Source: Saccharopolyspora gregorii
GTDB taxonomy: Bacteria; Actinomycetota; Actinomycetes; Mycobacteriales; Pseudonocardiaceae
DNA: 64,000 bases
Assembly: GCF_024734405.1 (NCBI RefSeq)
Contig: NZ_CP059556.1
Location: forward strand, 2,232,001 to 2,296,000
Reading direction: 5' to 3'
The notes under the pieces: generated by a model
Told to the model about the DNA's origin: nothing
The model's database searches: none
The model's input: the letters and a program-made list of their open reading frames with translations, nothing else
Translations under genes and position numbers: made by a program
Shown here: positions 1 to 64,000 of the stretch, piece by piece
How the letters are laid out: each line of letters opens with the position of its first letter
How positions within the stretch are numbered: the stretch's first letter is position 1

Positions 1-603
1 CGCGCGCGGGTTCACCACCACCAGCACCGGCCGCACCAGCACCTGGCGGCCCCGCTGGCGCAGGAAGTCGGCGAGCGCCTTCGACACGTCGCGGACCTGG
101 CGGCCCCAGCTGCGGCCACTGCGGTCCGCGAGGGTGCGGTCCTCCACGTGGTTGCCGTAGCGGTCGAACACCTCCGAACGCCAGGAATCGCCGTCGGCGT
201 GCACCCGGCCCGAGTGGTTCTTCACCTCGACCGCCCACACCCCGCCGGGGCCGACCACCAGGTGGTCCACCTCGCCGCGTCGGTTGCGGTAGCCGCGGAA
301 CAGGACCCAGTCGTCGGAGAGGCGTTCCAGCGCGGTGGCCACCGCGTCCTCCGCCTCGATGCCCGCTTCCTGCTGGGCGAGCCGGTTCTGGACCGCCGCG
401 TCGTCGGTGGGGCGCAGCTCCCGCAGCCGCCGCAGTTCCCGCCACTGGGCGGGCAGCTTCCAGACCTGCCACCAGCGGCGGCGGGCGTGGCGCTCCCGCG
501 TCCGCGCCACCTCCTGCTCGTAGCGGGCGTGCCGCTCCCGCGCGGCCTGTTCGGTCCGGCGGGCCTCGGACCGCGGATGATCGGAGAGCACCTCGACGCG
601 CAC
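1..603 (-). CDS. NERD-domain protein (partial, runs off left edge)
   Basis: About 201 residues are visible; the C-terminus lies beyond base 1. The first ~75 residues are charged and Arg/Glu-rich and look helical (RTEQAARERHARYEQE). They are followed by a nuclease-related (NERD) core: a DDWVLFRGYRNRRGEVDHLVVGP stretch in two pieces, then VWAVEVKNHSGRV, the E-x-K signature of restriction-endonuclease-like folds. NERD proteins are probably nucleic-acid processing enzymes, but few have been tested. The start is taken at a GTG at 603 (MRVEVLSDHPR); the frame stays open upstream and no clear ribosome site is visible, so the start is uncertain. It is divergent from the enoyl-CoA hydratase gene. Confidence 0.75.
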   Translation of the reverse strand, partial: MRVEVLSDHPRSEARRTEQAARERHARYEQEVARTRERHARRRWWQVWKLPAQWRELRRLRELRPTDDAAVQNRLAQQEAGIEAEDAVATALERLSDDWVLFRGYRNRRGEVDHLVVGPGGVWAVEVKNHSGRVHADGDSWRSEVFDRYGNHVEDRTLADRSGRSWGRQVRDVSKALADFLRQRGRQVLVRPVLVVVNPRA

Positions 604-782
604 CCCGGAACCGTACTGCCCGCGGTCCGCACCCCCTGAGCTGGTCCCGCCGCGCAGTCCCGCGGGGCACGGCCCACCGGGGGAGCGGGCGGATGTGATC
701 TGGTGCGGGGAGGGGACCGTCCGCGGAGCGGGAGTGGTGCACTGGCCGGTGCAGGACCACCGCTTCGGGGAGGACGCGCGCG

Positions 783-1508
783 ATGATCAGCACCGGGTGG
801 GACGGGACGGTCGGGCTGATCGCGCTCGACCGGCACGAACGGCGCAACGCCCTCGACCTGGAGCACTGCCGCGGGCTCGCCGCCGCCGTCGCCGAGCAGG
901 TCGAGCAGGGCGCCCGCGCGCTCGTGCTCACCGGCGAGGGCAGCACGTTCTGCGCGGGCGCCGACCTGGACGGCGTGTACGGCGACGAGTTCCGGGACGC
1001 GCTCTACACCGCGCTGCGGTCCGTGCTCGATGCGCCGGTGCCGGTGCTCGCCGCGATCAACGGGCCCGCCGTCGGCGCCGGCGCGCAGCTCTCGCTCGCC
1101 GCCGACCTCCGGGTCGCCGGCCCCGAGGCCTACTTCGCGGTGCCCACCGCGCGCAACGGCCTCGCCGTGGACCCGTGGACCGTGCGGCGGCTGTCGCTGC
1201 TCGCCGGTGGCGGGCCCGCCCGCGCGCTGCTGCTCGCCGGGGAACGCCTCGCCGCCACCACCGCCCACGAGCGCGGCCTGGTGGACCGGATCGGGTCGCA
1301 CGCGGACGCGGTGAGCTGGGCGCGGGAGATCGCCGAGCTGGCACCGCTGTCGCTGCGCTACGCGAAGCTCGCGCTGAACTCCCTCGACACCGAGGTGCCG
1401 GACGCCGACCTGGAACGGGCCTACGACGCCTGCTGGGCCAGCGAGGACGCCGCCGAGGCGAGCCGGGCCCGCGCCGAACGCCGCGCGCCCCGCTTCCACG
1501 GCCGGTGA
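783..1508 (+). CDS. Enoyl-CoA hydratase/isomerase family protein
   Basis: A crotonase-fold protein of 241 residues, slightly shorter than the usual 255-270. It contains the oxyanion-hole stretches FCAGADLDGVYG (about residues 57-68) and INGPAVGAGAQLSLAADLR (about 93-111), followed by PTARNGLAVDPWTVRRL. The typical hydratase glutamates are not both evident: the second catalytic position falls in AVPTARNGLAVD. It may therefore act as an isomerase or other crotonase rather than a classic hydratase. The start ATG has a GGGGAGGA ribosome site about 8 bases upstream. It is a single gene, convergent with the ABC importer operon, whose stop lies 10 bases away. It would act on acyl-CoA in the cytosol; the substrate is unknown. 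Confidence 0.85.
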   Translation: MISTGWDGTVGLIALDRHERRNALDLEHCRGLAAAVAEQVEQGARALVLTGEGSTFCAGADLDGVYGDEFRDALYTALRSVLDAPVPVLAAINGPAVGAGAQLSLAADLRVAGPEAYFAVPTARNGLAVDPWTVRRLSLLAGGGPARALLLAGERLAATTAHERGLVDRIGSHADAVSWAREIAELAPLSLRYAKLALNSLDTEVPDADLERAYDACWASEDAAEASRARAERRAPRFHGR

Positions 1509-1518
1509 GCAGCGGCCG

Positions 1519-2283
1519 CTAGCGCTCCGCAGCCAGGGCCGCCACGATCGTCTGCACCGCCACCAGGGCGAGCACCGGCGCCGCCAGCAGCCACGGGGCG
1601 GTGCCCAGGTGGTCCACCGATTCGGCGATCATCGCGCCCCACTCCGGCCGCGGCGGCGGTGGCCCGAGGCCGAGGAAACCCAGCGCCGCCACCGTGTTCA
1701 CCAGCGCGGGCAGCCGCACCGCGGCCAGCGCCCCCGCCGCCGGAGCCAGGAACGGCAGCAGCGACCGCCGCCAGATCAGCAGCCGGCCCGCGCCGAGCGC
1801 CCGGTGCGCCAGCACCCAGTTCCGGGTCCGCAGCTGCGCGGTCATCGCGTCGGCCTGCCGCGCGAACGGCAGCCAGCTCACCCCGGCCAGCGCCAGCAGC
1901 AGCGCCGCCGTGCTCGGCCCGGCGATCAGCGTCGTCACCAGCGCGACGATCAGCGGCGGCAGCGCGGTGGCCACGTCCACCCCGGCCCGCACCAGCGCGG
2001 CCACCGGCGAGGAGCTCCACCCGGTCGCGCACCCGGCGAGCAGTCCCAGCAGCACCGCCACGACCAGCGCGGACCCCGCGGTGCCGAGGGTGAGCAGCGC
2101 GCCGTGCGCCAGCCGCGCCAGCACGTCCCGCCCGAGCTCGTCGGTGCCCAGCGGGTGCGCGAGCGACGGCGCCCGCAGCACCGCGCCCATGTCCGTCACC
2201 AGCGGATCGCCGGTCAGCCCGACGCCCAGCACCGCCACGCCGATCCCGGCGGCGACGAGCGCGGCCCGGCGCCGCGCCCTCAC
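1519..2283 (-). CDS. Peptide/nickel-type ABC transporter permease, DppC-like
   Basis: A 254-residue inner-membrane permease, the fourth gene of an operon. The GTG start overlaps the stop of the DppB-like gene (GTGA), so translation is coupled. The N-terminal half has the family hallmark AHPLGTDELGRDVLARL, followed by about five hydrophobic segments and the cytoplasmic EAA-like loop (AHRALGAGRLLIWRR). The C-terminal GLGPPPPRPEWGAMIAES is typical of DppC/OppC/NikC proteins. It pairs with the DppB-like subunit to form the channel for a small peptide, metallophore or opine. No ATP-binding subunit follows: the next gene is the convergent enoyl-CoA hydratase. The ATPases must be encoded elsewhere or be shared. 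Confidence 0.88.
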   Translation of the reverse strand: MRARRRAALVAAGIGVAVLGVGLTGDPLVTDMGAVLRAPSLAHPLGTDELGRDVLARLAHGALLTLGTAGSALVVAVLLGLLAGCATGWSSSPVAALVRAGVDVATALPPLIVALVTTLIAGPSTAALLLALAGVSWLPFARQADAMTAQLRTRNWVLAHRALGAGRLLIWRRSLLPFLAPAAGALAAVRLPALVNTVAALGFLGLGPPPPRPEWGAMIAESVDHLGTAPWLLAAPVLALVAVQTIVAALAAER

Positions 2284-3230
2284 GTCCGGGCCTCCCGCCG
2301 CGCGCGGGGTTCGGCGGCCAGCCCGAGCAGGTCGCCGACCGCGCCGACGGCCAGCGCGGCCAGCGCCGCCACCACCAGACCGGCCTGCACGACCGGCACG
2401 TCCTGCGCCCGCACCGCCTCCACCACGGTGCTGCCGAGCCCGGGGATGTCGAAGACGACCTCGATGGCGGTGGTGCCGGAGATCGCCCCGGCCGCGTTGT
2501 AGGTGAGCAGCGACAGCGCCGCGGGCAGCGCGGGCCGCGCCAGGTGCACCGCCCAGATCCGGGTCTCGCCGAGCCCGCGGGCTCGGGCGGCGACCGCGAA
2601 GTTCTCCCGCCGCAGCGCCACCACCTGCTCCCGGGTGACGGCCGCGATCGGCACCGCCAGCGACGGGACCAGCGACAGCAGCGGCAGCACCGCGTACTCC
2701 GGCCCGCGCCAGCCCGAACTGGGCAGCGCGTGCAGCCCGACCGCGAACACCAGCACCAGCAGCGGCGCGAGCGCGAACTCCGGCACCGCCGAGAACACCC
2801 GCACCAGCCCCGAGATCGCCCGGTCCAGCACCGAACCGGGCCGGCGCGCGGCCACCAACCCCGCCAGGTGGCCGACCAGGAACGAGAGGACCGCGGCGCC
2901 GAGCATGATGCCCACCGACACCCGCAGCGCGGGCCCGACCAGCGCCGCGACCGGTTCGCCGGACACCCACGAGGTGCCCGGATCGCCGCCGAGCAGCGCG
3001 CCGAACCGCGCCGCGATCCGCTGCGGCAGCGGCAGGTCCAGGCCCAGCTCGGCGCGGATCCCCGCCAGCAGCGCCGGATCCGGGTCGGCGTCGGCGTAGC
3101 GGGCGGCGAGCACGGTGCGGGCCGCGTCGACCCCGGTCAGCTCCGGCAGCAGCACCGCGACCAGCACGACCAGCGCCGCCACCACCGGCGCCACGCCCAG
3201 CCGCAGCAGCAGGCCGCGACCGCCGGTCAC
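2280..3230 (-). CDS. Peptide/nickel-type ABC transporter permease, DppB-like
   Basis: A 316-residue permease. The GTG start overlaps the methyltransferase stop by four bases (GTGA), and its own stop overlaps the DppC-like start in the same way. The N-terminal hydrophobic segment (LLLRLGVAPVVAALVVLVAVLLP) and the ELGLDLPLPQRI stretch are characteristic of DppB/OppB proteins. So are the membrane core, the REQVVALRRENFAVAARARG EAA loop and the AIEVVFDIPGLGSTVVEAV ending. It forms the inner-membrane pore with the DppC-like protein and receives substrate from the lipoprotein encoded two genes upstream. The substrate class cannot be read from the permease. Confidence 0.88.
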   Translation of the reverse strand: MTGGRGLLLRLGVAPVVAALVVLVAVLLPELTGVDAARTVLAARYADADPDPALLAGIRAELGLDLPLPQRIAARFGALLGGDPGTSWVSGEPVAALVGPALRVSVGIMLGAAVLSFLVGHLAGLVAARRPGSVLDRAISGLVRVFSAVPEFALAPLLVLVFAVGLHALPSSGWRGPEYAVLPLLSLVPSLAVPIAAVTREQVVALRRENFAVAARARGLGETRIWAVHLARPALPAALSLLTYNAAGAISGTTAIEVVFDIPGLGSTVVEAVRAQDVPVVQAGLVVAALAALAVGAVGDLLGLAAEPRARREART

Positions 3231-3892
3231 CGCCGTGGGGCGCGGGCGGACAGCAGGAAGAACCCGGGGGCGCTCGGGTAGGGGGCGCCGTCGAACAGCG
3301 CCGTGCGGTCGGTGCGGTCGACGAAACCGGCGCCCTCGACGAGGTCGGCGCAGCCCGCGAAGTCCACGCCCATCGGCAGTTCCGGCGCCGCGTCCGAGTA
3401 GGACGAGCTGAACCGCTCCTCGGTCGCGTCGTCGCCGACCGAGGCCGCGTCCCACCGGCCGTCGCTGATCAGCAGCAGCCCGCCGGGGCGCAGCACCCGC
3501 GCCCACGCGTTTACGGCGCGCTGCGGTTCCGGCAGCGTCCACAGCACGTTGCGGGTCACGACCACGTCGAACGGCCCGGCGGGCGGTTCTTCGGCGACGC
3601 CGGTGAGCCAGTCGACGGCGAGGCCGTCGGCTGCGGCGCGTTCGGCGGCGACCGCGAGCATGCCCGGGGAGGCGTCCTGCCCGGTGACGCGGTGCCCGTC
3701 GGCGGCGAGGATGCGCGCCAGGAATCCGGTGCCGCAGCCCGAATCCAGCACCCGGGCGCCCGGCCCGGCGGCGTCCGCGACGAGCGGGCAGATCCGCTTC
3801 GCCCACAGGTCCAGCGCCGGGTCCTGCCCGGGCTGCTGGTCGTAGCCGCGGCGGGCGCGGTCGTTCCAGTAGTCGACGATCGGCGCGCTCAT
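3227..3892 (-). CDS. SAM-dependent class I methyltransferase inside an ABC importer operon
   Basis: A 221-residue protein with a Rossmann-type SAM fold. Motif I is VLDSGCGTGFLARIL (about residues 47-61), followed by GQDASPGMLAVAAERA, FDVVVTRNVLWTLPEP and VLRPGGLLLISDGRWD. It belongs to the Methyltransf_11/25 group and is similar to ubiquinone/menaquinone-type enzymes, though the substrate is not evident. ATG start overlaps the solute-binding protein stop (ATGA), and its own stop overlaps the permease start, so all four genes are translationally coupled. That coupling implies the methylation is tied to the imported substrate: modifying it after entry, or making it if the substrate is a secreted chelator. 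This link is inference. Confidence 0.85.
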   Translation of the reverse strand: MSAPIVDYWNDRARRGYDQQPGQDPALDLWAKRICPLVADAAGPGARVLDSGCGTGFLARILAADGHRVTGQDASPGMLAVAAERAAADGLAVDWLTGVAEEPPAGPFDVVVTRNVLWTLPEPQRAVNAWARVLRPGGLLLISDGRWDAASVGDDATEERFSSSYSDAAPELPMGVDFAGCADLVEGAGFVDRTDRTALFDGAPYPSAPGFFLLSARAPRR

Positions 3893-5397
3893 CCGAGCTC
3901 GACCTCCTTGGTGAGGAATTCCCGTTCCAGCGGGTCGGCGGGCACCCCGCGCACCGCGTCCCGGTAGGCGAAGCGCTGCTGCTCGTGCACCAGCGGGATG
4001 CCGGCGATCCGGTCGGCGAGCAGGTCGTCGGCGCGGCGGAACACCTCGGCGCGCCGCGCCGGATCGCTGATCGCGGGCAGTTCGGCGAGCAGCGCGTCCA
4101 GCTCGGGCGAGCAGAAGTGGTCCAGGCCGAACCCGCCGCGGCAGCTGAAGTCGCTGGCCAGGTGGGCGGCGGCGTCGGGCACGTCGACGAGCTGGTTGCG
4201 CGAGTACACCGCGGCGTCGAGCTCCCCGGACAGGATCCGCGGCTCGATGCTCCCGGCCGGTTCCTGCACGATCCGCACCGCGAACCCGGCGCGGCCGAGC
4301 TCGTCGGCGACGACGGTGGTCAGCGCGGGCAGCTCGGGCCGGTCCGGGTAGGTGCCGATGGTGATCGGGATCGGCGCGCCGCCGCCGACCTCGGTGACCG
4401 CCCGGCGCGCGGCGGCCGGGTCGGGCGCGGGCGGCGGGTGCTGGGAGCTCCACGGCACGGCGGGGCCGAAGTAGCGGCTCGCGGCGACGCCCTGGCCTTG
4501 CAGGACGCCGCTGACCAGTCCGGCCCGGTCGATGGCGGCGCGGGCGGCGGCGCGCAGCCGCGGATCCGCGAACGGGCCGCCCGCGGTGTTCAGGTGCAGC
4601 GCCGTGGTGCGCGGCAGGTCCACCGCGTCGGCCCGCAGCGCCGGGTCGGCGCGGATCTCGCCGAGCTGCGCGACCGGCACCTTGTCGATCAGGTCGAACT
4701 CGCCGCTGCGCAGCCCGTTGACCCGGGCGGAGGCGTCGGGGACGAAGCGCACCTCGACGCGGGCGAGCTTCGCCGGTCCGCCGCGGTGGCCGTCGTAGCG
4801 GCGCAGCTGCGCGCTCCGGTCGCCGTCGACGGCGGTGATCTCGAACGGGCCGGTGCCCACGCCCTTCGCGGGATCGACCGAGCCGTCGGGGCGGATCGCG
4901 GCGGGCGCGAGCACGGCGGCGTTCGCGGCGCCCAGCCGCTGCGGCAGGATCGGGTCGGGGCCGGTGGTGCGGACCGCCAGGGTGCGCTCGTCGAGCGCGG
5001 TGGCGCGTTCGACGGTGCCGTTCAGCGCGCGCGGCGGCGCGGGGGCGTGCACGACGCGTTCGATCGAGTCGGCGGCGGCCTGCGCGGTCACCGGCTCACC
5101 GGACTGGAAACGCAGGCCCGCGGCGAGGGTGAACCGCCACTCGGTCGGCGCGGTGCGTTGCCAGCTCTCCGCGAGCCCGGGGCGGGCGCCGCCGTCGGCT
5201 CCGGCGTGCACGAGGGTTTCGGTGACGCCGAGGCGCTGCAGCAGCAGCGCGTCGTCGGAGGCGGGCGACCAGGCCGCCCGGGGCGGGATCGTCACCGCCA
5301 CCTCCAGCGCGTCCTCGTCCGCGCCGCCTCCGGTGAAACCGCACCCGCCCAGCAGCAGCGCGAGCCCGAGCACCAGGAATCCACCAGCACTTCGCAA
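3889..5397 (-). CDS. ABC transporter substrate-binding lipoprotein (family 5)
   Basis: A 502-residue extracytoplasmic binding protein, first gene of the four-gene operon. The TTG start is chosen because AAGGAG lies 7 bases upstream and it gives a clean lipoprotein signal peptide: MRSAGGFLVLGLALLLGGC, with the lipid-anchored Cys at residue 19. The mature part has SBP_bac_5 features: LAESWQRTAPTEWRFTL, FQSGEPVTAQAAADSIERV, KGVGTGPFEI, then RTTALHLNTAGGPFADPRLR and a late VDVPDAAAHLASDFSC stretch. Family 5 proteins bind peptides, nickel chelates or opine metallophores. It is anchored outside the membrane and delivers substrate to the two permeases downstream. Confidence 0.9.
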   Translation of the reverse strand: MRSAGGFLVLGLALLLGGCGFTGGGADEDALEVAVTIPPRAAWSPASDDALLLQRLGVTETLVHAGADGGARPGLAESWQRTAPTEWRFTLAAGLRFQSGEPVTAQAAADSIERVVHAPAPPRALNGTVERATALDERTLAVRTTGPDPILPQRLGAANAAVLAPAAIRPDGSVDPAKGVGTGPFEITAVDGDRSAQLRRYDGHRGGPAKLARVEVRFVPDASARVNGLRSGEFDLIDKVPVAQLGEIRADPALRADAVDLPRTTALHLNTAGGPFADPRLRAAARAAIDRAGLVSGVLQGQGVAASRYFGPAVPWSSQHPPPAPDPAAARRAVTEVGGGAPIPITIGTYPDRPELPALTTVVADELGRAGFAVRIVQEPAGSIEPRILSGELDAAVYSRNQLVDVPDAAAHLASDFSCRGGFGLDHFCSPELDALLAELPAISDPARRAEVFRRADDLLADRIAGIPLVHEQQRFAYRDAVRGVPADPLEREFLTKEVELG

Positions 5398-5662
5398 CAG
5401 CAAGCTCCTTGCAACAGACCGCTGCGGATCTTTGCACGGACAACGGCGCCGGAACCACGCCGGGCGGCCCGAACGTGTTCTCCGCCTCCCGGTGCGCCGG
5501 GGGAGGACTGCTCCGCGCGGTGGAGCGGAACTCGGCGACCGGCCGAGCCGCCGCCACGCGCGGTCGCGCCCGGGATCGGGGGAAATTCCCACTTGTCCGG
5601 TGCCTCCGCGGTCCTGACCAGGGCAGCGGGGGTGCGCGCCCGCTCCCGCCGGCGTCCGCGGC
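5398..5662. other. Intergenic region between divergent importer operon and chitosanase
   Basis: No convincing gene. Short overlapping frames on both strands lack homology and ribosome sites. The left end (5398-5450) is less GC-rich and contains repeated TTGCAA-like words just upstream of the importer start; it should hold that operon's promoter, but no clear -35/-10 pair could be fixed. Confidence 0.5.
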
Positions 5663-5732
5663 TTGACCCCCTCGGCAGGTCCCGGTTGGCTCATCGGTGC
5701 CGGTGAGCCCCCCCGACGCTCACCGGCACCGA
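5663..5732 (+). promoter_or_regulatory. Chitosanase promoter with 14-bp inverted repeat at the predicted transcription start
   Basis: TTGACC (5663-5668), a 17-base spacer and TTGGCT (5686-5691) form a plausible promoter. Immediately downstream is a perfect 14-bp inverted repeat, TCGGTGCCGGTGAG (5694-5707) and its complement (5719-5732), separated by 11 bases. It covers the expected start site and 5' leader. Its position suits a repressor operator or an mRNA hairpin; the element is seen directly, the function is inferred. Confidence 0.6.
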
Positions 5733-5754
5733 ACCCCGAGAAGGAGCCGAGGAC

Positions 5755-6621
5755 ATGGCCACCACCGCGAAGCCGCTGCTCCGGCTGCTGGTCGCCACCG
5801 GTGTCGCCGCGGGCGCCCTGGGCGCCACCGCGCTGCCCGCGCTGTCGGCGGCTCCCGCGGCGGCCCCGGCGACCGCTCCCGCGGTGCTGCGGGCCGCGCC
5901 CGCCGCCGACGGCGACCTCGCCGACCCGCGCACCAAGGACATCGCGATGCAGCTGGTGTCGAGCGCGGAGAACTCCTCGCTGGACTGGCGCGCCCAGTTC
6001 GGCTACATCGAGGACATCGGCGACGGCCGCGGCTACACCGCCGGGATCATCGGCTTCTGCTCCGGCACCGGTGACATGCTCGCGCTCGTCGAGGCCTACA
6101 CCGCGGCGAAGCCGGACAACCCGCTGGCCGAGTACCTGCCCGCGCTGCGCGCGGTCGACGGCACCGACTCGCTCGAAGGGCTGGACCCCGGGTTCACCGA
6201 CGCCTGGGCGGAGGCCGCGGAGGACCCCGACTTCCAGCAGGCGCAGGAGTCCGAGCGCGACCGGGTGTACTTCGACCCGGCCGTGCGGCAGGCGAAGGAG
6301 GACGGGCTCGGCGCGCTCGGCCAGTTCGCCTACTACGACGCGATCGTGATGCACGGCCCCGGCCAGGACTGGCCGAGCTTCGGCGCCATCCGCCAGGCCG
6401 CCCTGGACCGCGCGACCCCGCCGTCCGGCGGCGGCGACGAGACCGCGTACCTGCACGCGTTCCTGGACGCCCGCGTGGAGGCGATGAACGAGGAGGAGGC
6501 GCACAGCGACACCAGCCGCGTCGACACCGCGCAGCGCCGCTTCCTCGACGAGGGCAACCTGGCGCTGACCACGCCGCTGCACTGGGCCGTCTACGGCCAG
6601 GACTTCAGCATCGAGGAGTGA
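5755..6621 (+). CDS. csn: Secreted chitosanase, glycoside hydrolase family 46
   Basis: An endo-chitosanase of 288 residues that hydrolyses beta-1,4 bonds in partly deacetylated chitosan outside the cell. The first ~45 residues form a Sec-type signal region (hydrophobic core LLRLLVATGVAAGALGATAL, then an Ala/Pro-rich stretch). The family 46 signature QLVSSAENSSLDWRAQ is present, with the catalytic acid at Glu72. IEDIGDGRGYTAGIIGF carries the catalytic base at Asp90, and the 18-residue gap matches the known E22/D40 pair of Streptomyces enzymes. A GAAGGAG ribosome site precedes the ATG. Expression is probably controlled by the large inverted repeat just upstream. No chito-oligosaccharide transporter is adjacent, although a peptide-type importer is divergent. 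Confidence 0.95.
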   Translation: MATTAKPLLRLLVATGVAAGALGATALPALSAAPAAAPATAPAVLRAAPAADGDLADPRTKDIAMQLVSSAENSSLDWRAQFGYIEDIGDGRGYTAGIIGFCSGTGDMLALVEAYTAAKPDNPLAEYLPALRAVDGTDSLEGLDPGFTDAWAEAAEDPDFQQAQESERDRVYFDPAVRQAKEDGLGALGQFAYYDAIVMHGPGQDWPSFGAIRQAALDRATPPSGGGDETAYLHAFLDARVEAMNEEEAHSDTSRVDTAQRRFLDEGNLALTTPLHWAVYGQDFSIEE

Positions 6622-6707
6622 GGACCGGCCCCGGCGGCCACCGGACCAGCCGATCGGGCGCGAACCGGACCAGGAGCGCGGGGCGTCGCGGCACTAGCGT
6701 CGGAGGC

Positions 6708-7184
6708 ATGTCCTACGAACCCGAGCACACCCCGCGGCTGAACCTGGCCGAACTCGTCCCCGACGTCTACAAGAGCATGCTCCGGCTCGACGCCGCGGCC
6801 CGGAAGGGCCTCGACCCGACGCTGCTGGAACTGGTCAAGATCCGCGCCTCGCAGCTCAACCACTGCGCGTTCTGCCTGGACATGCACAGCAAGGACGCGC
6901 TGGCCGCGGGCGAATCGGTGCAGCGGATCATCCAGCTCTCGGCGTGGGAGGAATCGCGGCACTTCTACACCGCGCGGGAGATCGCCGCGATCGAGCTCAC
7001 CGAGGCGATCACCGTGCTCACCGACGGCTTCGTGCCCGACGAGGTGTACGGGCGGGCCGCCGCGCAGTTCGACGAGACCGAGCTGGCGCACCTCATCGCC
7101 GCCATCACCGTGATCAACGCGTGGAACCGGTTCGCGGTCACCAGCCGCAACGTGCCCGGGCACCACACCCCGGGCTCGCACTGA
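6708..7184 (+). CDS. AhpD-like / carboxymuconolactone decarboxylase family protein
   Basis: A 158-residue helical protein with the redox motif of AhpD-type alkylhydroperoxidases: ELVKIRASQLNHCAFCLDMH, i.e. Cys53-x-x-Cys56 and His60 with an upstream Glu. Such proteins reduce peroxides or act as thiol-disulfide partners in the cytosol. The start is the ATG of MSYEPEHTPR. CGGAGG lies only one base upstream, too close for a normal ribosome site, so the mRNA may be leaderless or the start may differ. The gene is convergent with the XRE-cupin regulator, and a strong hairpin separates the two. Confidence 0.88.
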   Translation: MSYEPEHTPRLNLAELVPDVYKSMLRLDAAARKGLDPTLLELVKIRASQLNHCAFCLDMHSKDALAAGESVQRIIQLSAWEESRHFYTAREIAAIELTEAITVLTDGFVPDEVYGRAAAQFDETELAHLIAAITVINAWNRFAVTSRNVPGHHTPGSH

Positions 7185-7190
7185 TCGTGC

Positions 7191-7216
7191 GCCGCCGCCC
7201 GGTCCCGGGCGGCGGC
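7191..7216. terminator. Bidirectional hairpin terminator between convergent genes
   Basis: A perfect 11-bp stem (GCCGCCGCCCG, loop GTCC, then the complement) fills the gap between the AhpD-like and XRE-cupin stop codons. There is no U tract, as is common in actinomycetes. Confidence 0.75.
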
Positions 7217-7217
7217 G

Positions 7218-7808
7218 TCACGCGACCGGTCTCGACTTCACGTGCATCCGCTCGCCCTGCGGCCCGAACAGCACCAGCAGCTCCACCGGGTCGCCGGTGG
7301 CGGGGCCGAACCAGTGCGGCACCCGGGTGTCGAACTCGGCGGCCTCCCCGGCCCGCAAGGTCAGGTCCTGGTCGCCCAGCACCAGCCGCACCGCGCCGTT
7401 GAGCACGTAGAACCACTCGTAGCCCTCGTGGGTCTGCGGGTCCGGTTCGGCGCGCGGCCCGCCCGGGATGATCATCTTGAACGCCTGGACGCCGCCGGGA
7501 CGCCTGGTCAGCGGGATGAAGGTCCGGCCGTGGCGCACGATCGGCTTCGCGTGGATCCGCGGATCCCCGGTGGCGGGCGCGCCGACCAGCTCGTCCAGCT
7601 GCACCTGGTGCGCCTTCGCCAGCGGCAGCAGCAGTTCGAGGCTGGGGCGGCGGCTGCCGGATTCGAGCCGGGACAGCGTGCTCACCGAGATGCCGGTGGT
7701 CTCGGACAGCGCGGCCAGCGTCAGGCGGCCGCGCTTGCGCAGCGCCCGCAGCCGCGGACCCACCTGGGCCAGCGTCGCGTTCATCTCCGCGGACGGGGTT
7801 TCGGTCAT
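7218..7808 (-). CDS. XRE-family regulator with C-terminal cupin domain
   Basis: A transcription factor of 196 residues. The N-terminal helix-turn-helix (about residues 14-70) includes LTLAALSETTGISVSTLSRLESGSRRPS in two pieces. The C-terminal cupin (about 105-190) has THEGYEWFYVLNGAVRLVLGDQ and a DTRVPHWFGPA ending, and probably senses a small ligand or metal. The architecture matches the SutR/PuuR-like group. The start ATG is at MTETPSAEMN; an earlier in-frame start (7922) would add 38 residues of low-complexity sequence and is less likely. It may regulate itself or the convergent AhpD-like gene; nothing in the sequence fixes a target. Confidence 0.88.
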   Translation of the reverse strand: MTETPSAEMNATLAQVGPRLRALRKRGRLTLAALSETTGISVSTLSRLESGSRRPSLELLLPLAKAHQVQLDELVGAPATGDPRIHAKPIVRHGRTFIPLTRRPGGVQAFKMIIPGGPRAEPDPQTHEGYEWFYVLNGAVRLVLGDQDLTLRAGEAAEFDTRVPHWFGPATGDPVELLVLFGPQGERMHVKSRPVA

Positions 7809-7940
7809 CCCGCCATTGCAGGATCGGCAACGGGAGTTGTCAACGCGGCGGCCGAACACACCCGTGCGCAGGCTCGGCCCGGACCACCTCGGCCAAGTAG
7901 GGTCACCGCTCGGGAGGGGCACCTACAGAAGGAGGAAGCG

Positions 7941-8213
7941 ATGATCGGCAACATCATCGGCTGGATCGTGCTCGGCCTGATCGCCGGGTTCATCGCCAGG
8001 GCGGTCGTGCCCGGCAAGGACGACATCGGGGTGCTGCGGACGATCGTGCTCGGCATCGTGGGGTCCGTCGTGGGCGGCTTCTTGCTCGGGGCGCTGACCT
8101 TCGGCCTCCGCGGGTTCCAGCCCCTCGGCTGGATCGGCTCCGTCATCGGCGCGATCATCGTGCTGGTCATCTACAACAAGGTCACCGGCCGCAAGAGCAA
8201 GCAGCACGACTGA
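7941..8213 (+). CDS. GlsB/YeaQ/YmgE family stress-associated membrane protein
   Basis: A 90-residue protein with three hydrophobic segments and the family pattern: GNIIGWIVLGLIAGFIARAV, then PGKDDIGVLRTIVLGIVGS and GGFLLG, and a final GSVIGAIIVLVIYNKV with a basic tail. The family is Gly-rich and is induced by stress in several bacteria; molecular function is not established. AAGGAGGAAG just upstream of the ATG is an excellent ribosome site. The gene stands alone, followed by a hairpin. Confidence 0.88.
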   Translation: MIGNIIGWIVLGLIAGFIARAVVPGKDDIGVLRTIVLGIVGSVVGGFLLGALTFGLRGFQPLGWIGSVIGAIIVLVIYNKVTGRKSKQHD

Positions 8214-8254
8214 CGCACCGGTCGCGCGGGTCGTTCCGGCCCGCGCCCCGGCTC

Positions 8255-8281
8255 CCCACCCGCGGGCGGTTGGCGGGTGGG
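8255..8281 (+). terminator. Hairpin downstream of the GlsB-like gene
   Basis: CCCACCCGC (8255-8263) and its exact complement (8273-8281) form a 9-bp GC stem with a 9-base loop, about 40 bases after the stop codon. Confidence 0.6.
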
Positions 8282-8375
8282 TCGAGCTCGTGGCACCGGC
8301 TCGTCGGACCGGCCGCGTCCCCGCCTGATGTCGCCCCAACGGGCGACGCCGCGGCGCGCCCGGTAGACGTGTGGC

Positions 8376-9578
8376 ATGCCTGCTGAGCCCGGACCGCTCT
8401 CCGCCCGGCCCGATTCCGCCGCGCAGCTCGCCAAGGCCGCGGTGCTGCCGCTGATCGCGTGCGCGCTGGTCCTGGCGCTGCTCGTGCTCGGCGCCCTCGT
8501 CCCCGCGGTGCCGGTGGTGGGCGCGCTCGGTTCGCGGTACGTCGGCCAGTGGGCGCTGCGGTTCGTGCTGCTGGGGCTGCTGTGCTGCCTGCTCGCGGTG
8601 CTCGCCCGGCGGTGCGGGTCGCGGCGCGGGGCGACGGCCCTCGGCGGTGGCGGCGCGTTCGCGCTGCTCGGTTCGCTGGTGGTGCTGGGCGCGCAGCTGT
8701 CCTTCGCGCACGACCGCGGGGCGGACCTCGGCCCCGCCGAGCTCATCGGCACCGGCACGCCCGCCGCACCACCGGACCGCACCGAGGTGTACGCCGAGGT
8801 GGGCGGGACCCCGCTGCGGGCCTCGATCTGGTCCCCGCCGACTCCGGGGGCCGACCGGCCCGCCGTGCTGTGGGTGCACGGGGGCGGGTTCATCACGGGC
8901 AGCCGCTACGAGCAGCGCGCCCTCTACCGGAACCTCGCCGACCACGGCTACCCGGTGATCTCCATCGACTACCGGCTGGCGCCGCCGGTGCGCTGGCGCG
9001 ACGCGACCTCGGACGTGGTGTGCGCGCTGAACTGGGTCACCGGGCACGCCGGGGAGCTCGGCGTCGACCCGTCCCGCGTGGTGCTGGCGGGCGGATCCGC
9101 CGGGGGCAGCCTCAGCATCAACGCCGGCTACGCGCTGGCCGACCACGACGCGGTGAGCAGCTGCGGGGGAGCGCCGCCCGCGCCGCCGATCGCCGTGGCC
9201 GGTTTCTACCCGGCCGTGGACCTCGCGGGCGCCTACGACGACAACGGGGTCGCCGGGTACGCGCGGCGGGTGGCGATCAGCTACCTCGGCGGCTCCCCGG
9301 AGCGGTACCCGCAGCGCTACGAGTACGCCTCGGCGCTGGACCGGGTGCGGCCGGGGCTGATGCCGACGTTGCTGGTCACCGGTACCTCCGACCACCTGAT
9401 CTTCGAGGACCGGGTGCACGGCTTCGCCGAGCGGCTGCGCGCGGCGGGCGACCAGGTGGTGTACGCGGCGTTCCCGTTCGGCGAGCACGCCTTCGACGCC
9501 GACTTCCACAGCATCGGTGGCGCGGTGAGCCGCGCGGAACTGCTGCGCTTCCTGGACGAGCACGCTCCGTTGCGGTGA
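8376..9578 (+). CDS. Membrane-anchored alpha/beta hydrolase (HSL-type esterase/lipase)
   Basis: A 400-residue protein. The N-terminal ~115 residues hold three or four hydrophobic segments (for example AVLPLIACALVLALLVLGAL and LLGLLCCLLAVLA). They are followed by a catalytic domain facing outward or attached to the membrane. Esterase hallmarks are the oxyanion motif HGGGF (about residues 167-171), the nucleophile elbow GGSAGG (Ser near 241), an Asp in TGTSDHLIF (about 339) and His in GEHAFD (about 370). The order HGGG then GxSxG places it in the hormone-sensitive-lipase group. The membrane-anchored arrangement is less common. It would hydrolyse short acyl esters; the substrate is unknown. It is a single gene with no obvious operon partner. 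Confidence 0.88.
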   Translation: MPAEPGPLSARPDSAAQLAKAAVLPLIACALVLALLVLGALVPAVPVVGALGSRYVGQWALRFVLLGLLCCLLAVLARRCGSRRGATALGGGGAFALLGSLVVLGAQLSFAHDRGADLGPAELIGTGTPAAPPDRTEVYAEVGGTPLRASIWSPPTPGADRPAVLWVHGGGFITGSRYEQRALYRNLADHGYPVISIDYRLAPPVRWRDATSDVVCALNWVTGHAGELGVDPSRVVLAGGSAGGSLSINAGYALADHDAVSSCGGAPPAPPIAVAGFYPAVDLAGAYDDNGVAGYARRVAISYLGGSPERYPQRYEYASALDRVRPGLMPTLLVTGTSDHLIFEDRVHGFAERLRAAGDQVVYAAFPFGEHAFDADFHSIGGAVSRAELLRFLDEHAPLR

Positions 9579-9961
9579 ACCGGCCGACACGCCGCGATCC
9601 GTGATCGCGCCGGAGGTCGCCCCGTGTCGGGTGGGCGCAACCCCTCTGTGGGCAGCGACATCGGACGCGGTGTCCGAATTGGTCTGAATAGGTGCTTTGT
9701 GTCGACTGTCCGGCGTGCCGCGTGCAAGGGTCGGGGACGTGAGCGAGGGAGATCGCCGTCCGCGCAGCGGGAGCTGCGGCCGGACCAGGTACGGGGAGCG
9801 CGGCACCGCCGCACCCCGCCGCGACTGACACCACTTCCCCCGCAGTGGACCGAGATCCGTCGACCCGCGCGCCCCGCGGGCGATGACCCCTGGGCCGCCC
9901 CGGTGACCGGCGCGGCGAGCCGAGGCCGGCGCACGCAGGCCATTCCCGTGAGGAACGACCG
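9579..9961. other. Upstream region of the NRPS operon
   Basis: No gene is supported; a short open frame on the plus strand (9624-9965) has no recognisable domain. The relatively AT-rich patch around 9668-9705 is the likeliest place for the NRPS promoter, but no confident hexamer pair is visible. A GAGGAACGACCG ribosome site lies directly before the NRPS start. Confidence 0.5.
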
Positions 9962-12900
9962 ATGAACCTGGGCCAGAACTCCGCCGAGCCGCCGTTGTCC
10001 GAAGCCGAACTGGGCATCTGGATCGCCGAACGCGCCGCGACCGGCACCCGCTCCCGGTACCTGTGGGGCGAGTGCACCGACCTCACCGGGCCGCTGGACG
10101 CGGAGCTGCTGGCGGCGGCGGTGCGCCGCGCCGCGGGTGAGGTGAGCGCGCTGCGCGCGACGTTCACCGCCGACGCCGACGGGCTGCCGCGCCGCCGGTC
10201 GCAGGCCGTCGACTTCGCGGTTCCGGTGCTCGACCTGCGCGCTGAGCCCGACCCGTCCGCCGCCGCGGCGGCGTGGACGCGCGCCGAGCTGGACCGGCCG
10301 GTGGACCTGGGTGCCGGGCCGCTGTTCGGTGCCGCGGTGCTGCGCGTCGCCGACGACCGGCACCTGCTGTTCCAGCGGGTGCACCACATCGCGCTGGACG
10401 GGGTCGGGATGACCCTGCTGTCGCAGCGGATCGCGCAGGTCTACGGGCACCTCGTCGCCGCGGAGCCGGTCCCGGAGCACGGCTGGTCGGAGCCGGACGC
10501 GCTGCGGTCCGAAGAGGACGGTTACCGCGGTTCGGCCGAGTTCGAGGCCGATCGCCGGTGGTGGCTGGAGAACCTCGCGGGCGGGCCCGGGTTCCTGAGC
10601 ATGGCGGCGCGACCGGAGGCCGCGGCGGAACGGTCGCTGCGGCTGACCTCCACTGTGGACGAATCGGGGTTCGCGGAGTTGCGGGCCGGTGCCGACCGGC
10701 TGGGGCAGCGCTGGTCCCGGCTGGTCGTGGCCGCCGCCGCGCTGCACGCGCACGCCGTCACCGGGAGCCGGGACGTGGTGCTGAGCCTGCCGGTTCCCGG
10801 CCGCACCACCGAGCTCGCCCGCAGCACGCCGTCGATGTCGGCGAACGTGCTGCCGCTGCGGGTGCGGGTGGACCCGGCCACCACCACCGGCGAGTTCACC
10901 GCGCACGTCGCCGCCGCGATCGCCGAGGTGCAGCGCCACCAGCGGTACCGCGGCGAGCGGCTGCGCCGCGAACTGGACTACCCGGAGGACGGGCGGGCCT
11001 TCTTCGGGCCGGTGGTGAACGTGCAGAAGTTCGCCTACGGACTGGAGTTCGGCGCGTGCACCGCGACCGTGCACAACCTGCAGGCGCCGCCGTCCGAGGA
11101 CTTCTCGGTCGTGGCCTACGACCGCGGCGACGGTGGGCTGCGGTTCGACTTCGACGCCAACCCCGCCAACCACGACGAACCGCTGCTGGCGGCCGCGCGG
11201 GACCGTTACCTGCGGTTGTTGCGGCAGCTGGCGGCCGCCCCGGCGGAGCTGCCGCTGGCGCGGCTGGACCCGCTGTCCGAGGGGCAGCGCGCGCAGGTCG
11301 CGGCCGCGGGCGCCGGAGCACCGCCTGCGGCGCCGATCGAGGACGTGCTGGACGTGTTCGCCGCGCGGGTGCGCAGCGCCCCGGACGCGATCGCGGTGCG
11401 CGAGGCGGCCACCGGCCGGGCGTTGACCTACCGCGAACTGGACGCGCGCGCCGCCGGGCTCGCGACGCGCCTGGTCGAAGCCGGGGCGGGCGTGGCGACG
11501 CCGGTGGGGCTGCTGCTGGAGCGCTCGGCGGACCTGGTGGTGGCGGTGCTGGCCGTGGTGCGGGCGGGTGCGCTGTACGTGCCGCTGCACCGCGGTGACG
11601 CGCCCGGCCGGTTGCGGGGCATCGCGGAGCGGGCGGGCCTGGCGGTGCTCGTCGCCGACGCCGCGGACGAGTTCTCCGCGTGGTTCCGGGACATCGGCCC
11701 GGTGCTCGCCCCGGGCTCCGGCGCGACCGGCGCCGAACCGCCGAGGCTGGAACCCACCAGGCTGGAACCCCTCAGGCTGGAACCGGAGCACCTGGCCTGC
11801 GTCATGTTCACCTCCGGCTCGACCGGGCAGCCGAAGGGCGTCGCGATCACCCGCGGCGACCTGGTGCGGCTGGCCGCGGACCGCTGGTGGGCGGAAGGCG
11901 CGGCGCGGCGGGTGCTGCTGCACTCCCCGCACGCGTTCGACGCGCTCACCCTGGAGCTGTGGGTGCCGCTGCTCACCGGCGGGGAAGTGGTCACCGCGCC
12001 ACCCGGCACCACCGACCTCGGCGTGCTGGCCGAGACGATCGCCGCGCATCGCATCACCGGGTTGTGGCTCACCGCGGGCCTGTTCGGCGCGCTCGCCGCG
12101 GAGAACCCGGGCTGCCTGAACGGGGTGCGGCAGGTGTGGACCGGCGGCGACGTCGTCTCGCCGGAGGCGGCGCGGCGGGTGCGGCAGGCGGTGCCCGGCC
12201 TGACCGTGATCAACGGGTACGGGCCGACCGAGACCACCGTGTTCGCCACCCGCTACCCGGTGCCCGCCGATCCGCCCGCGGTGCTGCCGATCGGTGCGCC
12301 GCTGGACGGCAAGCGGGTGCACCTGCTCGACGACGCGTTGCGCCCGGTTCCACCCGGTGTGGTCGGTGAGATCTACCTGAGCGGTGCCGGGCTGGCCCGC
12401 GGCTACGTCGGCGATCCGGCGGGGACGGCGCACCGGTTCGTGGCCTGCCCGGCGGGCAAGCCGGGGGAGCGGATGTACCGCACCGGGGATCTGGCGCGGT
12501 GGAACGCGGACGGGCTGCTGGAGTTCGCGGGCCGCGCGGACGGGCAGGTGAAGCTGCGCGGATTCCGCATCGAGCTCGGCGAGGTCGAGGCCGCGCTGCT
12601 CGCCGCGCCCCGGGTGCGGCGAGCGGCGGCGGTGCTGCGCGAGGACCGGCCCGGCAGGCGGCGGCTGGTGGGCTACGTCGTGGGCGCGGAGCCGGACGCG
12701 GCCGAGGTCGCCGCCCGCGCGGCCGAGCTGCTGCCGCCGTTCATGGTTCCCGCGGTGGTCGTGCCGGTTCCGGAGTTGCCGTTGACCCGCAACGGGAAGC
12801 TGGACCGGGCCGCGCTGCCCGCACCGCCGGACGTGGTCCCGGTTCCGTCCGAGCCCGTGGCGCCGGACGAGTCGGCGGGGCGGGTGCTGCGCGGCCTGCT

Positions 12901-15900
12901 CGGCGACGTCCTCGGGGTGGCGGAGGTGCCGCCGGACGCCGACTTCTTCGCGCTCGGCGGCGACAGCATCACCGCGATCCAGTTCGCCAGCCGCGCCCGC
13001 CGCGCCGGGTTCGAGCTCGGCACCGCCGACGTGTTCCGCCACCCGTCCGTCGCGGAGCTCGCGCGGCACGCGGGAGCTCCGGCAGCGGCACCCGCACCGG
13101 CGCGCCCGGCCGCGGAGCGCGGGCCGCTGCCGCTGACACCGATCATGCACTGGTTCCGGGAGCTGGGCGGTGCGGTCGCCGGGTTCGCGCAGTGCGCGGT
13201 GCTGCGCACCCCGGCCGGGCTCGACGAGCAGCGGCTGCGGGCCGTGCTGGACGCGGTGCTCGCCCGGCACGAAGCGCTGGGCATGCGGCTGTCCACAACG
13301 GACGGGATCTGGTCGTGGGAGGTCGACGGCCCGGCCCGGTGCGAGCCGCGGCGCGTGGACGTGCGAGAGCTCCCCGCATCGGAGCGGACCGCGCTCGCCG
13401 TGGAGAACTCCGCTGCGGTGCAACGAGAACTCGACCCCGAGTCCGGCATCGCGGTGCGTGCGGTGTGGCTCGACGCCGGTGCGGAACCCGGTACCCTCGT
13501 GCTCGCCGCGCACCACCTGGCGGTGGACGGCGTGTCCTGGCGCATCCTGCTCGACGACCTGCGCGCGGCGGGAACCGCGCTCGCCGCGGGCCGGGAACCG
13601 GAGGTCGCACCGGTAGGCACCTCGTTCGCCGACTGGGCGCACGCGCTGGAACGCCGCGCCCGGCATCCCGAGGTGCAGGCGGAATTCCCGCTGTGGCGGG
13701 AGATCGCGTCCACCGCGCAACCGCTGCCGCTGCGGCTGGACGCGGAACGGGACCGGGAATCCACCCGGGCGCACCGCTCGCACGCGTTGCCGGTCGAGGT
13801 CACCGGGGAGCTGGTGCGCCACGCCGCCACCGCCTTCGGCTGCCCGCTGGACACCCTGCTGCTGGCGGCGTTCGCGCAGGCCGCGGCCGGGCTCGGCGGC
13901 GACGGGCCGGTGCTGGTCGACGTCGAGCGGCACGGGCGCGAGGAGTTCGAACCCGGGCAGGACCTGGCGCGCACCGTCGGCTGGTTCACCACCGCGTTCC
14001 CGCTGCGCCTCGACGTGCGCGGCGCCGGACTCGACGAGCTGCCGGACCGGGTGCGCGCGGCACTGGACCGGGTGCCGCGCAACGGGATCGGGCACGGGCT
14101 GCTGCGGTACCTGAACCCGCAGACCGCGCCGGTGCTGGCCGCCGGCACCCGGCCGCTGCTCGGGTTCAACTACCTCGGCCGGTTCGACACCGCGGGCGAC
14201 CGGGACTGGGCGCCGCGCCCCGAAGCGGGCGTGCTGGGGTCCGCGATGCCCGCCGACCTGCCGCTGAGCCACGCCGTCGAACTGGACGCGCTGATCACCG
14301 ACGGGGACGGCGGACCGGAGCTGACCGCGAACTGGTCGTGGGCGGGCGAACTCGTGCCGCGGCGGCAGGTGGCGGAGCTCGCGGACCGGTGGTGCGCGCT
14401 GCTCGCCGAGTTCGCCGCCGAATCCCGCCGGCGCCGCGAGCAGGACGGCGGCGAGCTGCTGCCGGTGCCGCCGCTGGCGCAGGGGCTGCTGTTCCACTCG
14501 CTGTTCGACCGCGCGGGCACCGACCCGTACCTGGTGCAGTTCGCCTTCGAGCTCACCGGTGCGCTGGACGCGGCGGCGCTGCGCGGTGCGGTGCACGCGC
14601 TGCTGCGCAGGCACCCGCAGCTCAGCGCCGGTTTCCGGCACGGGGCCGACGGCGTCCCGGTGCAGCTGTGGCCGCACCGGTTCGAGGTCGGCTGGACGGA
14701 GCGGGACGCGCCCGCCGAAGCCGACGTCACCCGCTACCTGGAAGCCGACCGGGTGCGCCGCTTCGACCTGGCCGAGCCGCCGCTGCTGCGGGCCGCGCTG
14801 CTGCGCACCGGGCCGGACCGGCACGTGTTCGTGCTGACCACGCACCACGTGCTGCTCGACGGCTGGTCGATGCCGGTGCTGATCCGCGACCTGTTCGCGC
14901 TGTACGCGGGCGAGCCGCTGCCGGAACCGGTGCCGTACCGCGACTTCCTCGACTGGTTGTCCGCCCAGGACTTGGACGCCCACGAAGCGACCTGGCGAAC
15001 CTTGCTGTCCGATGTGGACGAACCGGCGCTGGTCGCCGCACCCGGCCCGAGCACCGCGCCGCACCGGCGGACGCACCGCGAACTGGACGAAGCCGCCACC
15101 GAACGGCTCCGCGCGACCGCCCGCGCCCACGGCGTCACCACCAACGCGCTGGTCCAACTCGGCTGGGGCGTGCTGCTGGGCGCGCTGACCGGACGGGACG
15201 ACGTGGTCTTCGGCGCCACCGTCTCCGGCAGGCCCGCCGAACTGCCCGGCGTGGAGGAGATCGTCGGACTGCTGATCAACACGGTGCCGGTGCGGGTGCG
15301 GCTCGACCCGCGCCGCGGCACCGCCGACGCGCTCGCCGCGCTGCGCGCGCAGCAGTCGGACGTACTGGCGCACCAGCACGTGGACCTCACCCGGCTGCAG
15401 GCCATCGCCGGGCGCGGCGAACTGTTCGACACCGTCGTCGTGTTCGAGAACTACCCGCCGGAACGGGAGGACGCGCCGCACGGGCCGCGGATCACCGGGA
15501 TGCGGGTGCACGACGGCACGCACTACCCGCTGTCGCTGATCGTGTTGCCCGGCGAGCGGCTCGGGTTCCGGCTGGACCACCGCACCGACGTCGCCGACGA
15601 GGCGGCGGCGCGGCTGCTGCTGGACCGGCTCGCCGCGGTGCTGGACCGGATCTGCGCCGCGCCGGACGCGCCGCTCGGCACCGTGGACCTGCTGCTGCCC
15701 GGCGAGCGCGGCATCCCGGCGCCGCTGCCGGACCACGGTGCCGGGACCCTAACGGAGCTGTTCGAGCGGCACGCCGCGGCCCGGCCCGGCGCCCCGGCGG
15801 TGTCCTGCGGCGAGCAGCGCCTCAGCTACGGCGAGCTGAACGCGCGGGCCAACCGGCTGGCCCGGCTGCTGGCCGATCGAGGTGCCGGGCGCGGGCGGGT

Positions 15901-18900
15901 GGTGGCCCTGGCACTGCCTCGCGGCATCGACCAGGTGGTGGCGCTGCTGGCGGTGCTCAAGACCGGCGCGGCCTACCTGCCGCTGGACCCCGACCACCCG
16001 GCCGAACGGCACCGCGAGGTGCTCGCGGACGCGGCACCGGCCCTGGTGGTCGCCTCCCGAGCCACGGCGCCCGCCGGGGACCTCGCGGTGCTGGTGCTCG
16101 ACGACGTCGACGACGCGGAGTTCTCCGGCGCCGACCTGGGCGTGCCGATCCGCCCCGGCGACCCGGCCTACGCGATCTACACCTCCGGTTCCACCGGCAG
16201 GCCGAAGGGCGTGCTGGTCGCGCACGACAACGTGCACCGGTTGCTGGCCGCGGGCGACCGGCACTTCGGGTTCGGGCCGGACGACGTGCACGCGCTGTTC
16301 CACTCCTGCGCCTTCGACATGTCGGTGTGGGAGCTGTGGACCGCGCTCGGGCGCGGCGGGCGGCTCGTCGTGGTCCCGTTCGACGTGAGCCGGTCGCCCC
16401 GCGAGTTCCGCGAGCTGCTGCGGCGCGAGCGGGTCACCGCGCTGTCCCAGACGCCCTCGGCCTACTACCAGCTGGTCGAGGCCGGGGCCGAACCGCCGTC
16501 GGTGCGCAGCGTCGTGCTCGGCGGCGAACCGCTCGACCCGGCGCGCATCGCCGGGCGCATCGCCACCGACGGTCTCCGCGTCATCAACATGTACGGGATC
16601 ACCGAGACCACCGTGCACAGCACGTTCGCCGAGCTCACCGACCCGGCGGAGACCCGCGGCGTCGTCGGCGCCGGGTTGGACGACGTGCGGCTGCACCTGC
16701 TGGACCACGCGCTGCGCCCGGTGCCACCGGGCTGCCCCGGCGAGATCTACGTGGCCGGGCGCGGCGTGGCGCTCGGCTACCTGGACCGGCCGGGGTTGAG
16801 CGCGAGCCGGTTCGTCGCCGATCCGTTCGGCCCGCCAGGTTCCCGGATGTACCGCTCCGGCGACCTGGGCCGGGAGCTGCCGGACGGGTCGCTGGAGCAC
16901 CTCGGCCGCACCGACCAGCAGGTGCAGGTGCGCGGTTTCCGCATCGAGCCGGCCGAGGTCGAGCACGTGCTGGAACGCCACGACGCCGTGGAGCGCGCCG
17001 TCGTGCTGCCGCAGGCCGGCCCCGGCGGTCCGCGGCTGGTGGCCTACGTCCGGCTCGCCGGCGACGCGGCGCCGAACGAGCTGCTGGCGCACACCGCCGC
17101 CGCGCTGCCCCGCTACATGGTGCCGTCGTTCCTGCTGCCGGTCGACGAGATCCCGTTGACCCCCAACGGGAAGCTGGATCGGCGGGTGCTGCCCGCCCCG
17201 GAGTCCGGCCGCGCACCGGGGCGGGCTCCGGCCACCCCCGTCGAGCGGTTCCTGCGGGAGGCGTTCGCGGCGGTGCTGGACGTGCCGGAGATCGGGGTGG
17301 ACGAGAGCTTCTTCGACTGCGGCGGGCATTCGCTGCTGGCCACCCAGCTGATCAACCGGGTGCGCTCCGGGCTGGGCGTGGAGCTCGACGTGCGGACCCT
17401 GTTCGACGTGCCCACCGTCGAGGGCATCGCCCGGCACCTCGCCGAGCGCGGCGAGACCGCCCGGCCCCGGTTGCGCCCGGGACGCCGCCCCGAGCGGGTG
17501 CCGCTGTCGCCCGCGCAGCGCCGGTTGTGGTTCACCAGCGGCTTCGACGAGTTCGACGACACCTACAACCTGCGGTTCGCGCACCGGCTGCGCGGACGGC
17601 TCGACGTGGCGGCGCTGCGCGCGGCCTGGCAGGACGTGGTGACCCGCCACGAGGTGCTGCGCACCACGATCGCCGAGGCGGACGACGGCCCGTGGCAGCA
17701 CGTCCTGCCGCCCGGTGCGGTGCACTTCGAGCACGTCCGGCTGTCCGAAGTAGACATTCGCGAGCGGATGGCCGCGGACGCGGCGCACCGCTTCGACCTG
17801 GCCGCCGAGGCACCGCTGCGCGTCACCCTGTACGAGACCGGGCCCGAGCAGCACGCGCTGCTGGTGCTGCTGCACCACATCGCCGCCGACGGCTGGTCCT
17901 TCGCACCGCTGAGTCGCGACCTGTCCACCGCCTACCGCGCCCGGCTCGGCGGTCGGGCTCCGCAGTGGGACCGCGAACCAGTGCAGTACGCGGACTTCGC
18001 GGTGTGGCAACGAGAACTCGACACCGACTCCGACCTGGAGCACTGGACCGAGGCGCTGCGCGGCGCACCGCAGCTGCTGCCGCTGCCCACCGACCACCCG
18101 CGCCCCGCGGTCTCCGCGCACCGCGGCGAGACCATCGAGGCCGAGTTCGCCGCCACGACGCACCAGGCCGCCGCCCGGCTCGCCCGCGACCACGACGTCA
18201 GCCCTTTCATGGTGCTGCACGCCGCGCTCGCCGCCCTGCTGCACCGGCACGGCGCCGGCGCGGACATCCCCATCGGGACCCCCGTCGCCGGGCGCGGGGA
18301 CGCCGCGCTGCACGACGCGGTCGGCTGCTTCGTGAACACCGTCGTGCTGCGCACCGACCTGACCGGGCGGCCCACCTTCCGCGACCTGCTGCGGCGGGTC
18401 CGGGCGGTCGACCTGGACGCCTTCGACCACCAGGACCTGCCGTTCGAGCGGCTCGTCGAAGCGCTGCGGCCGCCGCGCTCGCTGGCCCACCACCCGCTGT
18501 TCCAGGTGATGCTCGCCTTCCAGGACACCCCGCCCGCCGAGTTCGACCTGCCCGGCGCCGAGGTCGCACCGCTGGACCTGCACGGCGGTTCCTCGCGGAT
18601 GGACCTGCTGTTCAGCCTGCGCACCCGGCACGACGCGGCGGGTGATCCCGCGGGCATCGGCGGCGTGCTCGAGTACGACACCGAGCTGTTCACCCCGGAC
18701 ACCGCGCGAGCGCTCATCGGCAGGCTGGAACGGCTGCTGCTGTCCGCCGCGGCCGACCCGGGGCAGGAGGTCGCTGCGCTCGCCGTGCTCGCCGAACCGG
18801 AACGCGCCGCCCTGCTGCGCACCGGCGCAGGGCCGGGTGGCGAAGCGCTGCGAGCGGCGGCGCACGAGCTGTTCGCCGAGCACACCGCCCGGAACCCGGC

Positions 18901-21289
18901 CGCCCTCGCCCTGATCCACGAGGGCCGCGAGCTCACCCGCCATGACCTGTCCGAGCTCGTCGAGCGGATCGCCGCCGACCTCACCGCCGCCGGAGCCGGC
19001 CCGGGCGAGCTCGTCGCGCTGCGGCTGCACCGCGGACCGGAGCTGGTCGCGGCGGTGCTCGCGGTGCACGCGACCGGGGCCGCTTACCTGCCCTGCGACC
19101 CGGACCTGCCGCCGCGGCGCGCCGCGGACCTGCTCGCCGACGCCCGGCCGGGGCTGCTGCTCGACCACGACGGGACCGGCGCGGTGCGCTGCTCCCGCCT
19201 GGCCGGCACGCCCGCCCAGGTGCCGCTCGGCACCGCGTACGTGCTGCACACCTCCGGCTCCACCGGCAGGCCCAAGGGCGTGGTGGTGCCGCAGGACGCG
19301 GTGCGCAACCTGCTCGCCGAGCTGCGCGACCGGCTGCGCTCCGGACCGGGGGAGCGGGTCCTCGCCGCCGCGCCCGCCGGGTTCGACATGTCCGTGCCCG
19401 AACTGCTGCTCGCCCCGGCCACCGGAGCCGCCGTGGTGCTCGCCGGGCGTGACACCGTCCGCGACCCGCGGCTGCTGCTCGAACTCCTGACGCGGCAGCG
19501 GGTGACGATCGTGCAGGCCACGCCGTCGCTGTGGCACGCGCTGCTGGCCACCGACGGCGCCGCGCCCGCCCTCGACGGGCTGCGGGCCGTGATCGGTGGC
19601 GAGTTCGTGCCCGGTCCGCTCGCCGAGCGGCTGCGCGCGCTCGGCTGCGAGGTGCACGCCTGCTACGGGCCCACCGAGACCACCGTCTGGTCCACCGCGC
19701 ACCAGGTCACCGGCCCGCAGCCCGCGGGCGTGCCGCTGGGGGCACCGCTGCGCGGCACCCGCTGCCTGGTGCTGGACTCCCGGCTCGAACCGGTGCCGCC
19801 GGGCGTGGTCGGTGAGCTCTACCTCGCCGGGCGCGGTGTGGCCACCGGCTACCTGCACCGCACCGCCCGCACCGCGCAGCGCTTCGTCGCCGACCCGTTC
19901 GGGCCGCCCGGCGGCCGGATGTACCGCACCGGTGACCTCGCCTCCAGGGACACCGCCGGAACGCTGCGCTTCCACGGCCGCGAGGACGACCAGATCAAGA
20001 TCCGCGGGCACCGGGTGGAACTCGGCGAGATCGAAGCGGTGCTCGCCGGGCATCCGCAGGTGAGCGCCGCCGCCGTCGCCGTGCACGACCACGACGAGCA
20101 GGACCGCAGGCTCGTCGCGCACCTGGTCGCCCCCGGCGCCGACCTCGGCTCGGTGCGCGCGCACCTCACCGGGCGGCTGCCCGCGCACATGATCCCGTCC
20201 CGGCTGCTGCTCATCGACCGGCTTCCGCTGTCGCCCAACGGGAAGCTGCTCCGCGACCGGCTGCCCGCGCCCGAGCGCGCCGCGCGCACCGGCGGCTCCG
20301 GGACCGCGCTGAGCGCGGTGTTCGCCGAGGTGCTCGGCGTGGCGCACGTCGGGCCGGAGGAGAACTTCTTCGAGCTCGGCGGGCATTCGCTGCTCGCGGT
20401 GCGGCTCGTGGACCGGGTAGCGGAGCGGCTCGGCACCCGGCCGAAGCTGCGCGACGTGTTCGCCGCACCCACCCCCGCCGCGCTGGAACGCGTGCTGCAC
20501 ACCGGCCCCGAAGCCGCCGGGCACCTGGTGCCGCTGCGGCCGGGCGGCACGGCCGCGCCCGTGGTGTGCGTGCACCCGCTCAGCGGGCTCGCCTGGCTCT
20601 ACGCGGGACTGCTCGCCCACCTCGACCCGGCGCACCCGGTGCTCGGCGTGCAGGGCATCGGCGCGGGCGGCGTCACCGACCTGCCCGGCAGCATCGACGA
20701 GATGGCCGAGCGCTACCTCGCCGAGCTCCGCGCCGCGCACCCGCGCGGGCCGTACCACCTGGTGGGCTGGTCGTTCGGCGGCGTGGTGGCGCACGCGATG
20801 GCGGCCCGGCTCGGCGCCGACGCCGGACTGCTGTGCCTCATCGACCCGCCGCTGCCCGAACCCGGTGGCGCGGCGGACATGATCGACCCGGCGCGCATCC
20901 ACCGCGTGCTGCTCACCTCCGTCGACCAGGACGTCACCGGTGAACCGACCTTCGCCGAGGTGTCCGCCGCGCTGCGCCGGGAGGACAGCGCGCTCGCCGC
21001 CCTCACCGAGCAGGACGTCGCCGACGTCGTCACATGCTCCCGGCACAACGCGGCGCTGCTGCGCGACCACCGGATCGGCCACCGCAGCGGCGACACCGTC
21101 CACATCGGAACACCCGAGGGGCCCGGCCCGCTGCGCTGGCGCGCCCACCTCGACGGGCCGTTCACCGGCTACCAGCTGGACCACCCGCACCACCGGATCA
21201 TGCAGCCGCGCCACGTCGGCGAGATCGGCGTCTTGCTGCGCGACCACCTGCGCCACCACACCGCGACCGAGGAGGAACGGCGGCCATGA
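9962..21289 (+). CDS. Three-module non-ribosomal peptide synthetase, C-A-T-E-C-A-T-C-A-T-TE
   Basis: A 3775-residue synthetase. Domains by approximate residue: C1 8-430 (HHIALDG near 141, EntF-like, so a starter-type condensation domain accepting an acyl or aryl group); A1 460-950 ([10 protein letters not shown] near 617); T1 960-1040 (LGGDS, the form seen before epimerases); E 1050-1490 ([29 protein letters not shown]); C2 1500-1925 (HHVLLDGWS, after a D-residue); A2 1930-2410; T2 near 2453; C3 2490-2960 (HHIAADGWS); A3 2970-3430; T3 near 3473; TE 3530-3775 (GWSFGG near 3602). My reading of the specificity residues is D-A-L-W-W-G-G-V-F (Val-like), D-M-W-S-V-G-M-V-H (Thr-like) and D-M-P-Q-V-G-C-V-W (not recognised). 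Predicted product: acyl-D-Val-like-Thr-like-X, released by TE. The stop overlaps the MbtH start (ATGA). Confidence 0.95.
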
Positions 21290-21501
21290 CCAACCCGTTC
21301 GACGACGAGGACGGCACTTTCCTGGTGCTGCGCAACGAAGAACTCCAGCACTCGCTGTGGCCCGCGTTCGCCGCGGTGCCCGCGGGCTGGGACGTGGTGC
21401 TCGGCGCGACCAGCCGGGACGCGGCGCTGGAGTACGTCGAGCAGCACTGGACCGACCTGCGTCCCGCCTCGCTGCGCGGCGGAACGGAGCCCGCGCGATG
21501 A
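21286..21501 (+). CDS. MbtH-like NRPS chaperone
   Basis: A 71-residue protein with the MbtH signature: [20 protein letters not shown] (the NxExQxSLWP core and the conserved Trp residues) and a C-terminal [15 protein letters not shown]. These proteins bind adenylation domains and are needed for folding or activity. The start ATG overlaps the NRPS stop and its own stop overlaps the next start, so it is co-translated with the NRPS and probably serves its three A domains. Confidence 0.97.
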
Positions 21502-23333
21502 ACGCCCGGCCCGAACTGGCCGAGCTGCCCGTCGGTGCGCGCGTCGTGATCCGGCTGCCCAACGGGCCCGAGCTCGCCGCCGTGCTGCTGGACTGCTTCG
21601 ACCGCGAACTGGTCGCCGTGCCGCTGGCACCGCGCGGCACCGATCTGCCCGAGATCGTGCGGCGCGTGCGGGCGAGCGCCGTCGTCGAGCAGCACGCGGG
21701 CACCACCACCGTCCGGACCACCGGGTTCGCCGCCGAGCACCCGGAAGCCGCCGGGCTCGCGTTCATCATGTTCACCTCCGGTTCCACCGGGCGGCCGAAG
21801 GGCGTGCGGCTCGGGCGGGCCGCCGTGCTCGGCAACGCGGCGAAGACCGCCGCGCTGCACGGAATCGCCCCGGACCGTCCACATGGGACGTGCCTGCCGC
21901 TGTACCACTGCAACGCCTTGGTGCTGTCGCTGCTCGGCACCCACCTCACCGGGGCACCGCTCGTGCTGCACCCCCGGTTCGACCCGGCCGGGTACTTCGC
22001 CGACCTCGCCGCCGCGGGAGCCCGGACCGCCTCGATCGTTCCGGCGCTGCTGTCCGACCTGGTCGACGCCGCACCGGAGTGGCCGCCGGAGCTGGAGTAC
22101 CTGATCACCGCGGCGGCCCCGCTCACCGGCGACCTCGCGCACCGGTTCCACCGGCGCTACGGGCCGCGGCTGCGGCAGGGCTACGGGCTCACCGAAGCCG
22201 TCAACTTCAGCTGCACCGCACCGAGGTTCGGCGGTGCGGACTTCACCGCGCACTACCTGGACCGGTTCCCGCCCGTCGGCGAAGCGCTGCCCGGCACCGA
22301 ACTGCGGCTCGACGCGGGCGAGGTGCAGATCCGCACCCCCGATCTGATGGACGGCTACTGGGAGGACCCGGCCGCCACCGCGGAAGCGCTCACCCCCGAC
22401 GGCTGGCTGCGCACCGGCGACCTCGGCGAACTCCGGGACGACCGGCTGCTCGTGCTGCGCGGACGCACCAAGGAGCGCATCGACCGCGGCGGCGAGAAGC
22501 ACTACCCGCTGGAGGTCGAGCGCGGCTGGCGCGCCGACGGGTTCACCGGCAGGTTCGCCGCCGTCGGCGTGGCCGAACCCGCGCTGGGGCAGGAGATCGG
22601 ACTCGTCACCGCCGACGCCGGCGTGGACGAGGTGCGGGACCTGTGCGCCCGCACCGCACTGCGGCCCGCCGTGCTGCGGCTGGGCGGCTACCGCGCCACC
22701 GCCACCGGCAAACCCCGCCGCTCCGCGATGGGCGCGACGCTGGCCGCGCGGCGGCAGCCCCCGGACCGCTACGCGCGGCTGCTCGCGCACGCGGGCGCCA
22801 CCGCCCGCGCGATGCTGCGGGAAGCACCCCGCTCGGCCGACGAGGAACTGCGCAGGCTCGTCGCGCACGCGCCGCGGACCCCGGTGCTCGGCGACGACGA
22901 CGCGTTCGCGGCCTGGGACTTCCTGCGGGAGCACTGGCTCGACGAGGACGACGGGGCGGCCGCGAAGTCCGGATGGCGCGCCCGCCTCACCGGCTCCTGG
23001 CCGCTGTCCGCGCACGTCGACCTCGCCGCCGCCGTGGCCGCCGCCGAAGGCGCCCCCGCCGTCGCCGTCCCGTTCGGCGAGGAGACCACCGTCGAGGACG
23101 GCCGGCTGCTGCTGCTCCCGCACGCGAGCCCGGCCACCACCGCCGCGACGCCCTGGGCGCTCGGTCCGGTGTGGACGTTCCTCACCGGTGGCACCCGCCA
23201 CCGGGTGGACCGGTGGAACCGGATGCGCCGGCTGCGGCACGACGGGCACGCCCTCGTGGGCTGCTCCGTGCTGCGCGCCGGACGGCACGATCTCGGCGGC
23301 GTCGTCTGGGCCCGCCCGAAGGACGAGGAGTGA
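21498..23333 (+). CDS. Acyl-AMP ligase-like protein with shortened N-terminus and unknown C-terminal domain
   Basis: A protein of 611 residues. Adenylate-forming motifs are present: [16 protein letters not shown] (about residues 87-102), [40 protein letters not shown] and an A10-like ATGKPRR (Lys near 405). The first motif falls ~80 residues earlier than usual, so part of the N-terminal subdomain is missing. About 200 residues follow the A10 position and match no domain I recognise (stretches such as [13 protein letters not shown] and [16 protein letters not shown]). ATG start overlaps the MbtH stop. The likely role is activation of the starter acid for C1 or of an unusual building block, with a second activity in the tail; both are inference. 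Confidence 0.82.
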
Positions 23334-23335
23334 AC

Positions 23336-23872
23336 GTGGAACACCCGCTGCAGATCACCGACTGGGCGAAGAACTCCATCAACGACGACCACACCGAGTT
23401 GCGCGTGGAGCACGCCGAGCTCGAAGTCCCCATGCACGGCACCGCCGCCGCCAGCGGACGCGAGCTGGCCACCAACGGCGACATCGGTGCCGACCTGATC
23501 CGGTTGCCCGCCGGGCAGGGATTCGTGCCGCACACCCATCCCGGGCACCACGTGCTCACCGTCGTCGCGGGCATCGGCACCATCACCTACGGCGGGCGCA
23601 TCCACGAGACCCGCGCGGGGCAGACGTTCCTCGTCGAAGGGGAGGTGCCGCACGCGGTCGGCGCCGTCACCGACCACCTCATCGTCGCCGTCGGCGCCCC
23701 GCACAAGCGCATCGACTCGACGGACCGGATGACGCCGGTGCCGTACGAGGAGATCATCGCCGATGACGGGGAGCTCACCTGCCTGCTGTGCGAGAAGACG
23801 GCGGGGGCACCGGAGTACCTGCACTCGGTGGGCTGCCCGCACTGCCCGTGCCGGGAGTGCGCGGGGATGTGA
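23336..23872 (+). CDS. Cupin protein with C-terminal cysteine cluster
   Basis: A 178-residue protein. The single cupin barrel (about residues 55-125) has IRLPAGQGFVPHTHPGHHVL, where the His cluster is a plausible metal site, and GQTFLVEGEVPHAVGAV. After a linker, the last ~25 residues hold six cysteines (LLCEK, then GCPHCPCRECAGM), resembling a zinc ribbon or rubredoxin-like knuckle. The GTG at 23336 has GAGGAG 5 bases upstream; a GTG at 23330, overlapping the ligase stop, is an alternative adding two residues. It is the last gene of the NRPS operon and may oxidise or isomerise the peptide, though a regulatory or metal-binding role is equally possible. Confidence 0.82.
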   Translation: MEHPLQITDWAKNSINDDHTELRVEHAELEVPMHGTAAASGRELATNGDIGADLIRLPAGQGFVPHTHPGHHVLTVVAGIGTITYGGRIHETRAGQTFLVEGEVPHAVGAVTDHLIVAVGAPHKRIDSTDRMTPVPYEEIIADDGELTCLLCEKTAGAPEYLHSVGCPHCPCRECAGM

Positions 23873-23894
23873 GCTCGTCCGCCCGGGCCGCTGC

Positions 23895-23943
23895 GGGGGC
23901 TCGGCGTTCCGCTCCCGGCGACGGACGAGAACGCCGAGGCCCC
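23895..23943 (+). terminator. Terminator-like hairpin closing the NRPS operon
   Basis: GGGGCTCGGCGTTC and GAACGCCGAGGCCCC form a stem of about 14 bp with one bulged base and a loop of about 19 bases. It starts some 23 bases after the cupin stop codon; no U tract. Confidence 0.65.
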
Positions 23944-24145
23944 GCCCGCCCGGCGGCGGCGCCGTGCAGCGGCCACCCACGACCCCGGCGCAGCGCAGCT
24001 CCTTCCCGGTGACGACGACCCCGCGGTGAGGACGCCGCCGAGGCCTCGCCGCCCCGAGACAGGAGGGGACGGCCGGTTCGCAGCGTCGTCGTCGGGGTAC
24101 CGGGTCAGAATGCGGGTGGACCCGAACCCGATGCAGAGGACGCCC

Positions 24146-24985
24146 GTGGAACTCACCGCCGCTGAACAGCACCGCCGCGCCACCACGTTCGCCGAGCTGC
24201 ACCGCGGACCGGGGGCGTTCGTGCTCCCCAACCCGTGGGATGCGGGCACCGCGCGGATCCTGGCCGGGCTCGGCTACCCCGCGCTGGGCACCACCAGCGG
24301 TGGGCTCGCGAGCCGGTTGGGCCGCCGCGACGCGGCCCGCCAGGTGGGCTTGGACGAGGCGGTGGACAACGTGCGGGAGATCGCCGAGGCCACCGGGCTG
24401 CCCGTGTCCGCGGACCTGGAGAACGGCTACGGCGACGAGCCGCGCGATGCCGCCGACGCGGTGCGGGCGGCGGCGCTCGCCGGTGCCGTCGGCGGGTCCG
24501 TCGAGGACGCCACCGGGCGCGCCGACGACCCGATCTACGAGCACGACCGCGCGGTCGAGCGGATCGCGGCGGCCGCGGAAGCGGCGCGGGAGCTGCCGTT
24601 CCCGTTCACCCTCACCGCCCGCGCCGAGAACTTCCTGCACGGCCGCGCCGACCTGGCCGACACGATCCGCCGGTTGCGGGCCTACGAGGAGGCCGGGGCC
24701 GACGTGCTGTACGCGCCGGCGCTGCCGGACGCCGACGCGATCCGCGCCGTGTGCTCCGCCGTCACGGCACCGGTGAACGTGCTCGCGGTCGGTGCGGCCC
24801 GCGCGCTGTCGGTGGCCGAGCTGGCGGAGCTCGGGGTGCGGCGGATCAGCCTCGGTTCCACGTTGGCCCGCGCCGCGCTGAGCGCCCTGGTGCACGAGTC
24901 CCGGGAGATCGCGTCCGGCACGTTCCCCGACGCGGCCGGGGTGCTCTCCGGCGCCGACCTGGCGGAGCTCTTCGAGCGCGGCTAG
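24146..24985 (+). CDS. Isocitrate lyase / PEP mutase family protein
   Basis: A TIM-barrel enzyme of about 279 residues from the PrpB/PEP-mutase superfamily. Visible features are GAFVLPNPWDAGTARILAGL, LGTTSGGLASRLGRRDA, the metal-site region VSADLENGYGDEP, GGSVEDATG, and a C-terminal RRISLGSTLARAAL. It lacks the KKCGH signature of true isocitrate lyases, so it is one of the smaller C-C or P-C lyases or oxaloacetate decarboxylases. The GTG start is favoured because AGAGGA lies 5 bases upstream; ATGs at 24131 and 24110 are alternatives. It is preceded by the NRPS terminator, so it is a separate transcript. Confidence 0.85.
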   Translation: MELTAAEQHRRATTFAELHRGPGAFVLPNPWDAGTARILAGLGYPALGTTSGGLASRLGRRDAARQVGLDEAVDNVREIAEATGLPVSADLENGYGDEPRDAADAVRAAALAGAVGGSVEDATGRADDPIYEHDRAVERIAAAAEAARELPFPFTLTARAENFLHGRADLADTIRRLRAYEEAGADVLYAPALPDADAIRAVCSAVTAPVNVLAVGAARALSVAELAELGVRRISLGSTLARAALSALVHESREIASGTFPDAAGVLSGADLAELFERG

Positions 24986-24992
24986 CGCCGGA

Positions 24993-25622
24993 TCACCCGG
25001 CGAGCCGGGCGATGTCCGCCGCGCTCCAGGCCCCGCGGGCGCCGGGCAGTCGCGCCAGGTGCTCGGCCGCGGTGCGCACGTCCCAGCCCTGGCCGGCGCG
25101 CAGCCCGCCGAGCAGCATCCGCAGGTACTCCGCCGACGGCGCCAGCAGCGGCACCTCTGCCGCGGACCACGGCGCGGTGAAGGTCAGCACCGGGTGCCCG
25201 TCCCGCTCGCCGACGTGCAGCAGCGTCTCGTAGCGGCCCGGCCCGAGCACCTGCCGCCCGGTGCGCAGCACCTCCCGCAGGTCCAGGTCGCCGCCCGGCT
25301 CCCGGTACATCTCCTGGGCCACGACGTCCGCGAACTGCCCGGGCGTCACCAGGTAGGCGCGCAACGCCGCCGAACCGGGCAGCTCCGGATCGAGGAACGC
25401 GCGGCCGCCGCCCCACACCCGCGACTCGGTGGCGAAGTACACGCCGCCCGGCACCCGGTGCCCGGTGGTGCGCCGCGGCGGGCGCGGATCGCGGCACCCC
25501 GGGCAGGCGCGGCGGCCACCCGGCGGCGTGCCGCCTTCCAGGTAGTGCCGGAACCGGTCGGCGTGCATGTTCGAGCCGTAGCTCGCGTACCAGACCAGCT
25601 CGGGCGCGGAATCGAAGCCCAT
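24993..25622 (-). CDS. Gamma-glutamylcyclotransferase-fold protein
   Basis: A 209-residue cytosolic protein. The N-terminal WYASYGSNMHADRFRHYL is the Y-G-S-N loop of the GGCT/AIG2-like fold, which binds gamma-glutamyl-type substrates. GGVYFATESRVWGGGRAFLD and RAYLVTPGQFADVVAQEM fit the same fold. Members are often labelled only as hypothetical proteins. The ATG start is used; a GTG directly before it would add one residue. It is convergent with the PEP mutase-like gene (7-base gap) and 37 bases downstream of the amino acid permease on the same strand, so it may be co-transcribed with that permease and the nitrilase. Confidence 0.65.
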   Translation of the reverse strand: MGFDSAPELVWYASYGSNMHADRFRHYLEGGTPPGGRRACPGCRDPRPPRRTTGHRVPGGVYFATESRVWGGGRAFLDPELPGSAALRAYLVTPGQFADVVAQEMYREPGGDLDLREVLRTGRQVLGPGRYETLLHVGERDGHPVLTFTAPWSAAEVPLLAPSAEYLRMLLGGLRAGQGWDVRTAAEHLARLPGARGAWSAADIARLAG

Positions 25623-25659
25623 CACCCCATGATCCCGGCCCCTCGGCGAGCGGCGGTCG

Positions 25660-27021
25660 TCAGGAGGCTCCGGCGGGTGCGGGGGACGGGTCCTCCGGCT
25701 GCATCTCGGGCGGCGGATCGCGGAACAGGCGGGTGCGGTAGGCGAGGTAGCCGACGCCGAGCACCAGCCAGCAGCCGCCGAGCAGCAGCGCCGCCGGGTC
25801 CAGGTTCACCAGCAGCCACAGGTCGATCAGCGCGCCGATCGCGGGCAGCAGCAGGAACGTCCACGGGGACGGCGCCTCGCCGGCCTTGCGCCGCCGCACG
25901 AACAGCCCGATCACGCTCAGGTTCACCGAGGTGAACGCGACGAACGCGCCGAAGTTGATGAACGAGGTGGACGTGGACACGTCGAGGAACATGGCGATCA
26001 GCCCGATCGCGCCGGTCAGCGCGATGTTCACCGCGGGTGTCCGGAACTTCGGGTGCACCCGGCCGAACAGCCTGCGCGGCAGCACGTCGTCCCGGCCCAT
26101 CGCGAACAGCAGCCGCGCCGCCCCGGCCTGCGCGGCGAGCCCCGAGGCGAACTGGGCGACGATCAACCCGGCCAGCAGCAGCGCGGCGACCGCGTCCCCC
26201 GCGATGGTGCGGGCGATCTCGAACACCGCGGAGTCCGGATCGGCGAACGCGGCACCGGGGTGCGCCAGCTGCGTCGCCCAGGAGACGACGACGAAGATGC
26301 CGCCGCCGATCAGCGTGATGAGCAGGATCGCGCGCGGCATGGTGAGCCGCGGCTCCACCGTCTCCTCGGTGAGCGTGGTGACGGCGTCGAACCCGAGGAA
26401 CGAGTACGCGGCCAGCGCGGCTCCCGCCGACACGCCCGCCGCGGTGGTGCTCGGGTTCAGGAACGGTTCCGCGCTCAGCAGTGCGCCTGCCCCGGAGGTG
26501 GTGAACACGTGCCGCAGCGACAGCACCACGAAGATCGCGATCACCAGCACCTGGAACGACATCAGCACCGAGTTCGTCTTGTCCGCGACCTTGATCCCCA
26601 GCACGTTCAGCGCGGTGGTGGCGGCGATGAACAGCACGATCCACAGCCAGAACGGCACGTCCGGGAACTGCGCGCGCAGGTAGGTGGCGCCGAGCAGCCA
26701 GATCACCATCGGCAGGAAGAAGTAGTCCAGCAGCACCACCCAGCCCACCAGGAACCCGGCGCGGGAGTCGAGCGTGCGCCGGGCGTAGGTGTAGGCGGAC
26801 CCGGCGACCGGGAAGGCGGCGGCCATCCTTCCGTAGCTGTGCGCGGTGAACAGCATCGCCACCATCGCCAGCAGGTACGCCGTCGGCACCGATCCGCTGG
26901 TCTCCTCGGCGACGACGCCGAAGGTGCCGAGCACGATCATCGGCGCCATGTAGGCGACGCCGAACAGCACGACCGAGTGCAGTCGCAGCGACCGGTTCAG
27001 CACCGGTGCGTTTCCGGACAT
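25660..27021 (-). CDS. APC-family amino acid permease
   Basis: A 453-residue integral membrane protein with about 12 hydrophobic segments. The family start NRSLRLHSVVLFGVAYMAPM is present, then FPVAGSAYTYARRTLDSRAGFLVGW, and the SFLGFDAVTTLTEETVEPRL stretch typical of APC transporters. A basic loop and an acidic, Pro-rich tail close the protein. It probably imports an amino acid or amine by proton symport. AGGAG lies 8 bases before the ATG. It begins 12 bases after the nitrilase-like gene, so the two form an operon that probably takes up and hydrolyses the same nitrogen compound, under the divergent GntR regulator. Confidence 0.9.
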   Translation of the reverse strand: MSGNAPVLNRSLRLHSVVLFGVAYMAPMIVLGTFGVVAEETSGSVPTAYLLAMVAMLFTAHSYGRMAAAFPVAGSAYTYARRTLDSRAGFLVGWVVLLDYFFLPMVIWLLGATYLRAQFPDVPFWLWIVLFIAATTALNVLGIKVADKTNSVLMSFQVLVIAIFVVLSLRHVFTTSGAGALLSAEPFLNPSTTAAGVSAGAALAAYSFLGFDAVTTLTEETVEPRLTMPRAILLITLIGGGIFVVVSWATQLAHPGAAFADPDSAVFEIARTIAGDAVAALLLAGLIVAQFASGLAAQAGAARLLFAMGRDDVLPRRLFGRVHPKFRTPAVNIALTGAIGLIAMFLDVSTSTSFINFGAFVAFTSVNLSVIGLFVRRRKAGEAPSPWTFLLLPAIGALIDLWLLVNLDPAALLLGGCWLVLGVGYLAYRTRLFRDPPPEMQPEDPSPAPAGAS

Positions 27022-27032
27022 GTGCGTTGCTC

Positions 27033-27902
27033 CTAGTCGTGCGCGGCGGGGTGCCAGCGGTGCGGGTCGATGCGGCCGTCGTAGAGCGGCAGCGCGATGG
27101 GGGAGTCGGCGGCGGTGAACTGGTCCCAGACGCGGTTGAGGCCCGCGGTGCCCTCGGTCCGCACCCGCCGCACCTCGTCCAGGTCGACCGTCGCGGCGAG
27201 CGCTCCGGGGGCGGGGCCTTCGGCGTGCGCGAGCACCTGCCCTTCCGGGCCGACGAGCAGGCCGTCGCCGGTGCCGACGGGGGCGGCGGCGTTGACGCTC
27301 GCCACGAAGACCTGGTTGGTGATGGCGTTCGCCCGGGCCAGCACCAGTTCCTGCGCCCGGTCCGGGGTGGTGGTCTGCACCGGGTTGAGCACGAGCTCGG
27401 CGCCCATCCACGCCAGGTGCCGCGCCACTTCGGGGAACCAGGCGTCGTAGCAGATGCTGAACCCGATCCGGCCGATCCCGGGGGCGTCGAACACGACGAA
27501 CCGGTCGCCGGGGTCGTAGGGCTCGTAGGGCCGCCACGGGAAGACCTTGCGGTACCAGGAGACCAGTTCGCCCGCGGGCGAGAACACCAGCGCCGTGTTG
27601 AACAGCTCCCCGCCCTCGCCGCGTTCGCAGACGGTGCCGGGCGCGAGCCACACGCCGAGGTCCCCGGCGAGCTCGGCGAGCCGCCGGGTGCGGGGGCCGT
27701 GCAGCGGTTCGGCGGCGTCGGCGAGCTCCGCGTCGCGGTCCGGGCCGGTGACGCCGCACAGGTGCAGCTCCGGGTAGGCCACCAGCCGGGTCCCGGGGTG
27801 CTCGGCGAGCAGCGCCTCGACCTGGGCGGTGAACGCGTCGGGGGACGCGGTCGCGGGCAGCGGCGGTTCCTGCGCCAGCGCGAGCGGCAGTGGTCGGGGC
27901 AT
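27033..27902 (-). CDS. Carbon-nitrogen hydrolase (nitrilase/omega-amidase superfamily)
   Basis: A 289-residue cytosolic hydrolase with the complete Glu-Lys-Cys triad: Glu45 in VAYPELHLCG, Lys119 in WYRKVFPW and Cys151 in GFSICYDAWFPEVARHL. LAPGTVCERGEGGELFNTALVFSP and GAELVLNPVQTTTPDRAQEL are also typical. It hydrolyses an amide, carbamoyl or nitrile bond. Start ATG at MPRPLPLALAQE; the 30-residue upstream in-frame extension lacks a ribosome site. A promoter candidate lies about 60 bases upstream. It is the first gene of an operon with the APC permease and divergent from the GntR regulator, which suggests inducible catabolism of an amide-containing compound. Confidence 0.92.
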   Translation of the reverse strand: MPRPLPLALAQEPPLPATASPDAFTAQVEALLAEHPGTRLVAYPELHLCGVTGPDRDAELADAAEPLHGPRTRRLAELAGDLGVWLAPGTVCERGEGGELFNTALVFSPAGELVSWYRKVFPWRPYEPYDPGDRFVVFDAPGIGRIGFSICYDAWFPEVARHLAWMGAELVLNPVQTTTPDRAQELVLARANAITNQVFVASVNAAAPVGTGDGLLVGPEGQVLAHAEGPAPGALAATVDLDEVRRVRTEGTAGLNRVWDQFTAADSPIALPLYDGRIDPHRWHPAAHD

Positions 27903-27962
27903 CGGGTCTCGTTTCCGGGTGGCGGGGCGGCGTCGGCGGACGGTGGCCGGGACGACTGGAAG

Positions 27963-27992
27963 AAAATAGGTCAGCCCCCTCCCCGCGGGCAA
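27963..27992 (-). promoter_or_regulatory. Promoter candidate for the nitrilase/permease operon
   Basis: Reading the minus strand: TTGCCC (27992-27987), an 18-base spacer and TATTTT (27968-27963), giving a leader of about 54 bases. The neighbouring AT-rich stretch 27998-28020, with a near-palindromic TCAATTTGA, is a plausible GntR operator between the divergent genes. Confidence 0.5.
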
Positions 27993-28043
27993 GAGTGCTC
28001 AATTTGACCACTTTGTGCTTGACGTGCGATTACGCTGTGGTTC

Positions 28044-28793
28044 ATGGCGAGTTCTGACCCGGACGAGACCGCGGACCCCGGCGCGGCGCTAATCTCGCCC
28101 GCGCTGTCCGGAATCCGCAGGCTGTCCGCCGTGGACACGGTGCGCGCCCGGATCTCCCTCGCCGTCGACCTCGGGCTGCTCGCGCCGGGGGAGTGGCTGC
28201 CGGGCAACGCCGCGATCGCCGCCGCCCTCGACGTGTCCCAGATCACGGTGCGGCGGGCGCTGGTCGCGCTGGGCCGGGACGGCGTGCTGGAACGGCGACC
28301 GGGCCGGGGCGGTGGTACCCGCGTCGTGGCGGAACCGGCCCGCAGCGCCGTCCGCGAAACCGACGCCTACCGGGCCGCTGCCGACGAGGTCCACCGGCTG
28401 GTCGACCAGCGGCTGGTGCTGGAGTGCGGCCTCGCCCACCTGGCGGCGCGCGCCGCCGATGCCGACCGGCTCGCCGAACTCCGGGAACTCGCCGAGCGGA
28501 TGGAGCGGGCCGCGGACTGGGCGGAGTTCCACCGGCTCGACGAGGTCTTCCACCGCACCGTCGCCGCCGCCACCGGCGTCCCCGCCGCCGCCGCGGACTA
28601 CGAGCCGGTGCTGCGCGACCTGTACCGCTACTACCTGCCCTACCCGGTGGAGCGGCTGCGCGAGTCGAACCGGGAGCACCACGAGCTCGTCGCCGCCCTG
28701 CGCGCCCGCGACGCCGCGGCCGCCGCCGACGTCGCACACCGCCACGTCACCGCGTTGCACCGGGACATGTTCGTCGGCCTGGACGCGCGCTGA
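28044..28793 (+). CDS. GntR-family regulator, FadR/FCD type
   Basis: A 249-residue regulator. The winged helix (about residues 28-90) has PGEWLPGNAAIAAALDVSQI and TVRRALVALGRDGVLERRPGRGGG. It is followed by an all-helical FCD-type effector domain (about 105-240) with RLVLECGLAHLAARAA, FHRLDEVFHRTVAAATGV and a final DVAHRHVTALHRDM carrying the usual metal/ligand histidines. It usually represses and is released by a carboxylate. Divergent from the nitrilase/permease operon with about 140 bases between starts, so it very likely controls that operon. Confidence 0.9.
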   Translation: MASSDPDETADPGAALISPALSGIRRLSAVDTVRARISLAVDLGLLAPGEWLPGNAAIAAALDVSQITVRRALVALGRDGVLERRPGRGGGTRVVAEPARSAVRETDAYRAAADEVHRLVDQRLVLECGLAHLAARAADADRLAELRELAERMERAADWAEFHRLDEVFHRTVAAATGVPAAAADYEPVLRDLYRYYLPYPVERLRESNREHHELVAALRARDAAAAADVAHRHVTALHRDMFVGLDAR

Positions 28794-28814
28794 CGCCTGC
28801 CGCCGAGCGCGGAG

Positions 28815-29198
28815 CTAGTCGCCGTCGGCCGCCCGTGCGGCCCGGTTCGCGAGCACCGCGCCGTGCAGCGCGAACACCAGCAGCAGCACCAGACCCGCGT
28901 TCGGCGCCACCAGCGCCACCGGCAGCGGGAGAACGCCCTGGACGTGCGCGATCGTGCTCATCGCGGTGAGCAGTCCGGCGGCGTAACCGGTGCGCGCCGC
29001 CTGCAGCAGCCGCGGCTCCGCGGCTCGGTGCCCCGCCGCCCACGCGGCGTCCGAGGCTTGCGTCGCCCGCGTCCGGATGCCGACGAAGTGGTTGCGGCGC
29101 AACGTTCCGCGCGAGCTCAGTCGCTGGATCAGGTGCATCGCCCAACCGGTGAACACGAGCGTCACCGCGTACAGGGCCAGTGCTGCGGCGTCCGGCAA
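28815..29198 (-). CDS. SdpI-family membrane protein
   Basis: About 127 residues with three or four hydrophobic segments. The SdpI family signature lies between them: RRNHFVGIRTRATQASDAAW, followed by AGHRAAEPRLL. SdpI of Bacillus is the immunity protein for the SDP toxin, but most family members are untested. The TTG start has GGAGG about 8 bases upstream; a GTG at 29234 would add 12 residues. It lies 71 bases downstream of the lantibiotic exporter permease on the same strand, so it may be the last gene of the lantibiotic operon and help protect the membrane. That link is inference. Confidence 0.75.
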   Translation of the reverse strand: MPDAAALALYAVTLVFTGWAMHLIQRLSSRGTLRRNHFVGIRTRATQASDAAWAAGHRAAEPRLLQAARTGYAAGLLTAMSTIAHVQGVLPLPVALVAPNAGLVLLLVFALHGAVLANRAARAADGD

Positions 29199-29269
29199 CG
29201 CGGCCCCCTCCGCTCGACGTCGGTCCCCGGTCACCCAAGCCGACGGCGGGCGCGGACGTCAACCTCCGG

Positions 29270-30154
29270 TCAGCCGGTGCGGGCGAACCGGCGGCTGATG
29301 GCGACCAGCGCCAGCACCGAGAACCCGAGCACCACGGCGATCTCCACCGGTGGCGGGACTTCCCAGCCCGCCCACTCCACCGGCGAGAAGATCACCGAGG
29401 AGTGCTCCTGCCCGAGCCGCCCGAGGACGGCGTGGCGCATCGCGTCCACCGCGTAGGTCAGCGGGTTCACCACCGTCAACGCCACCATCCACCCGGGCAT
29501 CGCGCTGATCGGGAACATCATCCCGGACAGGAACACCAGCGGTGTGATCAGCACGGACAGCACGGTGTTGAACGTCTGCACCCGCTTGATCGCGACGGCC
29601 ACCCCGGCGGCGAGCACCGTCAGCGACAGCGCGGCGATCGCGATCTCGGCCAGCAGCACCGCGAACAGCACCGGGTCGTAGGGCACTCCGACCAGCCCGG
29701 CGGTGAGCAGCACGACCGCGCTCTGCGCCGTCGCCACCGTCGCACCGCCGAGGCACTTGCCGAGCAGCAGCGTGCCGCGGAACACCGGCGCCGCCAGCAT
29801 CTCCCGCATGAACCCGGTCTGCCGGTCCCACACGATCGACGCCCCCACCGAGATCGCCGGCGCCTGCGCCGCCATCACCAGCACACCGGGGAACAGGAAC
29901 ACCAGGTAGTCCTCCGCCGTCCGCGCCCCGCCCGCCCCGTCGGCCAGCAGCCGGGACAGGCCGATGCCGAGCACGTACAGGAACAGGAACGGCGGCAGCA
30001 GCGACACCGCGACCCGGGTGCGGTCCCGCAGGAAGTGCAGCAGTTCCCGGCGCCACACCATGCTCCCGGCCCGCCACTCCCGCGCGAGCCGGCCGCTCCG
30101 TTCGGCGTCCTGTTCGGACGGTGCTGCGGTCCGGGGCGGTGCGGTGCTGGTCAC
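29270..30154 (-). CDS. cinH: Lantibiotic ABC exporter, membrane subunit (CinH-type)
   Basis: A 294-residue ABC-2 type permease with six hydrophobic segments. It has the DrrB-like pattern VWRRELLHFLRDRTRVAVSL, FLFPGVLVMAAQ, VWDRQTGFMREMLAAPVFR and PLVFLSGMMFPISAMPGW, VNPLTYAVDAMRH. It follows the ATPase gene by 25 bases and lies at the end of the cin-like structural operon. With the ATPase it should export the cinnamycin-type peptide or remove it from the membrane. The leader has a signal-peptidase-like site and the ATPase has no peptidase domain, so cleavage and export appear to be separate events. The gene name is assigned by position and similarity to the cinnamycin cluster. Confidence 0.88.
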   Translation of the reverse strand: MTSTAPPRTAAPSEQDAERSGRLAREWRAGSMVWRRELLHFLRDRTRVAVSLLPPFLFLYVLGIGLSRLLADGAGGARTAEDYLVFLFPGVLVMAAQAPAISVGASIVWDRQTGFMREMLAAPVFRGTLLLGKCLGGATVATAQSAVVLLTAGLVGVPYDPVLFAVLLAEIAIAALSLTVLAAGVAVAIKRVQTFNTVLSVLITPLVFLSGMMFPISAMPGWMVALTVVNPLTYAVDAMRHAVLGRLGQEHSSVIFSPVEWAGWEVPPPVEIAVVLGFSVLALVAISRRFARTG

Positions 30155-30179
30155 GCGGTCTCCTCAACGGCCGTGGGGA

Positions 30180-31163
30180 TCAGGGGGCGGGCACGCCGGG
30201 GACGTCCCGGATGGCGCGGCCGGTGTAGTGCAGGAACACCTCGTCCAGGCTCGGCCGGGTCACCGTCACCTCGAAGATCGGCACGTCCAGGCCGGAGCAG
30301 AGCACCGGCACGAACCGCGCTCCGTCGGACACCTGCACCTGCACGCCGCCGTCCGCGGTGGTGGCCTCCAGGTCGAAGCGCTCGCGCAGCACCCGCACGG
30401 CCGCGTCGTCGTCGCCGGTGTGCAGCGCGATGCGGTCCGCGCCGATCACCGACTTGAGCTCCGCCGGGGTGCCCTGCGCGACGATCCGGCCCGCGTCGAT
30501 GATCGCGATCCGGTCGCACCGCTCCGCCTCGTCGAGGTAGTGCGTGGTGAGGAAGACCGTGGTCTCCTCCTGCTCGGCGATCCGGTGCAGGTAGGTCCAG
30601 ATCTCCGCGCGGGTCTGCGGATCGAGGCCCACGGTCGGCTCGTCGAGGAACAGCACGCTCGGCCGGTGCAGCAGGCCGCGCGCGATCTCCAGCCGCCGCC
30701 GCATCCCGCCGGAGAACGTCGCGACCCGGTCCGCGCGCCGCTCCCGCAACCCGACCAGGTCGAGCATCGAGTCGACGCGCTCGGCGACCAGCGCCCGGGG
30801 CATCGCGTACAGGTCGGCGTGGAAACCCAGGTTCTCCGCGGTGGTCAGGTCCGGATCGAGCGTCGATTCCTGGAACACCAGGCCGAGCCTGCGCCGCACC
30901 TGGTGCGCGTCGCGCACCACGTCGTACCCGGCGATCTCGATGCGCCCCGCATCGGGCAGCGCCAAGGTGCACATCATCGCGATCGTGGTGGACTTGCCCG
31001 CGCCGTTCGGCCCGAGGAAGCCGAACGTCTCGCCGCGGGCCACGGTGATGTCGACGCCGCGCACCGCGTGCGTCCCGCGGTAGGACTTGTGCACGTCGCG
31101 GGCCACGATCGCGGGTGCGTCCTCGGGGCGGTGGTGGTCGTCGCCTCGCCGGAGTCGTCGCAC
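30180..31163 (-). CDS. cinT: Lantibiotic ABC exporter, ATPase subunit (CinT-type)
   Basis: A 327-residue DrrA-like ATPase. Walker A is FGFLGPNGAGKSTTIAMM (near residue 50), with a Q-loop in LGLVFQESTLDPDLT, the signature ATFSGGMRRRLEIARGLLHR, and Walker B in VLFLDEPTVGLDPQT (near 171). The C-terminal extension (DRPSLDEVFLHYTG-like ending VTVTRPSLDEVFLHYTGRA) is typical of drug exporters. The GTG start has GAGGAG 5 bases upstream. It powers the CinH-type permease encoded next. Located directly after the hydroxylase gene, as in the cinnamycin cluster. Confidence 0.92.
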   Translation of the reverse strand: MRRLRRGDDHHRPEDAPAIVARDVHKSYRGTHAVRGVDITVARGETFGFLGPNGAGKSTTIAMMCTLALPDAGRIEIAGYDVVRDAHQVRRRLGLVFQESTLDPDLTTAENLGFHADLYAMPRALVAERVDSMLDLVGLRERRADRVATFSGGMRRRLEIARGLLHRPSVLFLDEPTVGLDPQTRAEIWTYLHRIAEQEETTVFLTTHYLDEAERCDRIAIIDAGRIVAQGTPAELKSVIGADRIALHTGDDDAAVRVLRERFDLEATTADGGVQVQVSDGARFVPVLCSGLDVPIFEVTVTRPSLDEVFLHYTGRAIRDVPGVPAP

Positions 31164-31210
31164 GGGTGCTCCTCGCTGCTGTCGAACGGCCGGGGTGCGC
31201 GGCGATCCCG

Positions 31211-32119
31211 TCACGCGGCGCGCAGGCTGCCCAGGTGGTCCTGCCAGTCCTCCGGCACCACGAAGCCGAAGCTCCAGCGGTGCCGTTCGGTCGGGTTCAC
31301 GATGCAGTGCCAGAACAACCTCGCCGGGTCCTGCTCGGCCTTGAAGAACCGCACGATCCTCCGGCGCTCCGGCAGCGTCACGATCTCGCCGGTGCCCGGG
31401 TTCTGGTAGCGGAAGAAGGAGGTGCCGCCGCCTTCGGGGAAGTCGTCGTCGAGGTCCACCACGTACATCCGCCAGCCCGGCTGGTTCTCGTTGGTGTGCC
31501 ACAGCCGGTAGCTGTTCGGCGGGTACCACATCGAGCCGGACAACCGGATCTCGTCGCCGAACACGCCTTCCAGCAACCGGATCGCCCGCGTCTTGGCGGC
31601 GAAGTACGCGGGGTAGCCGGGGTGCTCGACGTGCTCGTCCAGGTTCACCAGGTGGAAGTCCCGCCGCGCGCCACCGCCGGCCGGGTCCTGCCAGTGCGCG
31701 GCCATCATCCGGCGGTTCCACTCCTGGAACTCGGGATCGGACGGGGACTTCGAGGTCGATTCCAGGTCGTCGGCGCGGAACCGGGCGCGGAACGCCGCCA
31801 GGTCCACCGGGGGACGGACCTTCAGCAGCGGCAGCTCGTCGATCAGCGGCGCCAGCTCCGGCACGTCCGCCAGGTCGTACTCGTGGTGGTAGAAGGCCGT
31901 TCCCCGTGGCGGCGCCGGTTCGTCGGCGGCCGGTTCGGGCGTGGTCTCCGCGCCGAGCTCGGCGGATCCCGCGGCCAGTTCCTGGGCGGTGAAGTCGAAC
32001 CCGTGCCTGCCGCCGAGCGCGATCATCTCCTCCATCCCGGTGACGGCCTTGAGCTGCTGGCCGAGTTCCGGCTGCTGCCTGGTCGCGCGCAGGAAGCTCT
32101 TGCAGGCTTCGACGGTCAT
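31211..32119 (-). CDS. cinX: Nif11 domain fused to 2-oxoglutarate/Fe(II) oxygenase; CinX-type Asp hydroxylase
   Basis: A 302-residue protein with two parts. Residues 1-60 (MTVEACKSFLRATRQQPEL, then AVTGMEEMIALGGRHGFDFT) match the Nif11 leader-type domain. After an acidic, Pro-rich linker, the C-terminal part looks like an Fe(II)/2-oxoglutarate oxygenase: MWYPPNSYRLWHTNENQPGW (His near 208), MYVVDLDDDFPEGGG, FWHCIVNPTERHRWSFGF (His near 271, Arg near 281). In cinnamycin biosynthesis CinX hydroxylates Asp15 of the core, and the core here keeps that Asp. The Nif11 part may bind the leader peptide. AAGGAG precedes the ATG by 6 bases. Function is assigned from cluster position plus the oxygenase motifs. 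Confidence 0.88.
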   Translation of the reverse strand: MTVEACKSFLRATRQQPELGQQLKAVTGMEEMIALGGRHGFDFTAQELAAGSAELGAETTPEPAADEPAPPRGTAFYHHEYDLADVPELAPLIDELPLLKVRPPVDLAAFRARFRADDLESTSKSPSDPEFQEWNRRMMAAHWQDPAGGGARRDFHLVNLDEHVEHPGYPAYFAAKTRAIRLLEGVFGDEIRLSGSMWYPPNSYRLWHTNENQPGWRMYVVDLDDDFPEGGGTSFFRYQNPGTGEIVTLPERRRIVRFFKAEQDPARLFWHCIVNPTERHRWSFGFVVPEDWQDHLGSLRAA

Positions 32120-32226
32120 GGCGGTCTCCTTCGTCCGGTGCGGGTGGCGGGTCGCTGCCCGCCGGGTCGCTGGGATGCCGGGATTCGGTGGTGGGGCGGG
32201 AGGTTCGGGGAAGCGGCGGGCGGTGC

Positions 32227-35200
32227 TCACGGTCGCGGCGGGTCGAGCATCAGCACCGAGGGCACCCGTTCCGGGTGCGCGAGCCGCAGGAAGTGCATGC
32301 CGTAGCCGGAGATCCCCATCATCAGCCCGGGGAAGAAGTCGGCGCTCTGCTCGCCGAGGCCGTGCTCGGCGTCGTCCAGCGAGCGCCACATCTCGCGCAC
32401 CTGCACGTTCGCCTCCAGCCGGAACGCGGGTTCGTCGCGCAGCAGCGCGTAGCGCAGCAGCAGCTCCGAGTTGCCGGAGGTGCCGTGGCACAGCGTGTGG
32501 TTCTTCAGCCGGGAGAAGTTGCGCACGGTCGCCCCCAGCGCGTGCCGCGCCTCCCGCAGCAGCTCCTCGTCGTCCGCGCCCAGCAACGACCAGGCGGCGA
32601 TGCGGCTCAACCCGATCCCGGCGGCCCCGTTGCACCACGCGTTGGAGTAGTGGTGGCCGTTCTTCGCGACCTGACCCGTGTCGTAGCGCAGGTCGTACCA
32701 GTCCTGCTCGTCGAGGTCGAAGTGCCGCGCCTCGTAGGCGAAGGCGCTCCTGCCCGCCGCGACGCACTCGTCCCGGCCGGTGCGGGTGCCCAGCAGGACC
32801 AGCGCCCAGCCGATCCCGGCGGCGCCGTGCGCGAACCCGGTCATGTCGTCCCGGGCGTGTTCCGGGGTGTTGGACGGCCAGCTCACCGCGCCGTCCCGAT
32901 CGCGGGCGCGCCGCAGCAGGTGGTCCGCGCAGCGGTGCGCCAGGTCCAGCGCCTGATCCCCGAGCAGCGGCTCCAGCGCCAGCAGCACCGGGATCATCCC
33001 GGCGGCCCCGTGCAGCAGGTCCAGGTGGGTGTCGGCGTCGATGAGCTCGGCCAGGCCGTCGCACGCCCGCACGGCCTCGTCCACCAGTTCCTGCTCGCCC
33101 CACAACCGGTGCAGGTGGGTGAGCAGGTACAGCCGCCCGCCGACGTCGGCGAACGCTCCGGTGCGCTGCGGCGGGGTGTCGAGGACGTGCCGCAGCGCGC
33201 GCCGCGCGGCCCGCCGGAACTCGGGGCGCGGCACCACGTCGTCCAGGTAGGCGAGGAACAGCGCCACCCCCGCGGTGCCGGTGTAGAGGTCCGCGTCGAT
33301 GTCGACGGACTCCAGCACGCCGTCGACCCGACCGAACGACTTCCACGGCGCCGGAGCCGGCGGTTCCAGCTCCATCGAGCACAACCGCTCGCCGGCCCGC
33401 ACCGCGTAGTCCAGCGCGGTGGCCACGAACGCGGGGCTGCTGATCTCGTCGCTCGACAGGCTGGCGGCGATGTAGCGGGCCTGCTGCGCGCGGTTCTTCG
33501 CGGTGAGCGAGCGGATCCGCTCCGCGGCGCGCTCCAGCGGGGAACCGTCCAGCGCGGTCGGCAGCCGTTCCGCGCGGTCGTGCACGAGGTGGTCGTCGCC
33601 CACCTCGACGGTGAAGACCGGCACGTCCAGCCGCCACATCGACGCCGTCTCCCGCGCCGAGAGCACGGCGTCGCGGTCCCATTCGCGGGGGAAGGTGCGC
33701 ACCGTGTTCAGCAGCAGGTCGACCTCCAGCGGGTCGGCCAGGCACTTCGGGTGCCGCGCGGACGCGATCAGCTGCGCGTAGATCTGGGTGCTCCAGTTCA
33801 GGAACCGGGCGGAGGCGCCGCGGAACGCCTCCGAGACCAGGGCGACCGCCTCGTCGGCGTTGCGCTCCAGCCACTCGTGCACCCGGTCGAAACCGTCCAC
33901 GATGGACTCCAGGTGGTCCTGCGGGTGGACGAGCTCCCCGTGCAGGAAGACCCGGTTGGTGGCGTCGAGCTCCACCCGCACGCCCGACCGGTTCCGCACC
34001 GCAGCGCCGAAGCCGAGGCGCCCGCCGACGATCTGCGGCACCGGCATCGGGATCTCGTAGCTCTCGCCGCCGCTGCACCCGCTCAGCCGCATCTGCTCCG
34101 GGCCGTCCGCGGTTCCGGCGCGCGGCCACTCCAGCAGGCCCGTCTTGAACACCGAGTCCTGCACCGTTCCACTGCCGCCGCGGCCCAGCGGCGACGCGTC
34201 GAACACCGTCTCCCCGTCGCACACGTGGACGTGGCCGTCGGCGACGATGATGTTCTCGAAGTGCAGGTCGCTGCCGCCGAGCACGTAGAACAGGGCCAGG
34301 TGGCCGCCGAGCTCCCGGTACACGTGCGCGGCCGCTTCGGCGGTGCCGGTCTCGTTGCGCCCGGTCGGGATCGCGGCCTCGTAGCCGTAGCCGTCGCGCA
34401 CCAGCACGGGCCGGGAGGCGAACTCCACGACACCCCGCTCGCGCAACCGGTCCAGCACGGCCTGCACCCCCGCCTCGGAACGCAGGCAGCGCGGCTTGCA
34501 GTAGAACGTCCCGGTCCCGCCGTCGTCGAGCTCGGCGGTCACCACCGCGACGCTGCGCCCGCCCGCGTGGTAGTCGCCGGTGCCGAGCCGCAGCGAGCGG
34601 AACGCGACGATCGACCGGCCGAACAGCTCCGGCCCGAGCCGCGCCGCGTCGGCCGCCAGGTTGCGCAGCAGGTCCGCGCCGTAGCCGGCGATCAGCCCGG
34701 TCAGGTGGGCCAGCCAGCGCCCCAGCACCGGGTACTCCAGGAAGAACTCGTGGTAGGCGGCGGAATCGGCGAACGTCGCGTCCAGGTAGGCGAGGTAGTC
34801 GTCCTCGCCCGCCCGCTCCCGGTCGATCCCGCGCCGCGCCCGGTGCAGGTTCGCCTCGGCCTCCACCACCCAGGCCAGCGCCAGCGCGAACCTCCCGTGC
34901 AGGTGGCGCTGGAGGTCGTCGACCAGGTCCGGCCCGATCGACTCCGGCAGCTCCGCGCGCACCTTCTCCAGCCTGCGCCCCAGCTCCACCAGGAACGGTT
35001 CGCAGGCGGTGGCCAGCTCGCCGTAGTAGACGTCGGTCTCCCGCCACGTCGCGCGCGGGTCGGAATGCGCCGGGTCCCAGCCGAGCACCGCGTCGCGGTA
35101 GGTCGGCAACCAGGCCGCGTGCAGCTCCTCCAGCAGCTCCGGCAGGCCGGGGCCGGCCGGGTCCAGCTCGACGGCGCGGTAGGCGGTGAGCACCGCGGCG

Positions 35201-35424
35201 AGCTCCTCGGCGGTGTGCCGGGCGGGCCGCGCCCGGTTCTCGGCCTCCTGCGCGAACTTCCCGGCGAGCCGTCCGGCGACGCGGTCCAGCCGCCACCGCT
35301 CGACCGCGTCGGGCGGTGCCGCCGCGAGCGGCCGCCCCGAGTCGCGCAGCGCGGTGACGACGTGCAGCCGCTCGTCCAGGTTGCTCGCGCGGGCGGCCAG
35401 ATCGAGTGCTCGGTCGGTCTGCAT
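32227..35424 (-). CDS. cinM: Class II lanthipeptide synthetase LanM (CinM-type)
   Basis: A 1065-residue bifunctional enzyme. The N-terminal dehydratase (DUF4135 kinase-like, to about residue 630) has GDYHAGGRSVAVV, FYCKPRCLRSE, LGGSDLHFENIIV (near 384) and VCDGETVFDASP (near 405); it phosphorylates and eliminates Ser/Thr of the core. The C-terminal LanC-like cyclase (about 680-1050) has zinc ligands in NAWCNGAAGIGL (Cys near 931) and LCHGTSGNSELLL (Cys-His near 977), plus HGAAGI repeats; it adds Cys thiols to Dha/Dhb. The precursor lies 71 bases upstream and the hydroxylase gene follows. The start ATG is preceded by in-frame TTG and GTG (35430), so it may be two residues longer. Confidence 0.96.
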   Translation of the reverse strand: MQTDRALDLAARASNLDERLHVVTALRDSGRPLAAAPPDAVERWRLDRVAGRLAGKFAQEAENRARPARHTAEELAAVLTAYRAVELDPAGPGLPELLEELHAAWLPTYRDAVLGWDPAHSDPRATWRETDVYYGELATACEPFLVELGRRLEKVRAELPESIGPDLVDDLQRHLHGRFALALAWVVEAEANLHRARRGIDRERAGEDDYLAYLDATFADSAAYHEFFLEYPVLGRWLAHLTGLIAGYGADLLRNLAADAARLGPELFGRSIVAFRSLRLGTGDYHAGGRSVAVVTAELDDGGTGTFYCKPRCLRSEAGVQAVLDRLRERGVVEFASRPVLVRDGYGYEAAIPTGRNETGTAEAAAHVYRELGGHLALFYVLGGSDLHFENIIVADGHVHVCDGETVFDASPLGRGGSGTVQDSVFKTGLLEWPRAGTADGPEQMRLSGCSGGESYEIPMPVPQIVGGRLGFGAAVRNRSGVRVELDATNRVFLHGELVHPQDHLESIVDGFDRVHEWLERNADEAVALVSEAFRGASARFLNWSTQIYAQLIASARHPKCLADPLEVDLLLNTVRTFPREWDRDAVLSARETASMWRLDVPVFTVEVGDDHLVHDRAERLPTALDGSPLERAAERIRSLTAKNRAQQARYIAASLSSDEISSPAFVATALDYAVRAGERLCSMELEPPAPAPWKSFGRVDGVLESVDIDADLYTGTAGVALFLAYLDDVVPRPEFRRAARRALRHVLDTPPQRTGAFADVGGRLYLLTHLHRLWGEQELVDEAVRACDGLAELIDADTHLDLLHGAAGMIPVLLALEPLLGDQALDLAHRCADHLLRRARDRDGAVSWPSNTPEHARDDMTGFAHGAAGIGWALVLLGTRTGRDECVAAGRSAFAYEARHFDLDEQDWYDLRYDTGQVAKNGHHYSNAWCNGAAGIGLSRIAAWSLLGADDEELLREARHALGATVRNFSRLKNHTLCHGTSGNSELLLRYALLRDEPAFRLEANVQVREMWRSLDDAEHGLGEQSADFFPGLMMGISGYGMHFLRLAHPERVPSVLMLDPPRP

Positions 35425-35495
35425 CAACACCTGTCCCGGTCGGTGGTGGGCGAGGAACGCGGCGAGCCCGAAGGCTCACCGCGTCGATGCTCAGC

Positions 35496-35732
35496 TCACT
35501 TGGTCGAGCCGTCGCACGCGAACGTGAACGGGCCGGCGCTGCAGGTGCTGGCGCAGGCGACGACCTCGTTGGCCGCGATCCCCTTGGTCCAGAAGTCCAG
35601 GGACTCCTGGTCGACGGCCTCGACCGCGTCGGGCAGCTCGGCAGGCTCCACGCCGAAGGCGGCGGGGTCCGCGATGAGCGCGGAGCGGAACTCGGCGTCG
35701 ATGACGGCTTGGCGAAGAATGGTGTCGGACAT
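35496..35732 (-). CDS. cinA: Cinnamycin-type lanthipeptide precursor
   Basis: A 78-residue prepeptide. The leader (residues 1-59) resembles CinA, with AEFRSALIADPAAFG, DAVEAVDQESLDFWTK and a VVA ending suited to type I signal peptidase. The core, residues 60-78, is CASTCSAGPFTFACDGSTK. Cinnamycin is CRQSCSFGPFTFVCDGNTK, so Cys1, Cys5, Ser6, Gly8-Pro9-Phe10-Thr11-Phe12, Cys14-Asp15-Gly16, Thr18 and Lys19 are all kept. Expected rings are 1-18 and 5-11 methyllanthionine, 4-14 (methyllanthionine here, since residue 4 is Thr) and 6-19 lysinoalanine, with hydroxy-Asp15. The mature peptide should bind phosphatidylethanolamine. AGGAGG lies about 6 bases before the ATG. Confidence 0.97.
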   Translation of the reverse strand: MSDTILRQAVIDAEFRSALIADPAAFGVEPAELPDAVEAVDQESLDFWTKGIAANEVVACASTCSAGPFTFACDGSTK

Positions 35733-35764
35733 GATCTCCTCCTGGATGCTGGTGTGCGTTCGGA

Positions 35765-36136
35765 TCATTCGGACTTCTCGGCGGGCAGCTGCGCCACGAG
35801 GGCGAAACCCAGCTGCGCCTCCGCGTTCTTCAACTCCACGAGCGCTCGGCCCATGTTGTCGTTCTCGTTCTGCCAGGCGACGACCTCCTTCTCCTGCTCC
35901 GGTAGTCCCTCCGGCGACCACAGCTGCTCCAGCCACTTGTGGGTCGCGAAGGGGTGCAGGTCGGTGACCGGCGTGAGCCGGGCCAAGGTGGGCTCCTCGT
36001 TCAGCGCGAGGGCGAGCTGCAGCACCTCGCGCAGCTTGCCGTCCGGCGGCAGCAGCGAGCACAGGACCACGAGTTCCTGGATTCGCCGGATCACGTCCAC
36101 GTCCGGGTAGATGACCGGAACATCCGAGTGCTGCAT
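35765..36136 (-). CDS. durN: Lysinoalanine-forming protein (DurN/Cinorf7-type)
   Basis: A 123-residue protein and the first gene of the lantibiotic operon, 32 bases upstream of the precursor. Its size and position match Cinorf7/DurN, which catalyses the last ring: addition of the Lys19 amine to dehydroalanine-6. Recognisable features are the N-terminal VIRRIQELVVLCSLLPPDGK and the middle HPFATHKWLEQLWSPEGLPE. The core keeps both partners, Ser6 and Lys19. GGGAGCG precedes the ATG. A promoter with three TTCA motifs at 11-bp spacing lies 40-80 bases upstream. Identification rests on size, position and partial similarity rather than a catalytic motif. Confidence 0.87.
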   Translation of the reverse strand: MQHSDVPVIYPDVDVIRRIQELVVLCSLLPPDGKLREVLQLALALNEEPTLARLTPVTDLHPFATHKWLEQLWSPEGLPEQEKEVVAWQNENDNMGRALVELKNAEAQLGFALVAQLPAEKSE

Positions 36137-36173
36137 CGACCGCTCCCAATCCGTCGGAGGCCCAACGCGACCG

Positions 36174-36220
36174 ACGCTAGGGGGCGGTGGTTTCAGTCCG
36201 CCTTCAAAGCTGTTTCACCG
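36174..36220 (-). promoter_or_regulatory. Predicted SARP-controlled promoter of the lantibiotic operon
   Basis: On the plus strand TTCA occurs at 36192, 36203 and 36214, exactly 11 bp apart (heptamers TTCAGTC, TTCAAAG, TTCACCG). On the minus strand they read as TGAA repeats, and the promoter-proximal one ends 9 bases before a -10-like TAGCGT (36179-36174). Direct repeats on one helix face next to the -10 box are the hallmark of SARP promoters. The start codon is about 37 bases further on. The matching SARP gene lies at 39.7-40.5 kb. Confidence 0.75.
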
Positions 36221-36280
36221 CAGGAGAACCGGCGTGGCGGCAGCGGGATCCGCCGCCGCGGCAGGAGGCTCGCGGTTCCG

Positions 36281-36931
36281 TCAGCCGGACTGGTCGGCCG
36301 CCCAGGCGCAGAGGGCGGCCTGCACCCGGTTGCCCACGTCGAGCGCGGCGAGGATGCGGCTCACGTGCGCCTTCACCGTGCTCTCCCGCATGCCGAGCGC
36401 GCTCGCGATCTCGGCGTTGCCGTCGCCCGTCGCCAACCGGCCGAGCACGTCCCGCTCCCGGGGGGTGAGGCGTTCGATCTTCGCGCGCGCCGCGGCGGAA
36501 TCCGGTCCGCTGCCCCGGTGGTAGTGGTCGACGAGCCGCCGCGCCGCCGCCGGGTGCAGCATCGCCTGCCCGCTCGCGACGACCTGCACGGCGCGCACGA
36601 TCTCGGCGGGTTCGCTGTCCTTGAGCAGGAACCCGGCGGCGCCTGCGGTCAGCGAGCCGTACACGTACTCGTCGAGGTCGAAGGTGGTGAGCGTGACGAC
36701 CTGCGGCGGGTTCGGCAGCGCGCGCAGGCGCTCGGTGGCCTGGATGCCGTCCAGCTCCGGCATCCGCACGTCCATCAGCACCACGTCGACCTGGCCGGCC
36801 GCGGCCTCCCGGACCGCGCTCAGCCCGTCCCCGGCCTGCCCGACCACGGTGATCCCCGGTGCGTCGGCGAGGATGTCGGCGAGCGCCAGGCGGACCAGCG
36901 TGTCGTCGTCCACGATCAGCGTGCGGATCAT
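36281..36931 (-). CDS. NarL/LuxR-type response regulator (CinR-like)
   Basis: A 216-residue regulator. The receiver domain has VDDDTLVRLAL, the phospho-acceptor Asp near residue 54 in VVLMDVRMPELDG, and FLLKDSEPAEIVRAV with the conserved Lys. The C-terminal LuxR-type helix-turn-helix is LTPRERDVLGRLATGDGN, then EIASALGMRESTVKAHVSRI. The ATG start overlaps the kinase stop (ATGA), so the pair is co-translated. The cinnamycin cluster also carries a two-component pair. Likely target: lantibiotic or transporter genes, possibly in response to envelope stress from the peptide itself. Confidence 0.92.
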   Translation of the reverse strand: MIRTLIVDDDTLVRLALADILADAPGITVVGQAGDGLSAVREAAAGQVDVVLMDVRMPELDGIQATERLRALPNPPQVVTLTTFDLDEYVYGSLTAGAAGFLLKDSEPAEIVRAVQVVASGQAMLHPAAARRLVDHYHRGSGPDSAAARAKIERLTPRERDVLGRLATGDGNAEIASALGMRESTVKAHVSRILAALDVGNRVQAALCAWAADQSG

Positions 36932-38046
36932 GCTGCTCCCGAGGAGTGGGCGGGTGCCGGGATGCGCGCCGACAGCCGCCAGCCGCCGGTGCCCGAAGGG
37001 CCGTGTTCCAGGGTGCCGTGCAGCGCGTCGACCCGTTCGGCCAGCCCCACCAGGCCGTAGCCGCTGGGCGAGTCCCGCTCCACCGGCGCGCCCACGTCGT
37101 TCTCCACGTCCACGGTGGACTCCGGCGGACCGTGCCGGACCCGGACCCGCACGGCCGAGCCCGGTGCGTGCTTGCGCGCGTTCGTCAGCGCTTCCTGCAC
37201 CAGCCGGTAGATGGCCAGCCGGTGGCTGAACGGCAGCTCCGCCGCGTCACCGGAGACCTCGGCCGCCACCGGCTGCCCGGCCGCCCGCGCCTCCGCGAAC
37301 AGCGCCTCCAGATCGCGCATCCGGCGCGGCTCCGGAACCCCGCCGCCGTCCGGCGAGCGCAGTCCCGCCAGCACGTCCCGCAGGTCGCGCAGCGCCTCCG
37401 TCGACGTCGCCCGCAGCAGGTCGATGCGGTCCGCGACCTGCGGGGGCAGCTCGGCCGAATGCCGTTGCAGCGCACCGGTGTGCAGCGCCAGCACGCTCAA
37501 CGAGTGCGCCAGCGAGTCGTGCAGCTCGGCCGCGACCCGGCCGCGCTCGGTCAACCGCGCCTGCTCCGCGCGCAGCTCCCGCTCCACCCGCAGCTGGTCG
37601 ACCTGCGCGGCCAGGCTCGCCACCAGCCGCCGGTGCCCGCCCGCCCACATGCCCAGCGCCACCACCGCGACCAGCAGCAGCAGCGGCCCGTACACCCGGG
37701 TGCCCCACAGCGAGTGCTGCGGCTGCAGCAGGTTCCCGCCCATCGCCGCGACCGCGCACACCGCCGCCACCACCAGCCTGCCGCGCTTCGCGCAGGAGTA
37801 CAGCACCACCAGCAGCGGCAGCACCGTCCCCAGCACCGCGGCCACCAGGACCGCGGGTACCGCCGCGACCGCCAGGTTCCGCCCGCGCCACGCGAGCGCG
37901 ATCCCGGCCAGCAGCACCGCGCCGACCTGCGGGCTCAGCACCACGCCGCCGGCGCGGACGTAGGCCTCCTGCCCGGACAGCAGCGAGACCGCGACGAGCA
38001 GCGCCGCCTCCACCCACCATCGCGTGCGCGGCTGTACCGCGGTCAC
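36928..38046 (-). CDS. Sensor histidine kinase, HisKA_3 type (CinK-like)
   Basis: A 372-residue kinase. The N-terminal ~150 residues form five or six hydrophobic segments with almost no extracytoplasmic loop, suggesting intramembrane sensing. The dimerisation/phospho-acceptor motif is RVAAELHDSLAHSLSVLALH (His near 176), followed by the degenerate NarX-type ATPase domain: YRLVQEALTNARKHAPGS, then SGYGLVGLAERV. The GTG start is chosen for AGGAG 7 bases upstream; a GTG at 38067 would add 7 residues. First gene of the two-gene regulatory operon, divergent from the phospholipid methyltransferase. Confidence 0.9.
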   Translation of the reverse strand: MTAVQPRTRWWVEAALLVAVSLLSGQEAYVRAGGVVLSPQVGAVLLAGIALAWRGRNLAVAAVPAVLVAAVLGTVLPLLVVLYSCAKRGRLVVAAVCAVAAMGGNLLQPQHSLWGTRVYGPLLLLVAVVALGMWAGGHRRLVASLAAQVDQLRVERELRAEQARLTERGRVAAELHDSLAHSLSVLALHTGALQRHSAELPPQVADRIDLLRATSTEALRDLRDVLAGLRSPDGGGVPEPRRMRDLEALFAEARAAGQPVAAEVSGDAAELPFSHRLAIYRLVQEALTNARKHAPGSAVRVRVRHGPPESTVDVENDVGAPVERDSPSGYGLVGLAERVDALHGTLEHGPSGTGGWRLSARIPAPAHSSGAA

Positions 38047-38133
38047 CGGGTTGCTCCTCGTCGCCACGACGGACGAGCATAGGGAGCCGCCGCCCCCCTA
38101 CTTTCGTACCGGATCTCCGTGGCCATGAGACCG

Positions 38134-38173
38134 ATGGTGCCCGTTGATCCCGCCAGTAGCGTGCAACGACGTG
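38134..38173 (+). promoter_or_regulatory. Promoter and probable leaderless start of the phospholipid methyltransferase
   Basis: TAGCGT (38157-38162) lies 8 bases before the GTG at 38171, with a weak ATGGTG 17 bases upstream of it. That spacing places the transcription start at or next to the GTG, so the mRNA is probably leaderless. The same TAGCGT hexamer occurs as the -10 of the lantibiotic operon; TTCA repeats are not visible here. Confidence 0.5.
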
Positions 38174-38851
38174 GACCCAGTGCAGACCAGCAGCAGCACG
38201 TCGCCCGGACGGTTCGCCTTCTCCCGCGAGGCGTTCCGCAGCTTCCGCGTCACCGGGGCGATCGCCCCCAGCAGCAGACGGCTCGCCGCCCGGCTCGCCG
38301 CGCCGCTGCTGCCGCCGCAGCACCGGCCACCGGCCAGGGTGCTCGAAGTCGGGGCGGGCAGCGGGGTGGTGACGCGGGAGCTCGCCGACCGGATCGGCCC
38401 CGCCGACCGGCTGGACGTCGTGGAGATCAACCCGCACTACGTGCGGATGCTCGACACCGCGCTGCGCACCGAGTTCGCGCTCTCCGCCGTCGCCGACCGG
38501 ATCGCGCTGCACGAGGTCTCGGTGCTGGACGCGCCGCTGGAACCGCGCTACGACGTGGTCGTCTCCGGGATGCCGTTCACCAACTTCGAACCCGAGCAGG
38601 TGCGGGCGCTGCTGGACCGGCACCTCGAACTGCTCGTTCCGGGCGGGCACCTCACCTTCTTCGGCTACCTCGGCACCCAACGGGCCCGCGCCCTGGTGAG
38701 CGGCCCGACCGAGTCGCGGCGGCACCGGGCCGCGATGGAGGTGGAGCGCGAGTTCGTCGAGCGCTACGGCCTCGGCCGCTCGACGGTGTGGTGGAACCTG
38801 CCGCCCGCGCACGTCTGGCACCTGCGCGCACCCGCGGCGGAGGACCGCTGA
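38171..38851 (+). CDS. cinL: Phosphatidylethanolamine N-methyltransferase, expected lantibiotic immunity
   Basis: A 226-residue SAM-dependent methyltransferase of the PmtA type. Motif I is VLEVGAGSGVVTREL (near residue 56), then VVEINPHYVRMLDTALRTEF, YDVVVSGMPFTNFEPEQVR, the phospholipid-methyltransferase region GGHLTFFGYLGTQ and SRSTVWWNLPPAHVWHL-type ending. In the cinnamycin and kyamicin clusters a homologous gene methylates phosphatidylethanolamine so the peptide can no longer bind the producer's membrane. The start is the leaderless GTG; TTG 38144 would add 9 residues. Overlaps the DedA gene by one base (TGATG), so the two are coupled. Confidence 0.88.
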   Translation: MDPVQTSSSTSPGRFAFSREAFRSFRVTGAIAPSSRRLAARLAAPLLPPQHRPPARVLEVGAGSGVVTRELADRIGPADRLDVVEINPHYVRMLDTALRTEFALSAVADRIALHEVSVLDAPLEPRYDVVVSGMPFTNFEPEQVRALLDRHLELLVPGGHLTFFGYLGTQRARALVSGPTESRRHRAAMEVEREFVERYGLGRSTVWWNLPPAHVWHLRAPAAEDR

Positions 38852-39753
38852 TGCCGTCACCGGCCGACTGGCTGGCGCAACTGCCGCCGCTGGCCGCCTA
38901 CGGGTTGCTCGCCGGGCTGGTGTTCACCGAAGGGATCCTGGTGATCAGCCCGTTCGTGCCCACGCTGGGGCCGCTGCTCGTCGCGGGCGCGCTCGTCTAC
39001 GCGGGGGTGCTGGAACCGTGGGCGGTGGTGCTGGCCGCTTCCGCCGGCGCGGTGTGCGGGGACGCGCTCGGCCACTGGACCGGGCGCCACCTCGGCCCCC
39101 GGCTGCGGGAGACCCGGTTCGCGCGTCGCGTCCCGCGCGCGTGGGACCGCGCGAGCGAGCTGTTCCGCCGCAGCGGCGGGCCCGCGCTGGTGCCGTGCCG
39201 GTTCGTGCCGCTGGTGCGGTCCGCGGCCCCGCACCTGATCGGCGCGTCCGGCCTGCCCTACCGCCGGATGGCGCCGTGGAGCGCGCTCGCCGGGGTGGTG
39301 TGGGCGTGCGGGGAAGGCAGCGTGGGCTACCTGGCCGGGGCGTCGTACTCGCGGCTGGCCGGGGCGTTCGGCGCGATCCCGGCCGTGGCGGTGCTCGTGC
39401 TGGTGGTGCTGGGGGTCGTGTACTGGCGACGGCGCGGCTCCGGTGGGGCGGACGGCTCGGACCGGTCGGCCGATGCGGCGGACCGCGCGGCTCCGGAAGG
39501 CGCGGAACCGAAAGGCGCGGGTCCGGAGGGCGCGGGTTCGGAAGGCGCGGCTCCGGACCGTGCGGGTCCGGAGGACGCTGATCCGGAAGGCGCTGGGCCG
39601 GCGGGCACGCGCCCGGACCGGGCCGATCCGGTCGGAGCGGGCACCGGGGCCGTGGAACCGGGCGTCGCGGACGCGGGGGGAGCGGACCGGCCCGGCCGCG
39701 CGGAGCCGCGGTACCGCGCGCAGCGGCGTCCCGGCCGCTACGACGCGGTGTGA
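38851..39753 (+). CDS. DedA-family membrane protein with repetitive acidic tail
   Basis: A 300-residue protein. The first ~200 residues form the DedA/VTT domain: LVFTEGILVISPFVPTLGPL, GAVCGDALGHWTGRHLG, and the conserved GPALVPCRFVPLVRSAAPHL with SGLPYRRMAPWSALAGVVWA. After the last helix (VAVLVLVVLGVVYWRRR) comes a ~95-residue hydrophilic tail containing ten five-residue repeats. DedA proteins are lipid transporters, and some Bacillus members move undecaprenyl phosphate or phosphatidylethanolamine between leaflets. Coupling to the PE methyltransferase in a PE-binding lantibiotic cluster suggests a part in immunity. Its 3' end overlaps the convergent SARP gene by 16 bases. Confidence 0.88.
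   Translation: MPSPADWLAQLPPLAAYGLLAGLVFTEGILVISPFVPTLGPLLVAGALVYAGVLEPWAVVLAASAGAVCGDALGHWTGRHLGPRLRETRFARRVPRAWDRASELFRRSGGPALVPCRFVPLVRSAAPHLIGASGLPYRRMAPWSALAGVVWACGEGSVGYLAGASYSRLAGAFGAIPAVAVLVLVVLGVVYWRRRGSGGADGSDRSADAADRAAPEGAEPKGAGPEGAGSEGAAPDRAGPEDADPEGAGPAGTRPDRADPVGAGTGAVEPGVADAGGADRPGRAEPRYRAQRRPGRYDAV
39487..39636 (+). repeat. Ten tandem 15-bp units in the DedA tail
   Basis: Each unit encodes Ala-x-Pro-Glu/Asp-Gly or a close variant (APEGA, EPKGA, GPEGA, GSEGA, APDRA, GPEDA, DPEGA and so on). The first units differ by few bases and later ones drift, consistent with expansion by slippage. The frame is kept throughout, giving an acidic, Pro/Gly-rich cytoplasmic or periplasmic tail. 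Confidence 0.85.
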
Positions 39754-40523
39754 AGCGGCGGCACCTGGTCGTCGCGCAGGATCGCCAGGTGCAGGTCGCG
39801 CAGCTGCGGTCCGGGCTCCACGCCGAGGCCGTCGCGGATGCGCGAGGTCAGCTCGGCGTAGGCCAGCAGCGCCTCCACCTTCCGCCCGCAGCGGTAGAGC
39901 GCGAGGAGCAGCTGCTGCCAGAACCGCTCGTGGAACGGATGTGCGGAGGTCAACGCCCGCAGTTCGCCGATGAGCTCGCGGTGGTGGCCCAGTTCCAGCT
40001 CCAGTTCGCCGCGCCGCTCCAGCGCTTCGATGCGCTGCTGGTGGATCCCGGGCACCACGTCGCGGTGCAGCGAGTCCGAGGCCACGTCCGGTAGCGCGCG
40101 CTCCCCGCGCCACAGCGCCAGCGCCTCGCCGAGGGCGGCGGATTCGCGGACCCGGTCGTGGGCGGCCTCCGCGGCGCGCGCCTGCTCCAGCAGCTCGGTG
40201 AAGCGGGCGAAGTCGAGGGTCTCCGGGGACGCCTGGAGCGTGTACCCGGCGCTGGAGGTGCGGATGAGGTCCGGCGCGCCGGACGCGTCCGCGATGGCGT
40301 GCCGGAGCCGGGTCAGGCAGGTGTGCAGCGCCCGGCGCGGCCGGCAGGGCGGCCGGGAGTCCCAGATCCGGTCCACGAGCTCGTCGACGCACACCACCTG
40401 GTTGAACTTGACCAGCAGCGCGGCGAGCAGGATGCGCTGCCTGGATCCGGGTACGTCGAGACATCGCCCGCCGCTCCCGACGGTGAGCGGGCCGAGGACG
40501 TGGAACGACAGCGGTTTCGTCAC
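39738..40523 (-). CDS. cinR1: SARP-family pathway activator (CinR1-type)
   Basis: A 261-residue activator. The N-terminal OmpR-like winged helix (about residues 1-95) has LSFHVLGPLTVGSGGRCLDV, SRQRILLAALLVKFNQVVCV and LHTCLTRLRHAIADASGAPD. It is followed by the bacterial transcriptional activation domain (about 100-250) with ALALWRGERALPDVASDSLH and HPFHERFWQQLLLALYRCGR. SARPs bind direct repeats with 11-bp period, and exactly such repeats precede the lantibiotic operon. The GTG start is chosen for family length; the frame is open for another 43 residues to an ATG at 40652. Convergent with DedA, sharing 16 bases. Confidence 0.93.
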   Translation of the reverse strand: MTKPLSFHVLGPLTVGSGGRCLDVPGSRQRILLAALLVKFNQVVCVDELVDRIWDSRPPCRPRRALHTCLTRLRHAIADASGAPDLIRTSSAGYTLQASPETLDFARFTELLEQARAAEAAHDRVRESAALGEALALWRGERALPDVASDSLHRDVVPGIHQQRIEALERRGELELELGHHRELIGELRALTSAHPFHERFWQQLLLALYRCGRKVEALLAYAELTSRIRDGLGVEPGPQLRDLHLAILRDDQVPPLHTAS

Positions 40524-40692
40524 GTGGAGCCCCCAGTTGTGCGGTGCGGTCCCGGCATGCCGGTCGGCTCCCGGCGGTGCGCGGGCTGGGTCGCGTTCGA
40601 CCGGCGGTCGGCGCGGCGATTCCCCAGATCGCGGCCGGGATTCCCGAGTCATCGGCGGCGCGCGAGCGGCCGGCCCGGGAGTTGATTTTCAC

Positions 40693-40722
40693 TTTTTAGC
40701 ATCGATCTTCAACGGCCGGCAA
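40693..40722 (-). promoter_or_regulatory. Promoter candidate for the SARP gene
   Basis: Reading the minus strand: TTGCCG (40722-40717), an 18-base spacer and TAAAAA (40698-40693). The start site would be about 40686, leaving a leader of about 160 bases before the GTG at 40523. If translation instead begins at the ATG 40652, the leader is about 35 bases. Confidence 0.5.
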
Positions 40723-40757
40723 TGCTGCGTACGGGGTCTTACGAAAGTAGGTGGGCG

Positions 40758-40777
40758 TCCCCGGATCGGGGGTTTTT
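40758..40777. terminator. Short hairpin followed by five T
   Basis: CCCCG, loop GAT, CGGGG, then GTTTTT. The stem is only 5 bp, but a T run is rare in this DNA. On the plus strand it could stop transcription running toward the MHS gene; alternatively it belongs to the divergent control region. Confidence 0.4.
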
Positions 40778-41133
40778 CCCCGGATCGGCGGAACTGCGCG
40801 CGCAATTTTTCGATAATCGTGTTAACGGGTCGAACCGCTGTGCGGAGACTTCGACCACGGTTCGCTCAATCACTGTCCGTGCAACCGGCTCCGCCGGTGG
40901 GTGACCGCTATGCGAATCTCGGTTCGAATGTCCGAGTCCCCAGGTGGCGGCGAGTAAAGTGCAAATCGGACTATTCGAACGAATGCGCGGATGGATTTCG
41001 GTCGGTGGATTTCGGTTGACCCGTTCGGGGCACTAAGGTGTCTGCCCAAGGTCGAAAAAGAGTTGTCGAGCAGGAGCCTCGACGGGCCGCCCCGGGGGTG
41101 GGTGGCCGAGAATGGATAAGAGGGGTGTTCTCC

Positions 41134-42558
41134 TTGTCAGGGGCAAGCTCGTCCAACGCGGAATCGGACGACTTCTCGGTATCGGATGTGACGGTCACCG
41201 AGCCGGGCGTGATTCGCCGAGCCGTCGGTGCGGCCGCGATCGGCAACGTCACGGAGTGGTTCGACTTCGGCGTCTACTCCTACCTGGCCGTGAAGATCGA
41301 GAGCGTGTTCTTCGCCGGCCTCTCGCCGACGATGGGCACCATCGCCACGCTCGGCACCTTCGCCGCGGCGTTCCTGGTGCGGCCCTTCGGCGGGCTGTTC
41401 TTCGGGCCGCTCGGCGACCGGATCGGCAGGCAGAAGGTCCTGTCGCTGACCGTCATCATGATGGCGATCAGCACGTTCATCATCGGCATCCTGCCCGATT
41501 ACCACGCCATCGGCGTCGCGGCGCCGATGCTGTTGTTGCTGGCCAGGCTGCTGCAGGGCTTCTCCACCGGTGGTGAGTACGGCGGCGCGATGGCGTTCAT
41601 CGCGGAGTACGCGCCGGACCGCAAGCGCGGTTTCCTGTGCAGCTTCCTGGAGTTCGGCACGCTCACCGGCTACGCGCTGGGTGCCAGCTTCGCGACCGGT
41701 CTGGAGCTGCTGCTCAGCGAAGAGGACCTGCTGGCCTGGGGTTGGCGCATCCCGTTCCTGATCGCCGGTCCGATCGGCGGCATCGGGTTGTACCTCCGGA
41801 TGAAGCTGGAGGAGACCCCGGCGTTCGCGAAGATCGCGGCGGAGTCCGAGGGGCGCGAGGGCAACCAGACGCTGGCGGAGTTCCGCAAGATCTTCGTCAA
41901 CCACTGGCCGGCGATGCTGGTGTGCGGTGGCATCGTGCTGGTCTTCAACGTCACCAACTACGTGCTGACCAGCTACATGCCCACCTACCTCACCCAGACG
42001 CTGCCGGACAACGGGCACGCGGGCACGGACTCCACGACGTCCCAGGTGCTGCAGATCGTGGTGCTGCTGGTGTCGATGGTGCTGATCACGTTCATCGGGC
42101 GGCTCAGCGACAAGATCGGCCGCAAGCCGGTCATGTACACCGGGTGCGTGCTGCTGGTGGTGCTGGCCATCCCGTCGGTCATGCTGCTGAAGGCGGGCGG
42201 CACGTTCGCCACGTTCAGCGGCCTGATGCTGATGGGGTTGATGCTGCTGTGCTTCAACTCCACCTCGCCGTCGGTGCTGCCCGCGCTGTTCCCGACCGAT
42301 ATCCGCTACGGCGGGCTGTCGATCGCGTTCAACATCTCGGTGTCGCTGTTCGGCGGCACGACCGCGACGGTGATCGCGGCGCTGATCGCGCTCACCGGGA
42401 ACCTGGACATCCCCGCCTACTACCTGATGGGTGCGGGTGTGATCGGTGCGGTCGCGGTGTACTTCGCGAAGGAGTCCGCGGGCAAGCGGCTGCCCGGTTC
42501 GCCGCCGGCCGCGGTGGACCACGAGGAAGCGAAGGTGCTGGTCGGCGCCAAGGACTGA
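41134..42558 (+). CDS. MHS-family MFS transporter (ProP-like organic acid/osmolyte symporter)
   Basis: A transporter of about 474 residues with 12 membrane segments. The metabolite:H+ symporter pattern is clear: AIGNVTEWFDFGVYSYLAV, FLVRPFGGLFFGPLGDRIGR, then GFSTGGEYGGAMAFIAEYAP and GFLCSFLEFGTLTGYALG. The mid-protein loop has MKLEETPAF and IGRLSDKIGRKPVMYTG. Substrates in this family include proline/betaine, citrate and other carboxylates. The TTG at 41134 is preferred because AGAGGGG lies 8 bases upstream; GTGs at 41125 and 41038 give longer versions. A strong terminator follows, so it is a single-gene transcript. Confidence 0.9.
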   Translation: MSGASSSNAESDDFSVSDVTVTEPGVIRRAVGAAAIGNVTEWFDFGVYSYLAVKIESVFFAGLSPTMGTIATLGTFAAAFLVRPFGGLFFGPLGDRIGRQKVLSLTVIMMAISTFIIGILPDYHAIGVAAPMLLLLARLLQGFSTGGEYGGAMAFIAEYAPDRKRGFLCSFLEFGTLTGYALGASFATGLELLLSEEDLLAWGWRIPFLIAGPIGGIGLYLRMKLEETPAFAKIAAESEGREGNQTLAEFRKIFVNHWPAMLVCGGIVLVFNVTNYVLTSYMPTYLTQTLPDNGHAGTDSTTSQVLQIVVLLVSMVLITFIGRLSDKIGRKPVMYTGCVLLVVLAIPSVMLLKAGGTFATFSGLMLMGLMLLCFNSTSPSVLPALFPTDIRYGGLSIAFNISVSLFGGTTATVIAALIALTGNLDIPAYYLMGAGVIGAVAVYFAKESAGKRLPGSPPAAVDHEEAKVLVGAKD

Positions 42559-42581
42559 CCTCGGAACTGACCTCGGACGCG

Positions 42582-42619
42582 GAAGAGCCCCGTCGCCGTT
42601 CTCGGCAGCGGGGCTCTTC
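42582..42619 (+). terminator. Terminator of the MHS transporter gene
   Basis: A perfect 11-bp stem GAAGAGCCCCG / CGGGGCTCTTC with a 16-base loop, 23 bases after the stop codon. It can also serve the small convergent gene on the other strand. Confidence 0.85.
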
Positions 42620-42638
42620 TGCGTTCGCGGACGGGGTT

Positions 42639-42746
42639 TCAGCGGGGGCCGGCCCGCAGGACCGAGCGGGTCCACGCGGTGATCGCCCCGGCGATGGCGA
42701 ACAGTCCGACGGCTTCGACCGACAGCGCGACGATGATGTGGCTCAT
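42639..42746 (-). CDS. 35-residue single-span membrane peptide
   Basis: MSHIIVALSVEAVGLFAIAG, then AITAWTRSVLRAGPR. One hydrophobic helix covers about residues 3-24 and the tail is basic, so it should sit in the membrane with the C-terminus inside. AGGAG lies 7 bases before the ATG, codons end in G or C as in real genes here, and the stop is clean. It resembles the very small partner subunits seen next to some actinobacterial transporters. It is convergent with the MHS gene, 80 bases away, so pairing with that transporter is only a guess. Confidence 0.6.
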   Translation of the reverse strand: MSHIIVALSVEAVGLFAIAGAITAWTRSVLRAGPR

Positions 42747-42901
42747 CCGAGTCTCCTGTGACAACGCGACGTGATTCTTGTCCGGGGGAACGTCGCTGGA
42801 GGCTGATCAAGGCTCCGAACCGGCCTCTCGTTGCCACTGCTTGACCTTCTCCCGCCCGGTGAATCGCCACACCGGAGCTGTGTATTTCACGTGGCCTCGA
42901 A

Positions 42902-42931
42902 GTCGTTCTGTGATGTGCGGCACAGAACGAC
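42902..42931. promoter_or_regulatory. Perfect inverted repeat upstream of the CoA-transferase operon
   Basis: GTCGTTCTGTG (42902-42912) and its exact complement CACAGAACGAC (42921-42931), separated by 8 bases. It lies about 45 bases upstream of the -35 element at 42962, a position typical of an activator site. The cognate protein is not identified. Confidence 0.65.
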
Positions 42932-42961
42932 ATGCGCTCCGACCTGCGGTTCTCCGGAACC

Positions 42962-42991
42962 TTGACCGCGGCTCCGCCGTGCTCGTACGGT
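42962..42991 (+). promoter_or_regulatory. Promoter of the CoA-transferase/enoyl-CoA hydratase operon
   Basis: TTGACC (42962-42967), an 18-base spacer, TACGGT (42986-42991). The leader to the ATG at 43045 would be about 45 bases. Confidence 0.55.
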
Positions 42992-43044
42992 TATGCCGTC
43001 ACAGACAGGTCGTGCCGTGCGGCGGCACAGATCGGCGGGCAACG

Positions 43045-44238
43045 ATGACGTTCGCGCTGGAGAACCTGACCGTGCTCGACCTGACCCAGGTCATGGCCGG
43101 GCCCTACTGCTGCCAACTGCTCGGCGACCTCGGCGCCGACGTGATCAAGGTCGAACCGGTCGGCGGCGGCGACGCCACCCGCCAGGCCACCGGGCACCGG
43201 CTGCCCCGCGGCACCAGCGCCGCCTTCCTCGCGGTGAACCGGAACAAGCGCAGCATCGCGCTCGACCTCAAGACCGATGCCGGGCTCGACACCTTCTACC
43301 GGCTGGTCCGGGACGCCGACGTCGTGGTGGAGAGCTTCCGGCCCGGCGTCGCCGCCCGGCTCGGCGTGGACTACCCGGCGCTGCGCGAGCGCAACGAGCG
43401 GATCGTGCACGCCTCCCTGTCCGGATTCGGGCAGACCGGGCCGTACGCGGGGCGCCCCGGCTACGACCTCATCGCCCAGGCCATGAGCGGGATCATGAGC
43501 GTCACCGGCGAACCCGGCGGCCCACCCACCAAGTCCGGGGTGCCCGTCGCCGACCTGTCCGCCGGGCTGTTCTGCGCCGTCGGCATCCTCAGCGCCTGCC
43601 TGTCCCGGGCCGCCACCGGGCGCGGGCAGGCCGTGGACACCTCGCTGTACGACGCGGCCCTCGCCTTGTCGATCTGGGAGACCTCCGAGTTGTGGGCCAC
43701 CGGCGAGGCACCTGGCAGGCTCGGCTCCGCGCACCGGGTCAACGCGCCCTACGAGGCGCTGCCGACCCGCGACGGGCACCTCACCGTCGGCGCCAACAAC
43801 GAACGGCTGTGGCAGCGGCTCTGCACCGTGCTCGACCGGCCCGAACTGCCCGCCGACGAGCGGTTCGCCACCAACACCGACCGGGTCCGCCACCGCGCCG
43901 AGCTCGCCGCCGAACTCGCGACGACCCTGCGCACCAGGGACACCGAGGAGTGGACCGGGCTGCTGCTGGCGGCGGGGGTGCCCGCCGGACCCATCCGGGA
44001 CTACGCGCAGTCCTGCGCCGACCCGCACACCCTCGCCCGCGAGATGGTCGTCGAGGTCGACCATCCCGACGAAGGCCCGGTCCGCGCGCTCGGCGTCCCG
44101 GTGAAGCTCAGCGGCACCCCCGGGCGGATCCGCAGGCCCGCGCCCGCGCTCGGCGAGCACACCGACGAACTGCTACGCGCCACCGGCCGCACCGACGAGG
44201 AGATCCGCGCCCTGCGGGCCGACGGAGCCGTCGCATGA
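43045..44238 (+). CDS. Class III CoA transferase (CaiB/Frc family)
   Basis: A 397-residue cytosolic enzyme moving CoA between carboxylic acids. The N-terminus is canonical: LTVLDLTQVMAGPYCCQLLG, DLGADVIKVEPVGGGDATR, FLAVNRNKRSIALDLKTDAG. The catalytic Asp lies in GRGQAVDTSLYDAAL, and VESFRPGVAARLGVDYPALR and SLSGFGQTGPYAGRPGYDLI are family landmarks. ATG start 45 bases after the predicted transcription start. Its stop overlaps the enoyl-CoA hydratase ATG (ATGA), so the two work together: CoA activation of an acid, then hydration or isomerisation. The acid is not evident from sequence; the neighbouring MatC-like carrier points to a dicarboxylate or hydroxy acid. Confidence 0.93.
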   Translation: MTFALENLTVLDLTQVMAGPYCCQLLGDLGADVIKVEPVGGGDATRQATGHRLPRGTSAAFLAVNRNKRSIALDLKTDAGLDTFYRLVRDADVVVESFRPGVAARLGVDYPALRERNERIVHASLSGFGQTGPYAGRPGYDLIAQAMSGIMSVTGEPGGPPTKSGVPVADLSAGLFCAVGILSACLSRAATGRGQAVDTSLYDAALALSIWETSELWATGEAPGRLGSAHRVNAPYEALPTRDGHLTVGANNERLWQRLCTVLDRPELPADERFATNTDRVRHRAELAAELATTLRTRDTEEWTGLLLAAGVPAGPIRDYAQSCADPHTLAREMVVEVDHPDEGPVRALGVPVKLSGTPGRIRRPAPALGEHTDELLRATGRTDEEIRALRADGAVA

Positions 44239-45008
44239 GCGGGCGGGTGCGCGTCGAGATCGACGGCGCCGTCGCCACCGCCACCTTCGACCGGCCCGAA
44301 GCCCGCAACGCCATGACCTGGCGGATGTACGACGAGCTCGCCGCGTTCTGCGCGCGCGTCGCCGCCGAACCGCAGGTGCGGGTCGCGGTGCTGCGCGGCG
44401 CCGGGGGCGAGGCGTTCGTCGCGGGCACCGACATCGGCCAGTTCCGGGACTTCGACGGCGCCGCCGCCGGGCACGACTACGAGCGGCGGGTGGAAGCCGT
44501 GCTGGACGCGGTGGAGCGGATCCCCGTGCCGACGATCGCCGTCGTCGACGGCTACGCCACCGGCGGCGGACTCACCATCGCCGCGGCTTGCGACCTGCGG
44601 ATCTGCTCGGAGCGGGCGAAGTTCGGGATGCCCATCGCGCGCACCGTCGGCAACTGCCTGTCGATGCGCAACCACGCGCTGCTGGTCTCGCTGATCGGCG
44701 CGGGGCGCACGATGCACCTGATCTGCACGGCCGGTTTCCTCGACGCCGAGGCGGCCGAACGCGCCGGGCTGGCCTCCGAGGTGCTCCCGGAATCCCGGGT
44801 CGACGCGCGGGTCGCGGAGCTGTGCGAGCGGATCGCCGGGCACGCGCCGCTGACCATGCGCGCCGGCAAGGAGGCGGTGCGCAGGCTGCGGGAGCACGCG
44901 CTGCCACCGGGGGACGACCTGGTGGAGTCCTGCTACGGCAGCGCGGACTTCCAGGAGGGCGTGCGCGCGTTCACCGAGAAGCGCCGCCCGCAGTGGCTCG
45001 GCCGGTGA
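44235..45008 (+). CDS. Enoyl-CoA hydratase/isomerase
   Basis: A 257-residue crotonase-fold enzyme. VATATFDRPEARNAMTWRMY at the N-terminus, the oxyanion-hole segment EAFVAGTDIGQFRDF, and VDGYATGGGLTIAAACDLRI, followed by GMPIARTVGNCLSMRN. The usual first catalytic Glu of hydratases (in GGGxE) is replaced in GGGLTIAA, so it may be an isomerase, lyase or dehydratase rather than a simple hydratase. Translationally coupled to the CoA transferase and presumably acts on the CoA ester it makes. Convergent with the IclR gene with a 15-base gap. Confidence 0.9.
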   Translation: MSGRVRVEIDGAVATATFDRPEARNAMTWRMYDELAAFCARVAAEPQVRVAVLRGAGGEAFVAGTDIGQFRDFDGAAAGHDYERRVEAVLDAVERIPVPTIAVVDGYATGGGLTIAAACDLRICSERAKFGMPIARTVGNCLSMRNHALLVSLIGAGRTMHLICTAGFLDAEAAERAGLASEVLPESRVDARVAELCERIAGHAPLTMRAGKEAVRRLREHALPPGDDLVESCYGSADFQEGVRAFTEKRRPQWLGR

Positions 45009-45023
45009 TGCCGTATGGGCGGC

Positions 45024-45797
45024 TCAGCCGGGCAGGACCGCGGGGCGGTGGCCCAGCGTGGCGCTCACCCGGGCGGCGGCCTCGGCTACCAGCGCGCCGT
45101 AGCGTTCCCGCAGCTCCGGGGTGATGCGGCCGGCCGGTGCGGAGATCGACAGGCCCGCGACCGGCTCCCCGGTGTCGTCGAAGATCGGCGCGGCGACCGC
45201 GGCGATGTCGGCGCGCCACTCGCCGGTGTTCGCGGCGTAGCCGAGCTCGGCGACCCGGTCGAGCTCCGCGAAGAACTCCGCCCAGTCCACGATCGTGTTG
45301 TCGGTGTAGCGGACCAGTTCCTCGCCGAGGATGGGGCGCACCGCTTCCCGGGGCATCGCCGCCAGCATCGCCTTGCCGTTCGACGAACCGTGCAGCGGCA
45401 CCGTGCTGCCCAGCGGCACCACCGCGCGGATCGGGTGCTCGGTCTCGACCCGCTCGATGAGCACCGCGTGGTCGCCCTCGCGGACCATCAGGTGCGCCGT
45501 CTCGCCGGTCTCCCGGCGCAGCTCGTGCATGACGGCCGCCGCCGCGTCCCGCACGCCGATGTCGGCGATGGCGCGCTGGCCCACCTGGAAGGCGCGGGTG
45601 GTGAGCACCCAGCGGGTGACGTCCGCGCCGTCCGGGCAGATCCAGCCCGCCGTCCACATCGTCCGCAGCGCCCGCTGCACGGTGCTCTTCGGCATCCGCA
45701 GCCTGCGGGCGAGGTCGCCGACCCCGGCCGGCTGGGTGTGCGCGACCTCTTCGAGCACCCGGAAAGCGGAGAGCACGGTGCGCATTCCTTCGCTCAT
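45024..45797 (-). CDS. IclR-family transcriptional regulator
   Basis: A 257-residue regulator. The N-terminal winged helix (about residues 5-65) has VLSAFRVLEEVAHTQPAGVG, LARRLRMPKSTVQRALRTMW. The C-terminal GAF-like effector domain (about 80-250) has ETAHLMVREGDHAVLIERVE, PLHGSSNGKAMLAAMP and an ending GLSISAPAGRITPELRERYG. ATG start. It follows the MatC-like carrier on the same strand by 54 bases, so the two form an operon. Its probable operator is the 15-bp palindrome between that operon and the divergent aminotransferase gene. Confidence 0.93.
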   Translation of the reverse strand: MSEGMRTVLSAFRVLEEVAHTQPAGVGDLARRLRMPKSTVQRALRTMWTAGWICPDGADVTRWVLTTRAFQVGQRAIADIGVRDAAAAVMHELRRETGETAHLMVREGDHAVLIERVETEHPIRAVVPLGSTVPLHGSSNGKAMLAAMPREAVRPILGEELVRYTDNTIVDWAEFFAELDRVAELGYAANTGEWRADIAAVAAPIFDDTGEPVAGLSISAPAGRITPELRERYGALVAEAAARVSATLGHRPAVLPG

Positions 45798-45851
45798 CCC
45801 GGAAGCCTAACCGGTCCGCCGCGCCGATCCGGTGCTCGCCGCGGCCGGCGC

Positions 45852-47117
45852 TCACAGCCACCCCGGCAGCACGAACAGCGCGCAGGACACCACCGGCCCG
45901 ACCGCGATCATGCTCAGGCCCCAGACCATCAGCCGCCGGAACACGCCCTCGCGCAGCTCCGGCGGAGCGCCCGCCACGACCAGCGCACCGCTGGTGGAGA
46001 ACGGCGAGGAGTCCACGACGGACGCCGACACCGTCAGCGCGATGATCATGCCGATGGCGCCGACCTGTCCGGTGAGCAGGAACGGCACCGCGAGCGGGAT
46101 GAGCGCGCCGAGGATCCCGGTGGTGGAGGCGAACGCGGACACCGCCGCGCCGATCAGGCAGATCACGAACGCCGCCAGCAGCGGAACGCCGATCCCGGCC
46201 ACGCCGTCGCCGAGGAACTCGATGGTGCCGATCCGCTCCATCATGCTCACGTAGGTCACCACGCCGCAGATCAGCAGCACCGTCGGCCACGCGACCTCGG
46301 CGACGCAGGACTTCGCGGTGCCCGGGTGCAGCACGCACAGCACGGTCGCGATGCTCAGCGCCAGCAGGCCCACGTCGAATTCGAGGGCGAGGGCGCCGAC
46401 GGCGAGGACGAGCAATCCGGCGAGCGTGAGGATTCGTTGCGCATCGAGCCGAACCGTGGTCCCGGTGGTCCCGCCGTTGGACAATTCCGCGGATTCTGGT
46501 TCGGCTGTTCGGCCGAGGAGTTCGCGTCCGCCGAAGAGGAAGAACACGACGACGCTCAGCGCCAGGTTGAACGCGAATTGGCTCGCCCACAGCAGCAGCG
46601 GATTTCCCGGGAGTCCGCTGCGTTCGACGACTCCGTTGGTGATTCCGCCGAAGATGCTGATCGGGGAGAACCCGCCCGCGGTGGCGCCGTTGATGATGAG
46701 CAGCCCCATCAGCATCGGGTTGATCCGGTACCGCGCGGCGAAGTTCAGCCCGATCGGAGCCATGATCGCGACCGCGCCGGGCACCACCGCGCCCACCATC
46801 GTCAGCAGGCTCGTGACCAGGAACATCACCCACGGAACGAGGGCGATGCGGCCGCGTACGGCGCGGACTCCGGCGTGGATCATCCAGTCGACGGTGCCGT
46901 TCGCCTTGGCGATGGCGAACAGCATGGTGACCCCGACGAGGACCGCGAAGAGGTCTCCGGGGAATCCGCCGAACAGCTCGTCGGCGCTGTCGCCGACCAG
47001 GAACGTGCCGATGAGGAATGTTCCGAGAAATGCCACGGCTCCCATGTTCACCGAGCGCAGCGTGGCGAGGAGGAATATGAGGACGAGCCCGATGATGGAC
47101 CAGATCTGTACGGACAT
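45852..47117 (-). CDS. MatC-like dicarboxylate carrier (SLC13/ion transporter superfamily)
   Basis: A 421-residue membrane protein with about 12 hydrophobic segments. The N-terminal part resembles the malonate/dicarboxylate carrier MatC: GAVAFLGTFLIGTFLVGDSA, LFGGFPGDLFAVLVGVTMLF, GAVVPGAVAIMAPIGLNFAA. The second half has ASTTGILGALIPLAVPFLL and VVDSSPFSTSGALVVAGAP, a re-entrant loop pattern. It should import a dicarboxylate or short hydroxy acid. First gene of an operon with the IclR regulator; the strong palindrome at 47160-47174 lies 43 bases upstream of its start. Divergent from the aminotransferase/dehydrogenase operon. Confidence 0.88.
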   Translation of the reverse strand: MSVQIWSIIGLVLIFLLATLRSVNMGAVAFLGTFLIGTFLVGDSADELFGGFPGDLFAVLVGVTMLFAIAKANGTVDWMIHAGVRAVRGRIALVPWVMFLVTSLLTMVGAVVPGAVAIMAPIGLNFAARYRINPMLMGLLIINGATAGGFSPISIFGGITNGVVERSGLPGNPLLLWASQFAFNLALSVVVFFLFGGRELLGRTAEPESAELSNGGTTGTTVRLDAQRILTLAGLLVLAVGALALEFDVGLLALSIATVLCVLHPGTAKSCVAEVAWPTVLLICGVVTYVSMMERIGTIEFLGDGVAGIGVPLLAAFVICLIGAAVSAFASTTGILGALIPLAVPFLLTGQVGAIGMIIALTVSASVVDSSPFSTSGALVVAGAPPELREGVFRRLMVWGLSMIAVGPVVSCALFVLPGWL

Positions 47118-47159
47118 GGTGCTCCTGGATTCGAGGCGGTCGTCGGCTCGGGAAGGGAG

Positions 47160-47174
47160 CGGAATTCATTTCCG
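47160..47174. promoter_or_regulatory. Probable IclR operator
   Basis: CGGAA-TTCAT-TTCCG, a palindrome with 5-bp arms and 5-base centre, very like the GGAAAT-type IclR boxes known in other bacteria. It lies between the divergent MatC-like (start 47117) and aminotransferase (start 47264) genes. A second weaker palindrome, CGAGA-tcaacg-TCTCG, follows at 47180-47195. Confidence 0.6.
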
Positions 47175-47263
47175 TGATGCGAGATCAACGTCTCGTGCCG
47201 GGGAAGTATGACCCCGCGCACATTTCACGGTCAAGGCTTCTGAATAGAACACGGGAGATTCCG

Positions 47264-48430
47264 ATGGCGCAGCCGATCGGCCGGCACTTCCTGCACGTTC
47301 CCGGCCCCACCAACGTTCCGGACCGCGTTCTGCGGGCCATGTCCGCACCCACCATCGACCACCGCGGCCCCGAGTTCGCCGCCCTCGCCGCGGAGGTGCT
47401 GGCGGGGTTGCGGCCGCTGTTCGGCACCACCGGCCCGGTGGTGGTCCACCCGTCCTCGGGCACCGGGGCGTGGGAGGCGGCGCTGGTGAACACGCTCAGC
47501 CCCGGCGACCGGGTGCTGGCCTTCGAGACCGGGCACTTCGCCGCGCTGTGGCGGGAGATGGCGGAGAAGCTCGGCCTGCGCGTCGACTTCGTGCCCGGCG
47601 ACTGGCGGCACGGGATCGACCCGGAGGTGGTGCGGGAGCGGCTGGCCGCCGACCCGGACGGCGAGATCCGGGCGGTGTGCGCGGTGCACAACGAGACCTC
47701 CACCGGCGTGACCAGCCGGATCGCCGAGGTGCGGCGGGCGCTCGACGCGGTGGGGCATCCGGCGCTGCTGCTGGTGGACACCATCTCCTCGCTGGGCTCG
47801 GTGGACTACCGGCACGACGAGTGGGGCGTGGACGTGACGATCGCCTGCTCGCAGAAGGGGTTGATGCTGCCGCCGGGGCTCGGCTTCAACGCGATCAGCG
47901 CGAAGGCGCTGCGCGCCACCGAATCGGCGCGGCTGCCGCGGTCCTACTGGGACTGGCGGCCGCAGCTGGCGGCGAACGAGCGCGGGTTCTTCCCGAGCAC
48001 TCCGGCGACGAACCTGCTGTTCGGCCTCCGCGAAGCGCTGGCGCTGCTCGACGAGGAGGGCTTGCCCGCGGTGTTCCGGCGGCACCTGCGGCACGCGGCG
48101 GCGACGCGGGCGGCGGTGCGCGGCTGGGGGCTGGAGGTGCTGTGCCTGGACGAGCGGGAGCACTCCCCGGCGCTGACCGCGGTGCTGCTGCCCGACGGGC
48201 ACGACGCCGACGAGTTCCGGCGGGTGGTGCTGGAGCGGTGCAACACCTCGCTGGGCGCGGGGCTGGGCAAGCTCGCGGGGCGCCTGTTCCGCATCGGCCA
48301 CCTGGGACACCTCAACGACGTGGGCCTGGCCGCGGCGTTGTCCGGGGTGCAGCTGGGGCTGGCCGCGGCGGGCGTCCCGTTCGACGAGCGCGGCATCACC
48401 GCCGCGCTGGCCGAGCTCGGGGAGGCGTGA
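47264..48430 (+). CDS. Alanine/serine-glyoxylate aminotransferase family protein (PLP, class V)
   Basis: A 388-residue aminotransferase. The N-terminal RHFLHVPGPTNVPDRVLRAM is the family start; VVVHPSSGTGAWEAALVNTL, VHNETSTGVTSRIAEVRRAL and LLLVDTISSLGSVDYRHDEW (PLP Asp) lead to the Schiff-base Lys in VTIACSQKGLMLPPGLGF. The C-terminal LGKLAGRLFRIGHLGHLNDV is also conserved. It makes glycine from glyoxylate using alanine or serine as amino donor. GGGAG lies about 6 bases before the ATG. Its stop overlaps the dehydrogenase start, so glyoxylate made by that enzyme would feed directly into it. Confidence 0.92.
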   Translation: MAQPIGRHFLHVPGPTNVPDRVLRAMSAPTIDHRGPEFAALAAEVLAGLRPLFGTTGPVVVHPSSGTGAWEAALVNTLSPGDRVLAFETGHFAALWREMAEKLGLRVDFVPGDWRHGIDPEVVRERLAADPDGEIRAVCAVHNETSTGVTSRIAEVRRALDAVGHPALLLVDTISSLGSVDYRHDEWGVDVTIACSQKGLMLPPGLGFNAISAKALRATESARLPRSYWDWRPQLAANERGFFPSTPATNLLFGLREALALLDEEGLPAVFRRHLRHAAATRAAVRGWGLEVLCLDEREHSPALTAVLLPDGHDADEFRRVVLERCNTSLGAGLGKLAGRLFRIGHLGHLNDVGLAAALSGVQLGLAAAGVPFDERGITAALAELGEA

Positions 48431-51297
48431 TGGGTGACCTGGAACGGCGGTTGCGGGCGGACCTGGCCGGTGAGGTGGAGTTCGACGACTACACGCGGCA
48501 CCTGTACTCCCGCGACGCCAGCATGTATTCGATCACCCCGCTGGGCGTGGTGTTCCCGCGCGAAGCGGCGGACGTGGCGGCGACGGTGGCGGCGGCCGCC
48601 GAGCACGGCGTGCCGGTGGTGCCGCGCGGCGCGGGGACCAGCCTCGCCGGGCAGACGGTGGGGCCGGGCATCGTGCTCGACTTCTCCCGCCACCTGCACC
48701 GGATCGTGGAGCTGGACCCGGAGGCGCGCCTCGCGCGGGTGCAGCCGGGCGTGGTGCAGGACCAGCTGAACCGGGCCGCCGCCCCGCACGGGCTGATGTT
48801 CGGGCCGGACACCTCCACCAGCAACCGCGCCACGCTCGGCGGGATGATCGGCAACAACTCGGCGGGCAGCGGTTCGGTGCGCCACGGCATGACGATCGAC
48901 CACGTGCGGGAGCTCTCGGTGGTGCTCGCCGACGCCTCCACCACCCGGTTCGGCCCGGTCGACGAAGCGGAGCGGCTGCGGCGCGCGGCGGGTTCCGGAC
49001 TGGAGGCGCGGCTGCACCGGGAGCTGCCCGGACTCGTCGCCGACGGCGCGATCACCGACGGCTTCCCGGACTTCTGGCGGCGCGCGGGCGGGTACCGGCT
49101 GGACCGGCTGGCCGCGCCGGGACCGTTCGACCTCGCCGAGTTCGTGGTCGGTTCGGAGGGCACGCTGGTGATCGCCACCGAGGCGGTGGTGGGCCTGGTG
49201 CCGAAACCGCGCCGCACGGTGATCGCCGTCGGGCACTTCACCTCCACGCAGGCCGCGATCGCCGCCACCGGCGACGCGCTGTCCTGCGACCCGTCCGGGG
49301 TGGAGCTGATGGACCGCACGATCCTGGACCTGTCCCGGCAGCGCATCGAGTACGCATCGCTGGGCACCATCCTCGAAGGCGACCCGGATGCGCTGCTGTT
49401 CGTCAGCTTCACCGGCGACGACGAGGACGAGCTGGTGGGCAGGCTGCGGCGGCTCGGCGCGCTGTGGCGCAGGCACGGGCACGGCTACCACACGCTGGAG
49501 GCGGTCACCCCGGCCCAGCAGGAGTCGCTGCTGAAGGTCCGCAAGTCCAGCCTCGGCCTGCTGATGGCCGCGGGCGAGGGCACCCGGCGGCCGCTGGCGT
49601 TCGTGGAGGACACCGCCGTGGATCCGGAGCACTTGCCGGAGTACACCGCGAAGTTCGCGAAGATCCTCGACCGGCACGGCCTGACCGCCGGGTTCTACGG
49701 GCACTGCTCGGTGGGCTGCCTGCACATCCGGCCGTTCGTCGACCTCGCCGAACCCGCCCAGGTGGCGACGATGCGCGCGGTCGCCGAGGAGGTGAAGTCG
49801 CTGGTCGCCGAGTACGGCGGGGTGAACTCCAGCGAGCACGGCGACGGGCTGGCCCGCAGCGAGTTCAACCGCGAGCTGTTCGGGGAGGAGCTGTACGCGG
49901 CGATGTGCCGGGTGAAGCACCTGTTCGACCCGGCGGGCACCCTCAACCCCGGCAAGATCGTCGAGGCGCCGCCGATGACCGAGCACCTGCGCGACGCCGA
50001 GCAGCCGGTGCCGGGCCCGTTCCGCACCAGGTTGTCCTTCGAGGTCGTCGGCGGCATGCGCGGCGCCGCCGACCGGTGCATGAACATCGGCCTGTGCCGC
50101 AAGAGCGCCACCGGCGTGATGTGCCCGTCGTACATGGCCACCACCCGCGAGCAGGACGCCACCCGCGGCCGGGCGAACGCCCTGGTGAAGGCGCTGTCCG
50201 AGCCGGATCCGAAGCGGGCGCTGGGCGACGAGCGGCTGCACGAGGTGCTGGACCTGTGCCTGATGTGCAAGGCGTGCAAGAGCGAGTGCCCGCTGGGCGT
50301 GGACATGGCGAAGCTCAAGAGCGAGACCCTGTCGCACCACCACGACCTGCACGGCGTGCCGCTGCGCTCGCGGGTGTTCGGCGCGATCCGGGCGTTGAAC
50401 CGGCTGGGGGCGGCGACGGCGCCGCTGTCGAACCTGCCGGGACGGATCCCGCTGCTGCGCAGGCTGGCCCGGCGCGCGCTGGGCATCACCGAGCACCGGC
50501 CGCTGCCGCGGTTCCAGCGCCGCCACCTCGCCTCCTGGTTCCGGGGTCGCGGTGCGGCGGGTCCGGCGCCGCGCGGACCGGTGCTGTTCCTGGCGGACTC
50601 GTTCACCACGTTCACCGAGCCGGGCATCGGCCGGGCGGCGGTGGAGCTGCTGGAGCGCGCGGGCTACGAGGTGCGGCTGGTGAACCGGGGCTGCTGCGGA
50701 CGCTCCAGCCTGTCGAAGGGGCTGGTGGACGACGCGAAGGCGAAGGCCCGCGACCTCGTCGCCCGGCTGTCCACTTCGGACGCGCCGATCGTCGGGTGCG
50801 AACCGTCCTGCGTGCTGACGCTGCGGGACGAGTCGCTGTCGCTGCTGCCGGACGACCCGGCGGCCCGCGACGTCGCCGGCCGGGTGCGCCAGCTGGAGGA
50901 ACTGCTGTCGGAGGCGATCGACGCGGGCGACCTGGAGCTCTCCGCCGACACCTGGCCCGCGGGACGGCGGGTGCTGTTCCACGGGCACTGCCACCAGAAG
51001 GCCGAGGTCGGCACCGCCGCCACCGTCGGCCTGCTGCGCCGCATCCCCGGCGCCGAGGTGGCGGAGCTCGACGCCGGGTGCTGCGGCATGGCGGGCTCGT
51101 TCGGCTTCGAGGCCGAGCACTACGAGCTGTCGATGGCGATCGGTTCCGACCGGTTGTTCCCCGCGGTGCGCGCCGAACCGGGCACCACGCTCATCGCCGC
51201 GACCGGGGTGTCCTGCCGCCAGCAGATCGCGCACGGCACCCCGCGCGCCGCGCACCACCCGCTGGAACTGGTCCGCGCCGCGCTCGCCGGCCGCTAG
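48430..51297 (+). CDS. Fused FAD-binding and Fe-S 2-hydroxyacid dehydrogenase (GlcD-GlcF / D-lactate dehydrogenase type)
   Basis: A 955-residue fusion. The N-terminal PCMH-type FAD domain (about residues 35-210) has VPVVPRGAGTSLAGQTVGPG and GPDTSTSNRATLGGMIGNNS. A FAD-linked C-terminal region (about 210-525) has YGHCSVGCLHIRPFVD and GVNSSEHGDGLARSEFN. The ferredoxin-like part follows, with CLMCKACKSECPLGVDMAK near 610 and an upstream Cys set in MNIGLCRKSATGVMCPSY. Last are the CCG-type cysteine clusters of GlcF: NRGCCGRSSLSKG, GCEPSC, GHCHQK, DAGCCGMAGSFGF. It oxidises glycolate, D-lactate or another 2-hydroxyacid and passes electrons to the quinone pool. Coupled to the aminotransferase (TGATG). 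Confidence 0.93.
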   Translation: MGDLERRLRADLAGEVEFDDYTRHLYSRDASMYSITPLGVVFPREAADVAATVAAAAEHGVPVVPRGAGTSLAGQTVGPGIVLDFSRHLHRIVELDPEARLARVQPGVVQDQLNRAAAPHGLMFGPDTSTSNRATLGGMIGNNSAGSGSVRHGMTIDHVRELSVVLADASTTRFGPVDEAERLRRAAGSGLEARLHRELPGLVADGAITDGFPDFWRRAGGYRLDRLAAPGPFDLAEFVVGSEGTLVIATEAVVGLVPKPRRTVIAVGHFTSTQAAIAATGDALSCDPSGVELMDRTILDLSRQRIEYASLGTILEGDPDALLFVSFTGDDEDELVGRLRRLGALWRRHGHGYHTLEAVTPAQQESLLKVRKSSLGLLMAAGEGTRRPLAFVEDTAVDPEHLPEYTAKFAKILDRHGLTAGFYGHCSVGCLHIRPFVDLAEPAQVATMRAVAEEVKSLVAEYGGVNSSEHGDGLARSEFNRELFGEELYAAMCRVKHLFDPAGTLNPGKIVEAPPMTEHLRDAEQPVPGPFRTRLSFEVVGGMRGAADRCMNIGLCRKSATGVMCPSYMATTREQDATRGRANALVKALSEPDPKRALGDERLHEVLDLCLMCKACKSECPLGVDMAKLKSETLSHHHDLHGVPLRSRVFGAIRALNRLGAATAPLSNLPGRIPLLRRLARRALGITEHRPLPRFQRRHLASWFRGRGAAGPAPRGPVLFLADSFTTFTEPGIGRAAVELLERAGYEVRLVNRGCCGRSSLSKGLVDDAKAKARDLVARLSTSDAPIVGCEPSCVLTLRDESLSLLPDDPAARDVAGRVRQLEELLSEAIDAGDLELSADTWPAGRRVLFHGHCHQKAEVGTAATVGLLRRIPGAEVAELDAGCCGMAGSFGFEAEHYELSMAIGSDRLFPAVRAEPGTTLIAATGVSCRQQIAHGTPRAAHHPLELVRAALAGR

Positions 51298-51415
51298 GCT
51301 GATCGAGTGATCGACCGGCGTTCCGGGCCGTCCGGCGGATGTGCCTGGAAGGCTGGTCGAGCGGACGTGTCGAGCTGGTCGGAGGAGTGGCCGTGGTGAT
51401 CGAAGGAGCCGGAAG

Positions 51416-51880
51416 GTGAACGGGGACGTCCTCGACCCCGACGCCGCCCGCGAACGCCTCGCCGCCTGGCGGCAGCGCGCCGAGCAGGTCGCGGCCAACA
51501 CGCAGGCGATGAGCGAGCGGATCGGCGAGATCCGGGTGACCGCGGGCGATCCGCAGGGCCTGGCGCAGGTCACCGTCGACTCCACCGGGTCGATGGTGGA
51601 CCTGCGCCTGACCGACGAGATCAAGCGCAAGTCCCCGGACGTCGTGTCCCGGGCCGTGCTCGCCGCGCTGGCCGCCGCGCGCAACCAGGCCGCGGACCGG
51701 TCGCAGGAGATCGTCACCGACACCCTCGGCGCCGATTCCGCGGCCGGGCAGGAGATCGCGCAGCGCCTCGGCGACCGGCTGCGCAGCGGACCGGACCCGG
51801 CCGAACCCGCCGAGCGGCCCGCCCGGCCGCCGCGCGACGAGTACGACGACTACGACGTGACGAAGGACTTCCGGAGCTGA
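51416..51880 (+). CDS. YbaB/EbfC-like protein of a type VII-associated operon
   Basis: A 154-residue protein with the YbaB pattern: a helical N-terminus (RLAAWRQRAEQVAANTQAMS), then a central beta strand set GLAQVTVDSTGSMVDLRL, then ALAAARNQAADRSQEI, and an acidic/Pro-rich tail. YbaB proteins bind DNA, but actinobacterial versions are commonly found beside small type VII secretion-type proteins, as here. The GTG start has GAAGGAG 7 bases upstream. Two bases separate it from the next gene. It is the first gene of the operon leading to the RHS toxin. Confidence 0.75.
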   Translation: MNGDVLDPDAARERLAAWRQRAEQVAANTQAMSERIGEIRVTAGDPQGLAQVTVDSTGSMVDLRLTDEIKRKSPDVVSRAVLAALAAARNQAADRSQEIVTDTLGADSAAGQEIAQRLGDRLRSGPDPAEPAERPARPPRDEYDDYDVTKDFRS

Positions 51881-51882
51881 CC

Positions 51883-52197
51883 ATGGCGGACGGGTTCGGT
51901 GTTGAAGCCGACCAGCTGCGGGCGCACGCGCAGAAGGTCGAGGCGCTCCAGGCGCGGTTCGGCGCGGTGAAGTCGGCGAGCGCGAACATCGCGCAGGACG
52001 ACCAGGCCTACGGCGTGCTGTGCTCGTGGATCCCCGGCGTGCTGGAAGGCCGGCACACCAAGCAGGACGAGCTGCTCGCGTTCGTGGAGGAGAACTTGGC
52101 GCAGGCCGCGCAGGCGCTGCGCGCGACCGCGGAGGACTACGACCGCCGCGAAGTCGAAGCGGGCGAGGGCTTCGAGGCCGCCGGAGGTGGCCTGTGA
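51883..52197 (+). CDS. Small WXG100-like/ESX-type protein
   Basis: A helical protein of 104 residues without a signal peptide: GFGVEADQLRAHAQKVEALQ, a short turn, then LLAFVEENLAQAAQALRATA and EDYDRREVEAGEGF. The form matches actinobacterial ESX-associated 'excreted virulence factor EspC-like' or type VII target proteins: two long helices and a C-terminal Y-x-x-x-E-like element (YDRREVE). It is translated between the YbaB-like and the larger WXG-type protein and is likely secreted with, or a chaperone for, the RHS toxin. No type VII motor gene is in the window. Confidence 0.72.
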   Translation: MADGFGVEADQLRAHAQKVEALQARFGAVKSASANIAQDDQAYGVLCSWIPGVLEGRHTKQDELLAFVEENLAQAAQALRATAEDYDRREVEAGEGFEAAGGGL

Positions 52198-52895
52198 GCG
52201 ACGATTCGCTGGTCGCCCCGGTCGAATCGACGCAGAAGGCGTGGACCGGGGCCGGGACGGCCGACAGCATCGAGGGCCTGGTCACCTCGATCCAGAGCGG
52301 CGACTGGACCAGCGGGGTGCTGTCGGGCGTCGGAGTCGGGCTGGAGGTCGCCTCCGCCGTGCTCGACCCGTTCGGCACCTTGCTGTCCAACGGCTTGGGC
52401 TGGGCGATGGAGCACTTCGAGCCCCTGCGGGAAATGCTCGACGAACTCACCGGCATGCCCGACGTCGTCACCTCGCACGCGAACACGTGGACGAACATGG
52501 CCGCGGAACTGGCGTCGATGTCCGAAGACCTGAAGGCGGACCTGGAACGCGACCTGCCCGGCTGGGAAGGGGAGGCCGCCGACGCCTACCGCGAGATGAT
52601 GGGCGCGAACGTGGACGCGATCGGCGGTCTCGGCGCCACGTCCGCCGCGATGGCCGCCGCGACCGAGGGCGCCGGCGGCCTGGTGCAGATGACCCGCGAC
52701 ATGGTGCGGGACCTGATCGCGGACCTGGTGGCGCGGGTCATCGTGTGGGCGGCCGAGGCGATCTTCGTCGTGACCATCCCGGTCGTGGCCGCGCAGATCG
52801 CGTCCGCCGTGGTCAAGTGGGTCGGGAAGATCACCGGCTACATCGGCGACCTGATCGACAGCCTCACCAACCTCACCAAGCTCATCGACGGCTGA
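52194..52895 (+). CDS. WXG-type protein, putative type VII partner of the RHS toxin
   Basis: A 233-residue protein. The middle region (about residues 85-165) is helical with a W-x-G turn, LPGWEGEAADAYREMMGANV, as in WXG100/LXG-type substrates. The flanks are hydrophobic: GVLSGVGVGLEVASAVLDPF near the N-terminus and AEAIFVVTIPVVAAQIASAV near the C-terminus. The GTG start overlaps the previous stop (GTGA). It lies 36 bases before the RHS gene. It probably forms a secretion complex with the RHS protein; this is inferred from the operon. Confidence 0.75.
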   Translation: MSDDSLVAPVESTQKAWTGAGTADSIEGLVTSIQSGDWTSGVLSGVGVGLEVASAVLDPFGTLLSNGLGWAMEHFEPLREMLDELTGMPDVVTSHANTWTNMAAELASMSEDLKADLERDLPGWEGEAADAYREMMGANVDAIGGLGATSAAMAAATEGAGGLVQMTRDMVRDLIADLVARVIVWAAEAIFVVTIPVVAAQIASAVVKWVGKITGYIGDLIDSLTNLTKLIDG

Positions 52896-52931
52896 CCGGG
52901 ATTCGCACCGGACCTACGTTAAGGCGGGATT

Positions 52932-55900
52932 GTGGCCAGGAGACCTCGCGGTGGGAACGGCGATGGTGGTGGTGATGCGCCGAGCAGGCCGTCGCAGCGG
53001 CACGGGAACATCGACGCGAGCAGCAGCGTCTCCGGCGCGCAGGACAGCATCCGGCAGACGGCGCAGGCCGGACGGCCCGGTGGGGGTTCGGGCCCGGCGT
53101 CGACGTCGAGCACGAGCGCGCCGCCCACCTCGGGCCGCCCGACCGGGCCGGAGCTCGGCGGATCCGACGTCGACTCGCCGAACGGCACGTCCCCGGCGGG
53201 CCGCAACGGCGCCCCGGACGACTCGTCGATCAACGGCAACAACCGCGGCGCCGACCGGGAACGGGTTCCCGCGGACCAGAAGAACACCTGCGGCGACCCG
53301 ATCGACATCGCCAGCGGCGACATGGTGCTCGCGCAGACCGACGTGGAGCTGGCGGGCGTGCTGCCGCTGGTGCTGCACCGGACGCACCTGTCGTCGTACC
53401 GGGTGGGGCGGCACTTCGGCCCGAGCTGGTCGTCCACGCTGGACCAGCGCTTGGAGGTCGAGGGGAACGAGGTGTCGTTCGCCGCCGACGACGGCACGCT
53501 GCTGTTCTACCCGCTGCCCGCCGACGATTCGCCGGTGCTGCCGCGCACCGGCCCGCGCCGCGCGTTGACCCGCACCGCGGACGGCTTCACGATCACCGAT
53601 GTCGAGCAGGGCCGCACGCTGCACTTCGGCGTCGGCCTCGGGCGCGCGGTGCTGCCGCTGCTGGCGATCACCGACCGCAACGGGCACCGCATCGACGTCG
53701 ACCGGGACGCGGCCGGAACTCCGCTGGAGATCCGCCACAGCGGCGGCTACCGCATCCGGGTCGACTCCGAGGACGGCCTGATCACCGCGCTGCACCTGCG
53801 GGAGGCGGCTGACGGCGACGACCTCCAGCTGGTGCGCTACGGCTACACCGGCCGCAGGCTCACCGAGATCACCAACGCCTCCGGCGTGCCGCTGACGTTC
53901 ACCTACGACGACGCGGGCCGGATCACGAGCTGGACCGACCGCAACGGCGCCTGGTACCGCTACGGCTACGACCACGAGGGCCGGGTCGTGCAGGCCGACG
54001 GTTCCGGCGGCTTCTTCAGCGGCACGATGTCCTACGAGGACGGGGTGACCCGCTGGACGAACTCGCTGGGGCAGCAGACCACCTACCACCTCAACGAACG
54101 CGGCCAGACGCTCCGCGAGATCAATCCCGCCGGCCACGAGGTCCGCTCCGAGTGGGACGAGTTCGACCGGCTGCTGTCCCGGACCGATCCGCTCGGACGC
54201 ACCGTGCGCTACGAGTACGACGAGGTCGGCAACCTGCTGGCCGCGACCCGCCCCGACGGTTCGCAGACCCGCTTCGAGTACAACGAGCTGCGGCTGCCGA
54301 CCACGGTGATCGCCCCGGACGGCACCGTGTCCCGCCGCGAGTACGACGAGCGCGGAAACCTCACGCGGGTGCTGGACCCGATGGGCGCGGTGACGACCTA
54401 CGCCTACGACGAGCACGGCCACCTCACCGCGATCACCGACGCGCTGGGCGGGGTGCGGCGCGTTGAAACGGACGCGGCCGGGCTGCCGCTCTCGATCATC
54501 GATGCCGCGGGGGCGACGACCCGGTACGAGCGGGACGGCTTCGGCCGCGCGTCGGCCGTGGTCGATCCGCTCGGCGGCACGACCCGGTTCGGCTGGACCG
54601 TCGACGGCAAACCCGCGTGGCGCACCCTGCCGGACGGCGCCACGGAGCGCTGGATCTACGACGGTGAGGGCAACCTCCGCACCCACGTCGACGCGCTCGG
54701 CCAAGCCACCCACACCGAGGTCACCCACTTCGACCTGCCCTCGGCGGAGGTGCGTCCCGACGGCACTCGCCTGGAGTTCGGCTACGACACCGAACTGCGG
54801 CTGACCAGCGTCACCAACGAGCAGGGGCTCGTCTGGCGCTACGACTACGACGAGGCCGGGAACCTCGTGCGCGAGACCGACTTCAACGGCCGCCAGGTCG
54901 CCTACCGGCACGACGCGGCCGGGCAGCTGCTGGAACGCACCAACGGCGTCGGCGAGACCACCACGTTCGTGCGCAACGTCCTCGGCGACGTCATCGAACG
55001 CCGCACCCCCGGCGCCACGACCACGTTCACCTACGACCTGGCCGGGCGCCTCGCCGAGGCGATGGACGGCGACACCCAGATCCGCTTCCAGCGCGACGCG
55101 ACTGGGCGGGTGCTCGCGGAGAGCGTCAACGGCCGCACCGTGCACTCCGCCTACGACGCCCTCGGCCGGCGGGTGCGGCGGAGGACGCCGTCCGGGGCGG
55201 AGAGCGCGTGGGAGTTCAACGCCGCCCACCAGCCCACCGCGCTGCACGCGGGCGGCCGGACGCTGCGCTTCGACTACGACGCCGCCGGGCACGAGACCTC
55301 CCGCGCGCTCGGCGCGAACGCCGTGCTCACCCAGGACTGGGACGCCAACCACCAGCTGCTGTCGCAGCACATCACCGGAGCCACCGGGCACCAGGTCCAG
55401 CAGCGCTCCTACCGCTACCGGGCCGACGGCCTGCTCACCGGCGTCAACGACACCCTCACCGGCCCCCGCACCTTCGAGCTGGACCGCGCGGGCCGCGTCA
55501 CCGCCGTGCAGGCCGGCGGCTGGACCGAGCGCTACACCTACGACGCCGCCGGGAACGTCACCGACGCGGCGTGGCCGGTGCCCGCGGGTTCGCCGGACGC
55601 CGATGCCGTCGGCGATCGCGAGTACTCCGGCACCCTGGTGCGCCGAGCGGGTGCGGTGCGCTACGAGCACGACGACCAGGGCCGCATGATCCTCCGCCAG
55701 CGCAGGCGGCTGTCGCACAAACCCGACACCTGGCGGTACTTCTGGGACGCCGACGACCGGCTGACCGGAGTGCTCACCCCCGACGGCTCCCGCTGGCGCT
55801 ACCGCTACGACCCGCTGGGCCGCCGCGTCGCCAAGCAACGCCTCGGGCCCGGCGACCGGGTGCTGGAGCAGGTCGACTTCACCTGGGACGGGGTGGTGTT

Positions 55901-56756
55901 GGCCGAGCAGGCGCACAGCGGTGGTGTGCCCGGCGGTCCTCGGTTCGCCGACCTGCACGTGACGGTCTGGGACTACGAGCCCGGCACGTTCCGCCCGCTG
56001 GCCCAGCGCGAACGGGCGCCGCTGCGCCACGCGCCGCAGCAGTGGGTGGACCAGCAGTTCTACTCGATCATCACGGACCTGGTCGGTTCACCCGCGGAGC
56101 TGATCAACGATCAGGGTGGAGTGGCGTGGTTCCACCGGACGACGTTGTGGGGCAACACCCTCGACCACAGCCGCACCGGCGCCTACACGCCCTTGCGCTT
56201 CCCGGGCCAGTACGCCGACCCGGAAACCGGCCTCAACTACAACTTCCACCGCCACTACGACCCGAGCACGGGGCGGTACGGCAGTGGGGACCCGCTGGGG
56301 TTGGCGGCGGGGCCTAGGCCCCACGGTTATGTATTCAATCCTCAGGCCCTCGTTGACCCCTTGGGGTTGACGGCGGAGGATTCTACTAGGTGGGTTGACC
56401 CAAACACGATTAACTTTTCCCAGCGCACCATTTCCGGCAATGACTACGCTGAACTGATGCGGCAGAATAAGTGGGATTGGAATCGGTCTGATGCTGCGCT
56501 GCATGTGCTTGAGGTGGACGGGCAGCTGGTAACGTATGACAATCGAAGGCTTGATGCTGCTCGTGAGGTGGGCACTCCACTTGTTCCAGTGCAGCAGGTC
56601 AACCCCAATGCTCCTCATCCTGACAGCAGTAAGGGGATGACTTGGCAAGAAAAGTTTGAGCAGCGATTCAACGATCGAAGAAACAAGAAGGCTGGTGGCG
56701 TGGTTCCTGACACGGGCCTTCGGGAAAGGCCAGCGAAGCCGGGGTGTAACAAGTGA
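52932..56756 (+). CDS. RHS-repeat polymorphic toxin with ParB-fold-like C-terminal tip
   Basis: A 1274-residue toxin. Residues 1-110 are a Gly/Pro/Ser-rich leader without a signal peptide. A DUF6531-type start follows (CGDPIDIASGDMVLAQTDVE, LVLHRTHLSSYRVGRHFGPS). Next come many YD repeats (YDDAGRITSW, YEYDEVGNLLAATRPDGS and others, to about 1060). The RHS core end is FPGQYADPETGLNYNFHRHY, YGSGDPLGLAAG, and a closing DPLGL at 1142-1146. The remaining 128 residues are the toxin tip: INFSQRTISGNDYAELM, ALHVLEVDGQLVTYDNRRLD, AAREVGTPLVPVQQV, FNDRRNKKAGGVVPDTG. The tip pattern resembles ParB/sulfiredoxin-fold toxins. Base composition falls sharply in the tip. The stop overlaps the immunity gene start. 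Confidence 0.9.
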   Translation: MARRPRGGNGDGGGDAPSRPSQRHGNIDASSSVSGAQDSIRQTAQAGRPGGGSGPASTSSTSAPPTSGRPTGPELGGSDVDSPNGTSPAGRNGAPDDSSINGNNRGADRERVPADQKNTCGDPIDIASGDMVLAQTDVELAGVLPLVLHRTHLSSYRVGRHFGPSWSSTLDQRLEVEGNEVSFAADDGTLLFYPLPADDSPVLPRTGPRRALTRTADGFTITDVEQGRTLHFGVGLGRAVLPLLAITDRNGHRIDVDRDAAGTPLEIRHSGGYRIRVDSEDGLITALHLREAADGDDLQLVRYGYTGRRLTEITNASGVPLTFTYDDAGRITSWTDRNGAWYRYGYDHEGRVVQADGSGGFFSGTMSYEDGVTRWTNSLGQQTTYHLNERGQTLREINPAGHEVRSEWDEFDRLLSRTDPLGRTVRYEYDEVGNLLAATRPDGSQTRFEYNELRLPTTVIAPDGTVSRREYDERGNLTRVLDPMGAVTTYAYDEHGHLTAITDALGGVRRVETDAAGLPLSIIDAAGATTRYERDGFGRASAVVDPLGGTTRFGWTVDGKPAWRTLPDGATERWIYDGEGNLRTHVDALGQATHTEVTHFDLPSAEVRPDGTRLEFGYDTELRLTSVTNEQGLVWRYDYDEAGNLVRETDFNGRQVAYRHDAAGQLLERTNGVGETTTFVRNVLGDVIERRTPGATTTFTYDLAGRLAEAMDGDTQIRFQRDATGRVLAESVNGRTVHSAYDALGRRVRRRTPSGAESAWEFNAAHQPTALHAGGRTLRFDYDAAGHETSRALGANAVLTQDWDANHQLLSQHITGATGHQVQQRSYRYRADGLLTGVNDTLTGPRTFELDRAGRVTAVQAGGWTERYTYDAAGNVTDAAWPVPAGSPDADAVGDREYSGTLVRRAGAVRYEHDDQGRMILRQRRRLSHKPDTWRYFWDADDRLTGVLTPDGSRWRYRYDPLGRRVAKQRLGPGDRVLEQVDFTWDGVVLAEQAHSGGVPGGPRFADLHVTVWDYEPGTFRPLAQRERAPLRHAPQQWVDQQFYSIITDLVGSPAELINDQGGVAWFHRTTLWGNTLDHSRTGAYTPLRFPGQYADPETGLNYNFHRHYDPSTGRYGSGDPLGLAAGPRPHGYVFNPQALVDPLGLTAEDSTRWVDPNTINFSQRTISGNDYAELMRQNKWDWNRSDAALHVLEVDGQLVTYDNRRLDAAREVGTPLVPVQQVNPNAPHPDSSKGMTWQEKFEQRFNDRRNKKAGGVVPDTGLRERPAKPGCNK

Positions 56757-57196
56757 CCAAGATTCAAGATCTGTGGAACCAGTGGATGCTTCCGATTAGA
56801 GATGGCATCTATGGTGCCAGTGGTGAAAGCTTCGCTGCAAGGTTGAGCTTCTCGGGGGGTTCGAAAGTTGAGGTGCTGGAGGAGTTTAGTCTCGATGAGA
56901 TGATGGAGAACGACCCCGAGGAGGTGACCTCTATCGATATTACCAATAAGGTGGAGTGGTCTGGGGCGTACTTCTTCGCGGGGGAAGGGTCGTACGGGTC
57001 GGAAGGATTTTTCGGGCGAGAAACATCCGATGGTGAACTGATGTGGGTTGCCTATTTTGAAGAAGGTAATCCATTTCGGGATATCGAAGTTCGCGACGGC
57101 GTGGTCGGGTTTACCTCGACCGCGGGTTTTACGGTATACGCCGATGCTGATTCGGTCAGATTTCGTCCCGTGTCCGTTGATGAAGGGTCGGCCTGA
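56753..57196 (+). CDS. Probable immunity protein for the RHS toxin
   Basis: A 147-residue acidic cytosolic protein with no recognised domain. The start GTG overlaps the toxin stop by four bases (GTGA), the standard arrangement for toxin-immunity pairs. It shares the unusually low GC content of the toxin tip, so both were probably acquired together. Sequence landmarks: MTKIQDLWNQWMLPIRDGIY, LEEFSLDEMMENDPEEV, EWSGAYFFAGEGSYGSEGFF, ELMWVAYFEEGNPFRDIEV. High Asp/Glu content would suit blocking a nucleic-acid-binding toxin surface. Immunity function is inferred from position only. Confidence 0.75.
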   Translation: MTKIQDLWNQWMLPIRDGIYGASGESFAARLSFSGGSKVEVLEEFSLDEMMENDPEEVTSIDITNKVEWSGAYFFAGEGSYGSEGFFGRETSDGELMWVAYFEEGNPFRDIEVRDGVVGFTSTAGFTVYADADSVRFRPVSVDEGSA

Positions 57197-57482
57197 TGAA
57201 GTTCGGGCGGCCCGACCTGTCGGTCGATGTGCAGGGGTGATCGTGGGACACCGCTGCCACGCACCTGGTGCAGCGGTGTTCGGTGGGTGGGTTGTTGAGG
57301 AGGCGGCGGTGTACCGGGCCGGTGAGGAAGCGGCCGCAGGCGCAGGGGATTCGGAACGTTTCGTAGTGCGCGGGCACCAGGTGCCATCCGGTTTCCAGGA
57401 CCGAGGTCATCCACGTGCAGCCCGCTACCGGGTGGTGGTCGGGGAGCGGGACGACTGATCCGCACCGGTCATGAACCGGCAT
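57156..57482 (-). CDS. Hypothetical protein with His/Cys motifs
   Basis: About 108 residues, not assigned to a family. The middle reads LPDHHPVAGCTWMTSVLETG, WHLVPAHYETFRIPCACGRF and PPTEHRCTRCVAAV, with four cysteines in two pairs plus several histidines, suggesting metal binding. It overlaps the preceding small gene by 14 bases on the same strand, and its 3' end overlaps the immunity gene (opposite strand) by 41 bases. The last ~35 residues are less convincing. It may be real only in its first 75 residues. Confidence 0.45.
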   Translation of the reverse strand: MPVHDRCGSVVPLPDHHPVAGCTWMTSVLETGWHLVPAHYETFRIPCACGRFLTGPVHRRLLNNPPTEHRCTRCVAAVSHDHPCTSTDRSGRPNFIRPTLHQRTRDEI

Positions 57483-57675
57483 CGCCGTCGCTCCGGGCGA
57501 GGGCGGCGAGCGCCTCGTGGATTCGTTCGCACTTGGTCGCGTCCACGGCGGCCCGGTACGGCTGGCGGCAGTAGTAGCAGGTGCGGATCGTCCGTTCCAG
57601 CGGTGTCCAGTCGGACGTCTCCGCCGCGTCCGCGCGGTGTTCGATCATTGATTCGGGTGGGTCGTGACGCTGCAT
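57469..57675 (-). CDS. Small hypothetical protein with a CxxC pair
   Basis: A 68-residue protein: SDWTPLERTIRTCYYCRQPY, then RAAVDATKCERIHEALAALA. CYYC plus a later Cys and His could bind one metal ion. A GGGGG ribosome site lies 8 bases before the ATG; the codons have the expected third-position bias. Probably forms a two-gene unit with the His/Cys protein downstream. Divergent from the XRE regulator. Function unknown. Confidence 0.55.
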   Translation of the reverse strand: MQRHDPPESMIEHRADAAETSDWTPLERTIRTCYYCRQPYRAAVDATKCERIHEALAALARSDGDAGS

Positions 57676-57879
57676 TGCTCAGCCCCCTGCTCGGTCAGGT
57701 GAATCCGCGACGCCACTTCCGCTGCGACCGGGCCGTTGCCGAATCCGCTGGTAGCTTCGCTCCGTTTTGGTAATGGCGATCTTCGTAGGAGCATGGTGAT
57801 CGCCTCAACCGAGTTGCCGGCTGCGCAGCGGGTGAACGTCGGGCGAGCGCCGTGCGGACGAGAACCGGGGAGTGAGCAG

Positions 57880-58719
57880 GTGGCAGCGACTCCGAAAGCA
57901 CGTGCGCTGGGCATCGCCGTGCGCAAGATCCGCAACGAACGCCAGGTGACGTTGCGCGAGTTAGGGGAGCGGATCGGACGCCACTCCGGCGAGATCTCGC
58001 GCTGGGAGAACGGGGAGCGCCCGTTCACCCCGGAGCGGGTTGCGCAGATCCTCGGGGCGTTGGACGTCAACGGGACGCGGTTCCAGGAGATCGTGTCGCT
58101 GGCTTACGAGACGAAGAATCCGCCGTGGGTGGCGACGGCGTTGCCCGAGCGGGAGCAGCAGCTGTCGGCTTTGATCGACTTCGAACAGGCCGCGACCCGG
58201 ATCACTGCGGTGTCTCCGTTGTTGGTGCCGGGTCTGTTGCAGGACACGGGCTACATCCGGGCGATCATGGGCGCGGGCGGAGTGCCGTCGAGCGAGGTGT
58301 CCGCGCGGGTGGCGCTGCGGCTGGGGCGCCGCGAAGTCCTCACCCGCACGGATCCGGTGGCCATGCGGGCTTTCCTCGGCGAGGCGGTGCTGCACCAGAT
58401 CGTCGGCGACGCCGGGACCATGGCGGCGCAGCTGCGGCATCTCGTCGACAGCGCACGGCGTCCGAACGTCGAGCTGCGCGTGGTTCCGTTCCGCAGCGGC
58501 TGGCAACCGGCGCTGGAAGGCGCGTTCACACTGCTCGAATCGGAGGTGTCCACGCCGATCGTGCAGTTGGAGAACCGCCGTTCCACCTTGTTCCTGCACG
58601 AGGACGACGACATCAGGGCGTACCGTCAGGCCGTTGACCACCTGGACGACATCGCCCTCGGTGCGGCGGAAACGAGCAGGGCCATGACCCGACGGATCCA
58701 GAGTCTGGAGCGAATGTGA
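57880..58719 (+). CDS. XRE-family regulator with DUF5753 (Scr1/BldB-associated type)
   Basis: A 279-residue protein. The N-terminal helix-turn-helix (about residues 5-70) has LGIAVRKIRNERQVTLRELG, RIGRHSGEISRWENGERPF. The rest is the actinobacterial DUF5753 effector domain: QQLSALIDFEQAATRITAVS, LLVPGLLQDTGYIRAIM, LRHLVDSARRPNVELRVVPF, LHEDDDIRAYRQAVDHL. The GTG start has GGGAG 7 bases upstream. It is followed by an overlapping DUF397 gene, the usual antitoxin-toxin-like or developmental pair in Streptomyces and relatives. Confidence 0.92.
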   Translation: MAATPKARALGIAVRKIRNERQVTLRELGERIGRHSGEISRWENGERPFTPERVAQILGALDVNGTRFQEIVSLAYETKNPPWVATALPEREQQLSALIDFEQAATRITAVSPLLVPGLLQDTGYIRAIMGAGGVPSSEVSARVALRLGRREVLTRTDPVAMRAFLGEAVLHQIVGDAGTMAAQLRHLVDSARRPNVELRVVPFRSGWQPALEGAFTLLESEVSTPIVQLENRRSTLFLHEDDDIRAYRQAVDHLDDIALGAAETSRAMTRRIQSLERM

Positions 58720-58898
58720 TGAGTGAGCAGCGGCGTTGGTTGAAGTCCAGCCGGAGTCAGAACGGTTCGGACTGTGTTGAGGTGTCGGCGGATCTTCGTC
58801 GGGTGCGGGATTCGAAGGACCCGGCGGGGCCGTTCTTACAGGTCGACGTGCCCGCGTTCACGGAGGCGGTCAAGCGAGGTCGCTTCGACCGGCGGTGA
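58719..58898 (+). CDS. DUF397 family protein
   Basis: A 59-residue protein with the DUF397 pattern: WLKSSRSQNGSDCVEVSADL, VRDSKDPAGPFLQVDVPAF, TEAVKRGRFD. It overlaps the XRE stop (TGATG) and is certainly co-translated. In Streptomyces, DUF397 partners of Scr1-type regulators bind the regulator and act in development or toxin-antitoxin behaviour. GGAG lies 8 bases before the ATG; a GTG directly upstream would add one residue. Confidence 0.93.
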   Translation: MSEQRRWLKSSRSQNGSDCVEVSADLRRVRDSKDPAGPFLQVDVPAFTEAVKRGRFDRR

Positions 58899-58945
58899 CC
58901 AGGGGCGAGCGCCCGGAACCGACCGCGGGTTCCGGGCGCACCGCC

Positions 58946-59215
58946 TCAGTCCTCGCCCGACTTCCACGGGAACACGTAGGACATTGCGAACCCGAGCAGT
59001 CCGGTGACTCCGGCCGCGATGGTCGTCGGCGCGCCCAGCACGTCGACCGCGCCGGACACCAGCGCGGCGTTCCCGACGACGATGCCGACGGCCTGGGCGA
59101 GCACCAGCGCGACACCGAGCACCAGGAACACGACGAGGCAGACCTTGAACACCGGCATGCTGATCCGCTGCGCTAGCACGTGGGCGGTGCGGGGCTGGTG
59201 GGATTCGGTCGACAT
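58946..59215 (-). CDS. Small two-span membrane protein, putative TRAP small-subunit substitute
   Basis: An 89-residue protein with two hydrophobic segments: FKVCLVVFLVLGVALVLAQA and a second around TTIAAGVTGLLGFAMSYVF, separated by GNAALVSGAVDVLGAP. AAAGGGA lies 5 bases before the ATG; an ATG at 59233 overlapping the permease stop is an alternative adding 6 residues. It follows the TRAP-type large permease directly and takes the place of DctQ, but it is about half the length of a true DctQ (four spans). It is probably a partner or stabiliser of the permease. Confidence 0.72.
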   Translation of the reverse strand: MSTESHQPRTAHVLAQRISMPVFKVCLVVFLVLGVALVLAQAVGIVVGNAALVSGAVDVLGAPTTIAAGVTGLLGFAMSYVFPWKSGED

Positions 59216-59229
59216 GGTTTCCCTTTCGC

Positions 59230-60573
59230 TCATGCGGGAACGGGGAGCAGGCCGGTCGCGACGAGCACGCCGATGGCCAGGACGGGCAGCACGAACCAGA
59301 GGATGAGCCGCAGGAACGTGCGGGACGGGTCGACGCCTGCGATGCCGGTGGCGATGTAGATCGGCGCGGCACCGGGCGGCGACGCCCCCTCGGTCGAGGC
59401 GAAGATGAGGACGGCGGTGGCCGCGGCGGCCGGGGGTGCTCCGGCGGCGGTCAGAGCGCTGAAGGCGACGCCGCCGACCGCGGCGATGGTGGCGGTGCCG
59501 GTCAGCGGTGCCGCGATCACCACCAGCAGCAGCCCGACGACCGAGGCGACGATCCACAGTGGAGCCTCGAACCCTTCCATGATCGCGGTGAGCTGCTCGA
59601 CCAGTCCCAGCTCGCCCAGGCTGGCCGACGCCGCGAAGGCGAACAGCAGGGTGGCGCCGATGACGGCGTAGCGCGAAGCCATGTTCCCGAGGTGCGCGCT
59701 CCACTCGCGTCCCGTGCGGGGCAACCGCCGCCACGCCACGAGCAGCGTCGCGAGGATGGTGAGCACCGGGATCCACACGATCACGCTGATGTCGCCCGCC
59801 GCGTCGCCGACGCGGGATTCCAGGAACCGCACGCCGAAGTCGAGCGTCAGCACGACCGGGATCGCGATGCCCGCGTACACCAGCAGCGAGCTGAACCCCT
59901 CCTTCAACGCGATCCGCAACGGCGCGATGTCCTCCCCGGAGATCTTCTCGATCCGGAACCGGCGGACCCAGATGAACACCACGACGAACCGGTACAGCAC
60001 CGTCCACAGCCCACCGGCGAACGCCGCGACGATGAGCTGGTCCGCGCTGAGCACCGGCGCCACCGCCGCCGAGCCCAGCAGCAGGAACATCGACGAGCTC
60101 GGCGGGATGGAGATCCCCAGCCCGGCGTTGCCCGCCACCAGCGACGCCGCCAGGTCGGGCCGCCAGCGCGACCGGATCATCCACGGGATCGTCACCGATC
60201 CGACGGAGGCGGCGATACCGGAGCCGGAGCCGGCGGGGCCGCCGAGCAGGGCCGCCGCCGAGGTCGACACGTACGCGGAACCTCCCCGGAGCCTGCCGAA
60301 CACGGAGTTGAGCAACGTGACCTGCCGGTCGATGAGGCCGAGCTCGGTCATCAGGTAGCCCATGAACACGAACGCCAGCGCGGCGAACACGACCTCCTCG
60401 GAGAGCGCTTCGTCCAGCCCCGCGCGAGCGAGTTCCAGCGCGTCACCGCCGCCGAACAGGCACACGGCGACGAATCCGACGAGCATCGCTTCGCCGATGT
60501 TGCGCTTCAGGACGGTGTTCCAGACGACGATGATCGCGATGTAGGTGATGAGTGCCCACACTGCTACGCCCAC
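59230..60573 (-). CDS. TRAP-type transporter large permease (DctM family)
   Basis: A 447-residue integral membrane protein with 12 or more hydrophobic segments. DctM-like features: FVFMGYLMTELGLIDRQVTL, GSGIAASVGSVTIPWMIRSR, NAGLGISIPPSSSMFLLLGS, and late ASTEGASPPGAAPIYIATGI. TRAP transporters take up organic acids using a periplasmic binding protein. The GTG start has AAGGAG 6 bases upstream; a GTG at 60603 lacks one. No DctP binding protein and no standard DctQ are nearby. Downstream of the CoA-lyase gene by 111 bases, same strand; it likely supplies the acid that the CoA transferase activates. Confidence 0.85.
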   Translation of the reverse strand: MGVAVWALITYIAIIVVWNTVLKRNIGEAMLVGFVAVCLFGGGDALELARAGLDEALSEEVVFAALAFVFMGYLMTELGLIDRQVTLLNSVFGRLRGGSAYVSTSAAALLGGPAGSGSGIAASVGSVTIPWMIRSRWRPDLAASLVAGNAGLGISIPPSSSMFLLLGSAAVAPVLSADQLIVAAFAGGLWTVLYRFVVVFIWVRRFRIEKISGEDIAPLRIALKEGFSSLLVYAGIAIPVVLTLDFGVRFLESRVGDAAGDISVIVWIPVLTILATLLVAWRRLPRTGREWSAHLGNMASRYAVIGATLLFAFAASASLGELGLVEQLTAIMEGFEAPLWIVASVVGLLLVVIAAPLTGTATIAAVGGVAFSALTAAGAPPAAAATAVLIFASTEGASPPGAAPIYIATGIAGVDPSRTFLRLILWFVLPVLAIGVLVATGLLPVPA

Positions 60574-60684
60574 GACGAGCTCCTTCGAACCGTTGCGGGT
60601 CACCGGGACGGTGAGCTGATCGGACGGGCGCGTCGTCGGGACCTGCGACGGCGGCGCCGGACTTCGGTGGCCGGCTCCGGCTTC

Positions 60685-61521
60685 TCAGCCGCGTTCGCCG
60701 AGCCGGTCCGCCAGCGCGAGGACGCTGCGGGCCTTGGCGATGACGGGCGCGTCGACGAACCGGCCGTCGGGCAGCGCCAGCGCGCCCTCGCCGCCGTGGT
60801 GCTCGGCCGCCGCGACGACCTCACCGGCACGGGCGACCTCCTCGGGCGTCGGCCGGAACGCGTCCCGGATGACGGAGACCTGGCGGGGGTGGATGGCGGA
60901 ACGCCCGAACATGCCGAGGGATCTGCCGTGCGCGCAGGACGCCCGCAGCCCCGCCTCGTCGTGGACGTCCGCGTGCACCGACATCGCCACCGGGGGCAGG
61001 CCGGCCGCCGCGGCGGCCAGCACCAGCTGGAGCCGGAGGTGGTCGAAGGCGCGTTCGTCGGTGATGGACAGCTCCGCCGCGAGGTCCTGCTCGCCCAGCC
61101 CGACCCCGGCGACCCTGGGGTGCGCGCAGATCGCCGCCGCGTCGGCGAGGCCGCGCGCGGATTCCAGCAGCGCCTGCACCGGTGTCGGCCGGGTGCCGAA
61201 GGCCTCGTCGACGACGGCGAGGTCCCGGGCGCCGTGGATCTTCGGGACCCGCACCGCGTCCAGGCCCGGGCACTCGGCGAGCGCGGCGAGGTCCGCGCGA
61301 CCGCGTTCCGTGGCGGGATCGTTGATCCGCACGTGCAGCTCCGGACCCGGCCTGCGCTCGGCCAGGTGCGCGCGGACGTGCTCGCGCGCGACGTCCTTGT
61401 GTTCCGCGCCGACCGCGTCCTCCAGGTCGAGGATCACCACGTCGGCGCCGCTGGCCGCGGCCTTGCCGAACCGCTCCGGACGATCGCCGGGCACGTAGAG
61501 GGAGCACACCGGCGGCGTCAT
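60685..61521 (-). CDS. HpcH/HpaI (CitE-like) CoA-ester lyase
   Basis: A 278-residue TIM-barrel lyase: CSLYVPGDRPERFGKAAASG, VVILDLEDAVGAEHKDVARE (metal Glu/Asp), HVRINDPATERGRADL, VRVPKIHGARDLAVV, LLESARGLADAAAICAHPRV, and MFGRSAIHPRQVSVIRDAF. It belongs to the group with malyl-CoA, citramalyl-CoA and citrate lyase beta subunits. The ATG overlaps the CoA transferase stop (ATGA), so it would cleave the CoA ester made by that enzyme, for example into acetyl-CoA and a keto acid. The true substrate is not visible in sequence. Confidence 0.92.
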   Translation of the reverse strand: MTPPVCSLYVPGDRPERFGKAAASGADVVILDLEDAVGAEHKDVAREHVRAHLAERRPGPELHVRINDPATERGRADLAALAECPGLDAVRVPKIHGARDLAVVDEAFGTRPTPVQALLESARGLADAAAICAHPRVAGVGLGEQDLAAELSITDERAFDHLRLQLVLAAAAAGLPPVAMSVHADVHDEAGLRASCAHGRSLGMFGRSAIHPRQVSVIRDAFRPTPEEVARAGEVVAAAEHHGGEGALALPDGRFVDAPVIAKARSVLALADRLGERG

Positions 61522-62606
61522 GCCACGACCCCGCTCTCCCGCAGCTCGGCGATCCGCTCGGGCGAGTAGGACAGTTCGGCGAGCACGTCGTCGGTGTGCT
61601 TGCCCAGCGGTGGGCCGAGCCAGCGCACTTCGCCGGGCGTGTCGGACAGCCGGAACAGCACGTTCTGCACGGTGGTGGCGCCGAGTTCCTCGTCGTCGAG
61701 CTCGACGAAGGTCTCCAGCGCCGCGTACTGCGGGTCCTGCGCGATGTCGGAGACGTCGTAGACGAGCGCGATCGCCGCTTGGGCCTGCTCGAACGCGTCG
61801 ATCACCTCGCCCGCGTCCCGTTCGGCGATCCAGGTGGCGACGGCGGAGTCCAGCTCGTCGACGTGCTCCACCCGCCCGCGTCCGTGCTGGAACCACGGTT
61901 GTTCCGCCAGGTCCGGCCGCCCGACCAGGTGCATGACGCGTTCGGCGATGGCCTGCGCGCTGGTGGAGACCGCGACCCAGCGGCCGTCGCGGGTGCGGTA
62001 GGTGTTGCGCGGAGCGTTGCTGCTGGATCGGTTGCCGGTCCGCGGCGGGATGGTGCCGAGCATCTTGTACGCGGTCATCTGCGGGCCGAGGATGCTCACG
62101 ATCGGCTCGATGATGGCCATGTCGATGACCTGGCCGTGCCCGGTCTCGTCCCTGGCCCGCAGCGCCACCATGATCGCGTAGGCCATGGCGAGCCCCGCGA
62201 TGCCGTCGGCCATCGCCAGCGGCGGCAGCACCGGTGGCCCGTCCGGTTCACCGGTGGACGCGGCGAACCCGCTCATCGCCTCGGCGAGCGTGCCGAAGCC
62301 GGGCTGCCGCGACATCGGGCCGTGCTGGCCGAACCCGGTCATCCGGGCGACCACCAGCCGCGGGTTGATCGCTCGGAGGTCGTCGGGGGAGAGCCCCCAC
62401 CGTTCGAGGGTTCCGGGCCGGAAGTTCTCGACGAGCACGTCGGCGTCGGCGCAGAGCTCGCGGATGATCCGCTGGCCCTCGGGGGTGGAGAGGTTCACGG
62501 CGGCGGTCCGCTTGCCGCGCGCCAGGGTCTTCCACCAGAGGCCGACGCCGTCGGCGGAAGCTCCGTGGCCGCGCGCCGGGTCACCGCGGGTCGGGTGCTC
62601 GATCTT
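61518..62606 (-). pseudogene. Class III CoA transferase lacking its N-terminus
   Basis: About 362 in-frame residues of a CaiB/Frc-type enzyme remain. From the left-most intact point the protein reads KIEHPTRGDPARGHGASADG, VGLWWKTLARGKRTAAVNLS, then VENFRPGTLERWGLSPDDLR, the catalytic Asp in GHGQVIDMAIIEPIVSI, and a normal C-terminus. The family normally begins ~35-40 residues earlier with a D-L-x-x-V-L-A-G-P segment and GADVIK. Here the sequence preceding KIEH is unrelated and belongs to the divergent GntR remnant. A shorter product could start at GTG 62498, but it would lack the first CoA-binding element. Coupled to the lyase downstream. Confidence 0.8.
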
Positions 62607-62608
62607 GT

Positions 62609-63022
62609 CGGGAGTTCTACGACGTGCGGGCCGTCGTCGAAGGCCTCGGCGCCAAGCTCGCCGCCGAGCGGATCACCGCCGACCAGCTCGACGAGCTCCG
62701 CCGGATCCACCGCTCGATGGTCGAGGACGCCGAGCGGGGCGGCCACGAGCTGCTGGGCGAGCAGAGCCGCCGGTTCCACCTGCTGATCACCGACATCGGC
62801 GGCCCGGCGTTCCTCGGCAGGCAGGCCCGCGCCATCCGCAACAGCTACCCGGTGCCGGCGAACGCCTCGCTGTGGCTGGAACCGGAACGCGCGCGCGGCC
62901 ACCTCGACGCGCACCGGCGGATCATCGACGCGCTGGCGGCCCAGGACGGCGCGACCGCCGAGCGGATCATGATCGAACACGTCCGGTTCAGCGGCGGCTA
63001 CCGGGCGGACCGCCAGGGCTGA
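62609..63022 (+). pseudogene. GntR regulator remnant: FCD effector domain only
   Basis: About 137 residues of an FCD-type effector domain, beginning REFYDVRAVVEGLGAKLAAE, then LLGEQSRRFHLLITDIGG, ARAIRNSYPVPANASLWLEP, AHRRIIDALAAQDGATAERI and MIEHVRFSGG. The winged-helix DNA-binding part (normally the first ~75 residues) is missing. Upstream sequence switches directly into the minus-strand CoA transferase. Possible internal start GTG 62624. It was probably the regulator of the divergent CoA transferase/lyase/permease operon. Confidence 0.8.
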
Positions 63023-63162
63023 CCCGGCGCCCGGAGCGGTGAACGTTCGGCCGGGGCCGGGTGGCCGATCGGCCGAGGCCCGCGGCCGGTCCGCTCCGGC
63101 AGGCTGAGCCGCCGAGGGGCCGGGAACCGCGCGGCCCGCCGTCCGCTGGAGGAGTCCCCGTC

Positions 63163-63564
63163 GTGCTGCGCAAGAGCTTCCGCACCGCCCTCGTCGTGCT
63201 CCTGGCCGGAGCGCTGCTGGTGGTGCTGGCGGTGGTCCTCATCGGACCGTCGTCGATCTCCTTGCAGGAGGAGGTCCTGCACGAGGAGCGGTCCCAGGAC
63301 TCCGGGATGACCTACGTGTACGGCGGCGAGCACTACTCCAGCGACCTGCGGCTGTTGCGGGTCGTGCGCCCGACCGGGGTGGCGCACGAACTGCGCCTCG
63401 GGCCGCACGTCACGGACTACTACTACCCGGTGCTGCTCGAACTCGGCGCGGGCCGGGAACCGCGGGTCCGCGACGTCGGCTGGCTACCGGACCGGGTGGT
63501 GGTGCGCTTCGAATCGGGCGAGTCCCTGGAGGTGCCCGCCGACAACTTCCGCAGCGTGCGCTAG
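63163..63564 (+). CDS. Small membrane-anchored hypothetical protein
   Basis: A 133-residue protein. One N-terminal hydrophobic span (FRTALVVLLAGALLVVLAVV, about residues 6-27) is followed by an extracytoplasmic or periplasm-facing domain: SGMTYVYGGEHYSSDLRLLR, VTDYYYPVLLELGAGREP, VVRFESGESLEVPADNFRS. No family recognised; it may be a beta-rich domain. The GTG start has GGAGGAG about 8 bases upstream. Its stop overlaps the convergent hydrolase stop by 3 bases. Confidence 0.75.
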   Translation: MLRKSFRTALVVLLAGALLVVLAVVLIGPSSISLQEEVLHEERSQDSGMTYVYGGEHYSSDLRLLRVVRPTGVAHELRLGPHVTDYYYPVLLELGAGREPRVRDVGWLPDRVVVRFESGESLEVPADNFRSVR

Positions 63565-64000
63565 GAACCCGCCGCGGCGAGGAAGTCGCGGACCGACCGG
63601 GACGCCTCCGCGCGGAACTCGTCGAAGTAGGCGTGCCGGGCGCCGGGCAGCACGTGCAGCGCGGCGTGCGGGATGCGCTGCGCCAGCAGTTCCGCGTTGA
63701 CGACCGGGGCCAGCAGGTCCTCGTCGCCGTGCAGGACGAGGGTGGGCGCCTGGATCTCGGGGAGCCGGTCCCACGCGTCGTGCCGCGCGCTCATCCGCAG
63801 GTGCCGTCGCGCGGCGGCGGCCGTCATGGTCGGGTCGCCGAGCACGGTGCTGTCCTCCGGGGAACCCGTCCACGCGCCGGTGTACATCAGCTCGAACAGC
63901 GCGCGCCGCCGCTGCGCCGGGTCCGGGTTCAGCAGCGAGCGCCGCACCTGCTGGTCGCGCTCGACCGCGTGCTCGCCGCCGGGCGTGGTGCAGCCGAGCA
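63561..64000 (-). CDS. Alpha/beta hydrolase (partial, runs off right edge)
   Basis: About 145 C-terminal residues of an alpha/beta hydrolase. It starts in the window at LGCTTPGGEHAVERDQQVRR, a segment that normally follows the nucleophile strand. The acid lies in APTLVLHGDEDLLAPVVNAE and the catalytic His in VLPGARHAYFDEFRAEASRS. The nucleophile Ser and the N-terminus lie beyond 64000. Convergent with the small membrane protein. Confidence 0.85.
   Translation of the reverse strand, partial: LGCTTPGGEHAVERDQQVRRSLLNPDPAQRRRALFELMYTGAWTGSPEDSTVLGDPTMTAAAARRHLRMSARHDAWDRLPEIQAPTLVLHGDEDLLAPVVNAELLAQRIPHAALHVLPGARHAYFDEFRAEASRSVRDFLAAAGS

Follow-up and report, generated by a model that had tools for sequence, protein, structure and literature searches.

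An intact cinnamycin-type lanthipeptide cluster in Saccharopolyspora gregorii, very probably that of kyamicin

Gene content and layout of the locus

The window, meaning the whole 64-kb stretch of DNA analyzed here, contains a complete and intact cinnamycin-type class II lanthipeptide cluster at positions 28815 to 40523, as judged from its open frames and family profile matches. Reading downward from 40.5 kb, the chromosomal order is the SARP gene (minus strand), orf11 and the methyltransferase gene (both plus), the sensor kinase and response regulator genes (both minus), and the run N-A-M-X-T-H (minus). The SARP, a putative pathway activator, is encoded by kyaR1 (39738 to 40523, minus strand; 261 amino acids [aa] from a GTG at 40523) and matches BTAD (E 3.9e-37) and Trans_reg_C (E 2e-7). 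Next to it, kyaorf11 (38851 to 39753, plus strand) encodes a DedA/VTT-domain membrane protein of 300 aa (VTT_dom, E 5e-15, frame from 38854), and kyaL (38171 to 38851, plus strand) encodes a predicted phosphatidylethanolamine (PE) methyltransferase of 226 aa that would confer self-immunity (Methyltransf_25, E 3e-10; longer frame from 38144). The two-component pair consists of the sensor histidine kinase KyaK (36928 to 38046, minus strand; 372 aa; HisKA_3, E 5.9e-16) and the LuxR-type response regulator KyaR (36281 to 36931, minus strand; 216 aa; Response_reg, E 1.2e-24, and GerE, E 7e-16).

The remaining genes all lie on the minus strand. They begin with kyaN (35765 to 36136), whose 123-aa product is a predicted DurN-type lysinoalanine synthase (PF19375, E 9.8e-38; PDB entries 6c0g, 6c0h, and 6c0y, E 4e-50), and kyaA (35496 to 35732), whose product is a 78-aa precursor peptide (PF19398, E 1.6e-30; NF033431, 105 bits against a cut-off of 35). 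These are followed by kyaM (32227 to 35424), encoding a LanM lanthionine synthetase of 1065 aa (DUF4135, E 4.4e-69; LANC_like, E 4e-65; TIGR03897, 494 bits against 304), and kyaX (31211 to 32119), encoding a predicted CinX-type Asp15 hydroxylase of 302 aa with an N-terminal Nif11 domain (residues 1 to 48, E 3.4e-12). The exporter is made up of the DrrA-type ABC ATPase KyaT (30180 to 31163; 327 aa; TIGR01188, 320 bits against 312, frame from 31166) and the ABC-2 permease KyaH (29270 to 30154; 294 aa; PF01061, E 2e-26). An optional neighbor, 35 bp after kyaH, encodes an SdpI/YfhL-family membrane protein (28815 to 29234; PF13630, E 2.6e-9).

A preliminary description had listed a two-component pair, a DurN-type protein, a precursor, a LanM, a CinX-type oxygenase, an ABC exporter, a phospholipid methyltransferase, and a SARP, and all of these are present as intact frames between 28815 and 40523. 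Of the order it gave, the N-A-M-X-T-H run holds, whereas the methyltransferase and SARP genes sit upstream of the two-component pair and not at the end. Its inventory overlooked the DedA-like orf11 and left the SdpI-like gene unnamed. The assignment to a complete cinnamycin-type cluster is supported by the precursor, DurN, and LanM family matches, and matches outside the cinnamycin clade were not found among the relatives, which are cinnamycin-type by selection because KyaX and the DurN and precursor families served as the queries that retrieved them.

The methyltransferase call needs some qualification. KyaL clears the cut-offs of generic methyltransferase models only, reaching 43 of the 250 bits required by the PmtA model, and its putative role as a PE methyltransferase rests on synteny and homology: it shares 72 to 75% identity with its syntenic counterparts in three relatives from the genus.

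The precursor and its correspondence with kyamicin

The core peptide CASTCSAGPFTFACDGSTK (35499 to 35555, minus strand) is made up of the 19 residues at the C-terminal end of the KyaA precursor. In an alignment of 19 precursors, the window included, it keeps Cys1, Ser/Thr4, Cys5, Ser6, Thr11, Cys14, Asp15, Gly16, Ser/Thr18, and Lys19; every ring residue is thus retained, and a disabling precursor mutation was sought in this alignment and none was seen. Subtracting four waters from the core and adding one oxygen gives C76H108N20O25S3, with [M+2H]2+ at 899.3551. The formula and calculated [M+2H]2+ published for kyamicin, C76H108N20O25S3 and 899.3551 (PMC6974636, Table 2), are identical to these, although a formula match fixes composition and not residue order. 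This exact agreement in formula makes it very probable that the cluster is that of kyamicin itself, which was described in 2020 from ant-associated Saccharopolyspora (strains KY3, KY7, and KY21; records MK251551 and MK251553; PMC6974636).

Other features agree with this assignment. Kyamicin is reported to be dehydrated at Thr4, Thr11, Thr18, and Ser6 and hydroxylated at Asp15, and the same dehydrated residues occur in the window core; the gene set is also the same, including kyaorf11, which the published table lists as not essential (PMC6974636). Nine of 11 gene-product lengths can be made equal to the published ones (N 123, A 78, M 1065, X 302, T 327, H 294, R 216, K 372, and L 226 aa), several start codons having been picked among alternatives so that the lengths fit (PMC6974636). 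The comparison with kyamicin, one of the clusters to which the preliminary description had likened this one, thus yields an equal product formula and nine matchable lengths. The two exceptions are orf11 (300 aa, compared with 295 published) and KyaR1 (261 aa, compared with 260, with one extra codon before the published primer site; PMC6974636). As these lengths differ, the window may come from a strain other than those published. Of the four published kyamicin primers, three match the window at 16/16 positions of their gene-specific parts, namely both kyaR1 primers and the kyaL 3' primer; the fourth, the kyaL forward primer, matches at 14/16, and its template was a synthetic construct (PMC6974636). 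The genome that contains the window consists of one contig (6,344,421 bp), and the chromosomes of the kyamicin strains are given as ~6.33 Mbp (PMC6974636).

We therefore have little doubt that the locus is the kyamicin (kya) cluster, in a Saccharopolyspora strain that is the same as, or very near to, KY3, KY7, and KY21. A close but distinct cinnamycin-type cluster from a sister species, with a core built from the same residues as kyamicin but arranged differently, is very unlikely. The two differing protein lengths would fit such a cluster, as would the finding that the three further clusters from the genus carry different cores. The exact string CASTCSAGPFTFACDGSTK was also not found in the literature text searched; this says little, as the paper on kyamicin gives the sequence in a figure. 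Against a distinct cluster stand the exact formula, the published bridging residues, the nine matchable lengths, the primer sites, and the genome size. On the kyamicin assignment, the cinnamycin-type cluster at this locus is very probably not new but one already characterized to the level of product mass, structure, and heterologous production, and the preliminary description had recognized a real antibiotic cluster.

Comparison with other members of the family places the core in context. Position 4 of unprocessed duramycin is serine. The duramycin peptide in 6c0h differs from the window core at the unprocessed positions 2, 3, 7, 13, and 17, and its position 4, threonine in the window, appears there in processed form. 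The ring-forming residues are the same as those encoded by the duramycin (dur) cluster of Streptomyces cinnamoneus ATCC 12686, which also shares DurN (PDB 6c0g, E 4e-50). Of its 19 residues, kyamicin is reported to differ at six from cinnamycin and duramycin (PMC6974636), which agrees with the six differences from duramycin just given. The cinnamycin leader ends in Ala-Phe-Ala, in the tradition of the cinnamycin papers, whereas the window leader has Val-Val-Ala before Cys1; the leaders of the relatives mostly end in Ile/Val-Tyr/Phe-Ala. A claim to a novel peptide through replacement of Phe7 by Ala is rejected, as kyamicin already has this composition and position 7 varies among the relatives (F, W, S, A, K, or V). 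Members of the cinnamycin family share a hydrophobic stretch from Phe7 to Ala14 (PMC10092488), which Ala7 and Ala13 would be expected to weaken. The MICs reported against Bacillus subtilis are 128 micrograms per ml for kyamicin, 32 for duramycin, and 16 for cinnamycin (PMC6974636).

With the cinnamycin (cin) cluster of Streptomyces cinnamoneus, the present cluster shares the orf7(N)-A-M-X and T-H units, the KR pair, the predicted PE methyltransferase, the SARP, the triple-repeat operator, and an inverted repeat between A and M (PMC5408092); the cin cluster has in addition cinY, cinZ, orf8, and orf9, listed as absent from kya (PMC6974636). Divamide A has, by its description, three methyllanthionines, a lysinoalanine, and a hydroxy-aspartate in common with kyamicin, and is set apart by its N-trimethylation and its origin in a cyanobacterial symbiont (PMC9505594).

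Integrity of the enzymes, the Nif11 domain, and the SdpI-like neighbor

The integrity of the encoded proteins was assessed at columns invariant among relatives (18 for LanM, 19 for CinX, 17 for DurN, 9 for the methyltransferase, 11 for the SARP, 13 each for T and H, and 7 each for R and K). Expressed as departures of the window over such columns, the counts are 6/196 for LanM, 0/46 for CinX, 0/8 for DurN, 2/40 for the methyltransferase, 3/52 for the SARP, 0/107 for T, 1/78 for H, 1/117 for R, and 6/142 for K. Many of the departures are conservative; nonconservative ones include a Glu-to-Ser change in KyaR and Pro-to-Leu and Arg-to-His changes in KyaK. LanM C931, C979, and H980, which we take to be the zinc-site residues, are retained in the window and in all 18 relatives. 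A disabling LanM mutation was looked for and none was seen, and nothing in this analysis suggests that LanM, DurN, or CinX has lost its function.

From sequence, then, the cluster is apparently functional. That it should be a decayed or silent remnant from which peptide production has been lost is hardly credible, even though wild-type KY strains yielded no detectable kyamicin on 13 media (PMC6974636) and KyaR and KyaK carry some nonconservative changes at invariant columns, since all frames are unbroken, departures in LanM, CinX, and DurN are as few as just given, and expression of kyaR1 together with kyaL activates the published cluster (PMC6974636). Chance, or a mis-assembly of unrelated genes, is ruled out by the family scores, by the synteny seen in three further genomes from the genus, and by the rarity of NF033431 matches (none among 14 control genomes and two among 397 sampled from the order, one of the two being the present genome).

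The CinX-type call of the preliminary description stands by homology and place, with the proviso that Pfam and NCBIfam models match KyaX through its N-terminal Nif11 domain only; its hydroxylase activity is predicted on the same grounds. KyaX is 77% identical to a homologue from Saccharopolyspora sp. NFXS83, and a search for relatives of solved structure found none. The Nif11 domain occurs in all 18 CinX homologues scanned, out of 20 distinct ones. The idea that the precursor leader was copied to give this domain is unsupported: a profile comparison of 18 CinX N termini with 19 precursors returned a probability of 0.5% over 14 aligned columns. The Nif11 domain of KyaX lies outside what the published kyamicin gene table covers (PMC6974636). 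Our literature search, a weak one, returned no description of a Nif11 domain on CinX, and hence we make no claim to a first report.

The SdpI-like gene after kyaH is absent from the published kyamicin gene table (PMC6974636). It has a match beside H in two of the three other genus clusters, with the frame apparently broken in one of these, and 38 of 60 genomes sampled from the family, the present genome included, encode relatives of it. A place for this gene in the core of the cluster is unsupported, as the three other genus clusters either lack it or have it in diverged form, as so many family genomes carry relatives, and as a published construct spanning N to H, which lacks it, suffices for kyamicin production in Streptomyces coelicolor (PMC6974636). 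We consider it unlikely that the SdpI/YfhL protein gives some Saccharopolyspora kyamicin-type clusters an unrecognized second means of self-protection, as a backup to PE methylation, and that, in addition, the Nif11 domain is a docking module bringing the hydroxylase to the LanM-precursor complex.

Putative regulatory elements, proposed pathway, and distribution

Upstream of kyaN lies a SARP operator-like site (36191 to 36217, minus strand) of three TGAAR repeats with 11-nucleotide spacing. It is the sole match to this pattern in the 64 kb, on both strands and with up to one mismatch, and none of 100 shuffles gave a match. In the cinnamycin cluster, a SARP is likewise associated with three 11-nucleotide-spaced repeats upstream of orf7/N (PMC5408092). 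Within 260 bases upstream of N at 19 relative loci, 18 of them distinct (L010 and L036 are one contig), the strict pattern had no matches and a loosened one matched at two (L035 and L017), so conservation of the operator across relatives is not demonstrated. Between kyaA and kyaM, a 13-bp hairpin resembling an attenuator lies at 35456 to 35485 (minus strand); the 76-nucleotide stretch from 35425 to 35500 folds at -37.8 kcal/mol (z -3.15), and 2 of 200 shuffles were as good.

In the scheme put forward for cinnamycin and kyamicin, the SARP activates N-A-M-X, attenuation occurs between A and M, TH exports the peptide, and PE methylation, under KR control, provides immunity (PMC5408092 and PMC6974636). 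By analogy with the cinnamycin, duramycin, and kyamicin papers, from which we infer every enzymatic step, the regulation, and PE binding, KyaR1 would switch on kyaNAMX through the triple-repeat operator. KyaM would dehydrate Thr4, Ser6, Thr11, and Thr18 and close three methyllanthionine rings, KyaX would hydroxylate Asp15, and KyaN would join dehydroalanine 6 to Lys19. The peptide would be exported by KyaTH, its leader being removed by a peptidase presumably encoded outside the cluster, and KyaRK would sense the product and turn on KyaL, which would methylate the producer's own PE and so confer immunity.

CinX homologues were found at 13 named loci, comprising eight actinobacteria, four cyanobacteria, and one Sphingomonas; cyanobacterial members of the cinnamycin type are a known kind, divamide A being an example (PMC9505594). 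A LanM match lies alongside at all 13, limited to the last fifth of LanM at the Streptomyces morookaense locus (L016). Matches to N and A accompany 11 of the 13, the exceptions being L016 and L012, whose stretch starts 113 bases before LanM, which accounts for the missing matches there. Viral contigs were also scanned with KyaN, and no relative was confirmed among them.

DurN is present in four of six genomes of the genus; of 394 genomes sampled from the class, five have it, the present genome being counted in both. The three other genus clusters all carry a kyaorf11 homologue and have cores different from that of the window. What the present analysis adds is comparative and modest: within the genus, the cores vary from cluster to cluster and the adjoining transporter gene stays the same. 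All four clusters adjoin the same MFS transporter gene, and three of the four also adjoin the same GntR gene. In the two genus genomes without DurN, a close GntR homologue is absent (best identity, 34%), and the MFS gene is present at 88% identity.

Core and precursor variation

The cinnamycin-like cores of the Cylindrospermum/Dolichospermum loci (L019, 5102-5341, and L020, 4879-5118) lack the Gly8-Pro9 pair. This pair is kept in the remaining cores of the comparison, except in one of the two differing cinnamycin-like precursors encoded at a single locus of an Oscillatoria princeps MAG (L018), where the second core copy has Gly8 without Pro9. There was also variation at the C terminus: in Actinomadura/Nocardiopsis precursors (L014, L015, and L017), Lys19 is followed by one further residue (Q, N, or P), so that the lysine of the lysinoalanine bridge would not be C-terminal unless trimmed.

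KyaX and the gene beside kyaH

Residues 1 to 48 of the CinX-type hydroxylase KyaX form an N-terminal Nif11 domain (31976-32119, minus strand), which was present in all 18 scanned homologues, including four from cyanobacteria. When profiles were compared, this domain did not resemble the leader of the precursor. An SdpI/YfhL-family gene (28815-29234, minus strand) lies 35 bp after kyaH and is not among the genes that the published kya table lists. Among the other Saccharopolyspora clusters, its homologue is intact in L034, its frame is apparently broken in L036, and no match was found in L035.

A partial relative and a further locus in the window

Streptomyces morookaense DSM 40503 carries a partial cinnamycin-type cluster (L016, 7597-9888) with the regulators, X, T, and H. 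Because only the last fifth of LanM is present and neither N nor A has a match there, this cluster looks like a deletion remnant.

Elsewhere in the window, an ORF ending at 52895 precedes the gene of a large protein (52932-56756, plus strand) that has many YD-type repeats and, on visual inspection, an RHS-like character; this looks like a putative polymorphic-toxin locus. Behind it, GC drops to about 62% at 56-58 kb.
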